64,000 nt of DNA from Primulina eburnea. Its lineage: Eukaryota > Streptophyta > Magnoliopsida > Lamiales > Gesneriaceae. Shown in pieces: positions 1 to 64,000 of the stretch (within the stretch, counting starts at the first letter, position 1; the number at the start of each line of letters is the position of its first letter). The translations under genes were made by a program, and so were the position numbers. Under the pieces are notes generated by a model. It did no database searches, had not been told where the DNA came from, and saw only the letters and a program-made list of their open reading frames with translations. The stretch covers positions 40,928,051 to 40,992,050 of the forward strand of contig NC_133108.1 of the NCBI RefSeq assembly GCF_022965805.1, read 5' to 3'.

Positions 1-609
1 TATAAGATAAAACAAACAAATGATTTTATATCTACATAAATAGAATATTTAGATTTTACATCTAACAATAAAAATTTGCAATGCAGAATTTACCAAATAA
101 CCCATATAAAAATTTGCTAAATCAATCAAGCTCCAACCTCCACACATTCTTGTTCAAGTTGGATAATTCAGTAGAAAAACGTGATGAAATGTTAAAGATT
201 GTGGCAGAAGCTATTGAGATACATGACAATTATCCAACAACAAATGTCAATATCAAGAAACGGAGATCTCAGAAGATTATCAAGTCAACTAAACAAAGCA
301 ATGTACCACCAAAGGTAGAAAAATCAAATGAATTCAATATAAACAGAAACATGAAAATTCATGAAGATGAAGATGAAATAGAGATTCAAGATGATGAACC
401 AATTGCCGAGTACAAAAGAAGAGCTAAAAAGATAAAAACTGACGAATCAAAGACAAAAAAATGTGATGATTTCATTTGTAATCAAATAATTAAATATTTA
501 TCTATTAAAAGTTATTCTTCTTTCAAAGATAATTTAAACATATTTAAATAATGTTATCATATACAGATTATCTCTATTTCTCAACGTGCAACGCACGTGC
601 ATTTGTCTA
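1..609 (+). mobile_element. Helitron, 3' terminal part
   Basis: The segment ends in a Helitron-type 3' terminus: a short hairpin (ACGTGC, loop AAC, GCACGT at about 585-599), a spacer of about 8 nt, then CTAG at 606-609 followed by a host T. Helitrons carry a hairpin shortly before a CTRR end and insert next to a T. The 5' TC end lies outside the window, so element size and cargo are unknown. A second element with the same kind of hairpin and CTAG end sits at 21133-22116 in the opposite orientation. The call rests on the terminus only; no Rep/helicase sequence is visible here. Confidence 0.6.
81..551 (+). CDS. Hypothetical charged protein inside the Helitron tail
   Basis: An open frame of 156 codons begins at an ATG and ends 55 bp before the Helitron 3' end. 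The product is highly charged. It has basic clusters resembling nuclear localisation signals (KKRRSQK near residue 60, YKRRAKKIK near residue 112) and an acidic stretch (HEDEDEIEIQDDE near residues 94-106). I recognise no domain. The AT-rich composition makes a chance open frame possible, but 156 codons with such segregated charge is more than the background here. It may be a gene fragment captured by the Helitron, or the end of an exon whose start lies left of the window. Whether it is expressed is unknown. Confidence 0.3.
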   Translation: MQNLPNNPYKNLLNQSSSNLHTFLFKLDNSVEKRDEMLKIVAEAIEIHDNYPTTNVNIKKRRSQKIIKSTKQSNVPPKVEKSNEFNINRNMKIHEDEDEIEIQDDEPIAEYKRRAKKIKTDESKTKKCDDFICNQIIKYLSIKSYSSFKDNLNIFK

Positions 610-935
610 GTAAATTATTAAAAAAGTCGTTTACATAAGGTAAATGTGGTTTAGAATATGTAAAATCAAACTCCAAATATACCTTTTGTTCTCTGGACGG
701 TTCGAATTATCGCCAAAGATTTGAAACGAATCAAATGCCAACAATGTCCTTTCCTAAGAAAATAGATTCGCACAGACCAATCCATGCAAAACTTGATTCA
801 TTTACATTGGAAAAGAACGTTGTCCAAAGTTGACTGAACATATAACCGATCATATCAGAACGAACACTTACAATTACATATAACAAACAGAAAATCTGAT
901 GAATCACATCGGATGACTATATATAGATAACATCA
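610..935. other. Intergenic, 3' flank of UGT gene
   Basis: No open frame or repeat was recognised. It separates the Helitron end from the stop codon of the UGT gene, so it should contain that gene's 3' UTR. Confidence 0.4.
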
Positions 936-2606
936 CTACTCGAATTTCTTATGTTCGGTCAATTTTGCAATATCTCGGATCAACAACTTAATGTTTATGC
1001 AAGACGATCCTCCATCTTCAACCGATCTTTTCGCCATTTTTCCAAGCTCTTGTGCTGTTCTCCTCCTTTCACATCCCTCTTCTCCTTGATCCATTACCTT
1101 CTCGACCGCGGCCTGAATTCTGTCCCTCGTCACCCTGGCCTCCGGCTTTTCTTTCTCCCCCAAATGGACAGAGACTCGAGCTCCGACTCCAACTCCCATC
1201 TTCAAAACCTGCACGACTAACTTTTCATTCAAAAACTGCTCACCAAACAACGGAAATGTAACCATTGGCAAACCGGCACAAACACTTTCCAGAGTCGAGT
1301 TCCATCCACAGTGCGTCAAGAATCCTCCCACTGCAGGGTGGGATAGAATCAGCACCTGTGGAGCCCAACCCCGAATCAAAAGGCACCGGTCTCCCGTTCT
1401 TTCCTCGAACCCTTCATCCGAAATCCACTTATCGATTTCTTCGCATTCTGATCCAATATTTACGACCAGAATGAAAGGGTGATTCGATGCTTCCAGCCCC
1501 AAAGCAAGTTCAAGAAACTGTGGAGCCGAAAGGCGCGCAAGGCTTCCGAGACAGGCGTAAACTACAGAACCTGGCGGCCTACTGTCAAGCCATTTCAAGC
1601 ACCGAGCTGCATCAATGGAGGCTTGATTACCTCTCTCCGCCCTGTCTAAATTGTCATCACTTGAAAGGGATAACGGCCCTATACACCAAACTTTACCGCC
1701 TCTAATCTTTTTAAACTCGTCCACATATCCTTTTTCTAGCTCTTCAAAGCTGTTCACCACCACTCCATATGCCTGTGACTCTGTTATTCTCACCTGTATT
1801 ATTTGTTTCACAATTACTACAATTTGAGTGATATTTGTGATCAATGCGTGATAACATCAAGGTATAAAAATTAAATCTTGTAAGATTCACATTCTTATAC
1901 ATACGTATTTACATAAAATATAAATTTCTTAAAACAAACATGAATCGAAATTCAGGATGAAAATGGATTTTTGCTGACTAACCTGTTCTCGAAACCCGAC
2001 AAAATCAATGGATCTTGGGTTAAACAATCCCGGAAGCTGAAGCTTTGTGAACTCAACTTCATCCGGCAAACCAGGCACAACAAATGGCACTGTTTCAGGA
2101 ACAGTTTCGTGAATCTTCGAAAGATACAAATTATGCATCACCAGCTGGGTAAAACAGCTCATCCCATCAAAAGCAACCCTCGGAATCTCAAATTTCTCAC
2201 ACGTCTTCGCCATCCACGGCAGATGTTTGTCGCAGATTACGCAGCTAGGAATGGGTTTCATTTCTTCCAATTTTTCTTCAACAATCGCCTGCAAGAGTGT
2301 GATAGCGACGAAGAAATTGTGGATTAGTTGGTAAGAAGGGAGAGTATCGGTGCTTTCGCATCCCACCGGCAGTCCAGCTTCCTCGGACGGAAACCTAATT
2401 TGGAGAAGCCTGATTGGTAATCCGGACATGGCAGCTCGATTTACCACTGAACTGAATCGATCAAAATTCAGTGGGGTGAGCATGATTGTTATGTTAACCC
2501 CGTGTCTGGCCAGCATCTTGGCCATATCTATCATTGGAATCACGTGGCCGGGGGCCATTAAAGGCATCAAAAGGAAGTTCAGGTGCTCTGGTTGTATAAC
2601 CTCCAT
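936..2606 (-). CDS. UDP-glycosyltransferase, UGT73-like, two exons
   Basis: Family GT1 enzyme that transfers a sugar from a UDP-sugar to a small acceptor in the cytosol; acceptor unknown. Exon 1 is 2606-1983 and exon 2 is 1793-936, separated by a 189-bp GT-AG intron (1982-1794), giving about 493 residues, normal for the family. The ATG at 2606 is chosen; the frame extends two codons upstream only through a GTG. The catalytic His is H21 in MAPGHVIP. The partner Asp lies in CVICDKHLPW near residue 123. The PSPG box (WAPQVLILSHPAVGGFLTHC...FGEQ) spans roughly residues 356-400 and ends in Gln, usual for UDP-glucose users. The intron falls just before AYGVVVNSF. The paralogues at 14164 and 17755 lack an intron there. 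No frameshift or stop was seen, so it looks functional. Confidence 0.87.
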
Positions 2607-2734
2607 GGACACGGTTTTCCGAGTTCTCCAGTATGAAGGTGGTCGAAATAAGTATACTACAAACTTAATTCTACTTCAAATGATAAAATTATTATTATTA
2701 TTTTTGGGCATGAGACTTACTCTTTTATAATCGA

Positions 2735-2916
2735 CAAAAATTTATGTGAGAAGGTCTCACGTATCGTATTAATAAAACATATCTCTTATTTGAGTTATCT
2801 ATAAAAAAATATTATTTTTTATGCTAAGAATATTATTTTTTATTGTGAATATGAGTAGGGTTGATCGATCTCATAGATTATGATATGTGAAACGGTCTCA
2901 TATGAGACCCACTCTA
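2735..2916. repeat. GAGACGGTCTC-ended MITE-like repeat, copy A
   Basis: About 180 bp, both ends carrying diverged forms of the palindrome GTGAGACGGTCTCAC, with an internal pair of ATTATTTTTTAT-type motifs separated by ATGCTAAGA. It is the same family as copies at 12521, 30341, 31121, 33077 and 44773. It lies just upstream of the UGT gene and could carry part of its promoter. Non-autonomous; no coding capacity. Confidence 0.7.
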
Positions 2917-3925
2917 TATTTATAAAAGCTAATAGTTTTGAGTAATTATGCTTCATTTCTTCGAAATTAAATTGTTTTTATATATGAAAGAATTAACATT
3001 TTTAAAAAAACAAGTGTCTATCCATCAAAATTATTTTGTAAATTTCTCACGTAAGCGCTTACAATAGAGTTTTTGTTTGTTCTTGTTGTTTTTGTTCCAA
3101 ATTTACGACCAATTTAATAATTTAGTCCTTTCAAAAATTAAATACGGCTTGTTTCTGTTTAATTATTTTAATGGGTTTTAATAACTAGGCCCATCCATAA
3201 TAAGGCCTAAAACATTTCAAAAACAGGCTGTCCAGTCCTCCTCTCATTCTCAAGAGACTATTTCTCTCTCAAGTTTGTTCTTGATGAAGTTCGCTAATTA
3301 TTTGTTTTACGTGTTTGTGTACGCAAAAATCATATATTAATATCAGATCTAAAACAGTCGGTACTCAAATATCATATATTAGTACGTAGTTTTAATGTTT
3401 TGTACTCATTTTCATTTGCGAAAAGGCGCATGAGCTCAAGGAATACAAACAAATTTTGTTGTGGATAAGAGAATATAAATACTTAATTTTTTTGATAGAT
3501 GTTTGATACAAATTTAAATTTAAGTGTGAGGATTCAAAGTAAATTATTTTTTAAAAAAAAAACTGTAAGCCAAAATATATTAAAAAGTTGCAATGTTGAA
3601 AGCGAAGTCTGTAGACTCTGCACGCCAGTTATGTGAATTGCTTCTGCAACATGTGTACAATAGAAATAAACCAAAATTTGCTGTGATCTCTTGTTCTCTA
3701 GTGAGAGAAAGGGATGCATGCTGCATAATTTTGAGAATAATATATTTTCTAAAATGAAAAATCCCTATCCTATAATTCTTTGTTATCATTTATATCAATA
3801 AATTGAAAATATATTATAATTATATAATTATCAGAATATCATATTTTTCTTAAATTTTAAATATAATTGAAACTTATACTTGAACTTTTGTTACGACCAG
3901 ATTGGAGCTGACTACTCAAAAGGAA
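2917..3925. other. AT-rich intergenic, nothing recognised
   Basis: About 1 kb of AT-rich sequence between the MITE and the caulimovirid-like element. Open frames on the minus strand around 3534-3789 are short and overlap each other, with no domain, so they are not called as genes. Confidence 0.4.
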
Positions 3926-3934
3926 ATAAAACAA

Positions 3935-4075
3935 GGGAAAATTTTCAATAACTCCCCATATCCCTTCTAAACTTTATCCTTACTGCCTATCCCTCAAATT
4001 CTTTGTTTTAGCTCCCCAATATTTTAAAATTTCCAATAATACCCTTATCCTTTTATTTTGCAATTGATTTTTCTT
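3935..4075 (+). repeat. Left terminal inverted repeat, copy 1
   Basis: It begins GGGAAAATTTTC. Compared with the reverse complement of 12188-12325, it keeps matching blocks such as AAACTTTAT, CTTTGTT, AATACCC(C)TTAT and AATTGAT at nearly constant spacing. The same sequence with few changes starts copy 2 at 36904. Confidence 0.75.
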
Positions 4076-4334
4076 TTTAAAATAATGGTCCATCATGCTT
4101 CCGTAAAATAAATTAAATCTTTTACTTTTTTGACCAGAGTACCACCGGGTTATATCCACCGTATTTTACGAACTGCTCCTCACAGTCCAACCACGCGATC
4201 GCAACCGATGGTTACTAAGCAGATTCCTTCAGTAATACTTAGCACAGCTCTAATTCGTTTCCTACCTTAGAGCGTACAGCAAAAGATCAAATTTTGAAAA
4301 TAATACATGAGAGGGGCTAAGAGCAAAGATCTCT

Positions 4335-4340
4335 TTTATT
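4335..4340 (-). terminator. Poly(A) signal AATAAA of the caulimovirid-like unit
   Basis: AATAAA on the minus strand lies about 150 nt downstream of the expected transcription start below the TATA box at 4517-4524. A promoter followed at this distance by a poly(A) signal is what lets caulimovirids make a terminally redundant pregenomic RNA from a circle. The same pair is kept in copy 2. Confidence 0.55.
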
Positions 4341-4516
4341 CAAACACAAATATTTAAATATTACATAGTAACCTCCTGCAGAGGAGGAGAAACTTGTTTA
4401 GCTACTTATCGTAGCTGAACTCTTAACACTCATAAAACTTGAAAAGAAAATATTACAACCTTGTATGAAAGAAATGGAGAAAATATTTGATGATCTTCAC
4501 TTCCTTCTTCCGTCTT

Positions 4517-4524
4517 TATTTATA
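4517..4524 (-). promoter_or_regulatory. TATA box of the pregenomic-RNA-type promoter
   Basis: TATAAATA on the minus strand, downstream of the last viral ORF, in the position of the main caulimovirid promoter. Transcription would start near 4487 and read toward the left TIR. In this linear form it would run out into host DNA instead of continuing to the ORFs, unless the unit is circular or tandem. Confidence 0.6.
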
Positions 4525-4616
4525 GAAGGCTCCTTCGGATTTGAAACTCGGATTTCAAATCTTCATTAGCCTTTACAGCTTACTTGGGGACCATGTAGTG
4601 GTTGAAGGGTCCCTGT

Positions 4617-4817
4617 CTAGATTATTAATCTGGACATCAACTTCTCATCCTCCTTTATCTCTTTTAGATACCATTGACGATGAGTTTCCAGGATATCGGC
4701 AATAATTTCATCTTTCTTATACTCTTGGAAATGATTTACTAACCATTTAAGAGCTTCTGCCTCTTTCCTCTTGTATGTTAACCTTCTTTTCAAAACTTTC
4801 AAATATACTCGATACAT
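4617..4817 (-). CDS. Small ORF, 66 residues, conserved in both copies
   Basis: A Lys/Arg/Glu-rich 66-residue frame between the sixth-ORF-like gene and the promoter. Copy 2 has the same start, stop and length (37589-37789), with only a handful of amino-acid changes and no frameshift, although larger genes in that copy are broken. The protein looks helical (for example RKEAEALKWLVNHF). No family recognised. Its place, last before the promoter, suits a small accessory protein. Confidence 0.5.
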   Translation of the reverse strand: MYRVYLKVLKRRLTYKRKEAEALKWLVNHFQEYKKDEIIADILETHRQWYLKEIKEDEKLMSRLII

Positions 4818-5066
4818 TTTTAAGTTTTGATTCTGGTGTGTTAACTGGTTTTAATTCTGTCCTTATTTATGGATGAATTTTCGGGACCAGTTAATTTTTT
4901 ATTCATTGGATTCCTTTTAGATTGGTATCCAATGTTTGCTGAGTCATCCACCATTTGTTATTGGTGGTCCATTTGTCCTTTACCACTAATTAGTGGTTGT
5001 CTTGTTTCTACCACTCTCATGGTAGTGGTCCTGCTTTTGGTTAGTGGGTGAGTCACATGTCCATTA
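4818..5066. other. Non-coding spacer inside the caulimovirid-like unit
   Basis: A spacer between the 66-codon ORF and the 448-codon ORF. It contains repeated short TGGTGG and CCACTA motifs. No gene is called. Confidence 0.35.
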
Positions 5067-6413
5067 TCAATTTTGTCGAGGAATCTTAGGCTTTTTGTTT
5101 CCCCGAGGAAAATGTGCATGTGGTTTTTCCTCACTTGTCCTTGCTTCGGTAAAATGTTTCCGATCAGATCTCGGTTTGAAACCTTTACCGAACTCTGGTT
5201 CTTTCTGAATTTGGCATTCAGGACAGATGTTCTCCGACCATCTTCCTATGTGTGCCATATTGCAGAACTTTCGGCGAGTCTCTTTGCTTGCCGGTATCTT
5301 GCTGTTCCACAAAAGATTTCTTTTCTTTTCAAATAGATCTTCTGCAAAACTTGTTGTCTTTCCTGTCATGGTATTTAACAGGAATGATCCGTTCACTGAA
5401 TGATTGTAGAATTTGAACGGAAACTTGACTTTGTCCATCTCAGTGAGACAGACCCAAATACCCCAAGCTCTTCTGGTAGAAATATCATCTTCGGTAATTG
5501 AAGACACCACGGGTGTTTCTTCTGTCGGAGGGTCCTTGATGAATTTCTGGACATTTAAATCTGGCCTCCTTAGCTTGATGAAATGAAAGGCTTCATATGT
5601 GCCTTTCCCTGCTGGTTCTGGTGCTGCACCGAAAAAATACAACTCCAGAATATCCCCTCTGGACAAATAATCATTATTCGCCCAAGTTTCGTGAACAGCT
5701 TCCTGGATCCATTTTGGTAAACATGAAATCTCCGGAAAGCTAGGTGATGTAGTATAAACTGAGGCAAGGGCCCCAAATTCATACCATGCTTTAACCTCCT
5801 TTGGATATGAATTTTGTTTCATCCATACCCTTGGATATTTTCCTGAAACATCAACCCGATTGGTAGCTGGGTTAATGCCAATTCTTGTTTTTAATTTCTC
5901 CCAATTCTGTTGGTAAACCTGAAATAGAGAAATTGTTGCTTCGTTAGTACCAACCTTAGTTTTACCTTTGTCAATACAAGGCCTAAGGTTGATCTCTCCC
6001 TCTTCAATCCCCGAGGTGAAGGGTTGACTTGATGACTCAAGATAAGGATCAGGAGTCTCAATTTTTGTTTCAGCCGACTCATCTCGTGATGATCCCGACT
6101 TAACACTTGTGCAAGAGGTATTTGAATCCCCCGCTACAGGTATAGAGTCCTGTACTCGAAAACTCTCCATTTGAGAAACCAGTGGTCTCTCAATGCCCTG
6201 GAGGATAGGCCTTTGCGTTACAGACCATAACTGAGTATATGCCTGTAAACATCCTGTAATTCGATCAGAGACAATTCTCTTATCAGCTTGTTGTAGCCTT
6301 CCCGCAACTTCTGCGTTAACAGCTAACTTGTTAAACTTGGTTTGAAGCATTTCAAGGTGTTCCCTTAAATGCCTCTGCATCTTGATAATAGCATCTATGT
6401 CAATGCTGTCCAT
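5067..6413 (-). CDS. ORF-VI-position protein of the caulimovirid-like unit (transactivator candidate)
   Basis: 448 residues, directly after the polymerase gene; its ATG overlaps the polymerase stop by 14 bp. In caulimovirids this position holds the translational transactivator/inclusion-body protein, which allows reinitiation on the polycistronic RNA. Visible parts are an N-terminal amphipathic helix region (about 10-60), a Ser/Thr/Glu-rich linker (about 90-160), a conserved-looking core with WYEFGALASVYTT and the PKWIQEAVHETWANN region (about 205-265), and a C-terminal Cys/His cluster (CNMAH...ENICPEC, about 385-405) followed by a basic tail. I do not recognise the transactivator signature by eye, so the role is inferred from gene order. 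Copy 2 (38029-39375) is the same length and open. Confidence 0.6.
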   Translation of the reverse strand: MDSIDIDAIIKMQRHLREHLEMLQTKFNKLAVNAEVAGRLQQADKRIVSDRITGCLQAYTQLWSVTQRPILQGIERPLVSQMESFRVQDSIPVAGDSNTSCTSVKSGSSRDESAETKIETPDPYLESSSQPFTSGIEEGEINLRPCIDKGKTKVGTNEATISLFQVYQQNWEKLKTRIGINPATNRVDVSGKYPRVWMKQNSYPKEVKAWYEFGALASVYTTSPSFPEISCLPKWIQEAVHETWANNDYLSRGDILELYFFGAAPEPAGKGTYEAFHFIKLRRPDLNVQKFIKDPPTEETPVVSSITEDDISTRRAWGIWVCLTEMDKVKFPFKFYNHSVNGSFLLNTMTGKTTSFAEDLFEKKRNLLWNSKIPASKETRRKFCNMAHIGRWSENICPECQIQKEPEFGKGFKPRSDRKHFTEARTSEEKPHAHFPRGNKKPKIPRQN

Positions 6414-8436
6414 CTCTTGTTAAAAAATCTGCAAGAATATTTTCATGAGATTTAATTATCACAATATCAAAAATATAATTTTGACATAAAGCTTGCCATC
6501 GTAATAATCTAGCCTTCTCGGGTTTAGACTCAATTCTATTCCTTAAGAAAGCTTTAACTTGAGTGTTATCAACTTTCAAAGTGAATTTCTTTGCAAGTAA
6601 GAATAACGGCCATTTTTCAAAAGCCCTTTTTACTGCATAAAATTCCTTTTCGTTGATATGCCATCTTATGGCTTCTGCATCTGAGAATAACCCACTACAA
6701 TATCTGCATGGTTGTTCTCCATCTGGTGTGAGCTTTGTTAATACTGCAGCCCACCAATGATCACTGGCATCGGTATATAATACCAGATCATCCTCGTCTT
6801 GAGGAATAGCCATCTTTGGAAGATTTTTACAAACTTTCTTTAAATGGATAAGTCCTTTTGTGTGTTCGTCTGTCCATATAAATCTAGCATTTTTTTTCAA
6901 TAATGGACTGAACACCTTCCTGTGTTTTGCTAGGTTCTTAATAAACATCCCAGCAAAATTAACAACCCCTAAAAAACTTTGAAGTTGCTTCTTGTCTTTG
7001 AGATTTTCTGGAAAATTCTGCACCTTTTCTACTATGTGTTCTTGCAGAATTATTCCTGACTCATCGATTTCAATTCCGAGGAATTCAATCTTTCTTGTAG
7101 CAATGACTGCTTTCTTTTCAGATAAAACCAGTCCTTCTTTCTTGCAAACATTAGAGAAAATATCCAAATGTTTAACATGTTCATTCATATCTTTGGATGC
7201 TATTAAAACGTCGTCGATGTAAACAAACATAAATTTGAAATAATCTTTGAAAAGATTATCCATCTTTCTTTGAAATATCTGGGGTGAGTTAGCCAATCCC
7301 GTTGGTAATACTTCCCAAATATAATGTCCTTGAGGTGTGGAGAAAGCTGTGAATTTCTTGCTTCCTTCCTCCATCCGAATCTGATAAAATCCGGACTTAC
7401 AATCAAATTTATAGAATATCTTTGCATTGCGTATGCAACTGATCAGATGTTCTCTGCTTGGTATGAAATACCCATCAAACTCCAGAATTTTATTAATTTC
7501 TTGATAATTAATAACCAATCTGGGTTTTCCTCGTTTTATCTCACCATGATTTCTTACCAGAAAACCTGGACTGCTATATGGTGGCATACCTGCTTTGATC
7601 AACCCAAGGTCCAAATGTTCCTTGATTATAATCTGCATATCCCTCTGATCAATGATGTTCATTGGGATGGGTTTACAACGGACAAATTCATACTCTTTGC
7701 CTTCCTTGATCTTAAGGCAAGCCCTGAGTTGATTTCTGTCCCACCATGCCAAGGGATCTTCGTTATAATTTTCTTTGATCCTCTTCTTGACATCTTCCAG
7801 TGATACCTTAGATTCAAACTCTACTTCATTTGTATGTAGAGTTATCTTAAGGTATTCTATATCTTCTGGTTGGAGTTCCTTATCTGCTCTTAACTGGAGC
7901 ATTGTTTCTCCAAACCGTCTTGAATCTTTCATTTTTGGGTTCAGAAGTTTTCCTGAATCACCACGCTTGCTGCGAAACTGGATTGGCAATTTTCTGTAAA
8001 ATGCCTCCCTAAGTCTCTGGACTATGATTTTGTGATCACATGGTGTTGTGAACACTAATCTTCTAGTCTCATTTTCTTGTGTATAGGACTTGAACATTTG
8101 TAGGAAGTTATTTCCTAACAATATGTCAGCTCCTGTATCATGAAAATAAATTGGTGGTGTCTTTACCTTGTACCAAGGTGTTTGTCCAGCACCGCCAATC
8201 ATGATTTCAGTCATCTTAATCCCTTTACATAAGATTAAGATTATTCTGGAAAACTCTCTTCCAGCAATCTTGGGTAACTCTTCTTCCAAATTATTTGGAA
8301 AAACTCTTCGTTTTGCTGTACATATTCCAGCACCTGAATCAATATATGCAGCAAAATATTCTGCCTTATATTGTTCATACAACATTCCTACTGGAATGTA
8401 TATGGAGAATGGACTTGTGGTCATTGGATTTTCCAC
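6400..8436 (-). CDS. Caulimovirid-type protease-reverse transcriptase-RNase H
   Basis: 678 residues, close to the usual size of a free-standing caulimovirid polymerase. Order: aspartic protease with YIDSGAG near residue 32 and a second DTGADILLGN-type segment near 97-106; reverse transcriptase with FDCKSGFYQ, PQGHYIWEVLP and the catalytic YIDDVL box (about 405-410); connection; RNase H with LYTDASDHWWAAV near 555, an NEKEF segment and DNTQVKAFL. There is no integrase domain, which separates it from Ty3 elements. The start overlaps the movement-like gene by 16 bp. The frame is open throughout, so this copy may have been inserted recently or been kept by chance. The matching gene in copy 2 has a frameshift and a nonsense codon. 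Confidence 0.88.
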   Translation of the reverse strand: MENPMTTSPFSIYIPVGMLYEQYKAEYFAAYIDSGAGICTAKRRVFPNNLEEELPKIAGREFSRIILILCKGIKMTEIMIGGAGQTPWYKVKTPPIYFHDTGADILLGNNFLQMFKSYTQENETRRLVFTTPCDHKIIVQRLREAFYRKLPIQFRSKRGDSGKLLNPKMKDSRRFGETMLQLRADKELQPEDIEYLKITLHTNEVEFESKVSLEDVKKRIKENYNEDPLAWWDRNQLRACLKIKEGKEYEFVRCKPIPMNIIDQRDMQIIIKEHLDLGLIKAGMPPYSSPGFLVRNHGEIKRGKPRLVINYQEINKILEFDGYFIPSREHLISCIRNAKIFYKFDCKSGFYQIRMEEGSKKFTAFSTPQGHYIWEVLPTGLANSPQIFQRKMDNLFKDYFKFMFVYIDDVLIASKDMNEHVKHLDIFSNVCKKEGLVLSEKKAVIATRKIEFLGIEIDESGIILQEHIVEKVQNFPENLKDKKQLQSFLGVVNFAGMFIKNLAKHRKVFSPLLKKNARFIWTDEHTKGLIHLKKVCKNLPKMAIPQDEDDLVLYTDASDHWWAAVLTKLTPDGEQPCRYCSGLFSDAEAIRWHINEKEFYAVKRAFEKWPLFLLAKKFTLKVDNTQVKAFLRNRIESKPEKARLLRWQALCQNYIFDIVIIKSHENILADFLTRDGQH

Positions 8437-9656
8437 ATTTTATCTTCTGCCATAAACTCCATTCCATACTCTAGACGTTTCCAAGGTTTATGTTCCTCGA
8501 GAAACTCTAGTCCAAGAATCAGTCGATCTGATTCTTTTCCTGGAATTCTTTGAATATGAACCTCCAATTCCCCGATATTAATCAGTCCTTGGTAAGTTCC
8601 TATCATCGGTTGTTCCAAATAGTATACTGAATTACAAGGAAATTGATTCCTTTGCTTTGTAATGTCAAATACTATTTCTACCTCCTTCCACCCTTCTGGG
8701 CATCTAAGTTTTCCTATTGTAGAAAAACTTTTCAGCTCCTGTTGGGTTTCTATGACAGGCCTTTTATCCCATCTGTAACTTGTAATTCTGTCTCCTTGAA
8801 AAGATAGTCTTCTTGATTCCAATCTAAGACTTTGATTCCTCTGTAGAATTGGTTTGTCTTGGATCTGGATATCTGTTTCCTGTATGAAAGGAAACTCAAC
8901 TCTTTCTGGATAAATTGCTTGAGCAACTTTTCCGAATATTTCAGGGATTTCAATAAACTCGTTTCTAATAAACAATTCAGAGTGATGTGTATTAGATAGA
9001 GCATATGAAATTTGATAGGTAATAGAATATGGCCTATTACCTTCTTTCATCAGCCTTTTTTCCTTGAAGTTCTGATGCAATGTCAAGGCTCGGCTGAAAT
9101 CTCGATCTGCCAGGTTATAGGCTATCCTTGGATAGATTACCCCTACAATTTTTCCTGCACAGAGGTTTCCTGAGATTGTTCCCAGTACTGAATCTTGTAG
9201 ATTCCCCATTCTTTTATCGCAAATAGCAATATCGATAGGTGAATCTATCCCTTCTTTGAAAGTAGCCTTTATCATAATTTGGATTGCTCCGATATGAATC
9301 CAAGACATAGTCCTTGCTACTTCTATCTTGAGTTTTTGTAATTCCTCCTTAATTTCTTCGGAAGGAATTAACTGCATCTCCATTCTATTTCCTGTAAGTT
9401 CCATTGGGATTGCCATTTCCCTTCTAGAAACTTTATAGATTAGATGATGCTTTCTGTTTCTTAGGCCAAGACTTCCTAAGAACTTTTCTACCTGTCCTGC
9501 AGAGAAACCTTGGTATCTCTGTAAACTCGGATTTTCTCTCATGATTCTTTGAACCATGTTATGAGATATTGTTGTCTGGCTAAAAAATCTAGACAAATCT
9601 TCATGTGTTTCGTGTCGAAACACCTCGTCTTCAGTCAGATTCCGATTCTGTTCCAT
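8421..9656 (-). CDS. Movement-protein-like (30K superfamily) gene
   Basis: 411 residues. The region about 105-235 (SWIHIGAIQIMIKATF, IDIAICDKRM, LGTISGNL, GVIYPRIAYNLADRDF, YSITYQISYALSNTHHSE) has the beta-strand pattern and central Asp typical of the 30K movement-protein core of caulimovirids, which opens plasmodesmata. The C-terminal part (LILGLEFLEEHKPWKRL) is basic and aromatic. It overlaps the capsid gene by 26 bp upstream and the polymerase by 16 bp downstream, so it is translated from the same polycistronic RNA. Gene order capsid, movement, polymerase is the order I associate with the cavemovirus/solendovirus side of the family. In copy 2 most of this gene is deleted. Confidence 0.7.
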   Translation of the reverse strand: MEQNRNLTEDEVFRHETHEDLSRFFSQTTISHNMVQRIMRENPSLQRYQGFSAGQVEKFLGSLGLRNRKHHLIYKVSRREMAIPMELTGNRMEMQLIPSEEIKEELQKLKIEVARTMSWIHIGAIQIMIKATFKEGIDSPIDIAICDKRMGNLQDSVLGTISGNLCAGKIVGVIYPRIAYNLADRDFSRALTLHQNFKEKRLMKEGNRPYSITYQISYALSNTHHSELFIRNEFIEIPEIFGKVAQAIYPERVEFPFIQETDIQIQDKPILQRNQSLRLESRRLSFQGDRITSYRWDKRPVIETQQELKSFSTIGKLRCPEGWKEVEIVFDITKQRNQFPCNSVYYLEQPMIGTYQGLINIGELEVHIQRIPGKESDRLILGLEFLEEHKPWKRLEYGMEFMAEDKMWKIQ

Positions 9657-11053
9657 CAGATTCTTCCTGGCTTAAGACTTCCTCTTCTTCATATATACTC
9701 TCATCTGAGGCAATGTCCTCAAATCGGTATACTTGAATGAGATCTTGGTAATAAACTGCATCTTCTATATCCGGAGTAGGATCGAAGCGTTTAATACCTC
9801 TTTTCTCATTTTCTGGACAGTTGGTTGAGATATGACCTTTTGCTCCACATGTCCAACAATTACAATCTTTGAAACTTTCATTGGCTCGCGTATGAGCTCT
9901 TCTAAAAGTTTCTTTTGTAGGTGTTATTCCTGTGCTTCGAGATGAACTCGATGCCTGGGATGATATCCTACTTCTCGATGGTCCGCTTCTTCGTCCAGAT
10001 TTATAAGATCTGGCTTTCTGTCTAGACCATACGGTTCTTGGTTTCCAAGAACTCCTTCCACTTCGTGCATAAGGATGAGTCCTAAAACTTTTCCTTTTAT
10101 GCTTTTGTGGTTTACTTCCAATAATTGTTGGAAGATCATTTTCCTTACAACACAAAGGAGTTCTTTTGTTGATACCCCTTAGTCGTTTGTAATTCTTTTG
10201 TAATGCTGTCATGTGACACCATTCTGCCAATTTTCCTTTAAGGAAAGAGGCTCTTCTTGCCAATGTATCTGGATTACCAGGTACGTATTCCCTTATGAGC
10301 ATTTCTCTCCAAGAAAAGCTGCATAGCTATATCTTCTTCGACTCCTGAATTCCATCTATATTTGGTGAATAACATAATGTATTCATCTACCAAACATATA
10401 TCATGTAATTCAAGACTATACAGAGCTTGAGTATATTTTTTCTTCTTCTCTGTATCTTGACTATTGAAATAGTCTACCCCTATAAAGTGTGCTTTGAATA
10501 GGGTAGCCATCTTTCCAGCGATCTCACTAAGAGATTCCCCAACTAGGACTGACTCTTTCATGTCTGATGAAGTCATGTCCCAAGCAATTTTCACTGATCC
10601 CATAAGACTCATTTCCAAAAGTTTAATGAATCCTTCTTTGTTGAGATCAAGTGTTCCTGCCGCAATCCTCATAGCAGATGTCCAATCGTCTATGAGATCT
10701 TCTCTGTTTTTGAAGTCCAATACATCAAGGTTAAGCATTACCCCGTAAAGATGTATATGATCTAAAACAGTTTTCCCATAGGGTGTTTGGTGCAAAGGAA
10801 TTTGAGTTCTCCTTGCCCTTGTTCCCGCTGGGTGTGATCCTCCACCAGTATGGAAATCAGTCTGAGATTCTCTCATATTTACATTATGAGATCCCATACT
10901 TTCCCTTGGTGGTTCCTGAGAAGATGACCAGGTTATTGCAGGTGGTGTTTCACCTACTGCTGTATTCATCTTTAGATCTACTACTTTGAGATTTGCGAAA
11001 GATTCCGCAAGCTCTTGTAGATCCTCCAAACCAATCCTTTCTAAAGTTGTCAT
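9631..11053 (-). pseudogene. Capsid-like gene, frameshifted
   Basis: Two frames, 11053-10274 and 10302-9631, together form one capsid-like protein of about 480 residues. The first holds a folded-looking core (VLDFKNREDLIDDWTSAM region). The second holds an Arg/Ser-rich basic stretch, a zinc knuckle CWTCGAKGHISTNC (Cx2Cx4Hx4C) and an acidic C-terminus (DESIYEEEEVL): the usual caulimovirid capsid layout, used for nucleic-acid binding and packaging. Copy 2 reads through the junction region and is about 20 bp longer there, so copy 1 carries a small frameshifting deletion near 10303. The start codon touches the stop of the preceding 123-codon ORF. Confidence 0.75.
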
Positions 11054-11424
11054 CAGATTAATTTCTTTTCTGAGACAGACTTGATTAGATTGATCATCTT
11101 TTCTTCTTCAGTTAAAGGTTTTGACACCACTCTGGCCTTCCCTTGTTGATGTAACAAAGGTTCGGTACCAAAGGATGGTGGTAACCAACCTCCTGAAGTT
11201 CTTTTACTAGAACTTGGTTGTTGTTCTTGTTTCTGTATTCTTGTTTGAATATCCTTTAAGATCTCAAGAATTTCTTCTTGTTTCTCTAGGACCTTTTCAA
11301 CCCTTTGGGGTACATAATATAGCATATTGCCATAATTTTGTACCGTTTTCTGTATTTCTCTAAGATCCAGAGAGAGCTTAGAGGAGTCTGGTACTATCTC
11401 CAGAAATTTATTATTCTGAATCAT
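11053..11424 (-). CDS. Small ORF with coiled-coil (virion-associated-protein-like position)
   Basis: 123 residues. The middle (about 30-68: VEKVLEKQEEILEILKDIQ) has clear heptad spacing and is likely a coiled coil. It is followed by a Ser/Pro/basic stretch. Caulimovirids carry a small coiled-coil virion-associated protein upstream of the capsid gene; position and form agree, but sequence identity could not be tested. The stop overlaps the capsid start by one base. In copy 2 only a 90-bp inverted piece of this ORF remains. Confidence 0.5.
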   Translation of the reverse strand: MIQNNKFLEIVPDSSKLSLDLREIQKTVQNYGNMLYYVPQRVEKVLEKQEEILEILKDIQTRIQKQEQQPSSSKRTSGGWLPPSFGTEPLLHQQGKARVVSKPLTEEEKMINLIKSVSEKKLI

Positions 11425-11471
11425 AAATTTTTACCTGAGGGTGCTGTTGCTTCCCTTCGTAGTTCTTCTGT

Positions 11472-11669
11472 CTATACAGATCCATGGTTCTCTGAAGAAT
11501 TTCTTCTGAGTAGATTTTGAAGTATGTTTTTACAGTTCTTTAAACCTTGTAAACGCATACCTTTCGTTCTGAGTTCAGTGAAGCATGTACTTCGCTGTAA
11601 TTCTTGTTCTAATTGAATTATTTCCAGGGAAATAAGTTCAATTTCGAACTGGATGGTAGTCCCTGGCAT
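11472..11669 (-). CDS. Small ORF, 65 residues, second in the viral polycistron
   Basis: It begins 2 bp after the stop of the 97-codon ORF and ends 47 bp before the next ORF. Leu/Glu-rich N-terminal half (IELISLEIIQLEQELQ), probably helical, then a basic tail. No family recognised. It may be a real accessory ORF or the front part of a helical protein whose continuation has shifted frame. Confidence 0.35.
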   Translation of the reverse strand: MPGTTIQFEIELISLEIIQLEQELQRSTCFTELRTKGMRLQGLKNCKNILQNLLRRNSSENHGSV

Positions 11670-11671
11670 AT

Positions 11672-11965
11672 TTAACAGATCATTGAAGATCTGGTTTTTT
11701 CGGCCTGTAAGAGTCTACCTTTTGTGTATGCAAGGTTTTGCAAACACTGCTGTCTTTCATCAGGAGATAAATTTCCTGATTCCATGAGTTGTTTCAGATG
11801 CTTTATAGAACATCTGAATAGCTCTATTCGGAAACTAATGTTTCTGGAATAGAGATTGAAATGATTTCGGGGATTCCTAAATCCTTTCATTCCTTGATAC
11901 ATGACATATACCGTCATATGTCTGATGTTTCCATCAGATCTGTACCATAACTTTGTGGTCACCAT
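11672..11965 (-). CDS. Small ORF, 97 residues, first in the viral polycistron
   Basis: First open frame after the primer-binding site, about 190 bp downstream of it. It contains a helical segment (SIKHLKQLMESG, about 55-66) and DERQQCLQNLAYTKGRL. No family recognised. Its place fits the small leader-proximal ORFs of caulimovirids. It is absent from copy 2, where this part of the genome is deleted. Confidence 0.4.
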   Translation of the reverse strand: MVTTKLWYRSDGNIRHMTVYVMYQGMKGFRNPRNHFNLYSRNISFRIELFRCSIKHLKQLMESGNLSPDERQQCLQNLAYTKGRLLQAEKTRSSMIC

Positions 11966-12157
11966 TGGAACATACCTTTGTTCTCATATCTAACAATAGT
12001 TAGATAAACTTGTGTATATTCCAAAATATTGGAATAGTTCTTGTAAATTATTCTTCTCGAACTAAAGTTCGGATTCATAATTTTTTCGAAATTCTCCTTC
12101 TCATACATTTAGTTACTAGTAATAATAAAATTTTCGTGTTTGAAATAAATTAACCAT
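11966..12157 (-). other. Leader-type spacer between primer-binding site and first ORF
   Basis: AT-rich sequence between the primer-binding site and the first viral ORF; nothing else recognised. Confidence 0.4.
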
Positions 12158-12169
12158 GCTCTGATACCA
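12158..12169 (-). promoter_or_regulatory. Primer-binding site (initiator tRNA-Met type) of copy 1
   Basis: TGGTATCAGAGC on the minus strand is complementary to the 3' end of initiator tRNA-Met, the minus-strand primer used by caulimovirids and many plant LTR elements. It lies 156 bp inside the right end of the TIR-bounded unit and upstream of all ORFs. In copy 2 only part of the motif remains next to a deletion joint (about 42998-43008). Confidence 0.8.
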
Positions 12170-12187
12170 TTTTGTGAAAGCGCGGAG

Positions 12188-12325
12188 GATCAATTAAAAT
12201 CAAAATAAGAATAAGGGGTATTTTCGTCTTTTTTAAACTTATAGGGAGTTTGAACAAAGTTTTTTAGGTTTAGGGAGTTGTAATAAAGTTTGGTTGGGTA
12301 TTAGGGATTTATCTACAATTTACCC
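12188..12325 (-). repeat. Right terminal inverted repeat, copy 1
   Basis: Inverted relative to 3935-4075; reading inward it begins GGGTAAATTGTAG. The 9-bp duplicate ATAAAACAA follows at 12326-12334. Confidence 0.75.
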
Positions 12326-12520
12326 ATAAAACAATGTGTTTACTAATTATATTTTTGATTTGTTTCAAAAAAAAATATTTTTTAGAAAAATTATGGTATG
12401 TATTGCGGTACTTTTTTTTTTTTTTTTTTGAATAGGTATGTATTGCGTACTTATTGGGTACTGTAATAAATAAAAAAGTAAGATCACGTATTTTAGAAAA
12501 TTGTTCACTATTCGAAATTA

Positions 12521-12700
12521 GAGTAGGTCTCTTGTGAGACGATCTCACGAATCTTTATCTGTAAGACGTGTCAACCCTATCGATATTCACAATAAAAAGT
12601 AATACTCTTAGCATAAAAATTAATACTTTTTCACGGATGACCCAAATAAAAGATCTGTATCATAAAATGCGACCCGTGAGATCGTCTCACACAAGTTTTT
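12521..12700. repeat. GAGACGGTCTC-ended MITE-like repeat, copy B
   Basis: Opposite orientation to copy A. The left end has GTGAGACGATCTCAC and the right end GTGAGATCGTCTCAC; the interior carries the usual GTAATACTCTTAGCAT core. Confidence 0.75.
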
Positions 12701-12789
12701 GCCTAGAAAATTAATATTATTTTAAATTGAATAATTAATTTATATTCACATTAATCCTCGCGCAAATTTTTTACAAATAAGATCATTTG

Positions 12790-13660
12790 AATAGCTTTTT
12801 GGTAGCGCACTCTAGTGGACTCAATCCTATTTTTCATTGAGACATTCGTTTTAGAAGATATTTAAATGAGGTCGAAGTGAGTGAGTTCGCTAACCTTTTA
12901 GGGGTTCTAAACAAGGTTAGATTACAGAGGGGTGTGGGGGATTTTAGAGTCTGAGTAGGAGACTATTCATGTATGTTCTCTGTTGGAACCTTTTATAATT
13001 CCTTCTTTCTTTTTTCATCTTTCCCTTATTTTCCTTACTTTGAAAATATCTGGAAATTACCGATCCATCATAAAATTCAGTTTTTGCGTGGATTATGGCT
13101 ATGGGAAAACTATCCACTTGTAGTTCGATGCGAAGAAGGTGGCCTCTATGTATGTTATGTTCGCATTGGTGCACTTTATGTCAGAAGCACGAAGAAAATC
13201 AGGATCACTTGTTGGTGCATTGTTCTTTTTCAAAAGACATTTGGACAAAATTTTTGCTAGAGTTGGGTTTTCAGTGGTTATATCCGAGGAGGGCTGTAGA
13301 TATGATTGTCATGGAGGCGGGAGGAGTTCCAAGCAGAAAATTTATGATCTTCTCGCACATTATGATACATTGTACCCTTTGGTCTATATGGTTGGAGAGA
13401 GATCAAAGAATGTTTCAAGAGGTTTCGGAGACAGCGGACGAAGTTCGGGAGAAGATCAAGTTCAGGGTTGCGAGTTGGACAAAAAATATTAAAGACTTTA
13501 ATCATTGGTCTATTTTTGATTTGATTAAGGATTGGAAATATGTATGTCCATGAAATTAGTAGGATAGTACTTTCAAGTTGTGATACCTCTCCTCGTGCGG
13601 ATTACTCCCTAGTATGGTAAAACTTTATCTATTAATAAAATCTAATTTCTTATCAATATT
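12790..13660 (+). mobile_element. LINE (non-LTR retrotransposon) 3' remnant
   Basis: The broken frame at 12870-13560 encodes the C-terminal end of a plant LINE polymerase. The segment SEFANLLGVLNKVRL is followed by a zinc-binding reverse-transcriptase-associated motif: CTLCQKHEENQDHLLVHCSF, with W in FSKDIWTKFL and LWSIWLERDQRMF after it (13170-13430). Two plus-strand frames share the motif region, indicating at least one frameshift. After the stop near 13553 comes about 100 bp of 3' UTR ending in an AT-rich tail. The 5' part (endonuclease, RT core) is absent, the usual 5' truncation of LINEs. Confidence 0.75.
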
Positions 13661-13810
13661 TTTTTTTGGGCTTATTTATTTGAATAATAATATTAGTTTT
13701 GTTAGTCCCTTCAAAATTATAACATGTCATAAATGTGATTGTCAAATCACATCAAGAAAGTGAATATATATTTATTTGTGATATGACTCAATTATGATAA
13801 TATTTTTTTA

Positions 13811-13900
13811 ATAAAAATAATATTTTCTTATGTATAAATCAAATAAAATATACGTATCATAAATTGATTTATAAGACTGTCTCAGATGAGTTTTTCTGAT
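13811..13900. repeat. Degenerate half copy of the GAGACGGTCTC repeat
   Basis: It keeps the ATAATATTTTCTTATG, CAAATAAAATATACGTATCATAAA and AGACTGTCTCAGATGAGTTTTT order seen in copy B, with many changes. It lies 260 bp upstream of the plus-strand UGT gene. Confidence 0.4.
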
Positions 13901-14163
13901 ATAAGAAATACATAATAATTGAGTGGACATAATTCATTGAGTTTATAGACCATGTGCATTTCTTTTTCAAAGACCCAAATAATAATATTTGAATATAGAC
14001 ATTTTTTGTAGAATGTCACCTCTTTTCAAATAAATAAATGGAATAAAAAGTAGAAAATGAGATACAATTATCAATCCAACAACAGAGAACTTTCAAAGAA
14101 TCCATTCTCTTCTTCAAGCCATAATCTAGCTCAAATCCTCGAAAATCTTCGTCCATTTTTGCC

Positions 14164-15663
14164 ATGGCCAATCAATCCCACAAGCTCCACTTCATTCTGT
14201 TCCCTCTCATGGCTCCGGGGCACATGATTCCTATGATAGACATCGCGAAATTACTGGCACAAAGAGGTGTAGTTGTCACAATAATCACCACGCCCCTCAA
14301 TGCGAACAGATTCAGCACAGCGATTGATCGTGCGAAAGAATCAGGCCTGGAAATTCATCTCCTCAGGATCCGGTTTCCGTCCTCGGAAGCAGGGTTACCG
14401 GAAGGGTGCGAGAATCTTGATTCGCTTCCCTCACTGGATTTGGCTTCAAATTTCTTTGTAGCCCTTAGTTTGTTGCAGAAAGAAGTGGGAGAATTGTTCG
14501 AGGAGCTAAAACCTCGGCCGAACTGCCTTATTTCAGACATGGGTTTGCCCTGGACTACTCAAATTGCTGAAAAGTTTCAGATTCCTAGAATGGTTTTCCA
14601 TGGAACTTGCTGTTTCTCCCTCTTGTGCTCGCACAATATTGTATCGTCCAAGATTCTTGATACCTTGAGTTCAGATTCGGAGCAATTCGAGGTTCCGAAT
14701 CTTCCTGATTCGATCAGATTAAGAAAATTCCATGTTACGGGTTCCACGAATAGGAGCTCGTCTGTTATAAAAGATGTTTCAGATCAAATCAGAGCTGCAG
14801 AAAAGACATCATTCGGGGTAGTGGTAAATACTTTTCAAGAATTGGAGGCGGAGTATGTGAAGGAATATAGCAAAGCCAAAGGTGAAAATGTCTGGTGCAT
14901 TGGCCCTGTTTCGTTGTGCAACAAAAATAGCTTGGATTTGGTCGACAGAGGAAACAAAGCTTCCATCGATGAGCAAGATTGCTTAAAATGGCTCGATTTA
15001 CACGAGCCCGGATCAGCGATTTACGCTAGTCTCGGGAGCTTATCGCGTCTAATAACACCGCAAATGATCGAGCTTGCACTTGGTCTGGAGGAATCGAACA
15101 GGCCTTTTATTTGGTCATTAGGAGGAGGCGACAAATCAGGTGAACTGGAGAGATGGATCCTGGAAAACGGATTTGAAGAAAGGGTTAACGGAAGAGGACT
15201 CATAATCCGGGGATGGGCTCCCCAACTCCTGATCCTCTCACATAAAGCAATCGGAGGATTCTTGACGCATGCCGGATGGAACTCGACGCTCGAAGGGATC
15301 TCGGCAGGGGTGCCAATGGTGACATGGCCACTTTTTGCAGAGCAATTTTGCAACGAGAAACTGGTCACGGAAGTTCTGAAGATTGGAGTGAGTGTTGGTG
15401 TGGAAACGCCTGTCAAGTGGGGAGAGGAAGAAAAAGTCGGAGTTTTGGTAAAAAGGGATGATGTTAAGAAAGCTTTGGATATGGTGATGGATGGAGGGGA
15501 AAATGGAGAAGAAAGGAGGAGAAAAGCTAGGGAGCTTGGAGAAATGGCGAACAAGGCCATCAATGGAGGTTCTTCTTATGGTAATATTTCGAGTTTGATT
15601 CAAGAGATTATGGCTAAATCAAATCTTGGTGACACCAGTGGCGAAGAGACTATCCTTGTATAG
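14164..15663 (+). CDS. UDP-glycosyltransferase, UGT73-like, single exon, intact
   Basis: 499 residues, uninterrupted. The catalytic His is H20 (MAPGHMIP) and the catalytic Asp lies in CLISDMGLPW near residue 122. The PSPG box (WAPQLLILSHKAIGGFLTHAGWNS...FAEQ) is near residues 355-400, and the C-terminal helix is GSSYGNISSLIQEIM. The PSPG motif reads HAGWNS where nearly all plant UGTs, including the three paralogues here, have HCGWNS. The final Gln points to UDP-glucose as donor. It glycosylates an unknown small molecule, in the phenylpropanoid/flavonoid/terpenoid range for this family. It is on the opposite strand from its paralogues and has no intron. The ATG lies in a pyrimidine-rich 5' leader. 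Confidence 0.92.
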   Translation: MANQSHKLHFILFPLMAPGHMIPMIDIAKLLAQRGVVVTIITTPLNANRFSTAIDRAKESGLEIHLLRIRFPSSEAGLPEGCENLDSLPSLDLASNFFVALSLLQKEVGELFEELKPRPNCLISDMGLPWTTQIAEKFQIPRMVFHGTCCFSLLCSHNIVSSKILDTLSSDSEQFEVPNLPDSIRLRKFHVTGSTNRSSSVIKDVSDQIRAAEKTSFGVVVNTFQELEAEYVKEYSKAKGENVWCIGPVSLCNKNSLDLVDRGNKASIDEQDCLKWLDLHEPGSAIYASLGSLSRLITPQMIELALGLEESNRPFIWSLGGGDKSGELERWILENGFEERVNGRGLIIRGWAPQLLILSHKAIGGFLTHAGWNSTLEGISAGVPMVTWPLFAEQFCNEKLVTEVLKIGVSVGVETPVKWGEEEKVGVLVKRDDVKKALDMVMDGGENGEERRRKARELGEMANKAINGGSSYGNISSLIQEIMAKSNLGDTSGEETILV

Positions 15664-17040
15664 AAGGAAATTAAAAGTTTTAAGCTCTAAAAATTTGAAC
15701 TTGCCAAGTCTGTCTACTTCTTTTTTCTGATGATACTATTACAATTTATGGTAGATTCGATACTACATGTGGGATGCTACTCCACATGATTTGGATGGAC
15801 AAGATTCACATACATATGTATTCCCACATGGTTTGGATGGACAAGATTCACATACATACGTGATTTTAAAAAATTTAGTGAACCCCATGTATGTGTGTTA
15901 AATTTGGGCTCTTGATTCTATCATGGGGTAGTGTCCCTACATATAGGATGGAATGAACCACAATTTATAGAGATGGAGATGATGCAGAATTAAAAAAATA
16001 TACATAGAAAGTTAAATATTCAATCTAAAAAACTTGTATTTTTTTTTGCTACGGGATGGGGACACTAATTACATAAAATTATTTCTGGGCACTCTCCTGA
16101 ATCTACTTATTTCTAACTTGTCTTCATCGATAATCTTCCTAAGCCTTGGCGAAGGGTCCTCGACACTTCATAAAAAACTTGTATTATTAAATGATAATAA
16201 ACTAAACATACATAAAGCAATATAGTTTGAAACAACGCAAAAAAAATATTTATTCATGCACACACTATATATTAGGGAAAGTAACAAAAAAAAAAACAAT
16301 TTAGATCGAGATGAAATGACATACAAAATATATAGATAATAAAACATATGTTAATTTAAATTTACAGTTTAACATCAATTATCTACTATCAGGTTAAGTC
16401 GATGCTATCTAAGAGGGCATTGCCCCCATCCATTAATTCTTTGTCACGTGTCAATTAAATTTTTTTTTAATTTCACAAACATGCACAATCATGGTTAAGT
16501 GATTTCAAAATTTGACTATTCTCTTTCGACCATAGTTTTGTCATTTCGAAATTTTCAAATTCTTTCTCTTCCCGTCTTCTCTCTCGGAGTCCATCATTCC
16601 TCTTTTACAGCATGGAAACAAGCTCCAATATCTTTTTAGTAGTGAAGCCAATTTATTAAAGAAAAATAAGTAAGGTAAATTAACTCAAAATATATATTAT
16701 ATTTTTTCGTTCAAATTAATTGTTTATTGAATTTGTTTAGTCAATGTTTGAATAAATTTTTGTCAATAAAATTATCATTATATATGGTCATGAGAATAAA
16801 TCTACAAATGTAAATAAATTGTCATATCACTATTGTTATAATTAAGTACTATTTGATAATATATAATTATGAAGAGACTTAAATAAAATAAAATACACAA
16901 GAGAAATTAAAATAATTAATCATTCAATTTATTTTATTCTTATTATTAGTGGGAAAAAACAAATGAAAAAATTGATTGATTTTCTACATCTCTTTCTGAT
17001 TTTAGCAAATTTATAAAAATATCTTTCTAATATCATATCA
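15664..17040. other. AT-rich intergenic with a short tandem duplication
   Basis: No gene is supported. At about 15780-15862 the phrase CACATG(A/G)TTTGGATGGACAAG followed by ATTCACATACATA occurs twice in direct tandem (unit about 41 bp). The rest is low-complexity AT. Confidence 0.5.
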
Positions 17041-17754
17041 TATAATGTATGTGGATGAACGATTCATTTCAGCAACACTTTATAATTACTTTTGTTTTAA
17101 ATTTTGTAATTTTTTGATCAATAATTTTTAAATTCATAATTAAATTTTGGGTTATAAAATGTTATATTTGTTCAAGCATTTAGAAATCAATAATTTGACA
17201 AAAAAAGTTGATTAAATATTATTTTTGTTTCAATTCAAATAATTTATTTAATTTAAAAGTAATAATTGTTATTTTACCTTTTTTTTTGTTTTTTCATTTG
17301 CTAATATATCTAATTTAGAATTAATTTGGATGATTTCATATACTTTATCATGTGTACTTCATATATATAATTTTTTGAAGTTTTTTTTTTAAATTTAATT
17401 ACATTATAATTATTTTTACTCATTGAATTTATTCAAATGATAGTGAAACAACTCAATAAATAACATAATTAGTTTAATTTAGAATTTAAATTAAAGTTAA
17501 ATAAAATTATTAAAATGAGAAAAATAATTAATACTAATATTAAGTAAAAGTGATTTTTTTAATAAAAAAATAGCCAAAACATTTAAGACCAAGAAGATGA
17601 CTTACTTTGTTGCATACAAACTAAAATATAAATATAACTCAACTTTAATTTATTACCTCGTTTACAAGTAAAACTTTTTCAACATCCATTTTTTTATAGA
17701 TATATATTTTATTTTGAGAGGTTCAACCACAAAGACTAACAAAAATTATTATTT

Positions 17755-19248
17755 TTAATTTGTTTTATGATAGACGACATCTTGTATGAGCAACTCAATG
17801 TTTCTGAATGAAGAACCTCCTTCCTCTGTTGCTCTTTTAGCCATTTCACCCAGTTTACGAGCTCGTTTTCGTCTCTCTTCCCCTTCTTCTCCTCCATCCA
17901 TGAGCTCGTCAATTACCATTTTAATCTCATCATGTTTAACTAACACTCCCACCTTTTCCTCCTCTCCAAGAAGGACAGCCAACTCAACACCTACTCTTAT
18001 GCCAGTCTTGGTCACATGGACGATAAACTTCTCATTGCAAAATTGCTCCGCAAACACCGGCCATGCTATCATTGGCAAGCCTGCAGTAATTCCTTCAAGT
18101 GTCGAGTTCCATCCGCAATGCGTCAAGAATCCTCCAACAGATGGATGAGAAAGTATCATCACTTGCGGCGCCCACCCATGGATCAAGAACCCTCTCCCGT
18201 CGGCGTCGTCTTCGAGTTTCTCTTCTAATAGCCTTGCTTTGAATTCATCTGATGCTTTTCTGATAACCCATATGAAGGGCCGATTCGAAGCTCTTAAGGC
18301 TAAACCGAGCTCCACCAATTGAGAAGTAGAAACACGGGACAAACTTCCAAGACAGACGTAAATAACGGAGGCTTTTTCTTGTAAATCTAGCCATTTTAAG
18401 CATTTATCTCCATCAACCGATGCTTTATCCCCCCTCTCAACGATATCTAACCCATCTTTGTTGCATAACGAAACGGGACCGACAGACCAGAGCTTTTTAC
18501 CATCTCTCACTTTCATGTATTCCTTCACGTATTCAGGCTCCAAATCATGAAATGTATTTATCACCGTTCCATATGCTTCATCCTCAGCCTGTCTCATTTT
18601 GTCTCTTAACTCACTCAAGTTCGGATCCCATTGACTAGCGGTTCCCCGAAGCTGAGCTTTGGTGATTTCAATTCTATCAGGCAATCCCGGCACCACAAAA
18701 TACTCGAAATCAGAAGCTATGGCTTCAAAGTCCTTGGAACTATTCAATATATACAAGCATAAAAGAGAAAAGCAACTGAACCCATGAAACATAAGTCTAG
18801 GAATATGCAAGGCTTTGCCGAGATTTGAAGCCCACGTAAAACACATATCAGCAATGAAACAGTTGACCCGTGGTTCGAGTTCTTCAATGATTCCTCGAAC
18901 CTGATCTTCCAACATGCCGACAGCTGCAAAAAACTTTTTACCATCATCCATGGTTGCGAGCATGTCAAAATTCTCGCACCCTTCGGGGAGCCCGGCTTCG
19001 ACACTAGGGAATTTGAGATGTACGACTCGGACCTGGAGTTGAGAATCGATTGCTCGATCGATAACGTTTCCGAATCTTTTCCCATTGTGGGGTGTGGTTA
19101 AAATGGTGACAGTAGCTCCTCTTTTCGCCAGTAATCTGGCTATATCAACCATGGGGATCATATGGCCTTGAGCCATGAAAGGAAGCAACGCAAAGTGAGG
19201 TTTTTGGTATTCATCAATGGCCATGGTCAATGAGACTGGATTCTCCAC
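17755..19248 (-). CDS. UDP-glycosyltransferase, UGT73-like, single exon, intact
   Basis: 497 residues, open. H29 in MAQGHMIP is the catalytic His; the Asp is in CFIADMCFTW. The PSPG box WAPQVMILSHPSVGGFLTHC...FAEQ is canonical. A second in-frame Met at residue 9 aligns better with the starts of the paralogues, so translation may begin there (MAIDEYQ). A TATA box lies about 61 bp upstream. The closest relative is the truncated copy at 29197; the decayed copy at 31783 belongs to the same subgroup. Acceptor unknown; a cytosolic UDP-sugar-dependent small-molecule glycosyltransferase. Confidence 0.92.
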   Translation of the reverse strand: MENPVSLTMAIDEYQKPHFALLPFMAQGHMIPMVDIARLLAKRGATVTILTTPHNGKRFGNVIDRAIDSQLQVRVVHLKFPSVEAGLPEGCENFDMLATMDDGKKFFAAVGMLEDQVRGIIEELEPRVNCFIADMCFTWASNLGKALHIPRLMFHGFSCFSLLCLYILNSSKDFEAIASDFEYFVVPGLPDRIEITKAQLRGTASQWDPNLSELRDKMRQAEDEAYGTVINTFHDLEPEYVKEYMKVRDGKKLWSVGPVSLCNKDGLDIVERGDKASVDGDKCLKWLDLQEKASVIYVCLGSLSRVSTSQLVELGLALRASNRPFIWVIRKASDEFKARLLEEKLEDDADGRGFLIHGWAPQVMILSHPSVGGFLTHCGWNSTLEGITAGLPMIAWPVFAEQFCNEKFIVHVTKTGIRVGVELAVLLGEEEKVGVLVKHDEIKMVIDELMDGGEEGEERRKRARKLGEMAKRATEEGGSSFRNIELLIQDVVYHKTN

Positions 19249-19308
19249 ACAACTTTAATCAACGTTTAGAGGTTTTCGTCTCTGGCTGGTTGTAAACACT
19301 TGTTATCC

Positions 19309-19316
19309 TTTATATA
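19309..19316 (-). promoter_or_regulatory. TATA box of the 17755 UGT
   Basis: TATATAAA on the minus strand, about 61 bp upstream of the first ATG, at normal plant promoter spacing. The truncated duplicate at 29197 has lost this region. Confidence 0.6.
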
Positions 19317-19553
19317 CTGTGTAAGAAATTGTTGCTACAAAATCTAATTTCTAAAATAAAAATACAAATTTTAGAAATTAGATTTTGTAGCAACTATTTT
19401 TAAAATTTTATTCTAATAATATCTTTTAGATATTATGTAATATCTAATATATATTCACAATATATTAAAAATATTAATAATCTAAATAATATATCTAAAA
19501 TATTATTACTACAATTTTAGATGTTACAATAATAATCCAAATTGATAATTGTT

Positions 19554-19945
19554 TGTTGTCACACATCGGTTAAATAAATTCACGAGAGTCACATAAATGA
19601 TATTGGACAATCTTCTCCTCTTGATCTAGCTTTTGGATTGAGTTAGGTCCAATTCTCAATCTCAATATGGTATCAGAGCTGAGGTTCAATCGTTATGTAT
19701 GTGTGGGATTCTGTCCATAGTTGAGCCACTCGTTCTGCCCATAATTGGGTCATCCGTTCTGCGCATATTTGGGTCATTTGTAAACTCCACGCTCCAAATA
19801 TTCATGATTAATGAGCGTGAGGAGGGTGTGTTAGTTGTTTTATATAGGTTAGTTAAATTCTCTGAGAGTTTCATATATGGACTTGAACAATCCTTCTCCT
19901 TTGATCTAGATTTTTGTATTGAGTTAAGTTCAAATATCAATTTTA
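19554..19945 (+). mobile_element. TRIM-type miniature LTR retrotransposon
   Basis: Two direct repeats of about 115 bp (19554-19667 and 19829-19945) both contain (T/A)GTTGT..(C/T)A.ATCGGTTA-like starts and the TTGGATTGAGTTAGG-like end. The first is followed directly by the primer-binding site TGGTATCAGAGC (19668-19679). The second is preceded by a purine tract (GAGGAGGG). The internal part is only about 160 bp and non-coding. These are the parts of a terminal-repeat retrotransposon in miniature, which needs proteins from another element. Relatives are at 30543 and inside the copia element at 53547-53793. Confidence 0.7.
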
Positions 19946-20247
19946 ATAATAATTATCTCATAATTATATTTTAAATTTAATTAAAATCTCATTATTAATT
20001 ATATTTATCTCCAAGTCCTTGAAATTATGAAAATAATTTTTCAACTTCACATATGATTTCTAAATTGCATTTGGTACCATAGACCCATAATACGTAGTTC
20101 CAATAAATTTGATATTTAATTAAATTATTTAATTTATTAATTCCATAATTATCCACTAAAAATGTGATATTTGACTCTTCTTCTTCTTATGTGAAATCTT
20201 TTACTCTACGAAAGACTAATCCTTTGACATAGTAATTACATATGGCA
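19946..20247. other. AT-rich spacer, nothing recognised
   Basis: No feature seen; most of this stretch is missing in the duplicate block near 30876. Confidence 0.4.
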
Positions 20248-20945
20248 TAGTTTGGTATATAGGATAAGGGAGTGATTGATAAATAATCTTCTTTATCTCA
20301 TGTTTGGTTCTTTTTTAAAAAGCCCATGATAATATCATGGGCCCTTGATAAATAATTTGTTAGAAGGATAAAATTTCTCTTCTATTAGGTGTGATAATTT
20401 TTATTTAATGATAAAATACACTACAAATGACTTAATTACCCTCAATTTATAAATGATTTTTATAAATCTACGCTATTAGGTAGAAATTAAAATCAAACAA
20501 ATATTTTTATTTATTTTTATATATTATATAATATGATAATTATATAAATGAATTCGAGATAATTATATAAATAATTTTTATAAATCTCTACAAAATTATT
20601 AGTATCACTCGATTAACCTTAAAAATTGATATTTGACTTGACTCACAAAATCAAAAGCTCAATTATCATATTATATAATATATAAAATTAGGTAAAAATA
20701 AATAAATCATGCAAGCACAATCGGCGCATGAACAGATAAAAAATATGAACTCAAGCAACAATTTTGAAATTATAAAATTTATTATGATAATGTTAATTTT
20801 GTCATTACAATCTAATATATAAATTTAATTACTCTTATTAAAATAATACCAAACATTAGATATAATATCCTACATCTTATTTATCCTTAACTTATCCTTA
20901 TATTATATCACATGTTCATCTTATGATATATACCAAACTATAGCA
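20248..20945. mobile_element. Non-autonomous TIR element, about 0.7 kb
   Basis: The ends read CATAGTTTGGTATATA (left) and TATATACCAAACTATAG (right), inverted to each other, with related (A)CATGTTTGGT/ACCAAACATTAG motifs just inside. CATAT occurs on both outer sides. The duplicate block near 30903 has the joined flanks (AATTACATAT then AGATTAAT) with nothing between, so it shows the empty site. No coding capacity. Superfamily not assigned. Confidence 0.6.
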
Positions 20946-21132
20946 TATAGATTAATACTCCATAGACAACTCTAAATTGAAACTAGGAAATTTTCCATTT
21001 ATCTCTCAATTTATTTCTTATAATCATTTATAATTTATTCACTTGTGAGTGGTTCAATTTATAATTCAATTATAAGTTAATTGAGTAATGTATGTGGATA
21101 AACAATTCATTTGATCAACACTTTTATAGTTA

Positions 21133-22116
21133 CTAGCAAGAAGCACGTGCGATGCACGTAAATATTAATTATTTAATAAAAATTAAAATTTGCTTTTTTC
21201 AAAAAAAATAATCATTTTTTTATTTATATTGGTTTTGTATTTTGTCATATTAGATGAATAAATTAATTAAGAACTTATATACCTTACTTTCAAAATTATT
21301 TCTCAAATTAGAATTCAAATCGTTAATTTTATGTTATATAATAAATTATAATGAACATAGTATATATAACGATTTGAACTGAAACAAATTTTGAAAACAT
21401 ATATCTAAATACCACGTATCCAAATTATGGATTTTATAAATGCATAAATCATAATTTATATAAGTGAAGCACACTAAGAAAAAATAATTATCAATTTAAA
21501 ATATGTGTGATTAACTCATCAAAATATTATGAAAACTAATGAAATATTAATGCTGATAATAAAATAAAACATATAATATTCAATTTAAATATTATTTAAC
21601 CTCCCACATAACTTTTTTACCTTTTGAACTGTTGCATATATAATTATTTTTTTCTTATCTTCTTGTGATACTATAATTTATTACTTAATTAGAAACTACA
21701 CTAAAATATAATTACAAAATTGCATTAAAATCATAAAATAACATTTAGAAAGAAAATTAAAAGGATAAATATTTAAAGTTAGTGTGAAGATGGATTATTT
21801 GATAAAATTAATATAGGAGTACATTTTATTCTTAAAGTGATATAAATTAATACAATTAATGTATATTATAGTGATAATTCATTAGCATTTGTTAGACTAT
21901 TAATTATATATTATGTGGAATAATTAGGCTACTAACTAATTATATTAGGTGGAATAAATAAAAAATTTTGATATTTCATTTTTACACTTACAACAATTAG
22001 AAATTTACAAATATATCTTTATTGAATCTTTGGATTTGTATTGATAAGGAGGTCATTTTTATCTTTTGACAATTGGAAAACATGGCCAATTATCTACACT
22101 TTTATAGGTATATAGA
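21133..22116 (-). mobile_element. Non-autonomous Helitron, about 1 kb
   Basis: On the minus strand it starts TCTATATACCTATAAAAGTG (22116 downward) and ends with hairpin ACGTGC-ATC-GCACGT, then GCTTCTTG and CTAG (21133). The flanking bases are A and T, as Helitrons require. No open frame inside. The hairpin is almost the same as the one ending the element at 1-609. Confidence 0.75.
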
Positions 22117-22139
22117 TAAAAAATATATCTTTTTATTAA

Positions 22140-22830
22140 ACATATATTCATTTTTAATGAATAGATTTCCCATAAATTGTGTAGAAAATTTTCATGCAAT
22201 TAATCTAACAACATACATGATAGTAGAAAATTTACAATGAAAAATTTTGTTATTATTTTTACACTTTTATAAGTATAATAGTTAAATATATATTATTTTG
22301 ATATTTTTAATGTTTTTTTTAAAATTAAAAAATCTATTCTTTTAATATTTTTTCTGAAAATTATGTAGCAAGAAAATGTTATTTCTCTAATATATTTTTA
22401 TTTTCAAATATCTATTCAATTTTTATGTAACATTATTTTCAAAGTTTCTTATTTTACAATTTTCTATTAAAAAATAAAAATATTATTATGATCCTCATGT
22501 ATTTAATGATTGTGTAGAAAATTTTGATGTAATTAATCTAACAACACATAATTTATGGGAATAGTAGAAAATTTACAATAAAAAACTTTGTTATTATTTT
22601 TACGCTTTTATAAATATAATAGTTAAATATATATTCTTTTAATATTTCTAATGAAAAATATATTTTTTCATTAAAAAATCTATTTTTTTAATATTTTTTG
22701 TAAGAAATATGCACGAAGAAAATATTATTTTTAATGTATTTTTTATTATCAAATATCTATTCAATTTTTATGTAATATTATTTTAAAAATTTCTTAATTT
22801 AACCCTAAATTTTATATAGATTTTCCACCA
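22140..22830. repeat. Two-copy degenerate tandem repeat, about 340 bp unit
   Basis: The order TGTGTAGAAAATTTT..ATGCAATTAATCTAACAAC, TAGTAGAAAATTTACAAT.AAAA, CTTTTATAA.TATAATAG and AATATTTTT.TTTCAAATATCTATTCAATTTTTATG occurs at about 22180-22450 and again at about 22510-22780. Non-coding. Confidence 0.55.
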
Positions 22831-22985
22831 ATGTCCATGCAATTAATACAAACAATGTAAATAATAAGTTTTATTTTGTTCAAGTTTGCATGAAGGGTAA
22901 TTTTGTCAATGCACAATCGGATATTAATTATTAGTAATAATGAGGCATTTATGTCCTATTATTTTTATCTTTACATTACAATAAT

Positions 22986-25273
22986 TGTAAGGCCCGAGAA
23001 TTTGATTACCGTAATCTGAAATGATTTTGGGTATAATGACCGTAATTTAAGATTAATCTGGAATGATTTATTGATCAATTGACATGATTGAGGTTATACA
23101 AACTTGAATTAAGAAGTCGGGCATCGTTACATTATAATCCAAGATGTTCAACCGAACATCTCAAAAGAGACGATTGGCGCATATGCGCGAGAAAGGGCGC
23201 GCATATGCGCGAGCACTCCAGTAGGTCTCGCGCATATGCGTGAGATGAAGCGCGCATATGCGCGCGGCATGCAAACTCAAAACTTGCCACTTGTCTTGTG
23301 AGGTGTAACGTGTATATATATATGTATATACAAGCAATTGTTCTTCAGAATCGAAAAAAGAAAGAAGCGAGCGGCCGAGGAAAGCTTAGATTCTGATTTC
23401 TGATGGGATTAGTTGATTTAAAATCTGAGCACAGCACCGTGTTCCTATCAACGTAGGCTACAACTGAACGTAAGTTTTGCTACGTTTTGACATGTTTTGA
23501 AATTAGACTATTGTCAGAATTGAATAGGATTCATATATGATGTTCTTGTCATGTTAGATATCATAGAATTGAAGTCAGATTAAAGAACGGACTGTTTATA
23601 GAATTGTTATGATTTTCGGAGTCGATTGGATTGAGAATTCATATCAGAAATGTATTGTTATTGAGATTATGACTGATATCGATATTGATTATAAGTTCTG
23701 GTATTATATCTGTGATGTTCGGACTGACGGGGTTATCGAGACTGTATTGTTATGCCGTCGAAACATCATTTGATTGATATTGATCAGAGTCGGTACTGAT
23801 TTAGATTGTATTGATATACCGTATGTCAATTGACATTGATCAGATTGTATTGTGATTTGATATTGATCAGAACAGGTATTGAATTGAGTTGGTTATTGAT
23901 ATTATACCTGTTCGATATTGTTATTACCAGATTGGGAATGGACCGAGATAGAGTCGGGACTTCTTCTTCTTTTGAGCGAGAAGATAAAAGTATAAATTAA
24001 TGTTGAGTTGGGATTGCACAACTCGAGGGAGGTTTGACTCGAGTTTCCCTAAATCACATACTTTACCTTATTGCATTGATATTTGCATTAAGTTGATTGA
24101 TGTACTTGTTCTCTTGATATTAGATGACAGGTATTAGACGAGTTATCTTGTGACAGAAGTGCCAGATAGTGGTGGTATCGCCACGGCACATTGCACGATG
24201 TCTCAAGATAGGATATTAGCGATAGAGCTACAGTCCTTGACGGTTAGGTCAGGACATTGGATGTTTGGTTATATCGAGTAATGGAATCTATTACGGAATT
24301 CGATATAGGAACACCATATTTGGTTATATCGAGTAAAGGGTATTGGAATTCTTCTATTACGGAATTCGATATAGGAATACCAGGGCACTGGTTATATCGA
24401 GTAATAGAGATTATGGTTCCATCCTTTACGGAATTCGATATAGGAATACCACATCTGGAAACCGGGATCCCTAGACTAGGATTGAGTCTAGTCTAAAACG
24501 TGGAGTCACGAGCTTGAGTGACAATTATATTGATTGATGTTGATTGTGTTCCTGAATATGGTTCATGTCCTTTTATGTTCCAGATATTGGTACATATTTA
24601 GAATAGAAATTATCCTTGATACTGATCATGTTCCAGATGTTGGTCCATGTTTAGAATAGGAGTTATTCTTGATATTGATTATGTTCCTAATATTGGTACA
24701 TGTTTAGAATAGAAGTTATTCTTGATATTGATTATGTTCCTGATATTGGTACATGTTTAGAATAGAAGTTATTCTTGAGATTGATTATGTTCCTGAATAG
24801 GATACATGTTTAAAACTTGATTTAGTATTGTATTGATTCATGTTCTGATTTGATACATGATAGAACTATCCGTTATATGCTTTTATATTGTTTATATGAT
24901 TGCATGTATACATGATTTATACTGAGAATGTAATTCTCACCGGAGTTATCCGGCTGTTGTCTTGTCTGTATGTGTGCATGGCAACAGGTGGGATAGGAGC
25001 GGGGTCAAGACGAGAACGAGGCTGGATTAGATAGCGTGGAGATCCGGGCTTCAGAAGCAACTTAGGATTCAGCACCGACATGTAGTTGAACCTAGTTGGA
25101 TTATTGTAGATGACATCAGATTTGTATGTTCATGTTTAACATGTAATTTGATTTTAATTACATTACGTTTCCGCTTTGCATTTTAAAAGAAAAATTTTTA
25201 GACCCTGTTTATTATGAATGATTAAATATTCCTAAAGACGATTAAGGAATGGATTAGCGTCCGGGTCCCCACA
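22986..25273 (+). repeat. 5' LTR of the Ty3-type element (2288 bp)
   Basis: TG...CA ends. A TATA tract at 23311-23330 marks the U3/R border. Four copies of a CGCATATGCG palindrome precede it (23176-23266). Two internal tandem-repeat arrays follow: TTACGGAATTCGATATAGGA repeated three times (24267-24450), and a 58-60 bp unit around TTATGTTCCTGATATTGG repeated about four times (24536-24790). Confidence 0.85.
23176..23266. promoter_or_regulatory. Cluster of four CGCATATGCG palindromes upstream of LTR TATA
   Basis: GCGCATATGCGC-type palindromes are centred near 23182, 23205, 23235 and 23258, spaced 23-30 bp, about 50-130 bp upstream of the TATA tract. This is the only strongly GC-rich patch in the LTR. 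It looks like an array of binding sites for a dimeric factor or a methylation-sensitive control region; the function is inferred. Confidence 0.5.
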
Positions 25274-25278
25274 ACAGG

Positions 25279-25290
25279 TGGTATCAGAGC
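25279..25290 (+). promoter_or_regulatory. Primer-binding site of the Ty3-type element
   Basis: TGGTATCAGAGC, complementary to initiator tRNA-Met, five bases after the 5' LTR. Confidence 0.85.
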
Positions 25291-25669
25291 TGTAGGTCCT
25301 TGAACTGTAGGTTCCTTAGCACTGAGATAGAAAAGAGTGAGCGGGGTAGACTGAGTTTTCTTTCATGCTTTTGATTGCTAGCATGTGATATAGTATCATG
25401 TTGATTTACATTGAGTATGCCAGCATGACAGCATGTTTTATTGCTTTTAAATGTACGTTACCTGAATATCTGAATTGATTTGGTAATATATCTGATTTGA
25501 AAATAAATCAGAACCAATTCTTGATCAGAGGTAAGCTGATCAGGATTGAGATTGAGACGGATTTGTCTCCTGTTACTACTAACATCTGTGATTATCAGAT
25601 ATTCCTCCTAGAAGGATTCCAGAAAGGGGTAGTACTTCGTCTGATCAGATAGATGTATCAGAAACTCAG

Positions 25670-26563
25670 ATGGAAGTAAAGTTGAAAGAGCTTCAGGTAT
25701 TTCAGCCACCGATTCTGAGTGGTATCGAGACGTCTGAAGATTGTGAGAATTGGTTTGATGACATAGAAATACTGTTCGAGTTACTTGATTGTATAGAGGA
25801 ACAGAGAGTTAAATTGGTGTTTTACCAATTAAGAGAAGCCGTCAGGAGTTGGTGGATTACAACCAAAAGAGTATTAGAACAGAGAGGTACAGTGATTACT
25901 TGAGAAGTCTTCAGAATTGAATTTTATCGAAGATTTTTCTCAGTTTCGTGCCGAGAGGACAAGAAAACAGAGTTTGAGAATTTGAGGCAAGGTCAACTGA
26001 TTGTTGAAGATTATGTTGCTAAATTCTCTACCTTACTGCATTTTGCTCCTCACATGGCTGGGAATGATGAAGCTGTAGCGGATCAGTTCATCAGAGGATT
26101 GAACTCGGAGGTAGTTGCATTGATGAATATGCAGCGACCTTACCATTTTGCTGATGCCTTGAGTAGAGCGAAGAGAGCTGAGGCGAGTCTGATTAGACAA
26201 CTAAAGAGGGTGTGTGCGATGCAACCCCAGACACAACAATCCCCTCTCCGAGTTAATCGCGGTAGTACTAGTGGAAAACAAGAATTGCTGAAAGATCGAA
26301 AGAAGCAGTTTAAGGAATTAGGAAGTGGACCGAGTGGTTCATCTAGTTCCAGTTTTTCGAGCTCGAGTTATACTGGAGTTTATTGCAGGACTTGCGGAGG
26401 GAGACATCCCACGGAGCAATGCCAGGGAGTGGCTGGTAGTTGCCACATCTGCCGACAGTTTGGACACCTTGCTAGAGTTTGTCCACAGAGAGGTTCCCGA
26501 AGATTTCAGGGAGCAGGATCATCTGGGTGTGGTGATCAAGGAACAGACCCAGGACACACTTGA
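25670..26563 (+). pseudogene. gag of the Ty3-type element, one nonsense codon
   Basis: One reading frame with a TGA at 25901-25903, where a Trp codon is expected, and then open to 26563. It shows the retrotransposon gag core (CENWFDDIEILFELLDC, REAVRSWW, AKFSTLLHFAPHMA, ADQFIRGLNSEV) and a double Cys/His region ending in the zinc knuckle CHICRQFGHLARVC. Gag packages the element RNA into particles. The frame ends soon after the knuckle, and no readable protease follows. The first codons of the true gag may lie further upstream. Confidence 0.75.
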
Positions 26564-27882
26564 TGGTATAGTGACAGGTACTGATCTTTTATGATTAGAT
26601 TGCATATGTATTGATATATACGAATACATTCTTGATGTTTATCTTTGACTGAGTTGCATTGATAAATATTGTATCTGTTGGGTCTGTATTACTGTAGTAT
26701 TGATCTTTGTATCTTTTGGGGAAAGAATTTGATATCAGTGATATTCCGTGATATATTGTATACTGCGGTAAGTTGAAATGAGATTGAATTAGACTAGATT
26801 GTACTTGTATTGTCTGATGATGACTGCATAATGGATAGTGATATATCGAACAAGTACAGAGCTATGATAGATTCTTGCCAGGAGATGGTAAGATTTGGAC
26901 CTGAAATGGCCAAGGAATAAATGATATACGGTAATGATTCTTGATTTTGAATTCCTTGTTATCTGTATTGTTTATGATTCGATGATTATCGAAAGAAATG
27001 GAGTAATTCCTTATGTATTCAGTTGATGACTGAAGCTGAGCCTATCATGAATGGATTTACTAGTAGCAGGAAGTTTGCTATAGTCTTTCAGATGAGATTG
27101 CATGGTTGTCCTGGATTAGGGAGAGTGATTTCAGTCTTGATTTGATTACAGGTATTGGTTTCATTTTAGAATTTCTTATAGACTGATACTGATTGAATGG
27201 AGAGAATTGGGATATCAATTGAAAGACTTATTGCCTGAAGAGTTAGAGTTACATTTGATTATATGTTCTCTATAAAATACTTCAGTTCCGTTTATGGATT
27301 GATAAATCCTGTGTTCAGAAGTGTTCTGATGACTTTATGCTCGTTTTAGTTATGATTTTGATATATTCGCAGTTTATGATTGATTGAAACGGATAGTTGA
27401 CAATGGTATCGAATATTCTGGGAACTGAGATTGTTGTATACAGAATTGTTCGGATATGAATTTCGATTGTAACAGATTGTATTCAGAGTCTGTGATATCT
27501 GAAGATAGTATACTGATTGATTGTAGCACAGTGAGACTGTAATCAGTGGCTGAGAACGACATTGAATAATGCAGGATTTTTTTTGAAATGTCAGAAATTT
27601 CGTTCTATGCAGTTATTAGATCAGTATTGTGTATTGATATTCTGAATCTGATCTGACATGATTATCATTCTGAGTTCGTGTTTGATACCGATTGTTATGA
27701 ACCGTTGAGCTTATATTCAGTTCAGTCGAGTCAGAACTTGATTTTGATAGTCAGAGCCGAATACTAGGTAGGTATTTTTCTTTAATTTATATTAGTAACT
27801 GATTTGTTTGTGTCAGATATTCGAATTTAAAATGACAGGTATTGTCAGATGCACACAGTAGTAGATTTAGTACTATTCTGGT
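26564..27882 (+). pseudogene. Decayed pol region of the Ty3-type element
   Basis: No long frame. Around 27285-27375, in mixed frames, one can read traces of a Ty3 reverse transcriptase (FMD...VFRS-like, DDFMLVL and ILIYSQ, matching the region around the catalytic DD box). The rest is too altered to translate. It is much more decayed than gag, suggesting piecemeal loss. Confidence 0.45.
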
Positions 27883-28450
27883 AGAATAGAAGTTATTCTT
27901 GATATTGATTATGTTCATAATATTGGTACATGTTTAGAATAGAAGTTATTCTTGAGATTGATTATGTTCCTGAATAGGATACATGTTTAAAACTTGATTT
28001 AGTATTGTATTGATTCATGTTCTGATTTGATACATGATAGAACTATCCGTTATATGCTTTTATATTGTTTATATGATTGCATGTATACATGATTTATACT
28101 GAGAATGTAATTCTCACCGGAGTTATCCGGCTGTTGTCTTGTCTGTATGTGTGCATGGCAACAGGTGGGATAGGAGCGGGGTCAAGACGAGAACGAGGCT
28201 GGATTAGATAGCGTGGAGATCCGGGCTTCAGAAGCAACTTAGGATTCAGCACCGACATGTAGTTGAACCTAGTTGGATTATTGTAGATGACATCAGATTT
28301 GTATGTTCATGTTTAACATGTAATTTGATTTTAATTACATTACGTTTCCGCTTTGCATTTTAAAAGAAAAATTTTTAGACCCTGTTTATTATGAATGATT
28401 AAATATTCCTAAAGACGATTAAGGAATGGATTAGCGTCCGGGTCCCCACA
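27883..28450 (+). repeat. 3' LTR fragment (568 bp)
   Basis: Matches 24706-25273 of the 5' LTR with very few changes, so it is the last quarter of an LTR; its front part is deleted. Confidence 0.85.
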
Positions 28451-29196
28451 ATAATAATAAATTTTATTTTGTTTAAGTTTGCATGAAGGGTAATTTTGTC
28501 AATGCACAATCGGAAAACAATGTCAATTATACACACTTTTATAGGTATATAATCTTCTTATTCGAATTTAATAATTTTTTGATAATAAATTTTAAATTCA
28601 AATTAAATTTTGGGTTATAAAATGTTATATTAGTTTAAGCATTTAGAAATTAATAATTTGACAAAATAAATTTAAAAATTGATTTAATATATTTTTTCTT
28701 TCAATTCAATTCATTTATTTAATTTAAAAGTAATAAGGGTGATTTTACATTTTTTTGTTTTTTCGTTTGCTAATATATTTAATTTAGAATTTATTTGAAT
28801 GACTCTCCATTCAAAATATTCAGATACTTATCATGTGTGCTTCGTATATACAATTTTTTGAAGTTTTTTTTTAAAATTAATTACATTATAATTATTTTTA
28901 ACAATTCATTGAGTTTATTCAAATGATAGGGAAATAACCCAATAAATAACATAGTTAATTTAATTTAGAATTTAAGTTAACATCCAATAAATTATTGAAA
29001 TGAGAAAATAATTAATACTAATATTAAGTAATAGTGATTTTTTTATTTTTTAAATAAAAGATAACTCAAACATTTAATAACAGGAAGATAAGTTACTTTA
29101 CTGTATACAAACTAAAATATAAATATAACTCAACTTCATCATCCCCGCTCGTTTACCAGCAAAACCTTTTTCACCATCCACTTTTTTTTATAGATA

Positions 29197-30340
29197 TTAG
29201 TATTTTAAATTTGTTTTATGATGCATGACGACATCTTGTATAAGCAACTCAATATTTCTGAATGAAGAACCTCCTTCTTCTGTTGCTCTTTTAGCCATTT
29301 CGCCCAGTTTTCGAGCTCGTTTTCGTCTCTCTTCCCCTTCTTCTCCTCCATCCATGAGCTCGTCAATTACCATTTTAATCTCATCATGTTTAACTAACAC
29401 TCCCACCTTTTCCTCCTCTCCAAGAAGGACAGCCAACTCAACACCTACTCTTATGCCAGTCTTGGTCACATGGACGATAAACTTCTCATTGCAAAATTGC
29501 TCCGCAAACACCGGCCATGCTATCATTGGCAAGCCTGCAGTAATTCCTTCAAGTGTCGAGTTCCATCCGCAATGCGTCAAGAATCCTCCAACCGATGGAT
29601 GAGAAAGTATCATCACTTGCGGAGCCCACCCATGGATCAAGAACCCTCTCCCGTCGGTGTCGTCTTCGAGTTTCTCTTCTAATAGCCTTGCTTTGAATTC
29701 ATCTGATGCATTTCTGATAACCCATATGAAGGGCCGATTCGAAGCTCTTAAGGCTAAACCGAGCTCCACCAATTGAGAAGTAGAAACACGGGACAAACTT
29801 CCAAGACAGACGTAAATAACGGAGGCTTTTTCTTGTAAATCTAGCCATTTTAAGCATTTATCTCCATCAATCGATGCTTTATCCCCCCTCTCAACGATGT
29901 CTAACCCATCTTTGTTGGATAACGAAACGGGACCGACAGACCAGAGCTTTTTACCATCTCTCACTTTCATGTATTCCTTCACGTATTCAGGCTCCAAATC
30001 ATGAAATGTATTTATCACCGTTCCATATGCTTCATCCTCAGCCTGTCTCATTTTGTCTCTTAACTCACTCCAGTTCTGATCCCATTGACTAGCGGTTCCC
30101 TGAAGCTGAGCTTTGGTGATTTCAATTCTATCAGGCAATCCCGGCACCACAAAATACTCGAAATCAGAAGATATGGCTTCAAAGTCCTTGGAATTATTCA
30201 AAATATACAAGCATAAAAGAGAAAAGCAACTGAACCCATGAAACATAAGTCTAGGAATATGCAAGGCTTTGCCGAGATTTGAAGCCCACGTAAAACACAT
30301 GTCAGCAATGAAACAGTTGACCCGTGGTTCGAGTTCTTCG
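29197..30340 (-). pseudogene. UGT73-like gene, 5'-truncated duplicate
   Basis: Open from 30340 down to the stop at 29197, matching residues from about 121 to the end of the 17755 gene with about ten substitutions. The PSPG box is intact. The N-terminal acceptor domain with the catalytic His, and the promoter, are gone. Homology stops at 30340 within EELEPRVN..., where a GAGACGGTCTC repeat begins. The Met at 30300 is an internal residue (MCFTW), not a start. A GT1 enzyme cannot work without the His, so this is a pseudogene. Weak decay shows the loss is recent. Confidence 0.88.
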
Positions 30341-30503
30341 AGGTCTCACGGGTCGTAGTTGTGAGACGGATCTCTTATTTGGGTTATCCATGAAAAAGTA
30401 TTACTTTTTATGCTAAGAGTATTACTTTATATTGTGAATATGGGTAGGGTTGACCCGTCTCACGAATTAAGATCCGTGAGACGGTCTCACATGAGACCTA
30501 CTC
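30341..30503. repeat. GAGACGGTCTC-ended MITE-like repeat, copy C, at the UGT breakpoint
   Basis: It directly abuts the broken UGT on one side. On the other it abuts TTTTAGATGTTAC, which corresponds to 19516 upstream of the intact gene. Its outer left end is shortened by several bases compared with copy F. Confidence 0.8.
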
Positions 30504-30542
30504 TTTTAGATGTTACCATAATAATCCAAATTGATAATGGTT

Positions 30543-30876
30543 TGTTGTCACATATCGGTTAGTTAAAATCTCTGATAGTTGCATATATGTGCTTTAACAA
30601 TCCTCTCATCTTGAACTAGCTTTTGTGGTTGAGTTATGTCAAAGTCTCAATCTCAATATAGTATCAGACCTTAGGTTCCACCGTTATGTATTTGACACTG
30701 CCTATAGTTGGGCCACATGTTCTGCCCATAATTGGGACATCCATTCTGCCCATAATTGAGTCATTTGTAAACTTCACGCTCCAGATGTTCATTTTTGGGC
30801 GTGAGAAATGTGTGTTAGTTGTCTCACATCGGTTAGATAAATTCCCTGAGAGTTGCATATATGGACTTTGACAATC
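30543..30876 (+). mobile_element. TRIM, duplicate copy with truncated 3' LTR
   Basis: Same element as 19554-19945 in the duplicated block. The first repeat is 30543-30660, the primer site is degenerate (TAGTATCAGACC), and the second repeat begins at 30813 and breaks off at 30876. The GTCTCACATCGGTTAG start is better kept here. Confidence 0.65.
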
Positions 30877-31120
30877 GAGTAATTTATTGACATAATAATT
30901 ACATATAGATTAATCCTCCATATACAACTCTAATTGAAACTAGGAAATTATATCTCAAATTATTATCTTATAATCATTTATTAGTAATTAATTTGCGAGC
31001 GGTTCAATTTATAATTCAATTATAAGTTAATTGAGCTCAACACACAGTTACAAAATCAACAAATGAGATGATCCTATTTTTGCTTCACTTAAGAAGGAAT
31101 TGATTGGGAATTGATTTTAG

Positions 31121-31299
31121 GGTATGTCTTCTGTGAGACGGTCTCACGAATATTTATTTGTGAGACGCATCAACGCTATCGATAATCACAATAAAAAGTA
31201 ATACTCTTATTATAAAAAATAATATTTTGTATGGATGACCTAAATAAGATATCTGCATCACAAAATACGACCCATGAGACCGTCTCACACAAATTTTTC
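31121..31299. repeat. GAGACGGTCTC-ended MITE-like repeat, copy D
   Basis: Same orientation as copy B. The left palindrome GTGAGACGGTCTCAC is perfect; the right end is ATGAGACCGTCTCACAC. Confidence 0.75.
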
Positions 31300-31782
31300 T
31301 CTTGATTTCATGTATGTGAATTTATAATCTCAGTCATTCTTTAAAATGGTGTTGAGAATGTGTAATTACAAATTAAGAATCACATTGAAAAGAAGACGAG
31401 TCTATAATCAGATAAGGATTAAGATATTTCATATATGATAATAATATTTAATATCTAGAATGATGAAGTTAAATTAATTAACTAATTATAAATAATGGAA
31501 ATACGGGAAAAAAAATAATTCTGTCTAATAAAATAAGCATAAATATTTAATTTTTTTGTTTGAAATTTTGATTAGCCTTTCTCTCACGATGTATATAATT
31601 AGTTTAAATGATAGTACCTTTAAATATTATTCTTAAAAATTAGATAAAATTATATGAGAATTACACCAAGAATGCTTCACACCATATTTATTCAGTATAT
31701 TGAAAATGACGGTGTACGTGGTACGGTTCAATATGTTTTGTTTGGACCATTTTTTAACAAAATAATAGAGATATAGCACAAT
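31300..31782. other. AT-rich intergenic, nothing recognised
   Basis: No open frame, repeat or gene fragment was recognised. Confidence 0.4.
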
Positions 31783-32819
31783 GTCATAAGCAATTCAATA
31801 TTACGAAACGACCTCCTTCCTTCCTCCGACGCTCTTTTAGCCGTTTCGGCGAGTTCTCGAGCATCAGTGATCCTCTTAATCTCATCATGCTAAACCAACA
31901 CTCCCACCTTTTCCTCCTCTCCAGGAAGGACATCCAACTGAAAGCCTGCCCTTATACCGGTCTTGATCACATGGACGATAAACTTTTCGTTGCCCGGCCA
32001 TGTTATCATTGGCAAGCTTGCGGTAATTCCTTCATGTGTCGAGTTCCATCCGATGGATGAGAAAGTATCATCATTTGCGGCGCCCAACCGTGGACAGACA
32101 GACAGACCAAAGCTTTTTACAACCCCTCACTTTCTTGTATTGTTTCACGTATTCGGGCTCCAATTCTTGAAAAGTATTTACTAATGCGCGCGCTTCATCC
32201 TCAGCCTGTATCATTTAGTGCATTATCTCACTCCAGCTCGAATTCGACCGATTAACGCTTCCCCAGAGCTAAGCTTTGGTGATTCCAATTTTATCAGGCA
32301 ATCTCGGCACCACAAAATACTAGAAATCAGAAGCTATAGCCTCAAAATCCTTAGAAGTTTCAACATGTACATGCACAAAAGAGAAGAAACAAGTCTCGTG
32401 AAACACAAGTCTAGGAATATGCAACACTTTAGCAACATTTGAGGGCCATGTAAAACACTTATCAGCAATCAAACAGTTAACCCGGGGTTCGAGTTCTTTA
32501 ATGATTTCTCGAACCTGACCTTTCAACATTCCGACAGCTACGAAAAACTTCATCACATAATCCATCGACGGGAGCACGTCGAAATTCTCGCACCCTTCGG
32601 GGAGCCCGGCTTCGACACTAGGGAATTTTTGATGCACGACTCGGATATTGAGTTGAGAACGTTTTCGAATCGTTTTCCATTGTGGGGTGTGGTCAAGATG
32701 GTGACAATGACACTTCTTTTCGCCAGTAATCTGGCTATGTCAACCATTGGGATCATATGGCCATGAGCCATGAAAGGAAGCAAAGCAAAGTGAGGTTCCT
32801 GGTATTCATATGTGGACAT
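31783..32819 (-). pseudogene. UGT73-like pseudogene, decayed
   Basis: The start [14 protein letters not shown] and the first 70 codons read well (H in MAHGHMIP kept). Then a frameshift within SISES... moves the reading to 32637-32320 ([16 protein letters not shown] to KDFEAIASDF). After 32320 only scraps remain, including a broken PSPG box (GWNSTHEGITASLPMITWP without the preceding THC) and a C-terminal fragment to 31783. Several deletions and shifts. It is related to the 17755 gene and older than the 29197 duplicate. Confidence 0.85.
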
Positions 32820-32963
32820 AACATAGTATTCAACTCGATCTAATCCATGAAAAATTTATTTTTTATTTTAATTATGGATTGAGTTGACCCGTCTCACGAA
32901 AAAGATAATTTATATATAAATACAAAACACAAAATTCACCTGTATTATTGGATCAAGCCCTTA
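32820..32963. repeat. Fragment of the GAGACGGTCTC repeat upstream of the UGT pseudogene
   Basis: About 32845-32905 holds the GAGTTGACCCGTCTCACGAA end of the family without the rest. Confidence 0.4.
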
Positions 32964-33076
32964 TGTAATGATCCGTTTAATTATAAATAATTTGATAATA
33001 ATTAAATTGTGTGTTTAAATATGTATTAGAAAATATCGGTTTATATACGATATTAAAATACATATTTGAAATTTGG

Positions 33077-33252
33077 CAAAAACTTATGTAATACGGTCTC
33101 ACAGATTGTATTTTGTGAGACGGATCTTATTTGGATATGCTAAGAGTATTATTTTTTATACTAAGAGTATTATTTTTTATTATGAATACGAACATGATTG
33201 ACCCGTCTCACAGATTGAGATCCATAAAACGATCTCACATGAAAACTACTCT
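33077..33252. repeat. GAGACGGTCTC-ended MITE-like repeat, copy E
   Basis: Orientation of copy A. The core GCTAAGAGTATTATTTTTTA is doubled. Confidence 0.7.
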
Positions 33253-33849
33253 TGAAATTTATGGTGCAGGAGATTTGAAATAAATCAAATAAGATCAGTT
33301 TTCCTATCAATAAATATAAATATATACTCTCTCACACAATCACACACTCTACACCTATCAACAAACATGGATCGTTAACCTTGTTCCCCATTTTCTCAAA
33401 ACCATTTTCGAAATTTTGACAGCTGTTAGCGGCTGGTGCATCGCCGGAAATATCGATTAACCACATTTTCGGAAATCCCATGACACAAGCTTTCTGTTGG
33501 TACCTATTTTGCCCACTTTTATCGCGATCTGTCAGAAACCACCAAACTTCGCCTTCTCGTTGCTCAAAACTCAAAATGGATTGAGGGATTATGTTCTTTG
33601 TATCGTAAGATATGTTTTGATATCAAAATTTTGCAGAAAGCTCGACACTTGGTTTTCTGTGCGATTTCTCCGGCGAGTTCACCTTCTTGCCAACGAGCCT
33701 AGTATTTAGGTTCGATTTTCCGCCTTGGTTTGACGAGTTCGAAGGCTGTCTGATGGTAGAAATTTAATCTTTTGATTTAATTCAATTTTAGTGCAAATGT
33801 CGCATTAATATTGATTAATTATTGAGCTTGTAGGTTACTGAACTGTAAG

Positions 33850-34552
33850 TAGGGATGTCCATGGGGCGGGTATGGGGTGGGTATGGCTAAACCCAAGACC
33901 CACCCCATGAAGAAAACTTAGACCCATTACCCACCCCACCCCGGTTAAATATTCTTCGGACCCACCCCACCCCGAATATGAAACGGGTCCGGGTAGACCC
34001 GTGAGACCCGATTTTTTTTAAAATGAAAACAATAATATTTTTCTCACATGACTGAATTATGAAACAAAAAAATTTCTAAATAGAATACAATAGAAAACTA
34101 ATTCATATCTTCAACCACACTTAATAATAAAAAACAAATTATTTTTATGACATAAAAAATTACATAAAAAAGAGATATTAGCATATAGTTAATAGTTATG
34201 GTGGTGTCGGGTTTTATTTATAATTGATCTACCTATTTGGATAATAAACTAAAGTCCAACCCAATTAAAAATTCAATTAACCTAAAGAATCAAATATGTC
34301 TATGGTTGACCTTGAAATGGGTTGCTAAAAAATGAAAATTAATAAAACTAAAACCCTATAATATTTATATCTACATATACGGGGTGGGTATGGGGCGGGT
34401 ATTATAGGACCCATGACCCGTCCCATACATAGATGGGTCTGAAAAATTAGACCCGAGACCCTCCCCATGACCCATTTAATATGCTCAAACCCGTCCAGAT
34501 GGGGCGGGTCTATTGTGGGTCTGGGTTTTACCCAGACCCATTGACATCCCTA
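33850..34552. mobile_element. Non-autonomous hAT-type element, 703 bp
   Basis: The ends are inverted: TAGGGATGTCCATGGGGC and, from the right, TAGGGATGTCAATGGGTC. It is flanked by an 8-bp duplication with one mismatch (ACTGTAAG at 33842-33849, ACTGTAGG at 34553-34560). Subterminal regions are rich in GGGTATGGGG and ACCCGCCCC motifs. No coding capacity. TSD length and end sequence fit hAT. Confidence 0.8.
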
Positions 34553-35672
34553 ACTGTAGGATTTGGAGGTATAATATGACAAACCTAGAATTTATTGTCG
34601 AACTAATAATGCTATAATTTAATAAAATTATGATAGTTGTTATCTCAATAATTCTACTTAATAAAATAATCAAATATTATGAATTTTTTGGATAAAAAAT
34701 TCAAAGTTTGAAAAATTATGAAAGTTAGTCGATTGAATATTGGTTTAATGTCATTTAAAGCTAAAAAAATAATATTTTGCAAGTATTTTAATTGAATATT
34801 GAGACTTTCGGAATTTGAAATGCCTAAATAATTCAATTTAAATGGTTATGAGTTCGTATATGATAATAAGATCATTTAAATTAATATTCAGTTGGTTCAT
34901 CTGAGTTGCCATTTCCGGGATTTCATGAAGATTTAAATTACTGGTAAATTGATTGAGGTACATAGAGATCATTTATTTTCACGATGTCTGATAGAAGCAT
35001 CTGATGATTATGTGTCTGATTTATTCGCTATTCGTTGATTTATGTGATATTATATGTTGACTCACACACACACACACATATATATATAAATATATTGTAT
35101 GATATTTTGTCAGGGAGATGTTTGGCTATATATCTTGTAGATATCAATACATTGTATTCATGCATGACATCATTACATTTCTATGTCATATATAATGGTT
35201 TTTTGATGTCTCGTACTTTGGTTTCTGACCCCCAAGAGGGGGTTGTCGCGTCTTTTGTGTGTGGATATGGCAAGTGATACATGTGGTTCGAATCAGGAGC
35301 TCAAGAGGAAGCATCAGGAAGTACCAGAATTTCTGAGGATGAGCTCAGTTGTATTTAAGTATTGCATAGTATTGTTATTTTGAAATATTATATGTATGTA
35401 GTTGAAGGATTATATTATGTTATTATCGAGTTTTGTCGGTTTGTTTATGTTATGATTGTGTATGTCCAACACTTGTTTATTTTGTTGTGTTTATTGACGG
35501 CATGTGTTGTTTATTTTGAGTATTTGATTTTTTGATATTCCTATTTATGGGAAGGTCATGTCATAATTTTTTATAAGCCCAAACACAAATTTTAACTCAC
35601 TTTTCCGTTGTTTACTGATTAATCAGGATTGCATGAATAAATCGTGATTAGGATAACGGGCCATTACACTTA

Positions 35673-36160
35673 TCATCAGGCCAAAAACTTTAGTTGTTAC
35701 CAAAAGCGCAACTTTATTTTCTTATACTTATGACAGCACAGAGAACACCTACTTGAGTTATAATGGGTCGGGCTGTTAGGTTCATGAGTCCGTAGATGTA
35801 CGTGTCTATCTGTTGGTGTTGTCTTATATCTCTTAGATATCAGTTTTACCCTTTCCCTATCGCCATGTCCTCAGCTGGGACAATATTATCCGTTAAGATC
35901 AGATGTCATTATTTTACGGCCTACTTAGCCAACCAGATCAAGCAGCGCAACATTAGCAGCTTGAAGTACGAGAACTTCCTAAGAAATTATCCATCTCAGT
36001 ACTACTCTCATTCATATATGCTTAACCACATATGCATGCATAACCATGACAAAAAAGAAAGAGAGAAAAAAAGGCATTTGCTTGTTATTTGGGTTGAATT
36101 GAGCTCATCTATGTCTACTATCTATATAAATATATATGTTCTATTTAAGAGCTTACTATT
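35673..36160. other. Intergenic, no supported gene
   Basis: A 137-codon open frame starts at 35796, but its composition is not protein-like and no domain is visible, so it is not called. Confidence 0.35.
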
Positions 36161-36164
36161 TTAT

Positions 36165-36835
36165 CTTTTCGTTTGTTTTACAATTTATCATGTTAATAAG
36201 GTTCTTTAAGTGATTTCCTATATTAATTTAATTGGGTCATTAAATAGTGTACTTAACTCATTATTATTTTAATTTAATAAAATTAAAAAAAATTGTTTGT
36301 TTTACTGATATTAAGATATTATTTTACTCTTTTGTTTGTTTTATATTTTGTCATGTTAATGAGTTTTTTTACTATGTTAGTTTAACAGGGTAATTAAATA
36401 GTGTACTTAAATCAATAATATTTTAATTTTACTTTTAAATTTAATTGTAATGACTTAAATTTATATATTGCAATCAAATTTATGTAAAGTCCCTATCATA
36501 ATATTATACAATAAAAAATTGTTAATTTTACTAACATTAAGGTACTAATAGGAAGACAGAGCGAGATGAGTTGGTTATTTGTGAGTTTATTATTTTATCA
36601 TTTTGTTTGTTTTAAAATTTGTCATGTTCACGAGGTTCTTTAAGTTATTTTTGATGTTAGTTTAATAGGATCATTAAATAGTGTACTTAGCTCATTATTA
36701 TTTTAAATTTTATATCTACTATTATTATTATTATTATTATTATTGTAAATATATAAGTTTCATTTGTGATATTACAATTTTACCATTTTGTTTGTTTTTC
36801 AATTTGTCGTGTTCATAAAGTTATTATTATTTTGG
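36165..36835. repeat. Degenerate tandem repeat, about four copies
   Basis: Copies of TTTGTTTGTTTTA..ATTTGTCATGTT followed by GGTTCTTTAAGT and (T)CATTAAATAGTGTACTTA start near 36168, 36333, 36603 and 36786. Spacing is irregular (165-270 bp). An ATT microsatellite lies at 36718-36745. Confidence 0.6.
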
Positions 36836-36903
36836 GGGGAAATATTTTTTCTATAATGAGAAACATGAAATATAATAAATTTTATGTTCGTGCATAGAAA
36901 ATA

Positions 36904-37045
36904 GGGCAAATTTTCAATAACTCCCCATATCCCTTATAAACTTTATCCTTACTCCCTATTCCTCAAATTCTTTGTTTTAGCTCCCCAATATTTTAAACTT
37001 TCCAATAATACCCTTATCCATTTATTTTGCAATTGATTTTTTTTC
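36904..37045 (+). repeat. Left terminal inverted repeat, copy 2
   Basis: Near-identical to 3935-4075 of copy 1. Confidence 0.75.
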
Positions 37046-37305
37046 CTTTAAAATAATGGCACATCATGCTTCCGTAAAATAAATTAAATCTTTTACCTCT
37101 TTGACCGGAGTACCACCGGGTTATATCCACCGTATTTTACGAACTGCTCCTCACAGTCCAACCACGCGATCGCAACCGATGGTTACTAAGCAGATTCCTT
37201 CAGCAGTACTTAGCACAGCTCTAATTCGTTTCCTACATTAGAGCGTACAGCAAAAGATCAAATTTTGAAAATAATACATGAGAGGGGCTAAGAGCAAAGA
37301 TCTCT

Positions 37306-37311
37306 TTTATT
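37306..37311 (-). terminator. Poly(A) signal of copy 2
   Basis: AATAAA on the minus strand, at the same position relative to the TATA box as in copy 1. Confidence 0.5.
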
Positions 37312-37487
37312 CAAACACAAATATTTCTATATTACATAGTAACCTCCTGTAGAGGAGAAGAAACTTGTTTAGCTACTTATCGTAGCTGAACTCTTAACAC
37401 TCATAAAACTTGAAAAGAAAATATTACAACCTTGTATGAAAGAAATGGAGAAAATATTTGATGATCTTCACTTCCTTCTTCCTGCTT

Positions 37488-37495
37488 TATTTATA
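37488..37495 (-). promoter_or_regulatory. TATA box of the pregenomic-type promoter, copy 2
   Basis: TATAAATA on the minus strand, conserved with copy 1. Confidence 0.55.
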
Positions 37496-37588
37496 GAAGG
37501 CTTCTGCGGATTTGAACTTCGGATTTCAAATCTTCATTAGCCTTTACAGCTTGCATTGGGGACCATTTGGTGGTTGAGGGGTCCCTGT

Positions 37589-37789
37589 CTAGATTATCAA
37601 TCTTGACATCAACTTCTCATCCTCTTTTATCTCTCTCAGATACCATTGACGATGAGTTTCCAATATATCGACAGTAATTTCATCTCCTTTATATTCTCGG
37701 AAATGATTTACTAACCATTTAAGAGCTTCTGCTTCTTTTCTCTTGTATGTTAATCTTCTTTTCAAAACTTTCAAATATACCCTATACAT
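37589..37789 (-). CDS. Small ORF, 66 residues, copy 2
   Basis: Same start and stop as the ORF at 4617-4817, with a few conservative changes (for example FQEYKKD to FREYKGD). Open, although neighbouring viral genes in this copy are broken. Function unknown. Confidence 0.5.
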   Translation of the reverse strand: MYRVYLKVLKRRLTYKRKEAEALKWLVNHFREYKGDEITVDILETHRQWYLREIKEDEKLMSRLII

Positions 37790-38028
37790 TTTTAAGTTTT
37801 GATTCTGGTGTGTTAACTGGTTTCCATTCTGTCCTTATTTATAGATGAATTTTCGGGACCAGTTAATTTACTTTTTATTCATTGGATTCCTTTTGTGGTA
37901 TCCAATGTGTCATCCACCATCTATTATTGATGGTTCATTTTTCCTTTACCACTAATTAGTGGTTGTCTTGTTTCTGCCACTCACATGGTAGTTGTCCTGC
38001 TTTTGTAATGGAGGGTCACATGTCCCTT

Positions 38029-39375
38029 TTAATTTTGTCGAGGAATCTTCGGTTTTTTGTATCCTCGAGGAAAATGTGCATGTGGTCCTTCCTCCCTTGT
38101 GCTGGTGTCGGTAAAGTTTTTCCGATCTGATCTCGGTTTGAAACCTTTACCAAACTCCGGTTTCTTCTGGTCTTGGCATTCAAGGCAGATGTTTTCTGAC
38201 CAGCTTCCTATATGTGCCATGTTACAGAATTTTCGGCGAGTTTCTTTGCTTGCCGGCAGCTTGCTGTTCCACAAAAGATTTCTTTTCTTTTCAAATAGGT
38301 CTTCTGCGAAACTTGTTGTTTTTCCTGTCATGGTATTTAACAGGAATGATCCGTTCACTGAATGATTGTAGAATTTGAACGGAAACTTGACTTTGTCAAT
38401 CTCAGTGAGACAGACCCAAATACCCCAAGCTCTTCTAGTAGAAATGTCATCTTCAGTTATTGAAGACACCAGAGGTGTTTCTTCTGTTGGAGGGTCCTTG
38501 ATAAATTTCTGGACATTTGAATCTGGCCTCCTTAGCTTGATGAAATGAAAGGCTTCATGTGAACCTTTCCCTGTCGGTTCTGGTGCTGCACTAAAAAAAT
38601 AGAGCTCCAAAACATCTCCTCTGGACAAATAATCATTGTTTGCCCAAGTCTCATGAACAGCTTCCTGGATCCACTTTGGTAGACCTGAAATTTCTGGAAA
38701 GCTGGGTGATGTAGTATAAACTGAGGCAAGAGCCCCGAATTCATACCATGTCTTGACCTCCTTGGGATATGAATTTTGTTTCATCCATACCCTTGGATAT
38801 TTTCCTGAAACATCAACCCTATTTGTAGCTGGGTTAATGCCAATTCTTGTTTTCAACTTCTCCCAATTCTGTTGATAAACCTGAAATGGAGAAATTGTAA
38901 CTTCATTAGTACCAACCTTAGCTTTGCCTTTGTCAATACGAGGCCTAAGGTTGATCTCTCCCTCTTCAATCCCCGAGGTGAAGGGTTGACTTGAAGACTC
39001 AAGATAAGGATCAGGAGTCTCAATTTTTGTTTCAGTCGACTCATCTGGTGATGATCCCGACTTAACACTTGTGCAAGGGGTATTTGAATCCTCCGCTACA
39101 GGTATAGAGTCCTGTACTCGAAAACTCTCCATTTGGGAAACCAGTGGTCTCTCAATGCCTTGGAGGATAGGCCTTTGTGTTACAGACCATAACTGAGTAT
39201 ATGCCTGTAAACATCCTGTGATTCGATCAGAGACAATTCTCTTATCAGCTTGTTGTAGCCTTCCCGCAATTTCTGCGTTAACAGCTAACTTGTTAAACTC
39301 GGTCTGAAGCATTTCAAGGTGTTCCCTCAAATGCCTCTGCATCTTGATAATAACATCAATGTCAATGCTGTCCAT
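38029..39375 (-). CDS. ORF-VI-position protein, copy 2, open
   Basis: 448 residues, the same length as in copy 1, with scattered substitutions and no break. The WYEFGALASVYTT core and the C-terminal CNMAH...CLEC Cys cluster are kept (copy 1 has CPEC). It starts within the end of the polymerase gene as in copy 1. Putative transactivator by position only. Confidence 0.58.
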   Translation of the reverse strand: MDSIDIDVIIKMQRHLREHLEMLQTEFNKLAVNAEIAGRLQQADKRIVSDRITGCLQAYTQLWSVTQRPILQGIERPLVSQMESFRVQDSIPVAEDSNTPCTSVKSGSSPDESTETKIETPDPYLESSSQPFTSGIEEGEINLRPRIDKGKAKVGTNEVTISPFQVYQQNWEKLKTRIGINPATNRVDVSGKYPRVWMKQNSYPKEVKTWYEFGALASVYTTSPSFPEISGLPKWIQEAVHETWANNDYLSRGDVLELYFFSAAPEPTGKGSHEAFHFIKLRRPDSNVQKFIKDPPTEETPLVSSITEDDISTRRAWGIWVCLTEIDKVKFPFKFYNHSVNGSFLLNTMTGKTTSFAEDLFEKKRNLLWNSKLPASKETRRKFCNMAHIGSWSENICLECQDQKKPEFGKGFKPRSDRKNFTDTSTREEGPHAHFPRGYKKPKIPRQN

Positions 39376-41397
39376 CTCTTGTTAAAAAATCTGCAAGAAT
39401 ATTTTCATGAGATTTTATTATCATAATATCAAAAATATAATTTTGACATAAAGCTTGCCATCGTAATAATCTAGCTTTCTCCGGTTTAGACTCAATTCTA
39501 TTCTTCAAAAAAGCTTTTACTTGAGTGTTATCAACTTTCAAAGTGAATTTCTTTGCAAGTAAAAATAACGGCCATTTTTCAAAAGCCCTCTTTACTGCAT
39601 AAAATTCCTTTTCGTTGATATGTCATCTTATGGCTTCTGCATCTGAGAATAACCCACTACAATATCTGCATGGTTGTTCTCCATCTGGTGTGAGCTTTGT
39701 TAATACTGCAGCCCACCAATGATCACTGGCATCGGTATATAATACCAGATCATCCTCGTCTTGAGGAATAGTCATCTTTGGAAGATTTTTGCAAACCTTC
39801 TTTAAATGAATAAGTCCTTTTGTGTGTTCGTCTGTCCATATAAATCTAGTATCTTTTTTCAACAATGGACTGAACACCTTCCTGTGTTTTGCTAGGTTTT
39901 TAATAAACATCCCAGCAAAATTAACAACCCCTAAAAAACTTTGAAGTTGCTTCTTGTCTTTGAGATTCTCTGGAAAATTCTGCACCTTTTCCACTATGTG
40001 TTCTTGCAGAATTATTCCTGACTCATCGATTTCTATTCCGAGGAATTCAATCTTTCTTGTAGCAATGACTGCTTTCTTTTCAGATAAAACCAGTCCTTCT
40101 TTCTTGCAAACATTAGAGAAAATCTCCAAATGTTTAACATGTTCATTCATATCTTTGGATGCTATTAAAACATCGTCGATGTAAACAAACATGAACTTAA
40201 AATAATCTTTGAAAAGATTATCCATTTTTCTTTGAAATATCTGGGGTGAGTTAGCCAATCCCATTGGTAATACTTCCCAAATATAATGTCCTTGAGGTGT
40301 GGAGAAAGCTGTGAATTTCTTGCTTTCTTCCTGCATCCTGATTTGATAGAATCCGGACTTACAGTCAAATTTAGAGAATATCTTGGCATTGCGAATGCAA
40401 CTAATCAAGTGTTCTCTACTAGGTATAAAATACCCATCAAACTCCAGAATTTTATTAATTTCTTGATAATTAATAACCAATCTGGGTTTTCTCGTTTGAT
40501 CTCACCATGATTTCTTACCAGAAAACCTGGACTGCTATATGGTGATATACCTGCTTTGATTAAACCAAGGTCCAAATGTTCCTTGATTATAATCTGCATA
40601 TCCTTTTGATCAATGATGTTCAATGAGATAGGTTTACAACGGACAAATTCATACTCTTTGCCTTCCTTGATCTTAAGGCAAGCTCTGAGTTGATTTTTGT
40701 CCCACCATGCCAAGGGATCTTCATTGTAATTTTCTTTGATCCTTTTCTTGACATCTTCTAATGATACCTTGGATTCGAACTCTACTTCATTTGTTTGTAG
40801 AGTTATCTTAAGGCATTCTATATCATCTGGTTGGAGTTCTTTATCTGCTCTCAACTGGAGCATTGTTTCTCCAAACCGTCTTGAATCCTTCATTTTTGGG
40901 TTCAGAAGTTTTCCTGAATCACCACGCTTGCTGCGAAACTGGATTGGCAATTTTCTGTAAAATGCCTCCCTAAGTCTCTGGACTATGATTTTGTGAGCAC
41001 ATGGTGTTGTGAACACTAATCTTCTAGTCTCATTCTCTTGTGTATAGGACTTGAACATTTGTAGGAAATTATTTCCTAACAATATGTCAGCTCCTGTATC
41101 ATGAAAATAAATTGGTGGTGTCTTTACCTTGTACCAAGGTGTTTGTCCAGCACCGCCAATCATGATTTCAGTCATCTTAATCCCTTTACATAAGATTAAG
41201 ATTCTTCTGGAAAAATCTCTTCCAGCAATCTTGGGTAACTCTTCTTCCAAATTATTTGGAAAAACTCCTCGTTTTGCTGTACATATTCCAGCACCTGAAT
41301 CAATATATGCAGCAAAGTATTCTGCCTTATATTGTTCATACAACATTCCTACTGGAATGTATATGGAGAATGGACTTGTGATCATTGGATTTTCCAC
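39362..41397 (-). pseudogene. Protease-RT-RNase H, copy 2, broken
   Basis: Same gene as 6400-8436. The protease and front of the RT are open from 41397 to about 40490, where a one-base loss shifts the frame. The RT with FDCKSGFYQ and YIDDVL and the front of RNase H continue to 39620, where a Trp codon has become a stop. The remaining RNase H end is still readable to 39362. No integrase. Confidence 0.85.
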
Positions 41398-41665
41398 ATT
41401 TTATCTTCTGCCATAAACTCCATTCCATACTCTAGACGTTTCCAAGGTTTATGTTCCTCGAGAAACTCTAGTCCAAGAATCAGTCGATCTGATTCTTTTC
41501 CTAGAATTCCTTGAATATGAACCTCCAATTCTCCGATATTAATCAGTCCTTGGTAAGTTCCTATCATTGGTTGTTCCAAATAGTATATTGAATTACAAGG
41601 AAATCGATTCCTTTGCCTTGTAATGTCAAATACTATTTCTACCTCTTTCCACCCTTCTGGGCATC
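41382..41665 (-). pseudogene. Movement-like gene remnant, copy 2
   Basis: Only the last about 95 codons remain (PMIGTYQGLINIGELEVHIQ onward). The upstream part is cut at about 41661-41666, where it is fused to the end of the capsid gene. Confidence 0.75.
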
Positions 41666-42905
41666 TTCTATATCCGGAGTAGGATCGAAGCGTTTAATAC
41701 CTCTTTTCTCATTTTCTGGACAGTTGGTCGAGATATGACCTCTTGCTCCACATGTCCAGCAATTACAATCCTTGAAACTTTCATTGGTTCGCGTATGAGC
41801 TCTTCTGAAAGTTTTCTTTGTAGGTGTTCTTCCTGTGCTTCGAGATGAATTCGATGCTTGGGATGATATCCTACTCCTTGATGGTCCGCTTCTTTGTCCA
41901 GATTTATAAGATCTGGCTTTCTGTCTAGACCATACGGTTCTTGGTTTCCAAGAATTTCTTCCACTTCGTGCATAAGGATGAGTCCTAAAACTTTTCCTTT
42001 TATGCTTCTGTGGTTTACTTCCAATAATTGTTGGAAGATCATTTTCCTTACAACACAAAGGAGTTCTTTTGTTGATACCCCTTAAGCGTTTGTAATTCTT
42101 TTGTAATGCTGCCATGTGACACCATTCTGCCAGTTTTCCTTTAAGGAAAGAGGCTCTTCTTGCCAACGTATCTGGATTGCCAGGTACATATTCCCTTATG
42201 AGCATTTCTCTCCAAGGGCTTGGCATTTTTGCGAAGAAAAGCTGCATAGCTATATCTTCTTCAACTCCTGAAATCCATCTATATTTAGTGAATAACATAA
42301 TGTATTCATCCACTAAACATATGTCATGTAATTCAAGACTATACAAAGCTTGAGTATATTTCTTCTTCTCTGTATCTTGACTATTAAAATAGTCTACCCC
42401 TATAAAATGTGCTTTAAATAGGGTAGCCATTTTCCCAGCGATCTCACTAAGAGATTCTCCGGCTAGGATTGACTCCTTCATATCTAATGAAGTCATGTCC
42501 CAAACAATTTTTACCGATCCCATAAGACTCATTTCCAAAAGTTTAATGAATCCTTCTTTGTTGAGATCGAGTGTTCATGCTGCAATTCTCATAGCAGATG
42601 TCCAATCATCTATGAGATCTTCTCTGTTTTTGAAGTCTAATACATCAAGGTTAAGCATAACCCCGTAAGGATATATAGGATCTAAAACAGTTTTCCCGTA
42701 GGGTGTTTGGTGCAAAGGAATCTGGTTTCTCCTTGCCCTTGTCCCTGCTGGGTGTGATCCTCCACCAGTATGGAAATCAGATTGAGATTCTCTCATGTTT
42801 TCATCTTGAGATCACACACTTTCTCTTGGTGGTGTTTGAGAGGATGACCAGGTTATAGCAGGTGGGGTTTCCCCTACTGCTCTGTTCATCTTCAGATCTA
42901 CTACT
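41666..42905 (-). pseudogene. Capsid-like gene, copy 2, broken
   Basis: It retains most of the capsid frame with the zinc knuckle CWTCGARGHISTNC but has lost its acidic C-terminus through the deletion. A Gly codon has become a stop near 42575, and the first about 24 codons are lost at the 5' deletion. Unlike copy 1, it has no frameshift in the middle of the gene. Confidence 0.75.
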
Positions 42906-42906
42906 T

Positions 42907-42996
42907 AAAGGATATTCAAACAAGAATTCAGAAACTAGAACAACAACCAAGTTCTAGTAGACGAACTTCAGGAGGTTGGTTACCACCATCTTTTGG
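42907..42996 (+). repeat. 90-bp inverted piece of the small coiled-coil ORF in copy 2
   Basis: This stretch is the reverse complement of copy 1 positions about 11167-11258, while everything around it is in the same orientation as copy 1. Deletions lie on both sides. Confidence 0.8.
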
Positions 42997-43021
42997 TGAT
43001 ACCATTTTTGAAAGCGCGGAG

Positions 43022-43159
43022 GATCAATTAAAATCAAAACAAGAATAAGGGGTATATTTGTCTTTTTTAAACTTATAGGGAGTTGGAACAAAGTTTTTTA
43101 GGTTTAGAGAGTTGAAATAAAGTTTGGTTGGGTAGTAGGGATTTATCTACAATTTACCC
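43022..43159 (-). repeat. Right terminal inverted repeat, copy 2
   Basis: Near-identical to 12188-12325; followed by TAGAAAATA. Confidence 0.75.
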
Positions 43160-43169
43160 TAGAAAATAT

Positions 43170-43965
43170 AAGGGAAAATTGAGGTAAAATCCCTCTAGCA
43201 ATGCTTAATATTTACATATTTATTAAATATAAATCTTATACCCATTTACCCAAATAATCGTATTATCTATCAAACAATCTCATCGGCCCCTTCCCGAATC
43301 ATGTCCATCGTTTCATCCATCGTATTGTCAAAAAATGCTATTCAAGGTTAAGCTCAGCAGTGTAAGGTGGTTGGCATCCTCGTTCTTTTTTATTTAAATT
43401 TCGAATCCACAACTCAAAAATCGAATATACTTGGACGATTTTGAATTTGAAATTGTTGAAATATGAAGTTTTTATTTTGAGTTTATACTTCTAGTTTGAG
43501 TATGCTTTTCACGGATCATTTTTTTTATGTGTTTGATTATTTTGAATTTATGCTTCAAGTTTAACTATGTTGTTCAAATGTCATGTTTTTCAAGTATTTG
43601 ATGATTTTCTTGACAAAATAGTCTCATTGGAAATCTTTCAAATCTTGTTCACCTTGATTTATCCTTCAATGAGTTCTCATGAACCTATTATTTTTTAAGT
43701 TTAATCGTGTATATTAGTTAATTAATTATATTTAAAATATGAGCTAGAGTTTATAGTGGAAGTTGAATTGTCGTTAAACGAAAATTGAGTTGGTTACTCA
43801 TGTATTCTATTGATTTCTTTTTAAAATGTAGGTATGCTTTCGATGAAGAAATTTGTTCGAATGGAGGCGACGAACTTGAAGTTTGCACATTAAGCAATTC
43901 TATTGATTCTTGGATTCATTGCATACGTAGGGAAGAAAAAACGAGATAATTAAATTAATAAAAAC
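43170..43965. other. Intergenic, nothing recognised
   Basis: AT-rich; a TTGAATTTGAAATTGTTGAA-like phrase recurs loosely. No gene. Confidence 0.4.
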
Positions 43966-43969
43966 AATA

Positions 43970-44460
43970 CCTAATTTGAGTACACATATATCTAATTTTA
44001 CCCTTTAAAGACTCAAATTTGATTATTTGAGGATTTCACTATATCTATTTTGAAGTTAATATTGAGTGATCTTTGATGATGAGATTCGTGAAGTATAAAT
44101 ATGATACTTTATTTGGTAAAAATAATACGTAATTTGATTCCACATTACCCTTTACATACTCAAATTCGATTATTTTGTGATATCAAAAAATATAGTTTGA
44201 AGTTGATATTGAGTGGCTTTTGATGATGTAATTTGTGAAGTAAAAAAAAAATGATACATAAATTGGTACAAAGAGTACCTAATTCGAGTCTACAAATATT
44301 TGATTTCACCTCCTAAATACTCATATCCAATTATTTTGAGATGCCAAAATATATAGTTGAAGTTAATATTGAGTGGCCTTTGACGATGACATTCGTAAAG
44401 TAAAAATATGATACCTATATTAATACAAATATAAGTTTGAAGTTAATATTGGTGCAACTT
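43970..44460. repeat. Tandem repeat, unit about 145 bp, three copies and a part
   Basis: Each unit contains TTTGAAGTTAATATTGAGTG, then CTTTGATGATGA.ATTCGTGAAGTA and ATATGATAC, then a TTTCACC/TTTTACCCT...ACTCAAAT...GATTATTT block. Copies start near 43975, 44125, 44285 and (partial) 44425. Confidence 0.65.
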
Positions 44461-44772
44461 CTTGTAATATTTTTTTAATGACATGTGAACAAACATTCAC
44501 TACCAATTGATATGTATTAGATAAATCCTCGTACTAACACTATAACGTACAAATCATGCTAGCCATGTAAATAGCGTTAGGCAAATAATATGTAACATGC
44601 TCGCCCGAAAATGTGTGTAGAAAAATCGAATATTCATCTATTCCACTAACTCAGACATCTCTTAACGACAACTTCTTGTACGTAACAAGTAATATTATGT
44701 CATATTTTTTTTATATTTTTTTTATTGTCATTATGTTCGAATATTTTTTTGTTGAAAACAATATAATATAGA

Positions 44773-44953
44773 CAAAAACTTGTATGAGACGGTCTCACGG
44801 ATCGTAATTTGTGATACATATTTTTTATTTAGGTCATCCATGAAAAAATATTACTTTTATGCTAAGAGTATTATTTTTTATTGTGAATATCAGTAAAAAT
44901 AACCCGTCTCACAAATAAAGATTCGTGATACCGTATCACAAAAGACTTACTCT
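44773..44953. repeat. GAGACGGTCTC-ended MITE-like repeat, copy F
   Basis: Orientation of copy A. The left end ATGAGACGGTCTCACGGATCG is well kept; the right end is ATACCGTATCACA. Confidence 0.72.
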
Positions 44954-44959
44954 ATAATA

Positions 44960-45634
44960 TATCTCTTTTTTGATCGTCAAGATACAAAGACATACTAGAA
45001 AAACGTTCATCTAAAACACTAGATGATATAAAATATGAAATCGTTAGACGTCATATTTACTAGTTTTACCAAAAATAATTAACTTATACGTAGCATGTAT
45101 TGTCGGATGAATAATACGCGTGGTTTTTATTGTATTTAATACTCATACAACACCTAGAATTGTCTCAACGGCGGGTCAAAACCCTATTCGCCGAATGAGT
45201 AGCGTTTCCAAGCTAGCACGTAAAACAGAACTATAGGACTCATGCACAACAGCAAAAAGTACTTGTAAGAACTACAAGGCTGTTCGTTTGCATACAATTT
45301 AGATGCTGGGAAATTACACAAGATAGTGTCTTGTGCGCAACGAAATATACACAACCAGTATCTATCTACATGACATAATATACAGAGGGCTTTAGTTACA
45401 CGCACTCACACAAAAATTACCAGCTCGCATCTATATACACATTCGAGCCATCTTCATCAACAAAGCACTGCTCCTCGTACTACTTGGTGAAGGAATGTTA
45501 CCGATGACGCTGCAGATCCAAGAACCATATTTCGTGTGGCACATTCAATGGGGGTGAATGGTTCTAGTTAAGATGTCATCAATTCTTCTCCTCTTCTTGT
45601 CAAAACCTCTATGCCTAGGCAAACCAGTACCATT
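44960..45634 (-). other. 3' flank/UTR of the SGR6-like gene
   Basis: No other gene. The part adjoining 45634 should be the 3' UTR of the minus-strand gene. Confidence 0.4.
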
Positions 45635-48600
45635 TCAAGTCCTCCTAGAAGAATCAGACTCACTTCCCGCTAGGATAGAGTTCCCTGGATCGAGCCGAGC
45701 AACTTTCCATGAACTTGGATACGTTGACTTCAGTAATAAACCAAGGGCCAAGGAACATGTAGCTCTAACAATTGCGTCAGATGACTGGCTTATCTTTCCA
45801 ACCAATATTCCGAACACCTAAGAAAGACGACACGAAATGTTTTAATAAAAAATTTTGCTGCATTTCAACATAATCAACAGAGTGTATTCAAATGACAACC
45901 TGGCTGTGGTAAATGGAGGAAATATGCTGATCATTTGAAACCGAAATGACACTGCAACACAAATAAATAGCGTTGGCTTGTATTACCGGCCAAGGAGCTT
46001 CAAAAGCCTGCACATCAATGACGTGACCAGCAAAAAAATTCTATTATTGATATCATGGAATTTCACAACTCTTACGGATGAAAAAATCTTCTTAAGAACA
46101 TGATTTTTAAAATGCAGAATAAAAATCAACCGCATGTTTTCTTCTCTTCCCGTTTCTGTCATCCATAATCACGCATAAGATGTGCATGAGCAAAAACTCT
46201 CGTAGAAAAATGTGGACCTGTATTATTGAAGCCATGTATGCATCAACCCAGGAAGGCATACGCTGAGTAAATTGCTTAGCCAAGTCTCTCAGGAAATCTT
46301 CGTAGTCACTTCTGATGTGGTAAGATGCACAAAAGAGTGGTATTTATACAAACAAGGAAAGACAAAAACTAAAAAATCCTTGGTGTGGATATGTTGGTAC
46401 ATACCGATGATCAGAACTAAAACGATGAGTGTTGACAAGAGCAGCCATACCATCAAATTCCAACAGAGGAACAACGGATTTGAAAGTGTTCTGTGAGGAA
46501 AAGTAAAGTGATTCACGATCTTTCCCTGCATAAGATAGACAATATAGCAAAAGAACTGTGACGGATTATTACCCGGCAAGCTCGTCGTACCCCAAGATCA
46601 TCATCATGAAGATGTAACACTAGACGTGGAAAGGTTGCATGAACCTGGAAAAGTAAATAGTCTTTTATTTGCACCTTGAATTGATCATGTCAAAGAGAAG
46701 CTTTGGAATCAGCAAAAGAGTAAACAAGAAATACAAAAAAAAAATCTGGTTTCAACAACCTAAAAGACGCAAGATGATGAAGACACTAAAGACGAGAAAA
46801 TAATAAAAGGGGAGAATTGTGATATAGGTTTACTTCCAAAATAAAAATGAACTATGCATTCACAAACAATAAACACAATAGAATTCCATCCTAGCTAGCC
46901 CATCTAATACCAATACCAACAGAAAGAGATGTCGGATGATTATTAAGTTAATGTTTTGCATTTGTTCCCTGCTCATTGTCTTTCCGGGCCTTCAGTGATT
47001 ATTAATGTATGGGAGAAGGGGTGATGTTGCTGTGAGGCCACCACTTTGGAAAACATCGAAAGGATTCGCTCCAATTAAACATCCATATGCCAGCCATCCG
47101 GTAAGTGTATCTCGCTTTCCGTAATCTATGATTCAGCCATAGTAGAAGTTTGAAAATTACTTTTCAAAATTTGTTTTTTGTTTTCTGAGAACAATTTTCC
47201 AACCATAAAAACACAATCAAATATTGTCGTCTGTTTCCATTTTCTGTCTACAAACATTTTCGCCCCTTTTCGCATTGATTTAACTCAGTTTTTCATCCCT
47301 TCTAAAAATATCTACGGGTATTATATTATATCATATTTTAACCCAAATATAATAATTAAAAATTTACTAGTGAAAAATTTCTGATATGATTTGACATCCA
47401 CAGTAACATTTCAATTTATCTAAAAAGACATAAATTTTGTTTCCCCAAAATATTTCATGAGAAACTTCCAAACAAGGCCTTGCTGTTGAACCCCTAATTC
47501 AATTCCCCCCAAGAAAAGATCCCTAAAACCAACCCGATTATAATGACAAATTTATTGTTAAAGAATAATGCAAAAAATAATCAGTATATTTGCTGAATTC
47601 AGAGCATATGTTGTCCAAGTTTTGAGTATATTTTCTAATTGGTTTGCTCAAGGGTTAACGTAATATAATTTTTCAAAGTTGTAATTTTATGATTGGTCTG
47701 CTTATGGGTTAACGTAATATTAATTTTCAAATTTGTAAAAACCAATTAACTAAATTGAAAAAATCAAGATAACAAAAATTTTAACATTTTAAAGAATAGC
47801 TGAATGAAAATGGGCTACGATACAAGATCACAGTGATTAAAAAACCTGCTCAAGGAATGCGTCATGCTGCGTCCCATACCCATAGCTGCTCAGTGCTCCA
47901 AATGCTGAAAATGCATTGGCTCTGATTTCAGCATTCATGCATATCTGTAAAAAGAAAAGGAATCCATATAAACAGTAAACTGATAGGCTTATGACCAAGT
48001 AGAAGATCAAACTTAACGATTGATTTTGACTCCCAATTAATCCAAAAGAACAGCATAAACTGAATTTGAACATTTGAAGGCAAAATAATATGAGGAAATA
48101 AAGGCAAAAAAAGCAATTAAAGCTCTGCGTTTTGGTTCAACCAATTGGTAACCAGAACTCGAAGTTCAATAACAATAGCATCAATCTTCTGAGCACTGCC
48201 ACAGCATCATCACGTGTTCTAATCTTGGGGCTAAACTGACACCTACCATGATCAGTTTGGAATTTTGCCCCCAACATCATTGTTTTTTAATCTACCTCGA
48301 ATAAGATTTGCTTGTCTCGTCACGTGTTCTAATCTTGGGGCTAAACTGACACCTACCATGATCAGTTTGGAATTTTGCCCCCAACATCATTGTTTTTCAA
48401 TCTACCTCGAATCAGATTTGCTTGTCTCGTATCATTTGGACAGGAAACTAAATCACTGCCGGACAAGAATTCACTCCATTCTTCTAGAATTTCCAGTCCA
48501 ACTATCTTACACATATCGGGAAAGGGAAACACTGCCGTGATGCACCAGAAAATGCAGCCTTAGAAGAAAAATGATTTCATTTATTTGAGAAGATATGCTT

Positions 48601-51600
48601 CCCAGGAGCATCAAAGTTCTATACAGGATGGATCGGATAGGATGCTCATATCTACGTATTTCTTCCAGGATCACCTAGTGATGTTTGGATATTATATTCT
48701 TTTGGTGTGCTAAAGAGTATAATAATGGCTCTGCGACAAAGAGTATAATAACTCTCAAATGACCAGATGAAAATCGAGAACTCCCCACTAAATGTAGGTT
48801 TAAGTAATATAATTCACTTATTATTATTGAAGGGGAAGCCGCAGCTTTATAGTACAAGAGATAGGATGAAACAGAAATACAAACCGAGCAAGAACTTAGG
48901 AACTGCCTAACAACCAACTAGATAAACTAAATAGATAAGATGACAACCGATACAAAATCATCTAGATAAGATGACAACTAATTAACAAATCAAACAACTA
49001 ATAATTCTAACACTCCCCCTCAAGTTGGTGCGTAGATATCAAGCATGCCCAACTTGCTTACAAGGCCCTCGAACACTGGTTTGAACAAACCCTTTGTGAA
49101 GATATCAGCCACCTGTGCTGAGGAAGGAACAAAAGGTGTGCATATCAGACCTTGATCCAGTTTCTCCTTTATGAAGTGCCTGTCTACTTCAATATGTTTA
49201 GTTCGGTCATGCTGAACTGGATTGTGAGCTATACTAATTGCTGCCTTACTGTCACAGTATAATCTGATCGGTAATGTAAACTCCAGCTTCGAATCTTTCA
49301 TAACACGATAAGCCCACAAAACTTCAGTTATACCATTAGCCATTGCTCTAAACTCAGCCTCTGCACTACTACGTGCTACCACACTCTGCTTTTTGCTTCT
49401 CCATGTGACTAGGTTTCCCCATAAGAACGTGCAATAACTTGATGTAGACTTCCTATCTGTCACAGAACCAGCCCAATCAGCATCGGTATACACCACCACA
49501 TTCCTGCTGTCACTTTTCTTGAAACAAAGTCCTTTGCCAGGGCACCTCTTCAGGTACCTTAAGATCCTATTTACTGCTTCAAGATGATCTCTAGATGGTG
49601 CGTGCATAAATTGACTAACGAGGCTAACCGCAAACGCTATGTCGGGTCGAGTATGAGAGAGGTAAATCAGTTTGCCAACTAGCCTCTGATACTGATGCAT
49701 ATCGGCTGGAGTTTTGCAGTTCATCTCGCCAAGTTTCTTGTTAGCATCAAAAGGAGTATCTGTTGGTTTACATCCACTCATACCAGTTTCCTCCAGGAGA
49801 TCGAGTATATACTTGCGCTAAGAAACAACAAGACCCTTCTCAGACCGTGCGAATTCCATGGCTAGGAAGTACTTTAGTCCTCCTAGGTCTTTGATTTCGA
49901 ATTCTTTGGATAGTCTGGTTTTTAGTGAGCTCATTTCCTCTCTGTCATCACCTGTGAGAATAATATCATCCACATAGACAATTAAAATTGAGATTTTTGA
50001 ACCTGAGAACTTCATGAACATAGTATGATCGGATTGAGCTTGTAAGTATCCTTGATTCAGAACAAAACTTGTGAATCTGCCAAACCATGCCCTTGGGGAC
50101 TGTTTAAGTCCATATAGGGCCTTTTGTAGCTTGCATACCTTGGTCCCGAATTTAGTTTCAAAGCCAGGAGGAGGATCCATGAATACTTCTTCGTCTAGGT
50201 TACCATTTAGGAAGGCATTCTTTACATCAAGCTGCTGTAAAGGCCAGTCTAGATTGACTGCAATCGACAACAGGATCTGGACTGTATTCATCATAGCAAC
50301 TGGAGCAAATGTCTCTGAATAATCAATACCGTAGGTTTGAGTGAACCCCTTTGCAACCAGCCGTGCCTTGTACCTCTCAAGGGTTCCATCGGCATTGAAT
50401 TTGGGTGTAAAAACCCACTTGCATCCCACTGTTGTTTTTCCTTTAGGCAGACTCTCCATTGCCCATGTCTGATTCTTCTCAAGGGCACCAATCTCCTCAT
50501 AAACAGCTTTCTTCCACTTAGGACTTTCTAGGGCCTCTTGTATGTTGTTTGGTATGTGAACAGAGGAAACATTTCCTAAAAAATTTGAGAATTTTGGGGA
50601 CAATCTATTGTAGGTAACAAAGTTAGATACGGGGTATTTAGCACAAGACCTCTTTTCTTTTCTAAGGGCAATTGGGAGATCAAGAAGATTTGAGACCTTA
50701 CCTCCAGGAGATGGCTCTTGGTCAGATGCTTGAGGATGAAGAGGTTATGTTGTCTCTAACTTCTTGATTTGGAATTCTTCTCTGGTAGACTTGCTCGTAG
50801 AATTTTCCTTGTTGATTATTATTGATCGGAGAACTATCATGAGAATTATTTTGACCATTAGGCCCAATGTCATGATTATGCTGTTTATCCATGTTAGGAG
50901 TGGAAGGAGGGGTATTAGACTCCTTATATGATGTGGAATTTTCAACCAGGTTTATAGGGTTTTGTTCTAGAGAGTTGGTAGTCCCTTTAGAGTTGGTAGT
51001 CCCTTTATTATGTTCAGAATTGTTTTGGTTTGAAGTAGTGGTAAAGGGAAACATTTCCGAATATATTTCCGAATCTTCAACACCTTTGAACTCCCCCTGA
51101 AGATGATTCCCAAAATATGATCTATCTTCAAAAAATGCTCCGTCGAAAGAAGTATACATTTTTTTGGACATTGGATCAAAACACTTATAACCCTTTTTCG
51201 TCGAGCCATACCCTACGAAGACACATTTTTTGCCTTAGGATCTAACTTACTCATGTTCCTATCCAAATTTCGAACAAACACAGTACAGCCAAACGTGCGC
51301 AAGGTAAGGGGATTTGAAAATAATTTCGAGTTTGGAAAGTGTTCCTTAAGTTTATCAAGAGGGGTCTGAAAATTCAACACTTTAGAGGGCAACCTATTCA
51401 TCAAATATACTGCAGTCAAGACTGCTTCTCCCCACAAGTATTTAGGGACCTTATTGGTGAATAGGAGAGCACGAGTGATTTCCAAAATGTGCCTATTTTT
51501 CCTTTCTGCCACACCATTTTGTTGTGGACTATCAGTGCATGAACTTTGTAGAATAATGCCCTTCTCTTTAAAAAAATGCCCTAAAATTCCTTTAAAATAC

Positions 51601-54600
51601 TCTCCTCCATTGTCATTCCTTAACATTTGCACATTTGTTTGAAACTGAGTGTTAACCATATGGTTGAAGTGTTTAAAAACAGTCTCGACTTCTGATTTTT
51701 CTGATAATAAAAACACCCAACAAGCACGAGTATGATCATCTATGAATGTTACAAACCAACGTTTACCAAAACAGCTAGTGACACGAGAGGGACCCCAAAC
51801 ATCACTATGGACTAGTGAGAAGGGTCTGCTCGGTTGATAGTGTCTTGGAGGATAAAAGGATCTGTGATGTTTAGCCAAGGCACAAATTTCACATTTAAAC
51901 ATAGAGGGATTTTTATTCAAAAATAATTTGGGAAACAAATGTTGCATATAATTGAAACTAGGGTGTCCTAAACGGGAATGCCATAAATAAATCTCATTAT
52001 TCGAATCAATAAAGGTAGTTTTCAACCCGGAAAACGCCTGAGCAAGTTTACGCGAGTCGGTCGCTCCATCGAGAATATAGAGACCACCGCATTCTCTAGC
52101 ATTGCCAATCATCTTCCCCGAGGCCACATCCTGAAAGTCACAATAAGAATCATTAAATTTAGCTTGGCATTGTAGTTCACGGGTTAGTTTACTTATTGAG
52201 ATAAGGCTACATGACAATTTTGGGACATGGAGAACATTTAGTAAGGTTATGGTGGGTGACAGCTTAATGTCTCCCATTCCTGCAATAGGAGTGAGGGAGC
52301 CATCTGCAATCCGAACTTTCCTATTTCCTGCGCATGGTTTATAGGTAGAAAAAAATATAGAGGACCCGGTCATATGGTCAGTGGCACCTGAATCTATGAT
52401 CCAGGTACAATCAGGCTGAGAGCATAAGAGAGACATACCAGGTACTTTACCATTTTGAGCAAGGATACAGTTGGAAAGTGTTGGATTCGGTGGTTGAAGT
52501 AACCTGAGAAGCTGATCTATTTGGTCCTTAGTGAACGGAAGCTGTTCAGAGTTGGTTGATGTCCCTTGTGTTGATTCAGAAGTGGCTTGTAGGGCTCTCT
52601 CGGGACGCTTCTTCCAGTCAGCTGGCTTGCCATGAAGTTTCCAACATGTCTCACGGGTATGCCACGCCTTTTTGCAATGGTCACACCATGGTTTTTTCTT
52701 CTTCTCGAGGTTGTATCCTGGATCAGTACCGCGGGATACAAGGGCAGATGTATCATTTGGGGACCCTCCATTAGTCTCATGTATCACCTGGTTATTCATA
52801 ACCTTTTTTCTGCTTTCTTCTTGGCGAATCTCAGAGAAGACTTCTCTGATTGAGGGAAGAGGTCTTCGACCAAGTATTCTCCCCTTGACTTCATCCAAGT
52901 CGTGATTCATTCCAGCCAGGAATACATAGACACGGTCATTTTCTTCCCTCTTCTTCTGCCTTGCAAAGTCCTCCTTGCTTTCCCACACATCATCATAGTG
53001 TTGGTCTAGTTCCTGCCACAGGGCCACCATCTCGTTGTAGTAGATTGTAACATCCCTATCATGTTGTTTCAGGTTCCAGAGTTTAGTCTTTAACTCAAAA
53101 ATCTGGGAAGAATTCTCAGAGTCAGAATAGGTCTCTCTGATTGAGTCCCACACCTCTTTCGCAGTCTTCATAAACATGTGAGGTTTGGCAATGGAGAGTT
53201 CCATTGAATTGAGAAGCCACGCCATGACCAGAGAGTTCTCCGATCTCCATGTCTTGAAGGTGGGCTCTGTTTCTGCTGGTATGGTTGTTTCTCCGGTCAG
53301 ATACCCTAGTTTCCCTCGGCCATCAACTGCCAATTTCACGTATTGAGACCACTCCAGAAAATTCTGACCATTGAACCGATGGACAGTAATTTGAATTGAA
53401 CTGGATGTCATGTCGTGTATAGAGGTAGGAGAAGTATTTCTTGAGGTTACTTCGGTCTCAGATGTTAATCCGAATGAGCCAAAGGTTACCCCTTTATTGC
53501 CAGTATTCGCGGCCATGGGAGAGGATTGAACCTGATTCTGATACCATGTTAAGATTGGAACTTGGACCTAACTCAACCCCAAAAGCTAGCTCAAAGGGGA
53601 GGATTGTCCAAGCCAATATATGTCACTCAAAGGTTATTTATCAAACCGATGTGAGACAATTAACACACCCCTGTCACGCCCAGGAATGAACATCTGGAGC
53701 GTGGAGTTTACAAATAACCCAATTATGGGCAGAATGGGTGGCCTAATTATAGGCAGTCCAACACATAACGGTGAAACTCGGGCTCTGATACCATGTAGGT
53801 TTAAGTAATATAATTCACTTATTATTATTGAAGGGGAAGCCACAGCTTTATAGTACAAGAGATAGGATGAAACTGAAATACAAACCGAGCAAGAACTTAG
53901 GAACTGCCTAACAACCAACTAGATAAACTAAATAGATAAGATGACAACCGATACAAAATCATCTAGATAAGATGACAACTAATTAACAAATCAAACAACT
54001 AATAATTCTAACACTAAATCTACTGCAACAAAGAGTATAATAATGGCTCTGCGAGGAACTTACTTGAAGATTGCGAAGCCGAACAGATAGGTTCAGCAAA
54101 ATGGGATCCACCGCATCAATGGAAGGTGATCCAAGAACCTACGAAGGTAATATCGGCGTGATAAATATGCATACATAAAGATCAAAGTAAGTTCTTTTTC
54201 CATAGCCAGGGGAATGAATAGTGTAAAGAATATCATAAAAAATCACCGTGAGCAAACATGAGACAGCAGTAAGCTGAACTGATTCATCTAGATCATCCAG
54301 CAAAGCAACTATGACACTCAGAATTTGAGTGGTATACTGGACAACATGGACTGGTGGCATCTGCAAGGCAGACAGAGAGAACAAATAACATGGTCTACCT
54401 ACACATAAGGACATTAACTACATATTGATAAGTTCATAAAAATAGTTTGGATATTGAATAATCTAATGACACTGAATCATGAGGTGTTTTTTGTGATTAT
54501 CCATTATTTGGACCATAATGTTCTTTGATACTTGTGCTATTTCTTGTGTACGCATCACCTCACTGGAATGTGTCAACTAAAGGTTCATTTCTACCCAAAT

Positions 54601-57600
54601 TTAACTCACTAAAATAACTTGAATAATTTTCTATGTATATCATAGTTGTAAGTTGTAACAAGTGCAAGGTTCAAAAAGGTCCTGGAGCCAGAGACGCACG
54701 CCTTATTGAAGCAAGGCGCACTATAATTCATGAGGAACCTTGGCTAGAGGTTGATGTATATTGCTGCAGTAGATTATGAGGAAAGTAGGGGTAATACCTA
54801 AGAGAGTGAACTGAGAAAATTTATGAAAAGAATGGTGTTTTTCCCCCATCAGTTGTCAGCAGCAGAATGTAGTTTCAAACTACTCCGATTTTCCAGATAT
54901 AGTTATGGAATATGCACTCAAAATGGATTAGATTAAAAAAAGTCAATCAACATGTAAACAATTTTCGGACAAAAAAAAAGGATGTAGTCAAAACAGCAGC
55001 ATGCACCATCGAGTTTAGAAATATGTTGAACTACCTGGACAAGTCCTCTCAAACTTAGGCGTCTAACAGTTGGGGAATCATTAGAAACATGTCGACACAG
55101 TCCTTCAACCATGTTCTCCAATATAGGACCAATGCAATCACTGTATAATGAAAAACCACGACCACATGAATGAACTGTAGTTAACTTCAGCTTGAACTAA
55201 CAAATAACAAAATCAGTAGCACTGAGTAATCCCTAATTTTATAAAAAAATATAAAATAAATTAGAATTGATTACGTTATATTGGAAACTTTAGGTTTTAA
55301 AAATCTAAATAGGTGTTGTTCATCGATACAAATTACTTGGATTACCTCCAAATACTACTAACATTGGTAATAAAATAAAACGAATATATTTGTCAAGAAT
55401 ATAAGCTAAACGGCAAAGTTTCTATTTGGTGAGTTCCTCGGAATGAAATTTTCATTTCACAATACAATTTTGAGAAACTTTGCTTAACATCACTTTCCTT
55501 ATTTCACACTTTCCCAAACAACTGATCATTTTACACGTCACATCAACTTTTTTAAACATAATGATCACTCAACACTATAAAAATCATTTGCATCCATCAC
55601 ACAACTTCCAGAAATATTACACAAACCACCGCCTTTAAAAAGGGGACGCTAATGTGTCCTAAAAAAATGAAGAGCGTAAAATTCTAAGTATACCTAAACC
55701 TCACAAACTCCGACAACGCAGCGGCGGCGGCTTCCCTCAAAAATCTGTATGGCTGGTCTAAGGATTTGCTGAGAATCAAACATATTGCAGAGACCTAATA
55801 GTGACGACAAGGGAAGGTAAGACGGATATAAAATTTAAGAATCATGCAAACAATAGCATCAGCTTATACACATGTACACTCCAAGATTGCCGTTCCAATA
55901 GTCTTATACACGTACTCAAATATTATCATTCCTATAAATTTTGTGAAAACATGTACTATAAAAGGTTAAAAAACAGCAAGCAAACAGATCTAATTAGCAG
56001 TTAATAATATATTTCGATCTCCGTGATACCACAATTGAAAAATCAAATAGAGATTAACATGCTCCTTCAGCTATCGTAGTTCTTAGTGTGATCAATTTCA
56101 TTCTAAGTGCAAAAATAAACTTGATCCCATTTTCTTAGACACAGAAAAGGTTGCTTAAGTATGAAAACCTCACATAGAAGAATATTTAACTGTTGATATG
56201 AAGTTGCTTGTCCACTTCAATCATTACAAAACTGGAACTGATAGTTAAATGTCTACCTCTTTCGGCCTTTTTATTGAAATACACCCAGCCAGGTCCCCGA
56301 TGAGAGCAATCCATGCCTCCTCTTCATTTTGTTCTCTGTTTCTAGCCAGAATCTGCAAAATAAATGCGCTTCTACGTGTTCAAACTCAGATATAAAATGT
56401 TTTATGAAAATTACATCTACCTCCCATGAGATATAAAAGATACATTTTGGTATAAAAAGATTAAGTTTGCATCTCCCTCTAGCATAAATAGACCAAATTG
56501 TTCACATCTAGGAGTAATTTATGAATTATGAAGGGTGGTTTCCATAAAACCACAACTAAACCAAGGCTCGCATACCTTTCCCATCTCCAGATCGCCAACG
56601 CATTCACAGAATGCATTGAATGCACCCAGAAGTGTGCTGACAACCAAATAAAGGAGGTCAGTAAACAAGAACCTTTTAATTCCAGTTGGATTGCAAGTGT
56701 GTTGGAAGAATATGGTTTTAAATACCGTAGTGGCTCCTGCTGACCAGCATTCGCTAAATTTTGACAACTTCCCAAGTGAAGCACCAGGGTTGCAACGACA
56801 GAACCATAGTTTTGCTCGACGGCCCTTTTTCCAACTTTACCACCACCTCTGCATATGGAACAATTAACTGTTGATCGTCCCAGAGGCATAGGGAAAACAT
56901 AATCACACAGTACAAAATAAACCTGAAGAATGCTGTAAGTGCTATAACAGCAGCGTTCAACATATTATCATCCAAATGACCTTCCCCAAACCTGTTGGAA
57001 TTTTCTCCCTTCCTAGAGTCACCTTGAAAGATAGATGTCTGATTCAGAATAGAAGTTAAATGCTCCAGGAATGAATATGCAAGTACTGAATGCTGGGAAA
57101 ACACCTAATACAACCAAAGAAAGCAGATAATAAGATATAACCAAAAAAGTCCACGCACTGTCAAAAAACTGTTAATTCAAGAATCAAAAAGGATAACGGC
57201 ATCAACCAATATGAATCAGATCTAAGGAACATATGAAGAAATGATATTGAACATTAGCAAATGTGAATCAAGAAATGAACTCAAAATTTCAGTACTTTGA
57301 AACACACTTTTCTTGCTAAGAACTCAAAACACTTGGTAACACACCCACTCTAATAGCTCGTTCAGACCATATCAGACAGAGGTGCAAACAAACGTTAGAA
57401 TATAACCAATAGATCACCAAATGATATGAATCTAATACCAATGTACAAACTCACATAAAATGCATCCTGGATTGGCCAGCCACCACGTAGTCTAGATACA
57501 TCTTTGGTGGCTATATCTCTCTCGGCAGCAACCAAGACTTCATTGAAAACAATTCTTGAGCTGGTTTTCTCAGCAAGAGAGGATATCTTTCAACATTAAA

Positions 57601-58959
57601 GAAATTCATCAAGGCCATAGAACTGATTGGGTTTCATATAAATCACTTCAGCTTTCGAAGTCCAACAGGATAACCAGTAACAATAATCACAAAATAAAAT
57701 TTTCAAACAGTCCAACACCATCAGCAGATTGAGATAAATAAGAAGGATACAACATTAAGAGTTTCGTGACGTAGGTATTTCTCAGTTACATGAATTGCAG
57801 CAGAGAGCAAAGACTGTGTGGTCCTGTTCACAAGTACGAAAATATACAGTTAATAACAGATGCATTCGATGTGAAAGCAAAACATATAATTGCATGTAAA
57901 ACAAAATCAAATTTGATCCCAAATCGTGTACAACCTTGAGATATCAACCTCGCTCAGCTCATTTCCCCTCTTTGTGATGAACTCGGTCACAGCTTGAACT
58001 GCCCCTTCCGCAGATAGCCTGATTTTGTCACAGATAGCTGTTGAGGAAACATGTAGTGCAGCAACAAGCTGTATATAACCAATGGAGAAAAAAAGAGATT
58101 ATATCTTTAACTATCAGAAAAGGGTAAAGGATGTCTCAGAGTTTACATTTTGGAACACTTACCTCATCTTTGGAAAATAATATACATACAGAGGAAACAA
58201 TCCTGTTAAATACCTCTGATGGATCAAGTGAAGCATCCTATGTACATAAAAGGAGATTATAAAAGATTAAAAAAATTCATTTTTCCTTTCTGATTTTTTA
58301 AAGAAGTTAAAAAAATAATCAAGCAAGAAATAAGAGAGTAAAGAGGTGACTTACACTCCTTAAGATAGCAATAACATCCTCTAATGCAGACAAAGCACTA
58401 TAACACGATTCAATATCAAGTCCAAGAATAGAGTTTGTAGACCTTGGTAATGAAAGAGATATACTGAAAAATAAATTAATAATCTGCAAATTGGGAGAAA
58501 ATGTCAAAAAACACCCCCAAAAAAAGGTTTAAATGGAAGTCATATTGAAGAACACACAGAACACGGTAAATATCCACATAGCGCCATGTGAAAAAGGATA
58601 AGGGGGGACATAGAGGAATCCCGGTGTCCGAGGGGATATAGTCTCGAATTTAAGTATTGAGAAAGAGCAAAGAACCAATAACTGATGCAGAAAAACATAA
58701 TAACAATCTTTGCATGTCGATTAGTTTTTTTTTTTTTTTTGATAAGAAACTAGATATATTAAGATTAGTTAATATTTGCTCGATTAGTTAATATTTGCTC
58801 GAGGTCAAAAACTAAGCATAACTACACAATGGCATAGCCAGTGACAAACCTGTGCAGAAATGTTTCTAGCTTCAGGATTTGGATCAGCGCAGCGAGGAAG
58901 ATATAACATGATCCTCTCCCCCAGGCACAAAGCATCACGACTTGGAGACGCAAATGCAG
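45635..58959 (-). CDS. SGR6: SHOOT GRAVITROPISM 6-like HEAT/ARM-repeat protein, 20 3' exons
   Basis: Exons (minus): 58959-58850, 58483-58355, 58237-58163, 58068-57935, 57823-57754, 57586-57455, 57104-56923, 56848-56726, 56636-56576, 56352-56257, 55794-55694, 55140-55035, 54360-54247, 54138-54064, 47944-47846, 46644-46573, 46490-46405, 46311-46218, 46007-45900, 45817-45635. All junctions are GT-AG and phases match, giving about 715 C-terminal residues with no stop. Recognisable segments are [94 protein letters not shown] and [13 protein letters not shown]. These fit the plant SGR6/MROH1-type protein, implicated in vacuolar membrane dynamics and gravitropism. The 5' exons are not in the window. 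A copia element lies in the 6.1-kb intron and another just upstream of the first exon seen. Confidence 0.85.
46650..47840 (-). other. Intron of the SGR6-like gene
   Basis: 1.2 kb between exons; AT-rich, no inserted gene recognised. Confidence 0.5.
48211..48430. repeat. 110-bp perfect-length tandem duplication in an intron
   Basis: CACGTGTTCTAATCTTGGGG starts at 48211 and again at 48321. The two 110-bp units differ at about two positions. It probably arose by slippage or unequal exchange in the intron. Confidence 0.85.
48793..49012 (-). repeat. 3' LTR of the copia element
   Basis: On the minus strand it begins TGTTAGAATTATTAG and ends AAACCTACA. It is preceded in the coding sense by the purine tract TTGAGGGGGAG (49013-49023). 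Confidence 0.9.
49020..53516 (-). pseudogene. Copia gag-pol polyprotein, lightly broken
   Basis: From the ATG at 53516: gag ([30 protein letters not shown], knuckle [14 protein letters not shown]), aspartic protease ([13 protein letters not shown]), integrase ([32 protein letters not shown], giving D, D and E), reverse transcriptase ([31 protein letters not shown]) and RNase H ([48 protein letters not shown]). Breaks are a one-base loss near 51220, a shift near 50720 and a nonsense codon at 49818-49820 where Gln is expected. The order protease-integrase-RT-RNase H defines copia. Confidence 0.9.
53535..53546 (-). promoter_or_regulatory. Second (inner) primer-binding site
   Basis: TGGTATCAGAAT on the minus strand, 19 bp upstream of the gag ATG and directly after the TRIM-type LTR, so the gag segment would fit behind that LTR as a normal leader. 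Confidence 0.7.
53547..53781 (-). mobile_element. TRIM internal region and LTR embedded in the copia leader
   Basis: 53547-53665 is a TRIM LTR (minus strand TGTTAATTGTCTCACATCGG... to ...CCAATCTTAACA), like those at 30813 and 19829. 53666-53781 is the TRIM internal part (TGCCCATAATTGGGTTAT, TAAACTCCACGCTCCAGATG). They stand between the copia 5' LTR with primer site and the second primer site. Confidence 0.82.
53782..53793 (-). promoter_or_regulatory. First (outer) primer-binding site of the copia element
   Basis: TGGTATCAGAGC on the minus strand, immediately after the 5' LTR. Followed by GAGTTTCACCGTTATG, it is also the start of the TRIM internal region. Confidence 0.85.
53794..54013 (-). 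repeat. 5' LTR of the copia element
   Basis: 220 bp, differing from 48793-49012 at about two positions. Flanked by CTAAA at 54014-54018. Confidence 0.9.
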
Positions 58960-58984
58960 CTATAATAAAACACGAAATAAGTTT

Positions 58985-59176
58985 TGTTGAAGATCTTGGA
59001 TAAAAGATAATCTGACAGATAGATAATATTTTTATTTAAAGTTTAAATAAAGATTAGATATTTAAAATTGTAAGATTAGTCTGTTATTTCTTTTGTTATA
59101 TATATCCCATGTTGTATATTGTACGTTTAATAGCATGAAGAATCTGATTTCTCTTGCAAACACACATCTTTCTACA
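58985..59176 (+). repeat. 5' LTR of the old copia element (about 192 bp)
   Basis: Starts TGTTGAAGATCTTGG and ends CTTTCTACA, directly followed by TGGTATCAGACG (59177-59188), a Met-type primer site. TATATATAT lies at about 59098-59106. Confidence 0.75.
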
Positions 59177-59289
59177 TGGTATCAGACGTTCAGGCTGAAC
59201 CCTAGCCATAGCCATGACAAAATACGGCCACATGTTGTCCCTTTCAGATTCCGAGCAACAGGCACAACACAACCCGCCTGCATCCAAAC

Positions 59290-61800
59290 GTGATATTTGT
59301 ATGCGGCAAGGGCAAGGAAGATTTCTTATCCGGTGCCTCCAAACGTCCGGCGTCAACTGATGGCAAATTCAAGGAATGGAACTCCAGAACAACATGCTTA
59401 TGTCTTGGCTCATCAATTCAATGGTTCCTGATATCAGGAAAAACTTCCTTCTATACACATTTGCCAAGAAAATCGGGGAATGTCCGCGAGACCCATTCTG
59501 CCCGAGACAACACCTCGGAATTCATGACGTTCGCCAGGGTGACGATCCTGTCACCGAATACTTCAACATTCTCACCAAACTCAGGCAGCAGCTAGATTTA
59601 TTTGGAAGTGTGCTACTGATGAATCAAAATTCAAGGAAATTGTGGAAACCAAACGGGTGTTCAAGTTTTTTCTTGGACTCAATCCATCTCTCAATGACGT
59701 TCGTGGCTGCATCTTGGCTACAAAGCCAATGCCTGGTCTTCGTGCAGCCTTCTCCAAGGTCAGACATGAGGAGAGTCGCCGGAAGTTGATGTTGGGCTCC
59801 CCTCGTTCCCCTCAGATCAAAGGTTCTGCCCTTGCTTCCACAGACCTATGTTCTCCATCATTCCCGATGGTAGTACACGCCCTCTGCCTCCTGCTGCTGC
59901 TGCTCCTCCTCAACATATGCCGAATGGTCGACCTTGGCGCGAAAAGTGTAAGAAACCCAACAACAACCTGGACACTTGCTAGCGTATTCATGGCAAACCA
60001 GCCGACTGGAAGCCAAGCAGGGAACGACGTGCCAATTCAGCTGGACCTACAACGCATGATTCTCCTGGCTTGCAGCACCCATTCACCCAAGAGCAACTCG
60101 ATGTTCTTCAGCGCTTGTTTGCGCAGAATTATGCCAAATATTCAACATCATCTCCATCTCTTCTCAATTCTGGTCATGCAACCCTTCAAGGTCAATTTCC
60201 CCTTGCCTTTTTCTTGAATCAGACCTTGTGCTCTACATGGATTGTTGACTCAGGCGCCCCTGATCATATGACTGGCAGCATTTCACTCTTTAAATCATAC
60301 AAGCCATATAGGGAGTCTAGTTCTGTGCGGATTGCAAATGGTTCTAGTTCTAAAATATTTGGTGTTGGTTCTATACAACTCACGTGATATTTGTTTACAA
60401 TATGTACTCTTCGTCCTTGATCTTGTGGATAATTTATTATCTGTTAGCAAGATTAATGCTGATCTTCATTGCACTACTAAATCCTTTGCTGACTCTTTAT
60501 CTTTTTCAGGACCTGGCCTGCGTGCTGGCTTGTTTCTCCTCCAGATGTAACCTTTCTTCAAAACTGAACATCAGAGTATTACAATATCACTTTTTCTTAA
60601 TTCTTGTTTTTCAATTCTAATAAAGACAATGATATTCTTTTATGACATTATAGATTAGGTCATCCGAACTTTCTTTACTTAGCCATATTATTCTCATTTT
60701 TATTTCATAATAACATACAATGTTTACTTCAGTGTGATATTTGCCAAATTTCCAAGCACACACGTAACACCTTCAAATCACAATAGTACAAACAATCAAC
60801 GCCCTTCTAACTCATCCACAATGTCATCTGGGGACCATCAAACCTATAAAGTACAGAACTTTAGACGCTTGGGGCTGCATAAAAGCATAAGCGAAGCCAA
60901 GTCGAATAAGCTTTTTCATATTGAAGGCCCCAAACTGGCTATAAAAAATGTGACGGGTACTTGTTGGTTCTTTTTATTTGTGGACAATCATACTCAAGTT
61001 TTGTGGGTATTTCTAACGAAAGACAAAATCCAAAACAACTTCCATATTCCAACATTTCCATTCCGTGATTAAGACTCAGCTTTCCGCTAAAATCCAAGTT
61101 ATACGCACTGATCGAGCTCGTGATTATTTTAATTCAGTCTTAGGAAATTATTTGGCCAACCATGGCATTGTCAACCAAAGTTCTTGTGTCGACACCCCTC
61201 AAACAAATGGGATTTCTGAACGCAAAAATCGTCATCTCCTTGAGGTTATTCGCTCTCTCTTGTTCACATACAATGTCCCTAGACATTTTTGGGGTGACGC
61301 GGTCCTTACTGCCACTTACCTCATTAATCGCATGTCTCCCCGTGTCCTCAACTACAAAACACCTATCGAGGTCCTCCTGGAATCCTTTCGCCATGCACAT
61401 CTCCTCAACTTTATTCCCCCCTTAGAATCTTTGGATGTTCTGCCTTCGTCAATGTCCATTCCCAAAATCATAGGAAACTTGATCCTCGGGTCATCAAATG
61501 TATTTTTCGAGAATATTTCCCCAACCAGAAGAGTTAAGAATGTTACTCCCCGACGCCCAAAAAGTTATGACTCTCTTGTTGTCACTTTCTTCAAGAACGA
61601 AGCTTTATACCCCAATCTGTCCATTCAGAGGGAGCATAACACCGAAGAATCTCCAAATTGGGATCCCACGTCATTTGTCGCCCCAATCCATGCCACTCCA
61701 AAACCTAATTCCCAACCAAGTTCCCCAAATACAATACTCAAAGTCTACGCAAGAAGAAAGTTCATCCAAATGGAGAGACCATATTTGTCAAAAACGTGAG
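59290..61800 (+). pseudogene. Old copia gag, protease and integrase, multiply broken
   Basis: gag pieces: NNMLMSWLINSMVPDIRKNF (59385-59445), FFLGLNPSLNDVRGCIL and RAAFSKVRHEESRRKL (59660-59790). Protease: STWIVDSGAPDHMTG followed by SSSVRIANGSS (60235-60350). Integrase: a decayed first part near 60955-61025 (WFFLFVDNHTQVLWVFL), then RTDRARDYF and TNGISERKNRHLLEVIRSL with the DAVLTATYLINRM segment (61100-61340). Several frame changes and stops. A connecting segment LKVYARRKF at 61740 leads to the expected RT, which is displaced. Confidence 0.75.
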
Positions 61801-61899
61801 GCGCAAAAAAACTCTCAAGTGTCTGGGGCTTCAAACACAATTAAACGCATGCTTTACGGAAAAAAAGTGCAAAAACAAAATATTCTAAAATAAATAAAA

Positions 61900-63040
61900 A
61901 TAAAATCAAAAGTTTTCAAAATGTGATAGATGAAATATCCAAAAACAAAACAATCACCATGTTCATTTTTCAAATTTCTATCATCAACTTCATCGCTTGA
62001 TTTGTATCCATCGGTATCTTCTTCTTCTTCATCATCATCATCCGAAAGTGTAGCATAATTCCGAGCAATATGCTTTCGATTTGGTGGATTTGTATTTCAC
62101 ATTTTTATTAATTAAAAAACTTAAAACCATAATAATCAATAAAAAATTTGGATATAAATGTTAAAACCGAAGTTTTTGTATGGTTATGTTTCAAATTATA
62201 ACAGAGCGAAAAAACCAAAATTTAATTAAATTAATAATTTTGTTTATATTTTTATTTAGATAATATATTTCATGATATGATATTTAGTGAAATAAAATTA
62301 TTTTTAGCTGATTGTTATTTATTTAATTCATAGATTTATATTTCAAACTCTATTGAAAAAAAAGTTAACAAAAAATAATATATTATATCCCTAGACAATC
62401 CAGGCATTCACACTGTTTATTACTTTATTTTAAAGTTTTATTATTTAAGTATATTTAAATTATATTTTAATTACGAAAACAATTATATTTAAAGAATCCC
62501 TGTCACACCAGCAATCAACCCACTTTCCAAACAGGAAGACAGAAAGGATAAGATCACAATCCCATCATAGTTAACATAATCCAGCAGACATGGTTCTCAG
62601 TCCTCACAGCCAAGAATCCAAAGAAACAAACCTCAATCATCTGACAAATCCAACACAGAATCATCCAAACCGACGGTGACAACATGCACGTTGCTGAAAT
62701 CGGGGAGGGTCCAGCAATTCTCTTCGTCCACGGTGCGGCAGAGGCTTTTGATCCAAACCAACAGTATTAGGGGCTTAAATTTATTTTTTTTGTTTCAGTG
62801 TGTGAACCGTCCTTAAGAAGTGCGATTTTCCCTCTCTACAAATTTTTTTGTAAAAAAAAAAAGGCAGTGCTTTCCCTCGAGAGCAATTAAGCGCGCTTCA
62901 CGCTTTGGGTCGAAGCACGTTGAAGCACCCGCTTCATAGTGTCATCGTGTTCTTCTTAATTCTCAGAAGCCCAAGCCTGCGCTTCATGGCGCTTTGCGCT
63001 TGAGTGCAAACAGCGCTCGCTTTTGAAAACTATGGGAGAG
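61900..63040. other. Foreign insertion splitting the old copia element
   Basis: About 1.15 kb between the copia LKVYARRKF segment and the resumed ALRKGTRTCTQHP segment near 63140. It contains AT-rich sequence (61900-62490), the epoxide-hydrolase fragment (62640-62765), and at 62870-63030 a patch of repeated CGCTTCA/GCGCTT motifs of a kind scattered in plant genomes. The carrier of the insertion was not identified. Confidence 0.5.
62640..62765 (+). pseudogene. Fragment of a soluble epoxide hydrolase first exon
   Basis: One frame reads QIQHRIIQTDGDNMHVAEIG, then EGPAILFVHG: the N-terminal strand and oxyanion-hole HG motif of plant soluble epoxide hydrolases (alpha/beta-hydrolase fold). The usual FPE after HG is missing, and the frame soon ends at a stop. 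The start codon region is altered and preceded by a stop. No catalytic Asp, His or lid is present, so this is a captured or leftover gene piece. Confidence 0.6.
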
Positions 63041-63137
63041 ACAACAAGAACCATTACGAAGTCAACCAATACATGACACTTCCACGAGGTAAGTTCCAGA
63101 TAACACAGGTCAATGTACTACTGAAATTGATGATAGA

Positions 63138-64000
63138 CCTATTGCTTTACGAAAGGGAACTAGGACATGTACACAACACCCGATACATAACTTCGTCTCA
63201 TTTGACTTATTATCACATGTGTATCGTTCGTTTGTGTCCAATTTAGATCAAATACAAGTACCAGGTACTATTGAGGATGTCTTCAAGGATCCAAAATGGA
63301 AGGCCGCAGCCTTTGATGAGATCAATGCACTAGAAAATAACAACATTTGGCATATTACAGAACTCAATCGTGATTGCAATGAAATATAAGGCTGATGGGA
63401 GCAATGACCGATACAAAGCAATGTTGTTGCAAAAAGGTACACTCAATCGTATGGAATTGATTGCCAAGATACGTGTTTGCTCATGTGGCAAGACTCAATA
63501 CTTTCGGGGTACAATTGCCGCCAATCTTGACTGGCCACTATTCCAACTGGATGTTCAAAATGTGTTTCTCAATGGGGAGCTGGTGGAGGAAGTTTACGTG
63601 GATATTCCCTCATGATTTGTGACAAAAGCAGTAAAACACAAAGTGTACAAGTTAAAAAAATCTCTACATGGCCTTAAACAGTCTCATCGGGCCTGGTTTC
63701 ATCGGTTTATTAACGTGTTGACAAAATAAGGATACATACAATGCCAGTCAGATCAAATGTTATTTGTCAACCATGTTGAGGGATTGACACTGCTCTCATT
63801 GTGTATGTAGATGACATTGTTCTCATAGGTAGCCATAGAGCATAAATGACTCGTATAAATGGTGTCCTTTAAAGGGAGATTGAAATGAAAGATCTAAGAA
63901 ACCTTAAATATTTTCTAAGGAAGGAACTGGCTAGATACTCTCATGGGATTTCAATTTCACAACAAAAAAAATGTCCTTGATTTACTTAAAGAGACTGGAA
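63138..64000 (+). pseudogene. Old copia reverse transcriptase remnant
   Basis: In shifting frames: RPIALRKGTRTCTQHPI, NFVSFDLLSHVYRSFVSN, DPKWKAAAFDEINALENN, DRYKAMLLQKG, NLDWPLFQLDVQNVFLNGEL, HGLKQSHRAWF, and a VYVDDIVLIG catalytic box near 63800. Several stops. It continues beyond the window toward RNase H. Confidence 0.75.

What the first reader, a model, noticed from the sequence alone, without database searches (positions are those of the whole stretch)
3935..12325. Caulimovirid-like genome with terminal inverted repeats and 9-bp target duplications
Seen: two copies (3935-12325 and 36904-43159) share the same outer ends. The ends are inverted to each other over about 135 bp, and each copy has its own perfect 9-bp direct repeat (ATAAAACAA; TAGAAAATA). 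Known: caulimovirids lack integrase and normally integrate by end joining without TSDs; TIRs with 9-bp TSDs are the hallmark of Mutator-like transposition. Inference: a complete pararetroviral genome has become cargo of, or has evolved into, a DNA transposon, a hybrid mobile element I do not know to have been described. It would explain how this viral lineage multiplied in the genome without its own integrase.
Basis: partly seen in the sequence, partly recalled or inferred. Interest (0 to 1): 0.95.

Follow-up and report, generated by a model that had tools for sequence, protein, structure and literature searches.

The report
Plant virus wearing transposon ends
In a plant genome (probably Primulina eburnea), a virus family that has no integration enzyme sits in many copies, each sampled one with the inverted ends and usually the 9-base target duplication of a cut-and-paste transposon, which suggests that it borrows a host transposase to insert its DNA.

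Summary
Copies A and B have ~155-bp inverted ends, their own perfect 9-bp target duplications and unrelated flanks. The interior is a caulimovirid (coat-related frames, movement protein, protease-RT-RNase H, transactivator, tRNA-Met primer site) without a recognisable integrase or transposase. In the whole genome (812 Mb, probably Primulina eburnea) 20 of 29 end-matched elements have perfect 9-bp duplications (0 of 812 cross-pairs). Of 11 copies sampled by movement-protein rank, 10 have 9-bp and one a 10-bp duplication at paired ends. Two paralogous empty sites carry one target copy. All 56 inspected ends adjoin viral DNA. The copies are not passive cargo: shared pol variants are mostly synonymous (145:47), singletons are not (117:216), and end classes are exchanged near the primer site, as reverse transcription would do. 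Best reading: a pararetrovirus whose leader carries Mutator-type ends, copied by its own RT and inserted by a host transposase in trans. Shown: ends, duplications, empty sites, selection, end exchange. Inferred: which transposase, an episomal form, the RNA phase of the ends. My searches of an open-access library listed no such case.

The parts
3926..3934 (.). Copy A, left 9-bp target duplication ATAAAACAA
3935..4088 (+). Copy A, left terminal inverted repeat, begins GGGAAAATT; 7 differences in 154 columns to copy B
4089..5066 (-). Viral intergenic region at the 3' end of the viral map; holds the presumed promoter and poly(A) signal
4335..4340 (-). AATAAA, candidate poly(A) signal, about 150 nt past the presumed RNA start (read by eye)
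   Evidence: print-out
4517..4524 (-). TATAAATA, candidate TATA box of the genomic RNA; transcription would run out through the left inverted repeat (read by eye)
   Evidence: print-out
5067..6413 (-). ORF6, 448 aa, transactivator/viroplasmin-like
   Evidence: 13 BFVD matches at E<=0.001: 11 named as caulimovirid transactivator, inclusion-body or ORF VI proteins, 2 unnamed
6400..8436 (-). ORF5, 678 aa, aspartic protease - reverse transcriptase - RNase H; no integrase domain
8421..9656 (-). ORF4, 411 aa, 30K-type movement protein (PF01107)
9631..10302 (-). ORF3, 223 aa, with CCHC zinc knuckle (just under Pfam cut-off); coat-type
10274..11053 (-). ORF2, 259 aa; two longer relatives (334 and 388 aa) carry the caulimovirus coat domain PF22909 (one just under cut-off), so the coat-related region is split over two frames here
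11053..11424 (-). ORF1, 123 aa, no confident family
12158..12169 (-). tRNA-Met primer-binding site TGGTATCAGAGC, directly inside the right inverted repeat
12170..12325 (-). Copy A, right terminal inverted repeat, outermost bases GGGTAAATTG read inward
12326..12334 (.). Copy A, right 9-bp target duplication ATAAAACAA
36895..36903 (.). Copy B, left 9-bp target duplication TAGAAAATA
36904..43159 (.). Copy B: same ends, internally deleted and rearranged (36903-41666 matches A 3934-8705; 41661-42906 matches A 9758-10986; 42904-42997 is A 11167-11260 inverted; 42997-43159 matches A 12162-12325)
43160..43168 (.). Copy B, right 9-bp target duplication TAGAAAATA

Best explanation
This is a lineage of caulimovirids (reverse-transcribing plant viruses without an integrase) whose genome carries a pair of Mutator-type transposon ends in the leader, between the RNA start and the tRNA primer site. 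When the viral DNA is circular the two ends would lie back to back and the RNA of that stretch would fold into the leader hairpin (inferred). The genome is copied by its own reverse transcriptase, which keeps the viral genes under selection and shuffles the ends near the primer site (selection and shuffling shown; the RT as agent inferred). A host DDE transposase, most likely one of the many Mutator-like (MULE) transposases of this genome, recognises the ends in trans and inserts one genome-length unit with a 9-bp target duplication (duplication and empty sites shown; the enzyme inferred). The insertions then decay as dead copies (shown for pol). Whether integrated copies also excise and start new rounds is not known.
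For: Insertion: 20 of 29 end-matched elements have perfect 9-bp duplications, 4 have one mismatch, one has 10 bp; 0 of 812 cross-pairs match. Of 11 copies chosen by rank from the 101 best places of the movement-protein search, 10 have a perfect 9-bp and one a 10-bp duplication at paired ends. Two paralogous empty sites run through the junction with one target copy. Ends belong to the virus: 20 of 20, 16 of 16, 12 of 12 and 8 of 8 inspected ends run into viral DNA. Replicating source: A versus B dN/dS 0.12 (bootstrap 0.09-0.16, 1635 codons); among 22 pol copies the median over those of the 231 pairs with dS above 0.03 is 0.11; biallelic sites shared by copies syn 145 / nonsyn 47 / stop 4, singletons 117 / 216 / 12 (Fisher p 1.8e-19). 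Ends are inherited with the virus: left-end versus pol distances r 0.64, p 0.0004; right end r 0.36, p 0.0012 (20 elements). Exchange near the primer site: in 27 of 29 loci the stretch past the primer site matches A over a larger fraction than the outer right end, and copy C16 shares its right end at 98% with L177 while its ORF1 is 98% like A and L177's is 90%. Transposase supply: 150 MULE-domain places scored of 865 candidates, many in long open frames.
Against: No host MULE carrying the same ends was found; only 30 MULE loci with 1.5-kb flanks could be compared. No head-to-head junction of the two ends, as a circle or tandem array would give, was found for end class T4, the only class tested, with an exact pattern (89 left ends of that class), so an episomal form has no direct support. 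4 of 29 elements have no duplication. Left and right ends sometimes trace to different sources (C9c, C10c). A versus B also shows mosaic steps away from the primer site. No transcript, extrachromosomal DNA or particle data were available.
Confidence: 0.7

Rival explanations
1. Passive cargo: one viral genome was trapped once inside a MULE and all copies since are DNA-level transpositions, the viral genes being passengers (a Pack-MULE).
For: Same ends, 9-bp duplications and unit length are all that cargo would need.
Against: Passenger genes should drift at dN/dS near 1; here it is 0.12 between A and B and 0.11 median among 22 pol copies, with the excess of amino-acid changes in singletons. Near-identical interiors carry different end classes, and left and right ends of one element are no more alike than those of different elements of class T1 (74.6% v 74.4%).
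Confidence: 0.07
2. Same hybrid, but the integrated element is the main replicating form: it excises like a DNA transposon, the excised DNA serves as template for the RT cycle, and new DNA reinserts, without particles or infection.
For: Very high copy number with little divergence (101 scored of 2188 candidates, movement protein at 97-100% identity); no tandem junction of the one class tested.
Against: The movement protein, needed only for spread between cells (recalled), is without in-frame stop in 85 of the 101 best-scoring places (biased to intact ones), which speaks for continued infection of plants. The single integrated unit has its presumed promoter at the wrong end to make a full genomic RNA (read by eye).
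Confidence: 0.12
3. The virus encodes its own, unrecognised transposase or recombinase.
For: ORF1 (123 aa) has no confident family; one of its three weak PHROG matches is an integrase family (phrog_95, E 0.04, 13.5 bits, chance level). ORF3 has a weak Pfam match to a restriction endonuclease family (E 0.094).
Against: The other frames are accounted for: AP-RT-RH, movement protein, CCHC and coat-related frames, transactivator. ORF1 is too short for a known DDE transposase (recalled). No transposase match in Pfam for the six frames at E<=0.1.
Confidence: 0.04
4. Ordinary endogenous caulimovirid fragments put in by double-strand-break repair or by LTR-retrotransposon integrase; ends and duplications are coincidence.
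For: This is how the literature explains caulimovirid integration (PMC10377300 passages; PMC13308828 passages).
Against: The same outer ends in nearly all copies inspected, 9-bp duplications (0 of 812 by chance pairing), empty sites without loss. LTR integrases make shorter duplications and act on TG..CA ends (recalled).
Confidence: 0.02

Closest known systems
Endogenous caulimovirids (endogenous pararetroviruses, e.g. florendoviruses)
   Same: Gene content, tRNA-Met primer site, high copy number in a plant genome, no integrase (PMC10377300 and PMC4241990 passages).
   Different: Those are described as fragmented, rearranged filler DNA with no coordinated integration; here units have fixed ends, inverted repeats and 9-bp duplications.
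Mutator-like elements (MULEs) and Pack-MULEs
   Same: Long inverted ends and 9-bp target duplications (maize Mu: ~215-bp TIRs and 9-bp duplications, abstract start of PMC2774946 in a listing). That many plant MULE ends begin with GGG is recalled.
   Different: No transposase gene; the interior is a selected viral genome, not a neutral gene fragment; the ends inspected were not seen without virus.
Teratorn (piggyBac-herpesvirus fusion of fish)
   Same: A virus without integrase living in a genome as a DNA transposon (PMC10175614 passages).
   Different: Teratorn is a 180-kb DNA virus fused with piggyBac, transposase included; here the virus is an 8-kb reverse-transcribing one with only the ends, and the ends are exchanged between lineages.
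LTR retrotransposons (Metaviridae)
   Same: Related RT-RNase H and tRNA-Met primer site.
   Different: No LTRs, no integrase, inverted instead of direct termini, 9-bp duplication.

Membership tests
Caulimoviridae | Aspartic protease - RT - RNase H polyprotein | tested here: met
   Pfam PF02160, PF00078, PF17917, PF17919 over cut-off
Caulimoviridae | 30K-type movement protein | tested here: met
   PF01107, E 1.9e-31
Caulimoviridae | Coat protein with CCHC knuckle | tested here: inconclusive
   CCHC just below cut-off in ORF3 (20.1 v 20.8 bits); coat domain seen in two relatives of ORF2 (P0208 at 26.9 bits against a cut-off of 27; P0209 at 34.1), not in ORF2 itself
Caulimoviridae | tRNA-Met primer-binding site | tested here: met
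   12158-12169 (-), exact
Caulimoviridae | Transactivator/viroplasmin | tested here: met
   Foldseek BFVD best E 1.8e-9; 11 of 13 matches at E<=0.001 named as such or as inclusion-body/ORF VI proteins, 2 unnamed; model pLDDT only 63. No Pfam match
Caulimoviridae | No integrase | tested here: met
   no rve or other integrase domain in six frames (E<=0.1); one chance-level PHROG integrase match of ORF1 (E 0.04)
Caulimoviridae | Episomal circular DNA in particles | not testable with these tools
   genome assembly only
Mutator-like element | Long terminal inverted repeats | tested here: met
Mutator-like element | 9-bp target duplication | tested here: met
   20 of 29; 10 of 11 MP-sampled
Mutator-like element | MURA-type transposase in the element (autonomous) | tested here: not met
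   none in the six frames of copy A
Mutator-like element | Ends shared with a transposase-bearing MULE | tested here: inconclusive
Pack-MULE | Captured sequence between MULE ends, drifting as passenger | tested here: not met
   dN/dS 0.12 and 0.11
LTR retrotransposon | Direct terminal repeats and integrase | tested here: not met
   no direct repeat joining the two ends of A at E<=1e-5; no integrase
Teratorn-type fusion | Virus carrying its own transposase | tested here: not met

The most novel reading that the evidence does not exclude
A reverse-transcribing virus lineage has turned the hairpin of its RNA leader into a pair of DNA-transposon ends, so that one stretch serves both the RNA cycle and insertion, and it uses host Mutator-type transposases as a borrowed integrase. 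Reverse transcription swaps whole end pairs between viral lineages, which lets the same virus change the transposase it depends on.
Probability: 0.5. Interest if true: 0.97.

Novelty: categorically new. Interest (0 to 1): 0.93.

Why it matters
How caulimovirids enter plant genomes and become abundant without an integrase is an open question: the review PMC10377300 calls the mechanism speculative and PMC10175614 says that the mechanism of integration and propagation is unknown. Here is a lineage in which insertion is precise, can be read from the sequence and can be tested with a TIR-bounded marker. It would add a second route, besides Teratorn, by which a virus becomes a transposon, and the first that I know of in which the virus brings only the ends and the host supplies the enzyme. 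It also blurs the border between retroelements and DNA transposons: RT would make the copies and a DDE transposase would place them.

Tried and rejected
Considered and rejected: segmental duplication of A and B (flanks unrelated, own duplications); head-to-head viral arrays (0 matches to the exact T4 junction pattern; other classes not tested); MITEs or MULEs with the same ends (none among the ends inspected); ORF6 as a transposase (its best matches are transactivators; PDB fold search gave nothing at E<=0.001; PDB sequence search only one match at E 0.38); a partner end for the TIR-like GGGAAAATTGAGGTAAAATCCC at 43172 beside B (no convincing inverted partner).

Led nowhere: viral-contig scans with pol and with a pol alignment (no relative); plasmid collection; paper search for the end sequence (none). 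Nine paper searches (one search was aimed at Primulina and caulimovirid genome papers) listed no report of a virus with MULE ends; the library is open-access only, only the top rows of each were listed, and PMC10741241 (plant transposon annotation), which came up in several, was not opened. PMC10377300, PMC4241990, PMC13308828 and PMC10175614 were read as passages found by terms, not whole; PMC2774946 was seen as an abstract start in a listing.

Rows set aside: of 40 left-end and 41 right-end matches (both capped), 27 further pairs plus A and B were formed by hand from coordinates and strand; 11 left and 12 right rows were not used. C13b has two possible right ends; the outer one was used in the count (the inner one lies in an AT repeat). 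In one search, 19 of 28 rows were perfect, including that inner one; one search is the final count. The terminal bases are partly lost in C15, C6a and C7b. Pol codons were used only where they aligned without gaps, and sites only where at least 12 of 22 copies had a codon. r92 and r22 were missed by the script and read by eye; r42 needed its left end, fetched later at a place given. The rank sample comes from the 101 best-scoring of 2188 candidates, so worn copies are not represented.


Full report
Check of the observation. The two copies carry the ends and duplications stated. The inverted ends are far beyond chance (A: 143 of 193 columns, score 117, shuffle maximum 64; B: 115 of 157, score 101, shuffle maximum 73). 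Copy B matches A at 92-95% over its main shared stretches but has lost about 1 kb and carries an inverted 94-bp piece. Flanks are unrelated.

What lies between the ends. On the minus strand of A: ORF1 (123 aa, unknown), ORF2 (259 aa, related to two longer proteins with the caulimovirus coat domain), ORF3 (223 aa, CCHC), ORF4 movement protein, ORF5 protease-RT-RNase H, ORF6 transactivator-like. A tRNA-Met primer site lies directly inside the right inverted repeat. A TATA-like and an AATAAA motif lie near the left end (read by eye), so a genomic RNA would start at the left, run through the left repeat and, on a circle, through the right repeat to the primer site. In one integrated unit that RNA would run out of the element. 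The unit therefore looks like one genome length opened in the leader, between RNA start and primer site. No integrase or transposase was recognised; the only hint is a chance-level PHROG match of ORF1 to an integrase family (E 0.04).

Host. Contig C5 of the genome is 41,820,699 bases long, the same as the contig of a Primulina eburnea protein found (P0207). The host is therefore probably Primulina eburnea (inference). Related proteins occur in Sesamum, Salvia, Perilla, Phtheirospermum, Phlomoides, Henckelia and Dorcoceras.

Genome-wide ends. A search with the left end gave 40 matches and with the right end 41, both limited by the 40 candidates scored. All 20 further left ends first fetched start at the same base and run on into viral leader. 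Pairing by hand gave 27 further elements, 10 of them 8.2-8.43 kb long by coordinates. With A and B, 20 of 29 have perfect 9-bp duplications, 4 have one mismatch (C15, C6b, C9b, C2), one has 10 bp (C10c) and 4 have none (C9a, C6a, C13b, C7b); 0 of 812 cross-pairs of left and right flanks match, 11 with one mismatch. Only C10c matches beyond 9 bp. The perfect duplications are 93% A+T against 79% for the flanks.

Copies chosen without the ends. The movement protein matches 101 scored places of 2188 candidates, all at 97-100% identity; 85 of 101 have no in-frame stop (the best-scoring ones, so biased to intact). Ranks 2, 6, 12, 22, 32, 42, 52, 62, 72, 82 and 92 were taken. All 11 have paired ends; 10 have a perfect 9-bp duplication and one (rank 22) 10 bp; ranks 2, 6, 12, 32, 52, 62, 72 and 82 by script, 22, 42 and 92 by eye. 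Of four further copies chosen through an end pattern, C2g, C4g and C3g are perfect and C1g, in an AT repeat, has one mismatch.

Empty sites. Flanks of three elements were joined without the second target copy and searched. For rank 82 and rank 72 a paralogous place runs through the junction at 81% and 78% identity with a single target copy, exact for rank 82 and with one mismatch for rank 72. For rank 62 two places matched the left flank only. The two insertions with an empty site duplicated their target without loss at the junction.

The ends belong to the virus. Besides the 20 left ends, 16 of 16, 12 of 12 and 8 of 8 further ends that match by end sequence or pattern adjoin viral leader, intergenic DNA or ORF1 (L141 and L142 are distant relatives at about 70-79%). 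The pattern GGGTAAATTNNNNATAAATCCC with at most one mismatch occurs 169 times against 3 for the reversed control (about 100 places listed). No non-viral carrier of such ends was seen among those inspected. The genome has a large supply of MULE transposases (150 scored of 865 candidates), but their surroundings could be compared only in 30 loci with 1.5-kb flanks, without a match.

Not passive cargo. A and B differ with dN/dS 0.12 (dS 0.197, dN 0.024, 1635 codons of five frames, bootstrap 0.09-0.16); the short movement-protein stretch gives 0.40 on 94 codons, and ORF1 could not be compared. Among 22 pol copies the median over those of 231 pairs with dS above 0.03 is 0.11 (range 0.03-0.54). At biallelic sites, variants shared by two or more copies are 145 synonymous, 47 nonsynonymous and 4 stop, and singletons 117, 216 and 12 (Fisher p 1.8e-19 for the synonymous/nonsynonymous table). 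The source evolved under selection and the insertions decay. All but two of these copies were paired with both ends (C6c and C13c with the left end only), so the ends were part of the source.

Ends travel with the virus and are exchanged. In 20 elements, left-end distances follow pol distances (Mantel r 0.64, p 0.0004), right-end less so (r 0.36, p 0.0012); left and right ends of one element are no more alike (74.6%) than those of different elements (74.4%). In some copies one end is near A and the other far (C9c, C10c). Several end classes exist (my labels T1-T7). T1 and T4 are related; T5 and T7 are hardly alike to others and T6 weakly. Left and right of one class match each other (mean score 37 on the diagonal, 19 off; 8 of 5040 permutations as good, the observed one included; some related classes match as well as own pairs), while the movement protein inside the rank-sampled copies is 97-99% identical to A. 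In 27 of 29 loci the stretch past the primer site matches A over a larger fraction than the outer end (exceptions L084 and L145); in 10 of the 29 the outer end has no match to A at all although the stretch past the primer site matches at 92.6-97.7% (L155 and L176 are one place). C16 shares its T5 end at 98% with L177, yet its ORF1 is 98% like A and that of L177 90%. A versus B shows a step near the presumed RNA start, 2-4.5% differences on the leader side and 7-10.5% from 4501 to 6000, falling back to 2-5% from 6001 on, so it is one of several mosaic steps. Steps at the primer site and at the RNA start are what template switching of the first minus-strand product would give (established caulimovirid replication, recalled). 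This is the best sign that the ends pass through the RNA phase, but it is an inference; faster change of the ends alone would explain part of it, not C16.

Mechanism. I take it that the circular viral DNA holds the two ends back to back at the top of the leader hairpin, that a host Mutator-type transposase cuts there and inserts the linear unit, and that RT replication keeps the source alive. The inner ~40 bp next to the primer site are shared between most classes and look like the base of a viral hairpin (by eye; not folded); the outer ~115 bp are class-specific. Against: no head-to-head junction was found for T4 (0 exact matches; 89 left ends of that class), and no partner MULE was identified.

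Comparison with the known. Caulimovirid integration is explained in print by break repair or LTR-retrotransposon help and is called speculative (PMC10377300, passages; [quoted passage not shown] The closest idea is Teratorn, a herpesvirus fused with piggyBac (PMC10175614), which carries its own transposase. Nine searches listed nothing like it, in an open-access library only.

Verdict. A real, genome-wide hybrid of pararetrovirus and cut-and-paste transposon ends, with the enzyme and the episomal form still to be shown.

Noticed in passing
window 43172-43193: A further TIR-like GGGAAAATTGAGGTAAAATCCC starts three bases past the right duplication of copy B; no convincing inverted partner was found, so B may sit beside a remnant of another element.
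   Followed up: partly
L155, L139, L143, L181: Some copies carry an extra ~210-bp piece at the primer site, in L155 with two primer-site-like motifs 210 bp apart: a duplicated primer region whose role is unknown.
   Followed up: no
window 48792-54015: A copia-type retrotransposon with 223-bp ends at 99.1% identity and gag-pol frames (767 and 261 aa with copia domains), apparently young.
   Followed up: no
window 936-1844, 14164-15663, 17755-19248, 29197-30300: A cluster of UDP-glycosyltransferase genes and fragments in tandem and inverted arrangement.
   Followed up: no
window 24705-25274 and 27882-28451: A 570-bp repeat at 99.6% identity within the glycosyltransferase cluster.
   Followed up: no
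L144 (C6:10763106-10763800): A TIR-bearing end whose viral intergenic DNA is inverted and rearranged, somewhat as in the internal inversion of copy B.
   Followed up: no
protein search hits (120 listed of 551): Sesamum genomes hold many caulimovirid pol proteins, often with a movement-protein domain, annotated as 'enzymatic polyprotein' at 44-74% identity; whether they have such ends could not be read here.
   Followed up: no
G000:C18:3699562-3699859: Two T5-class right ends face each other 98 bases apart, probably two neighbouring insertions.
   Followed up: no
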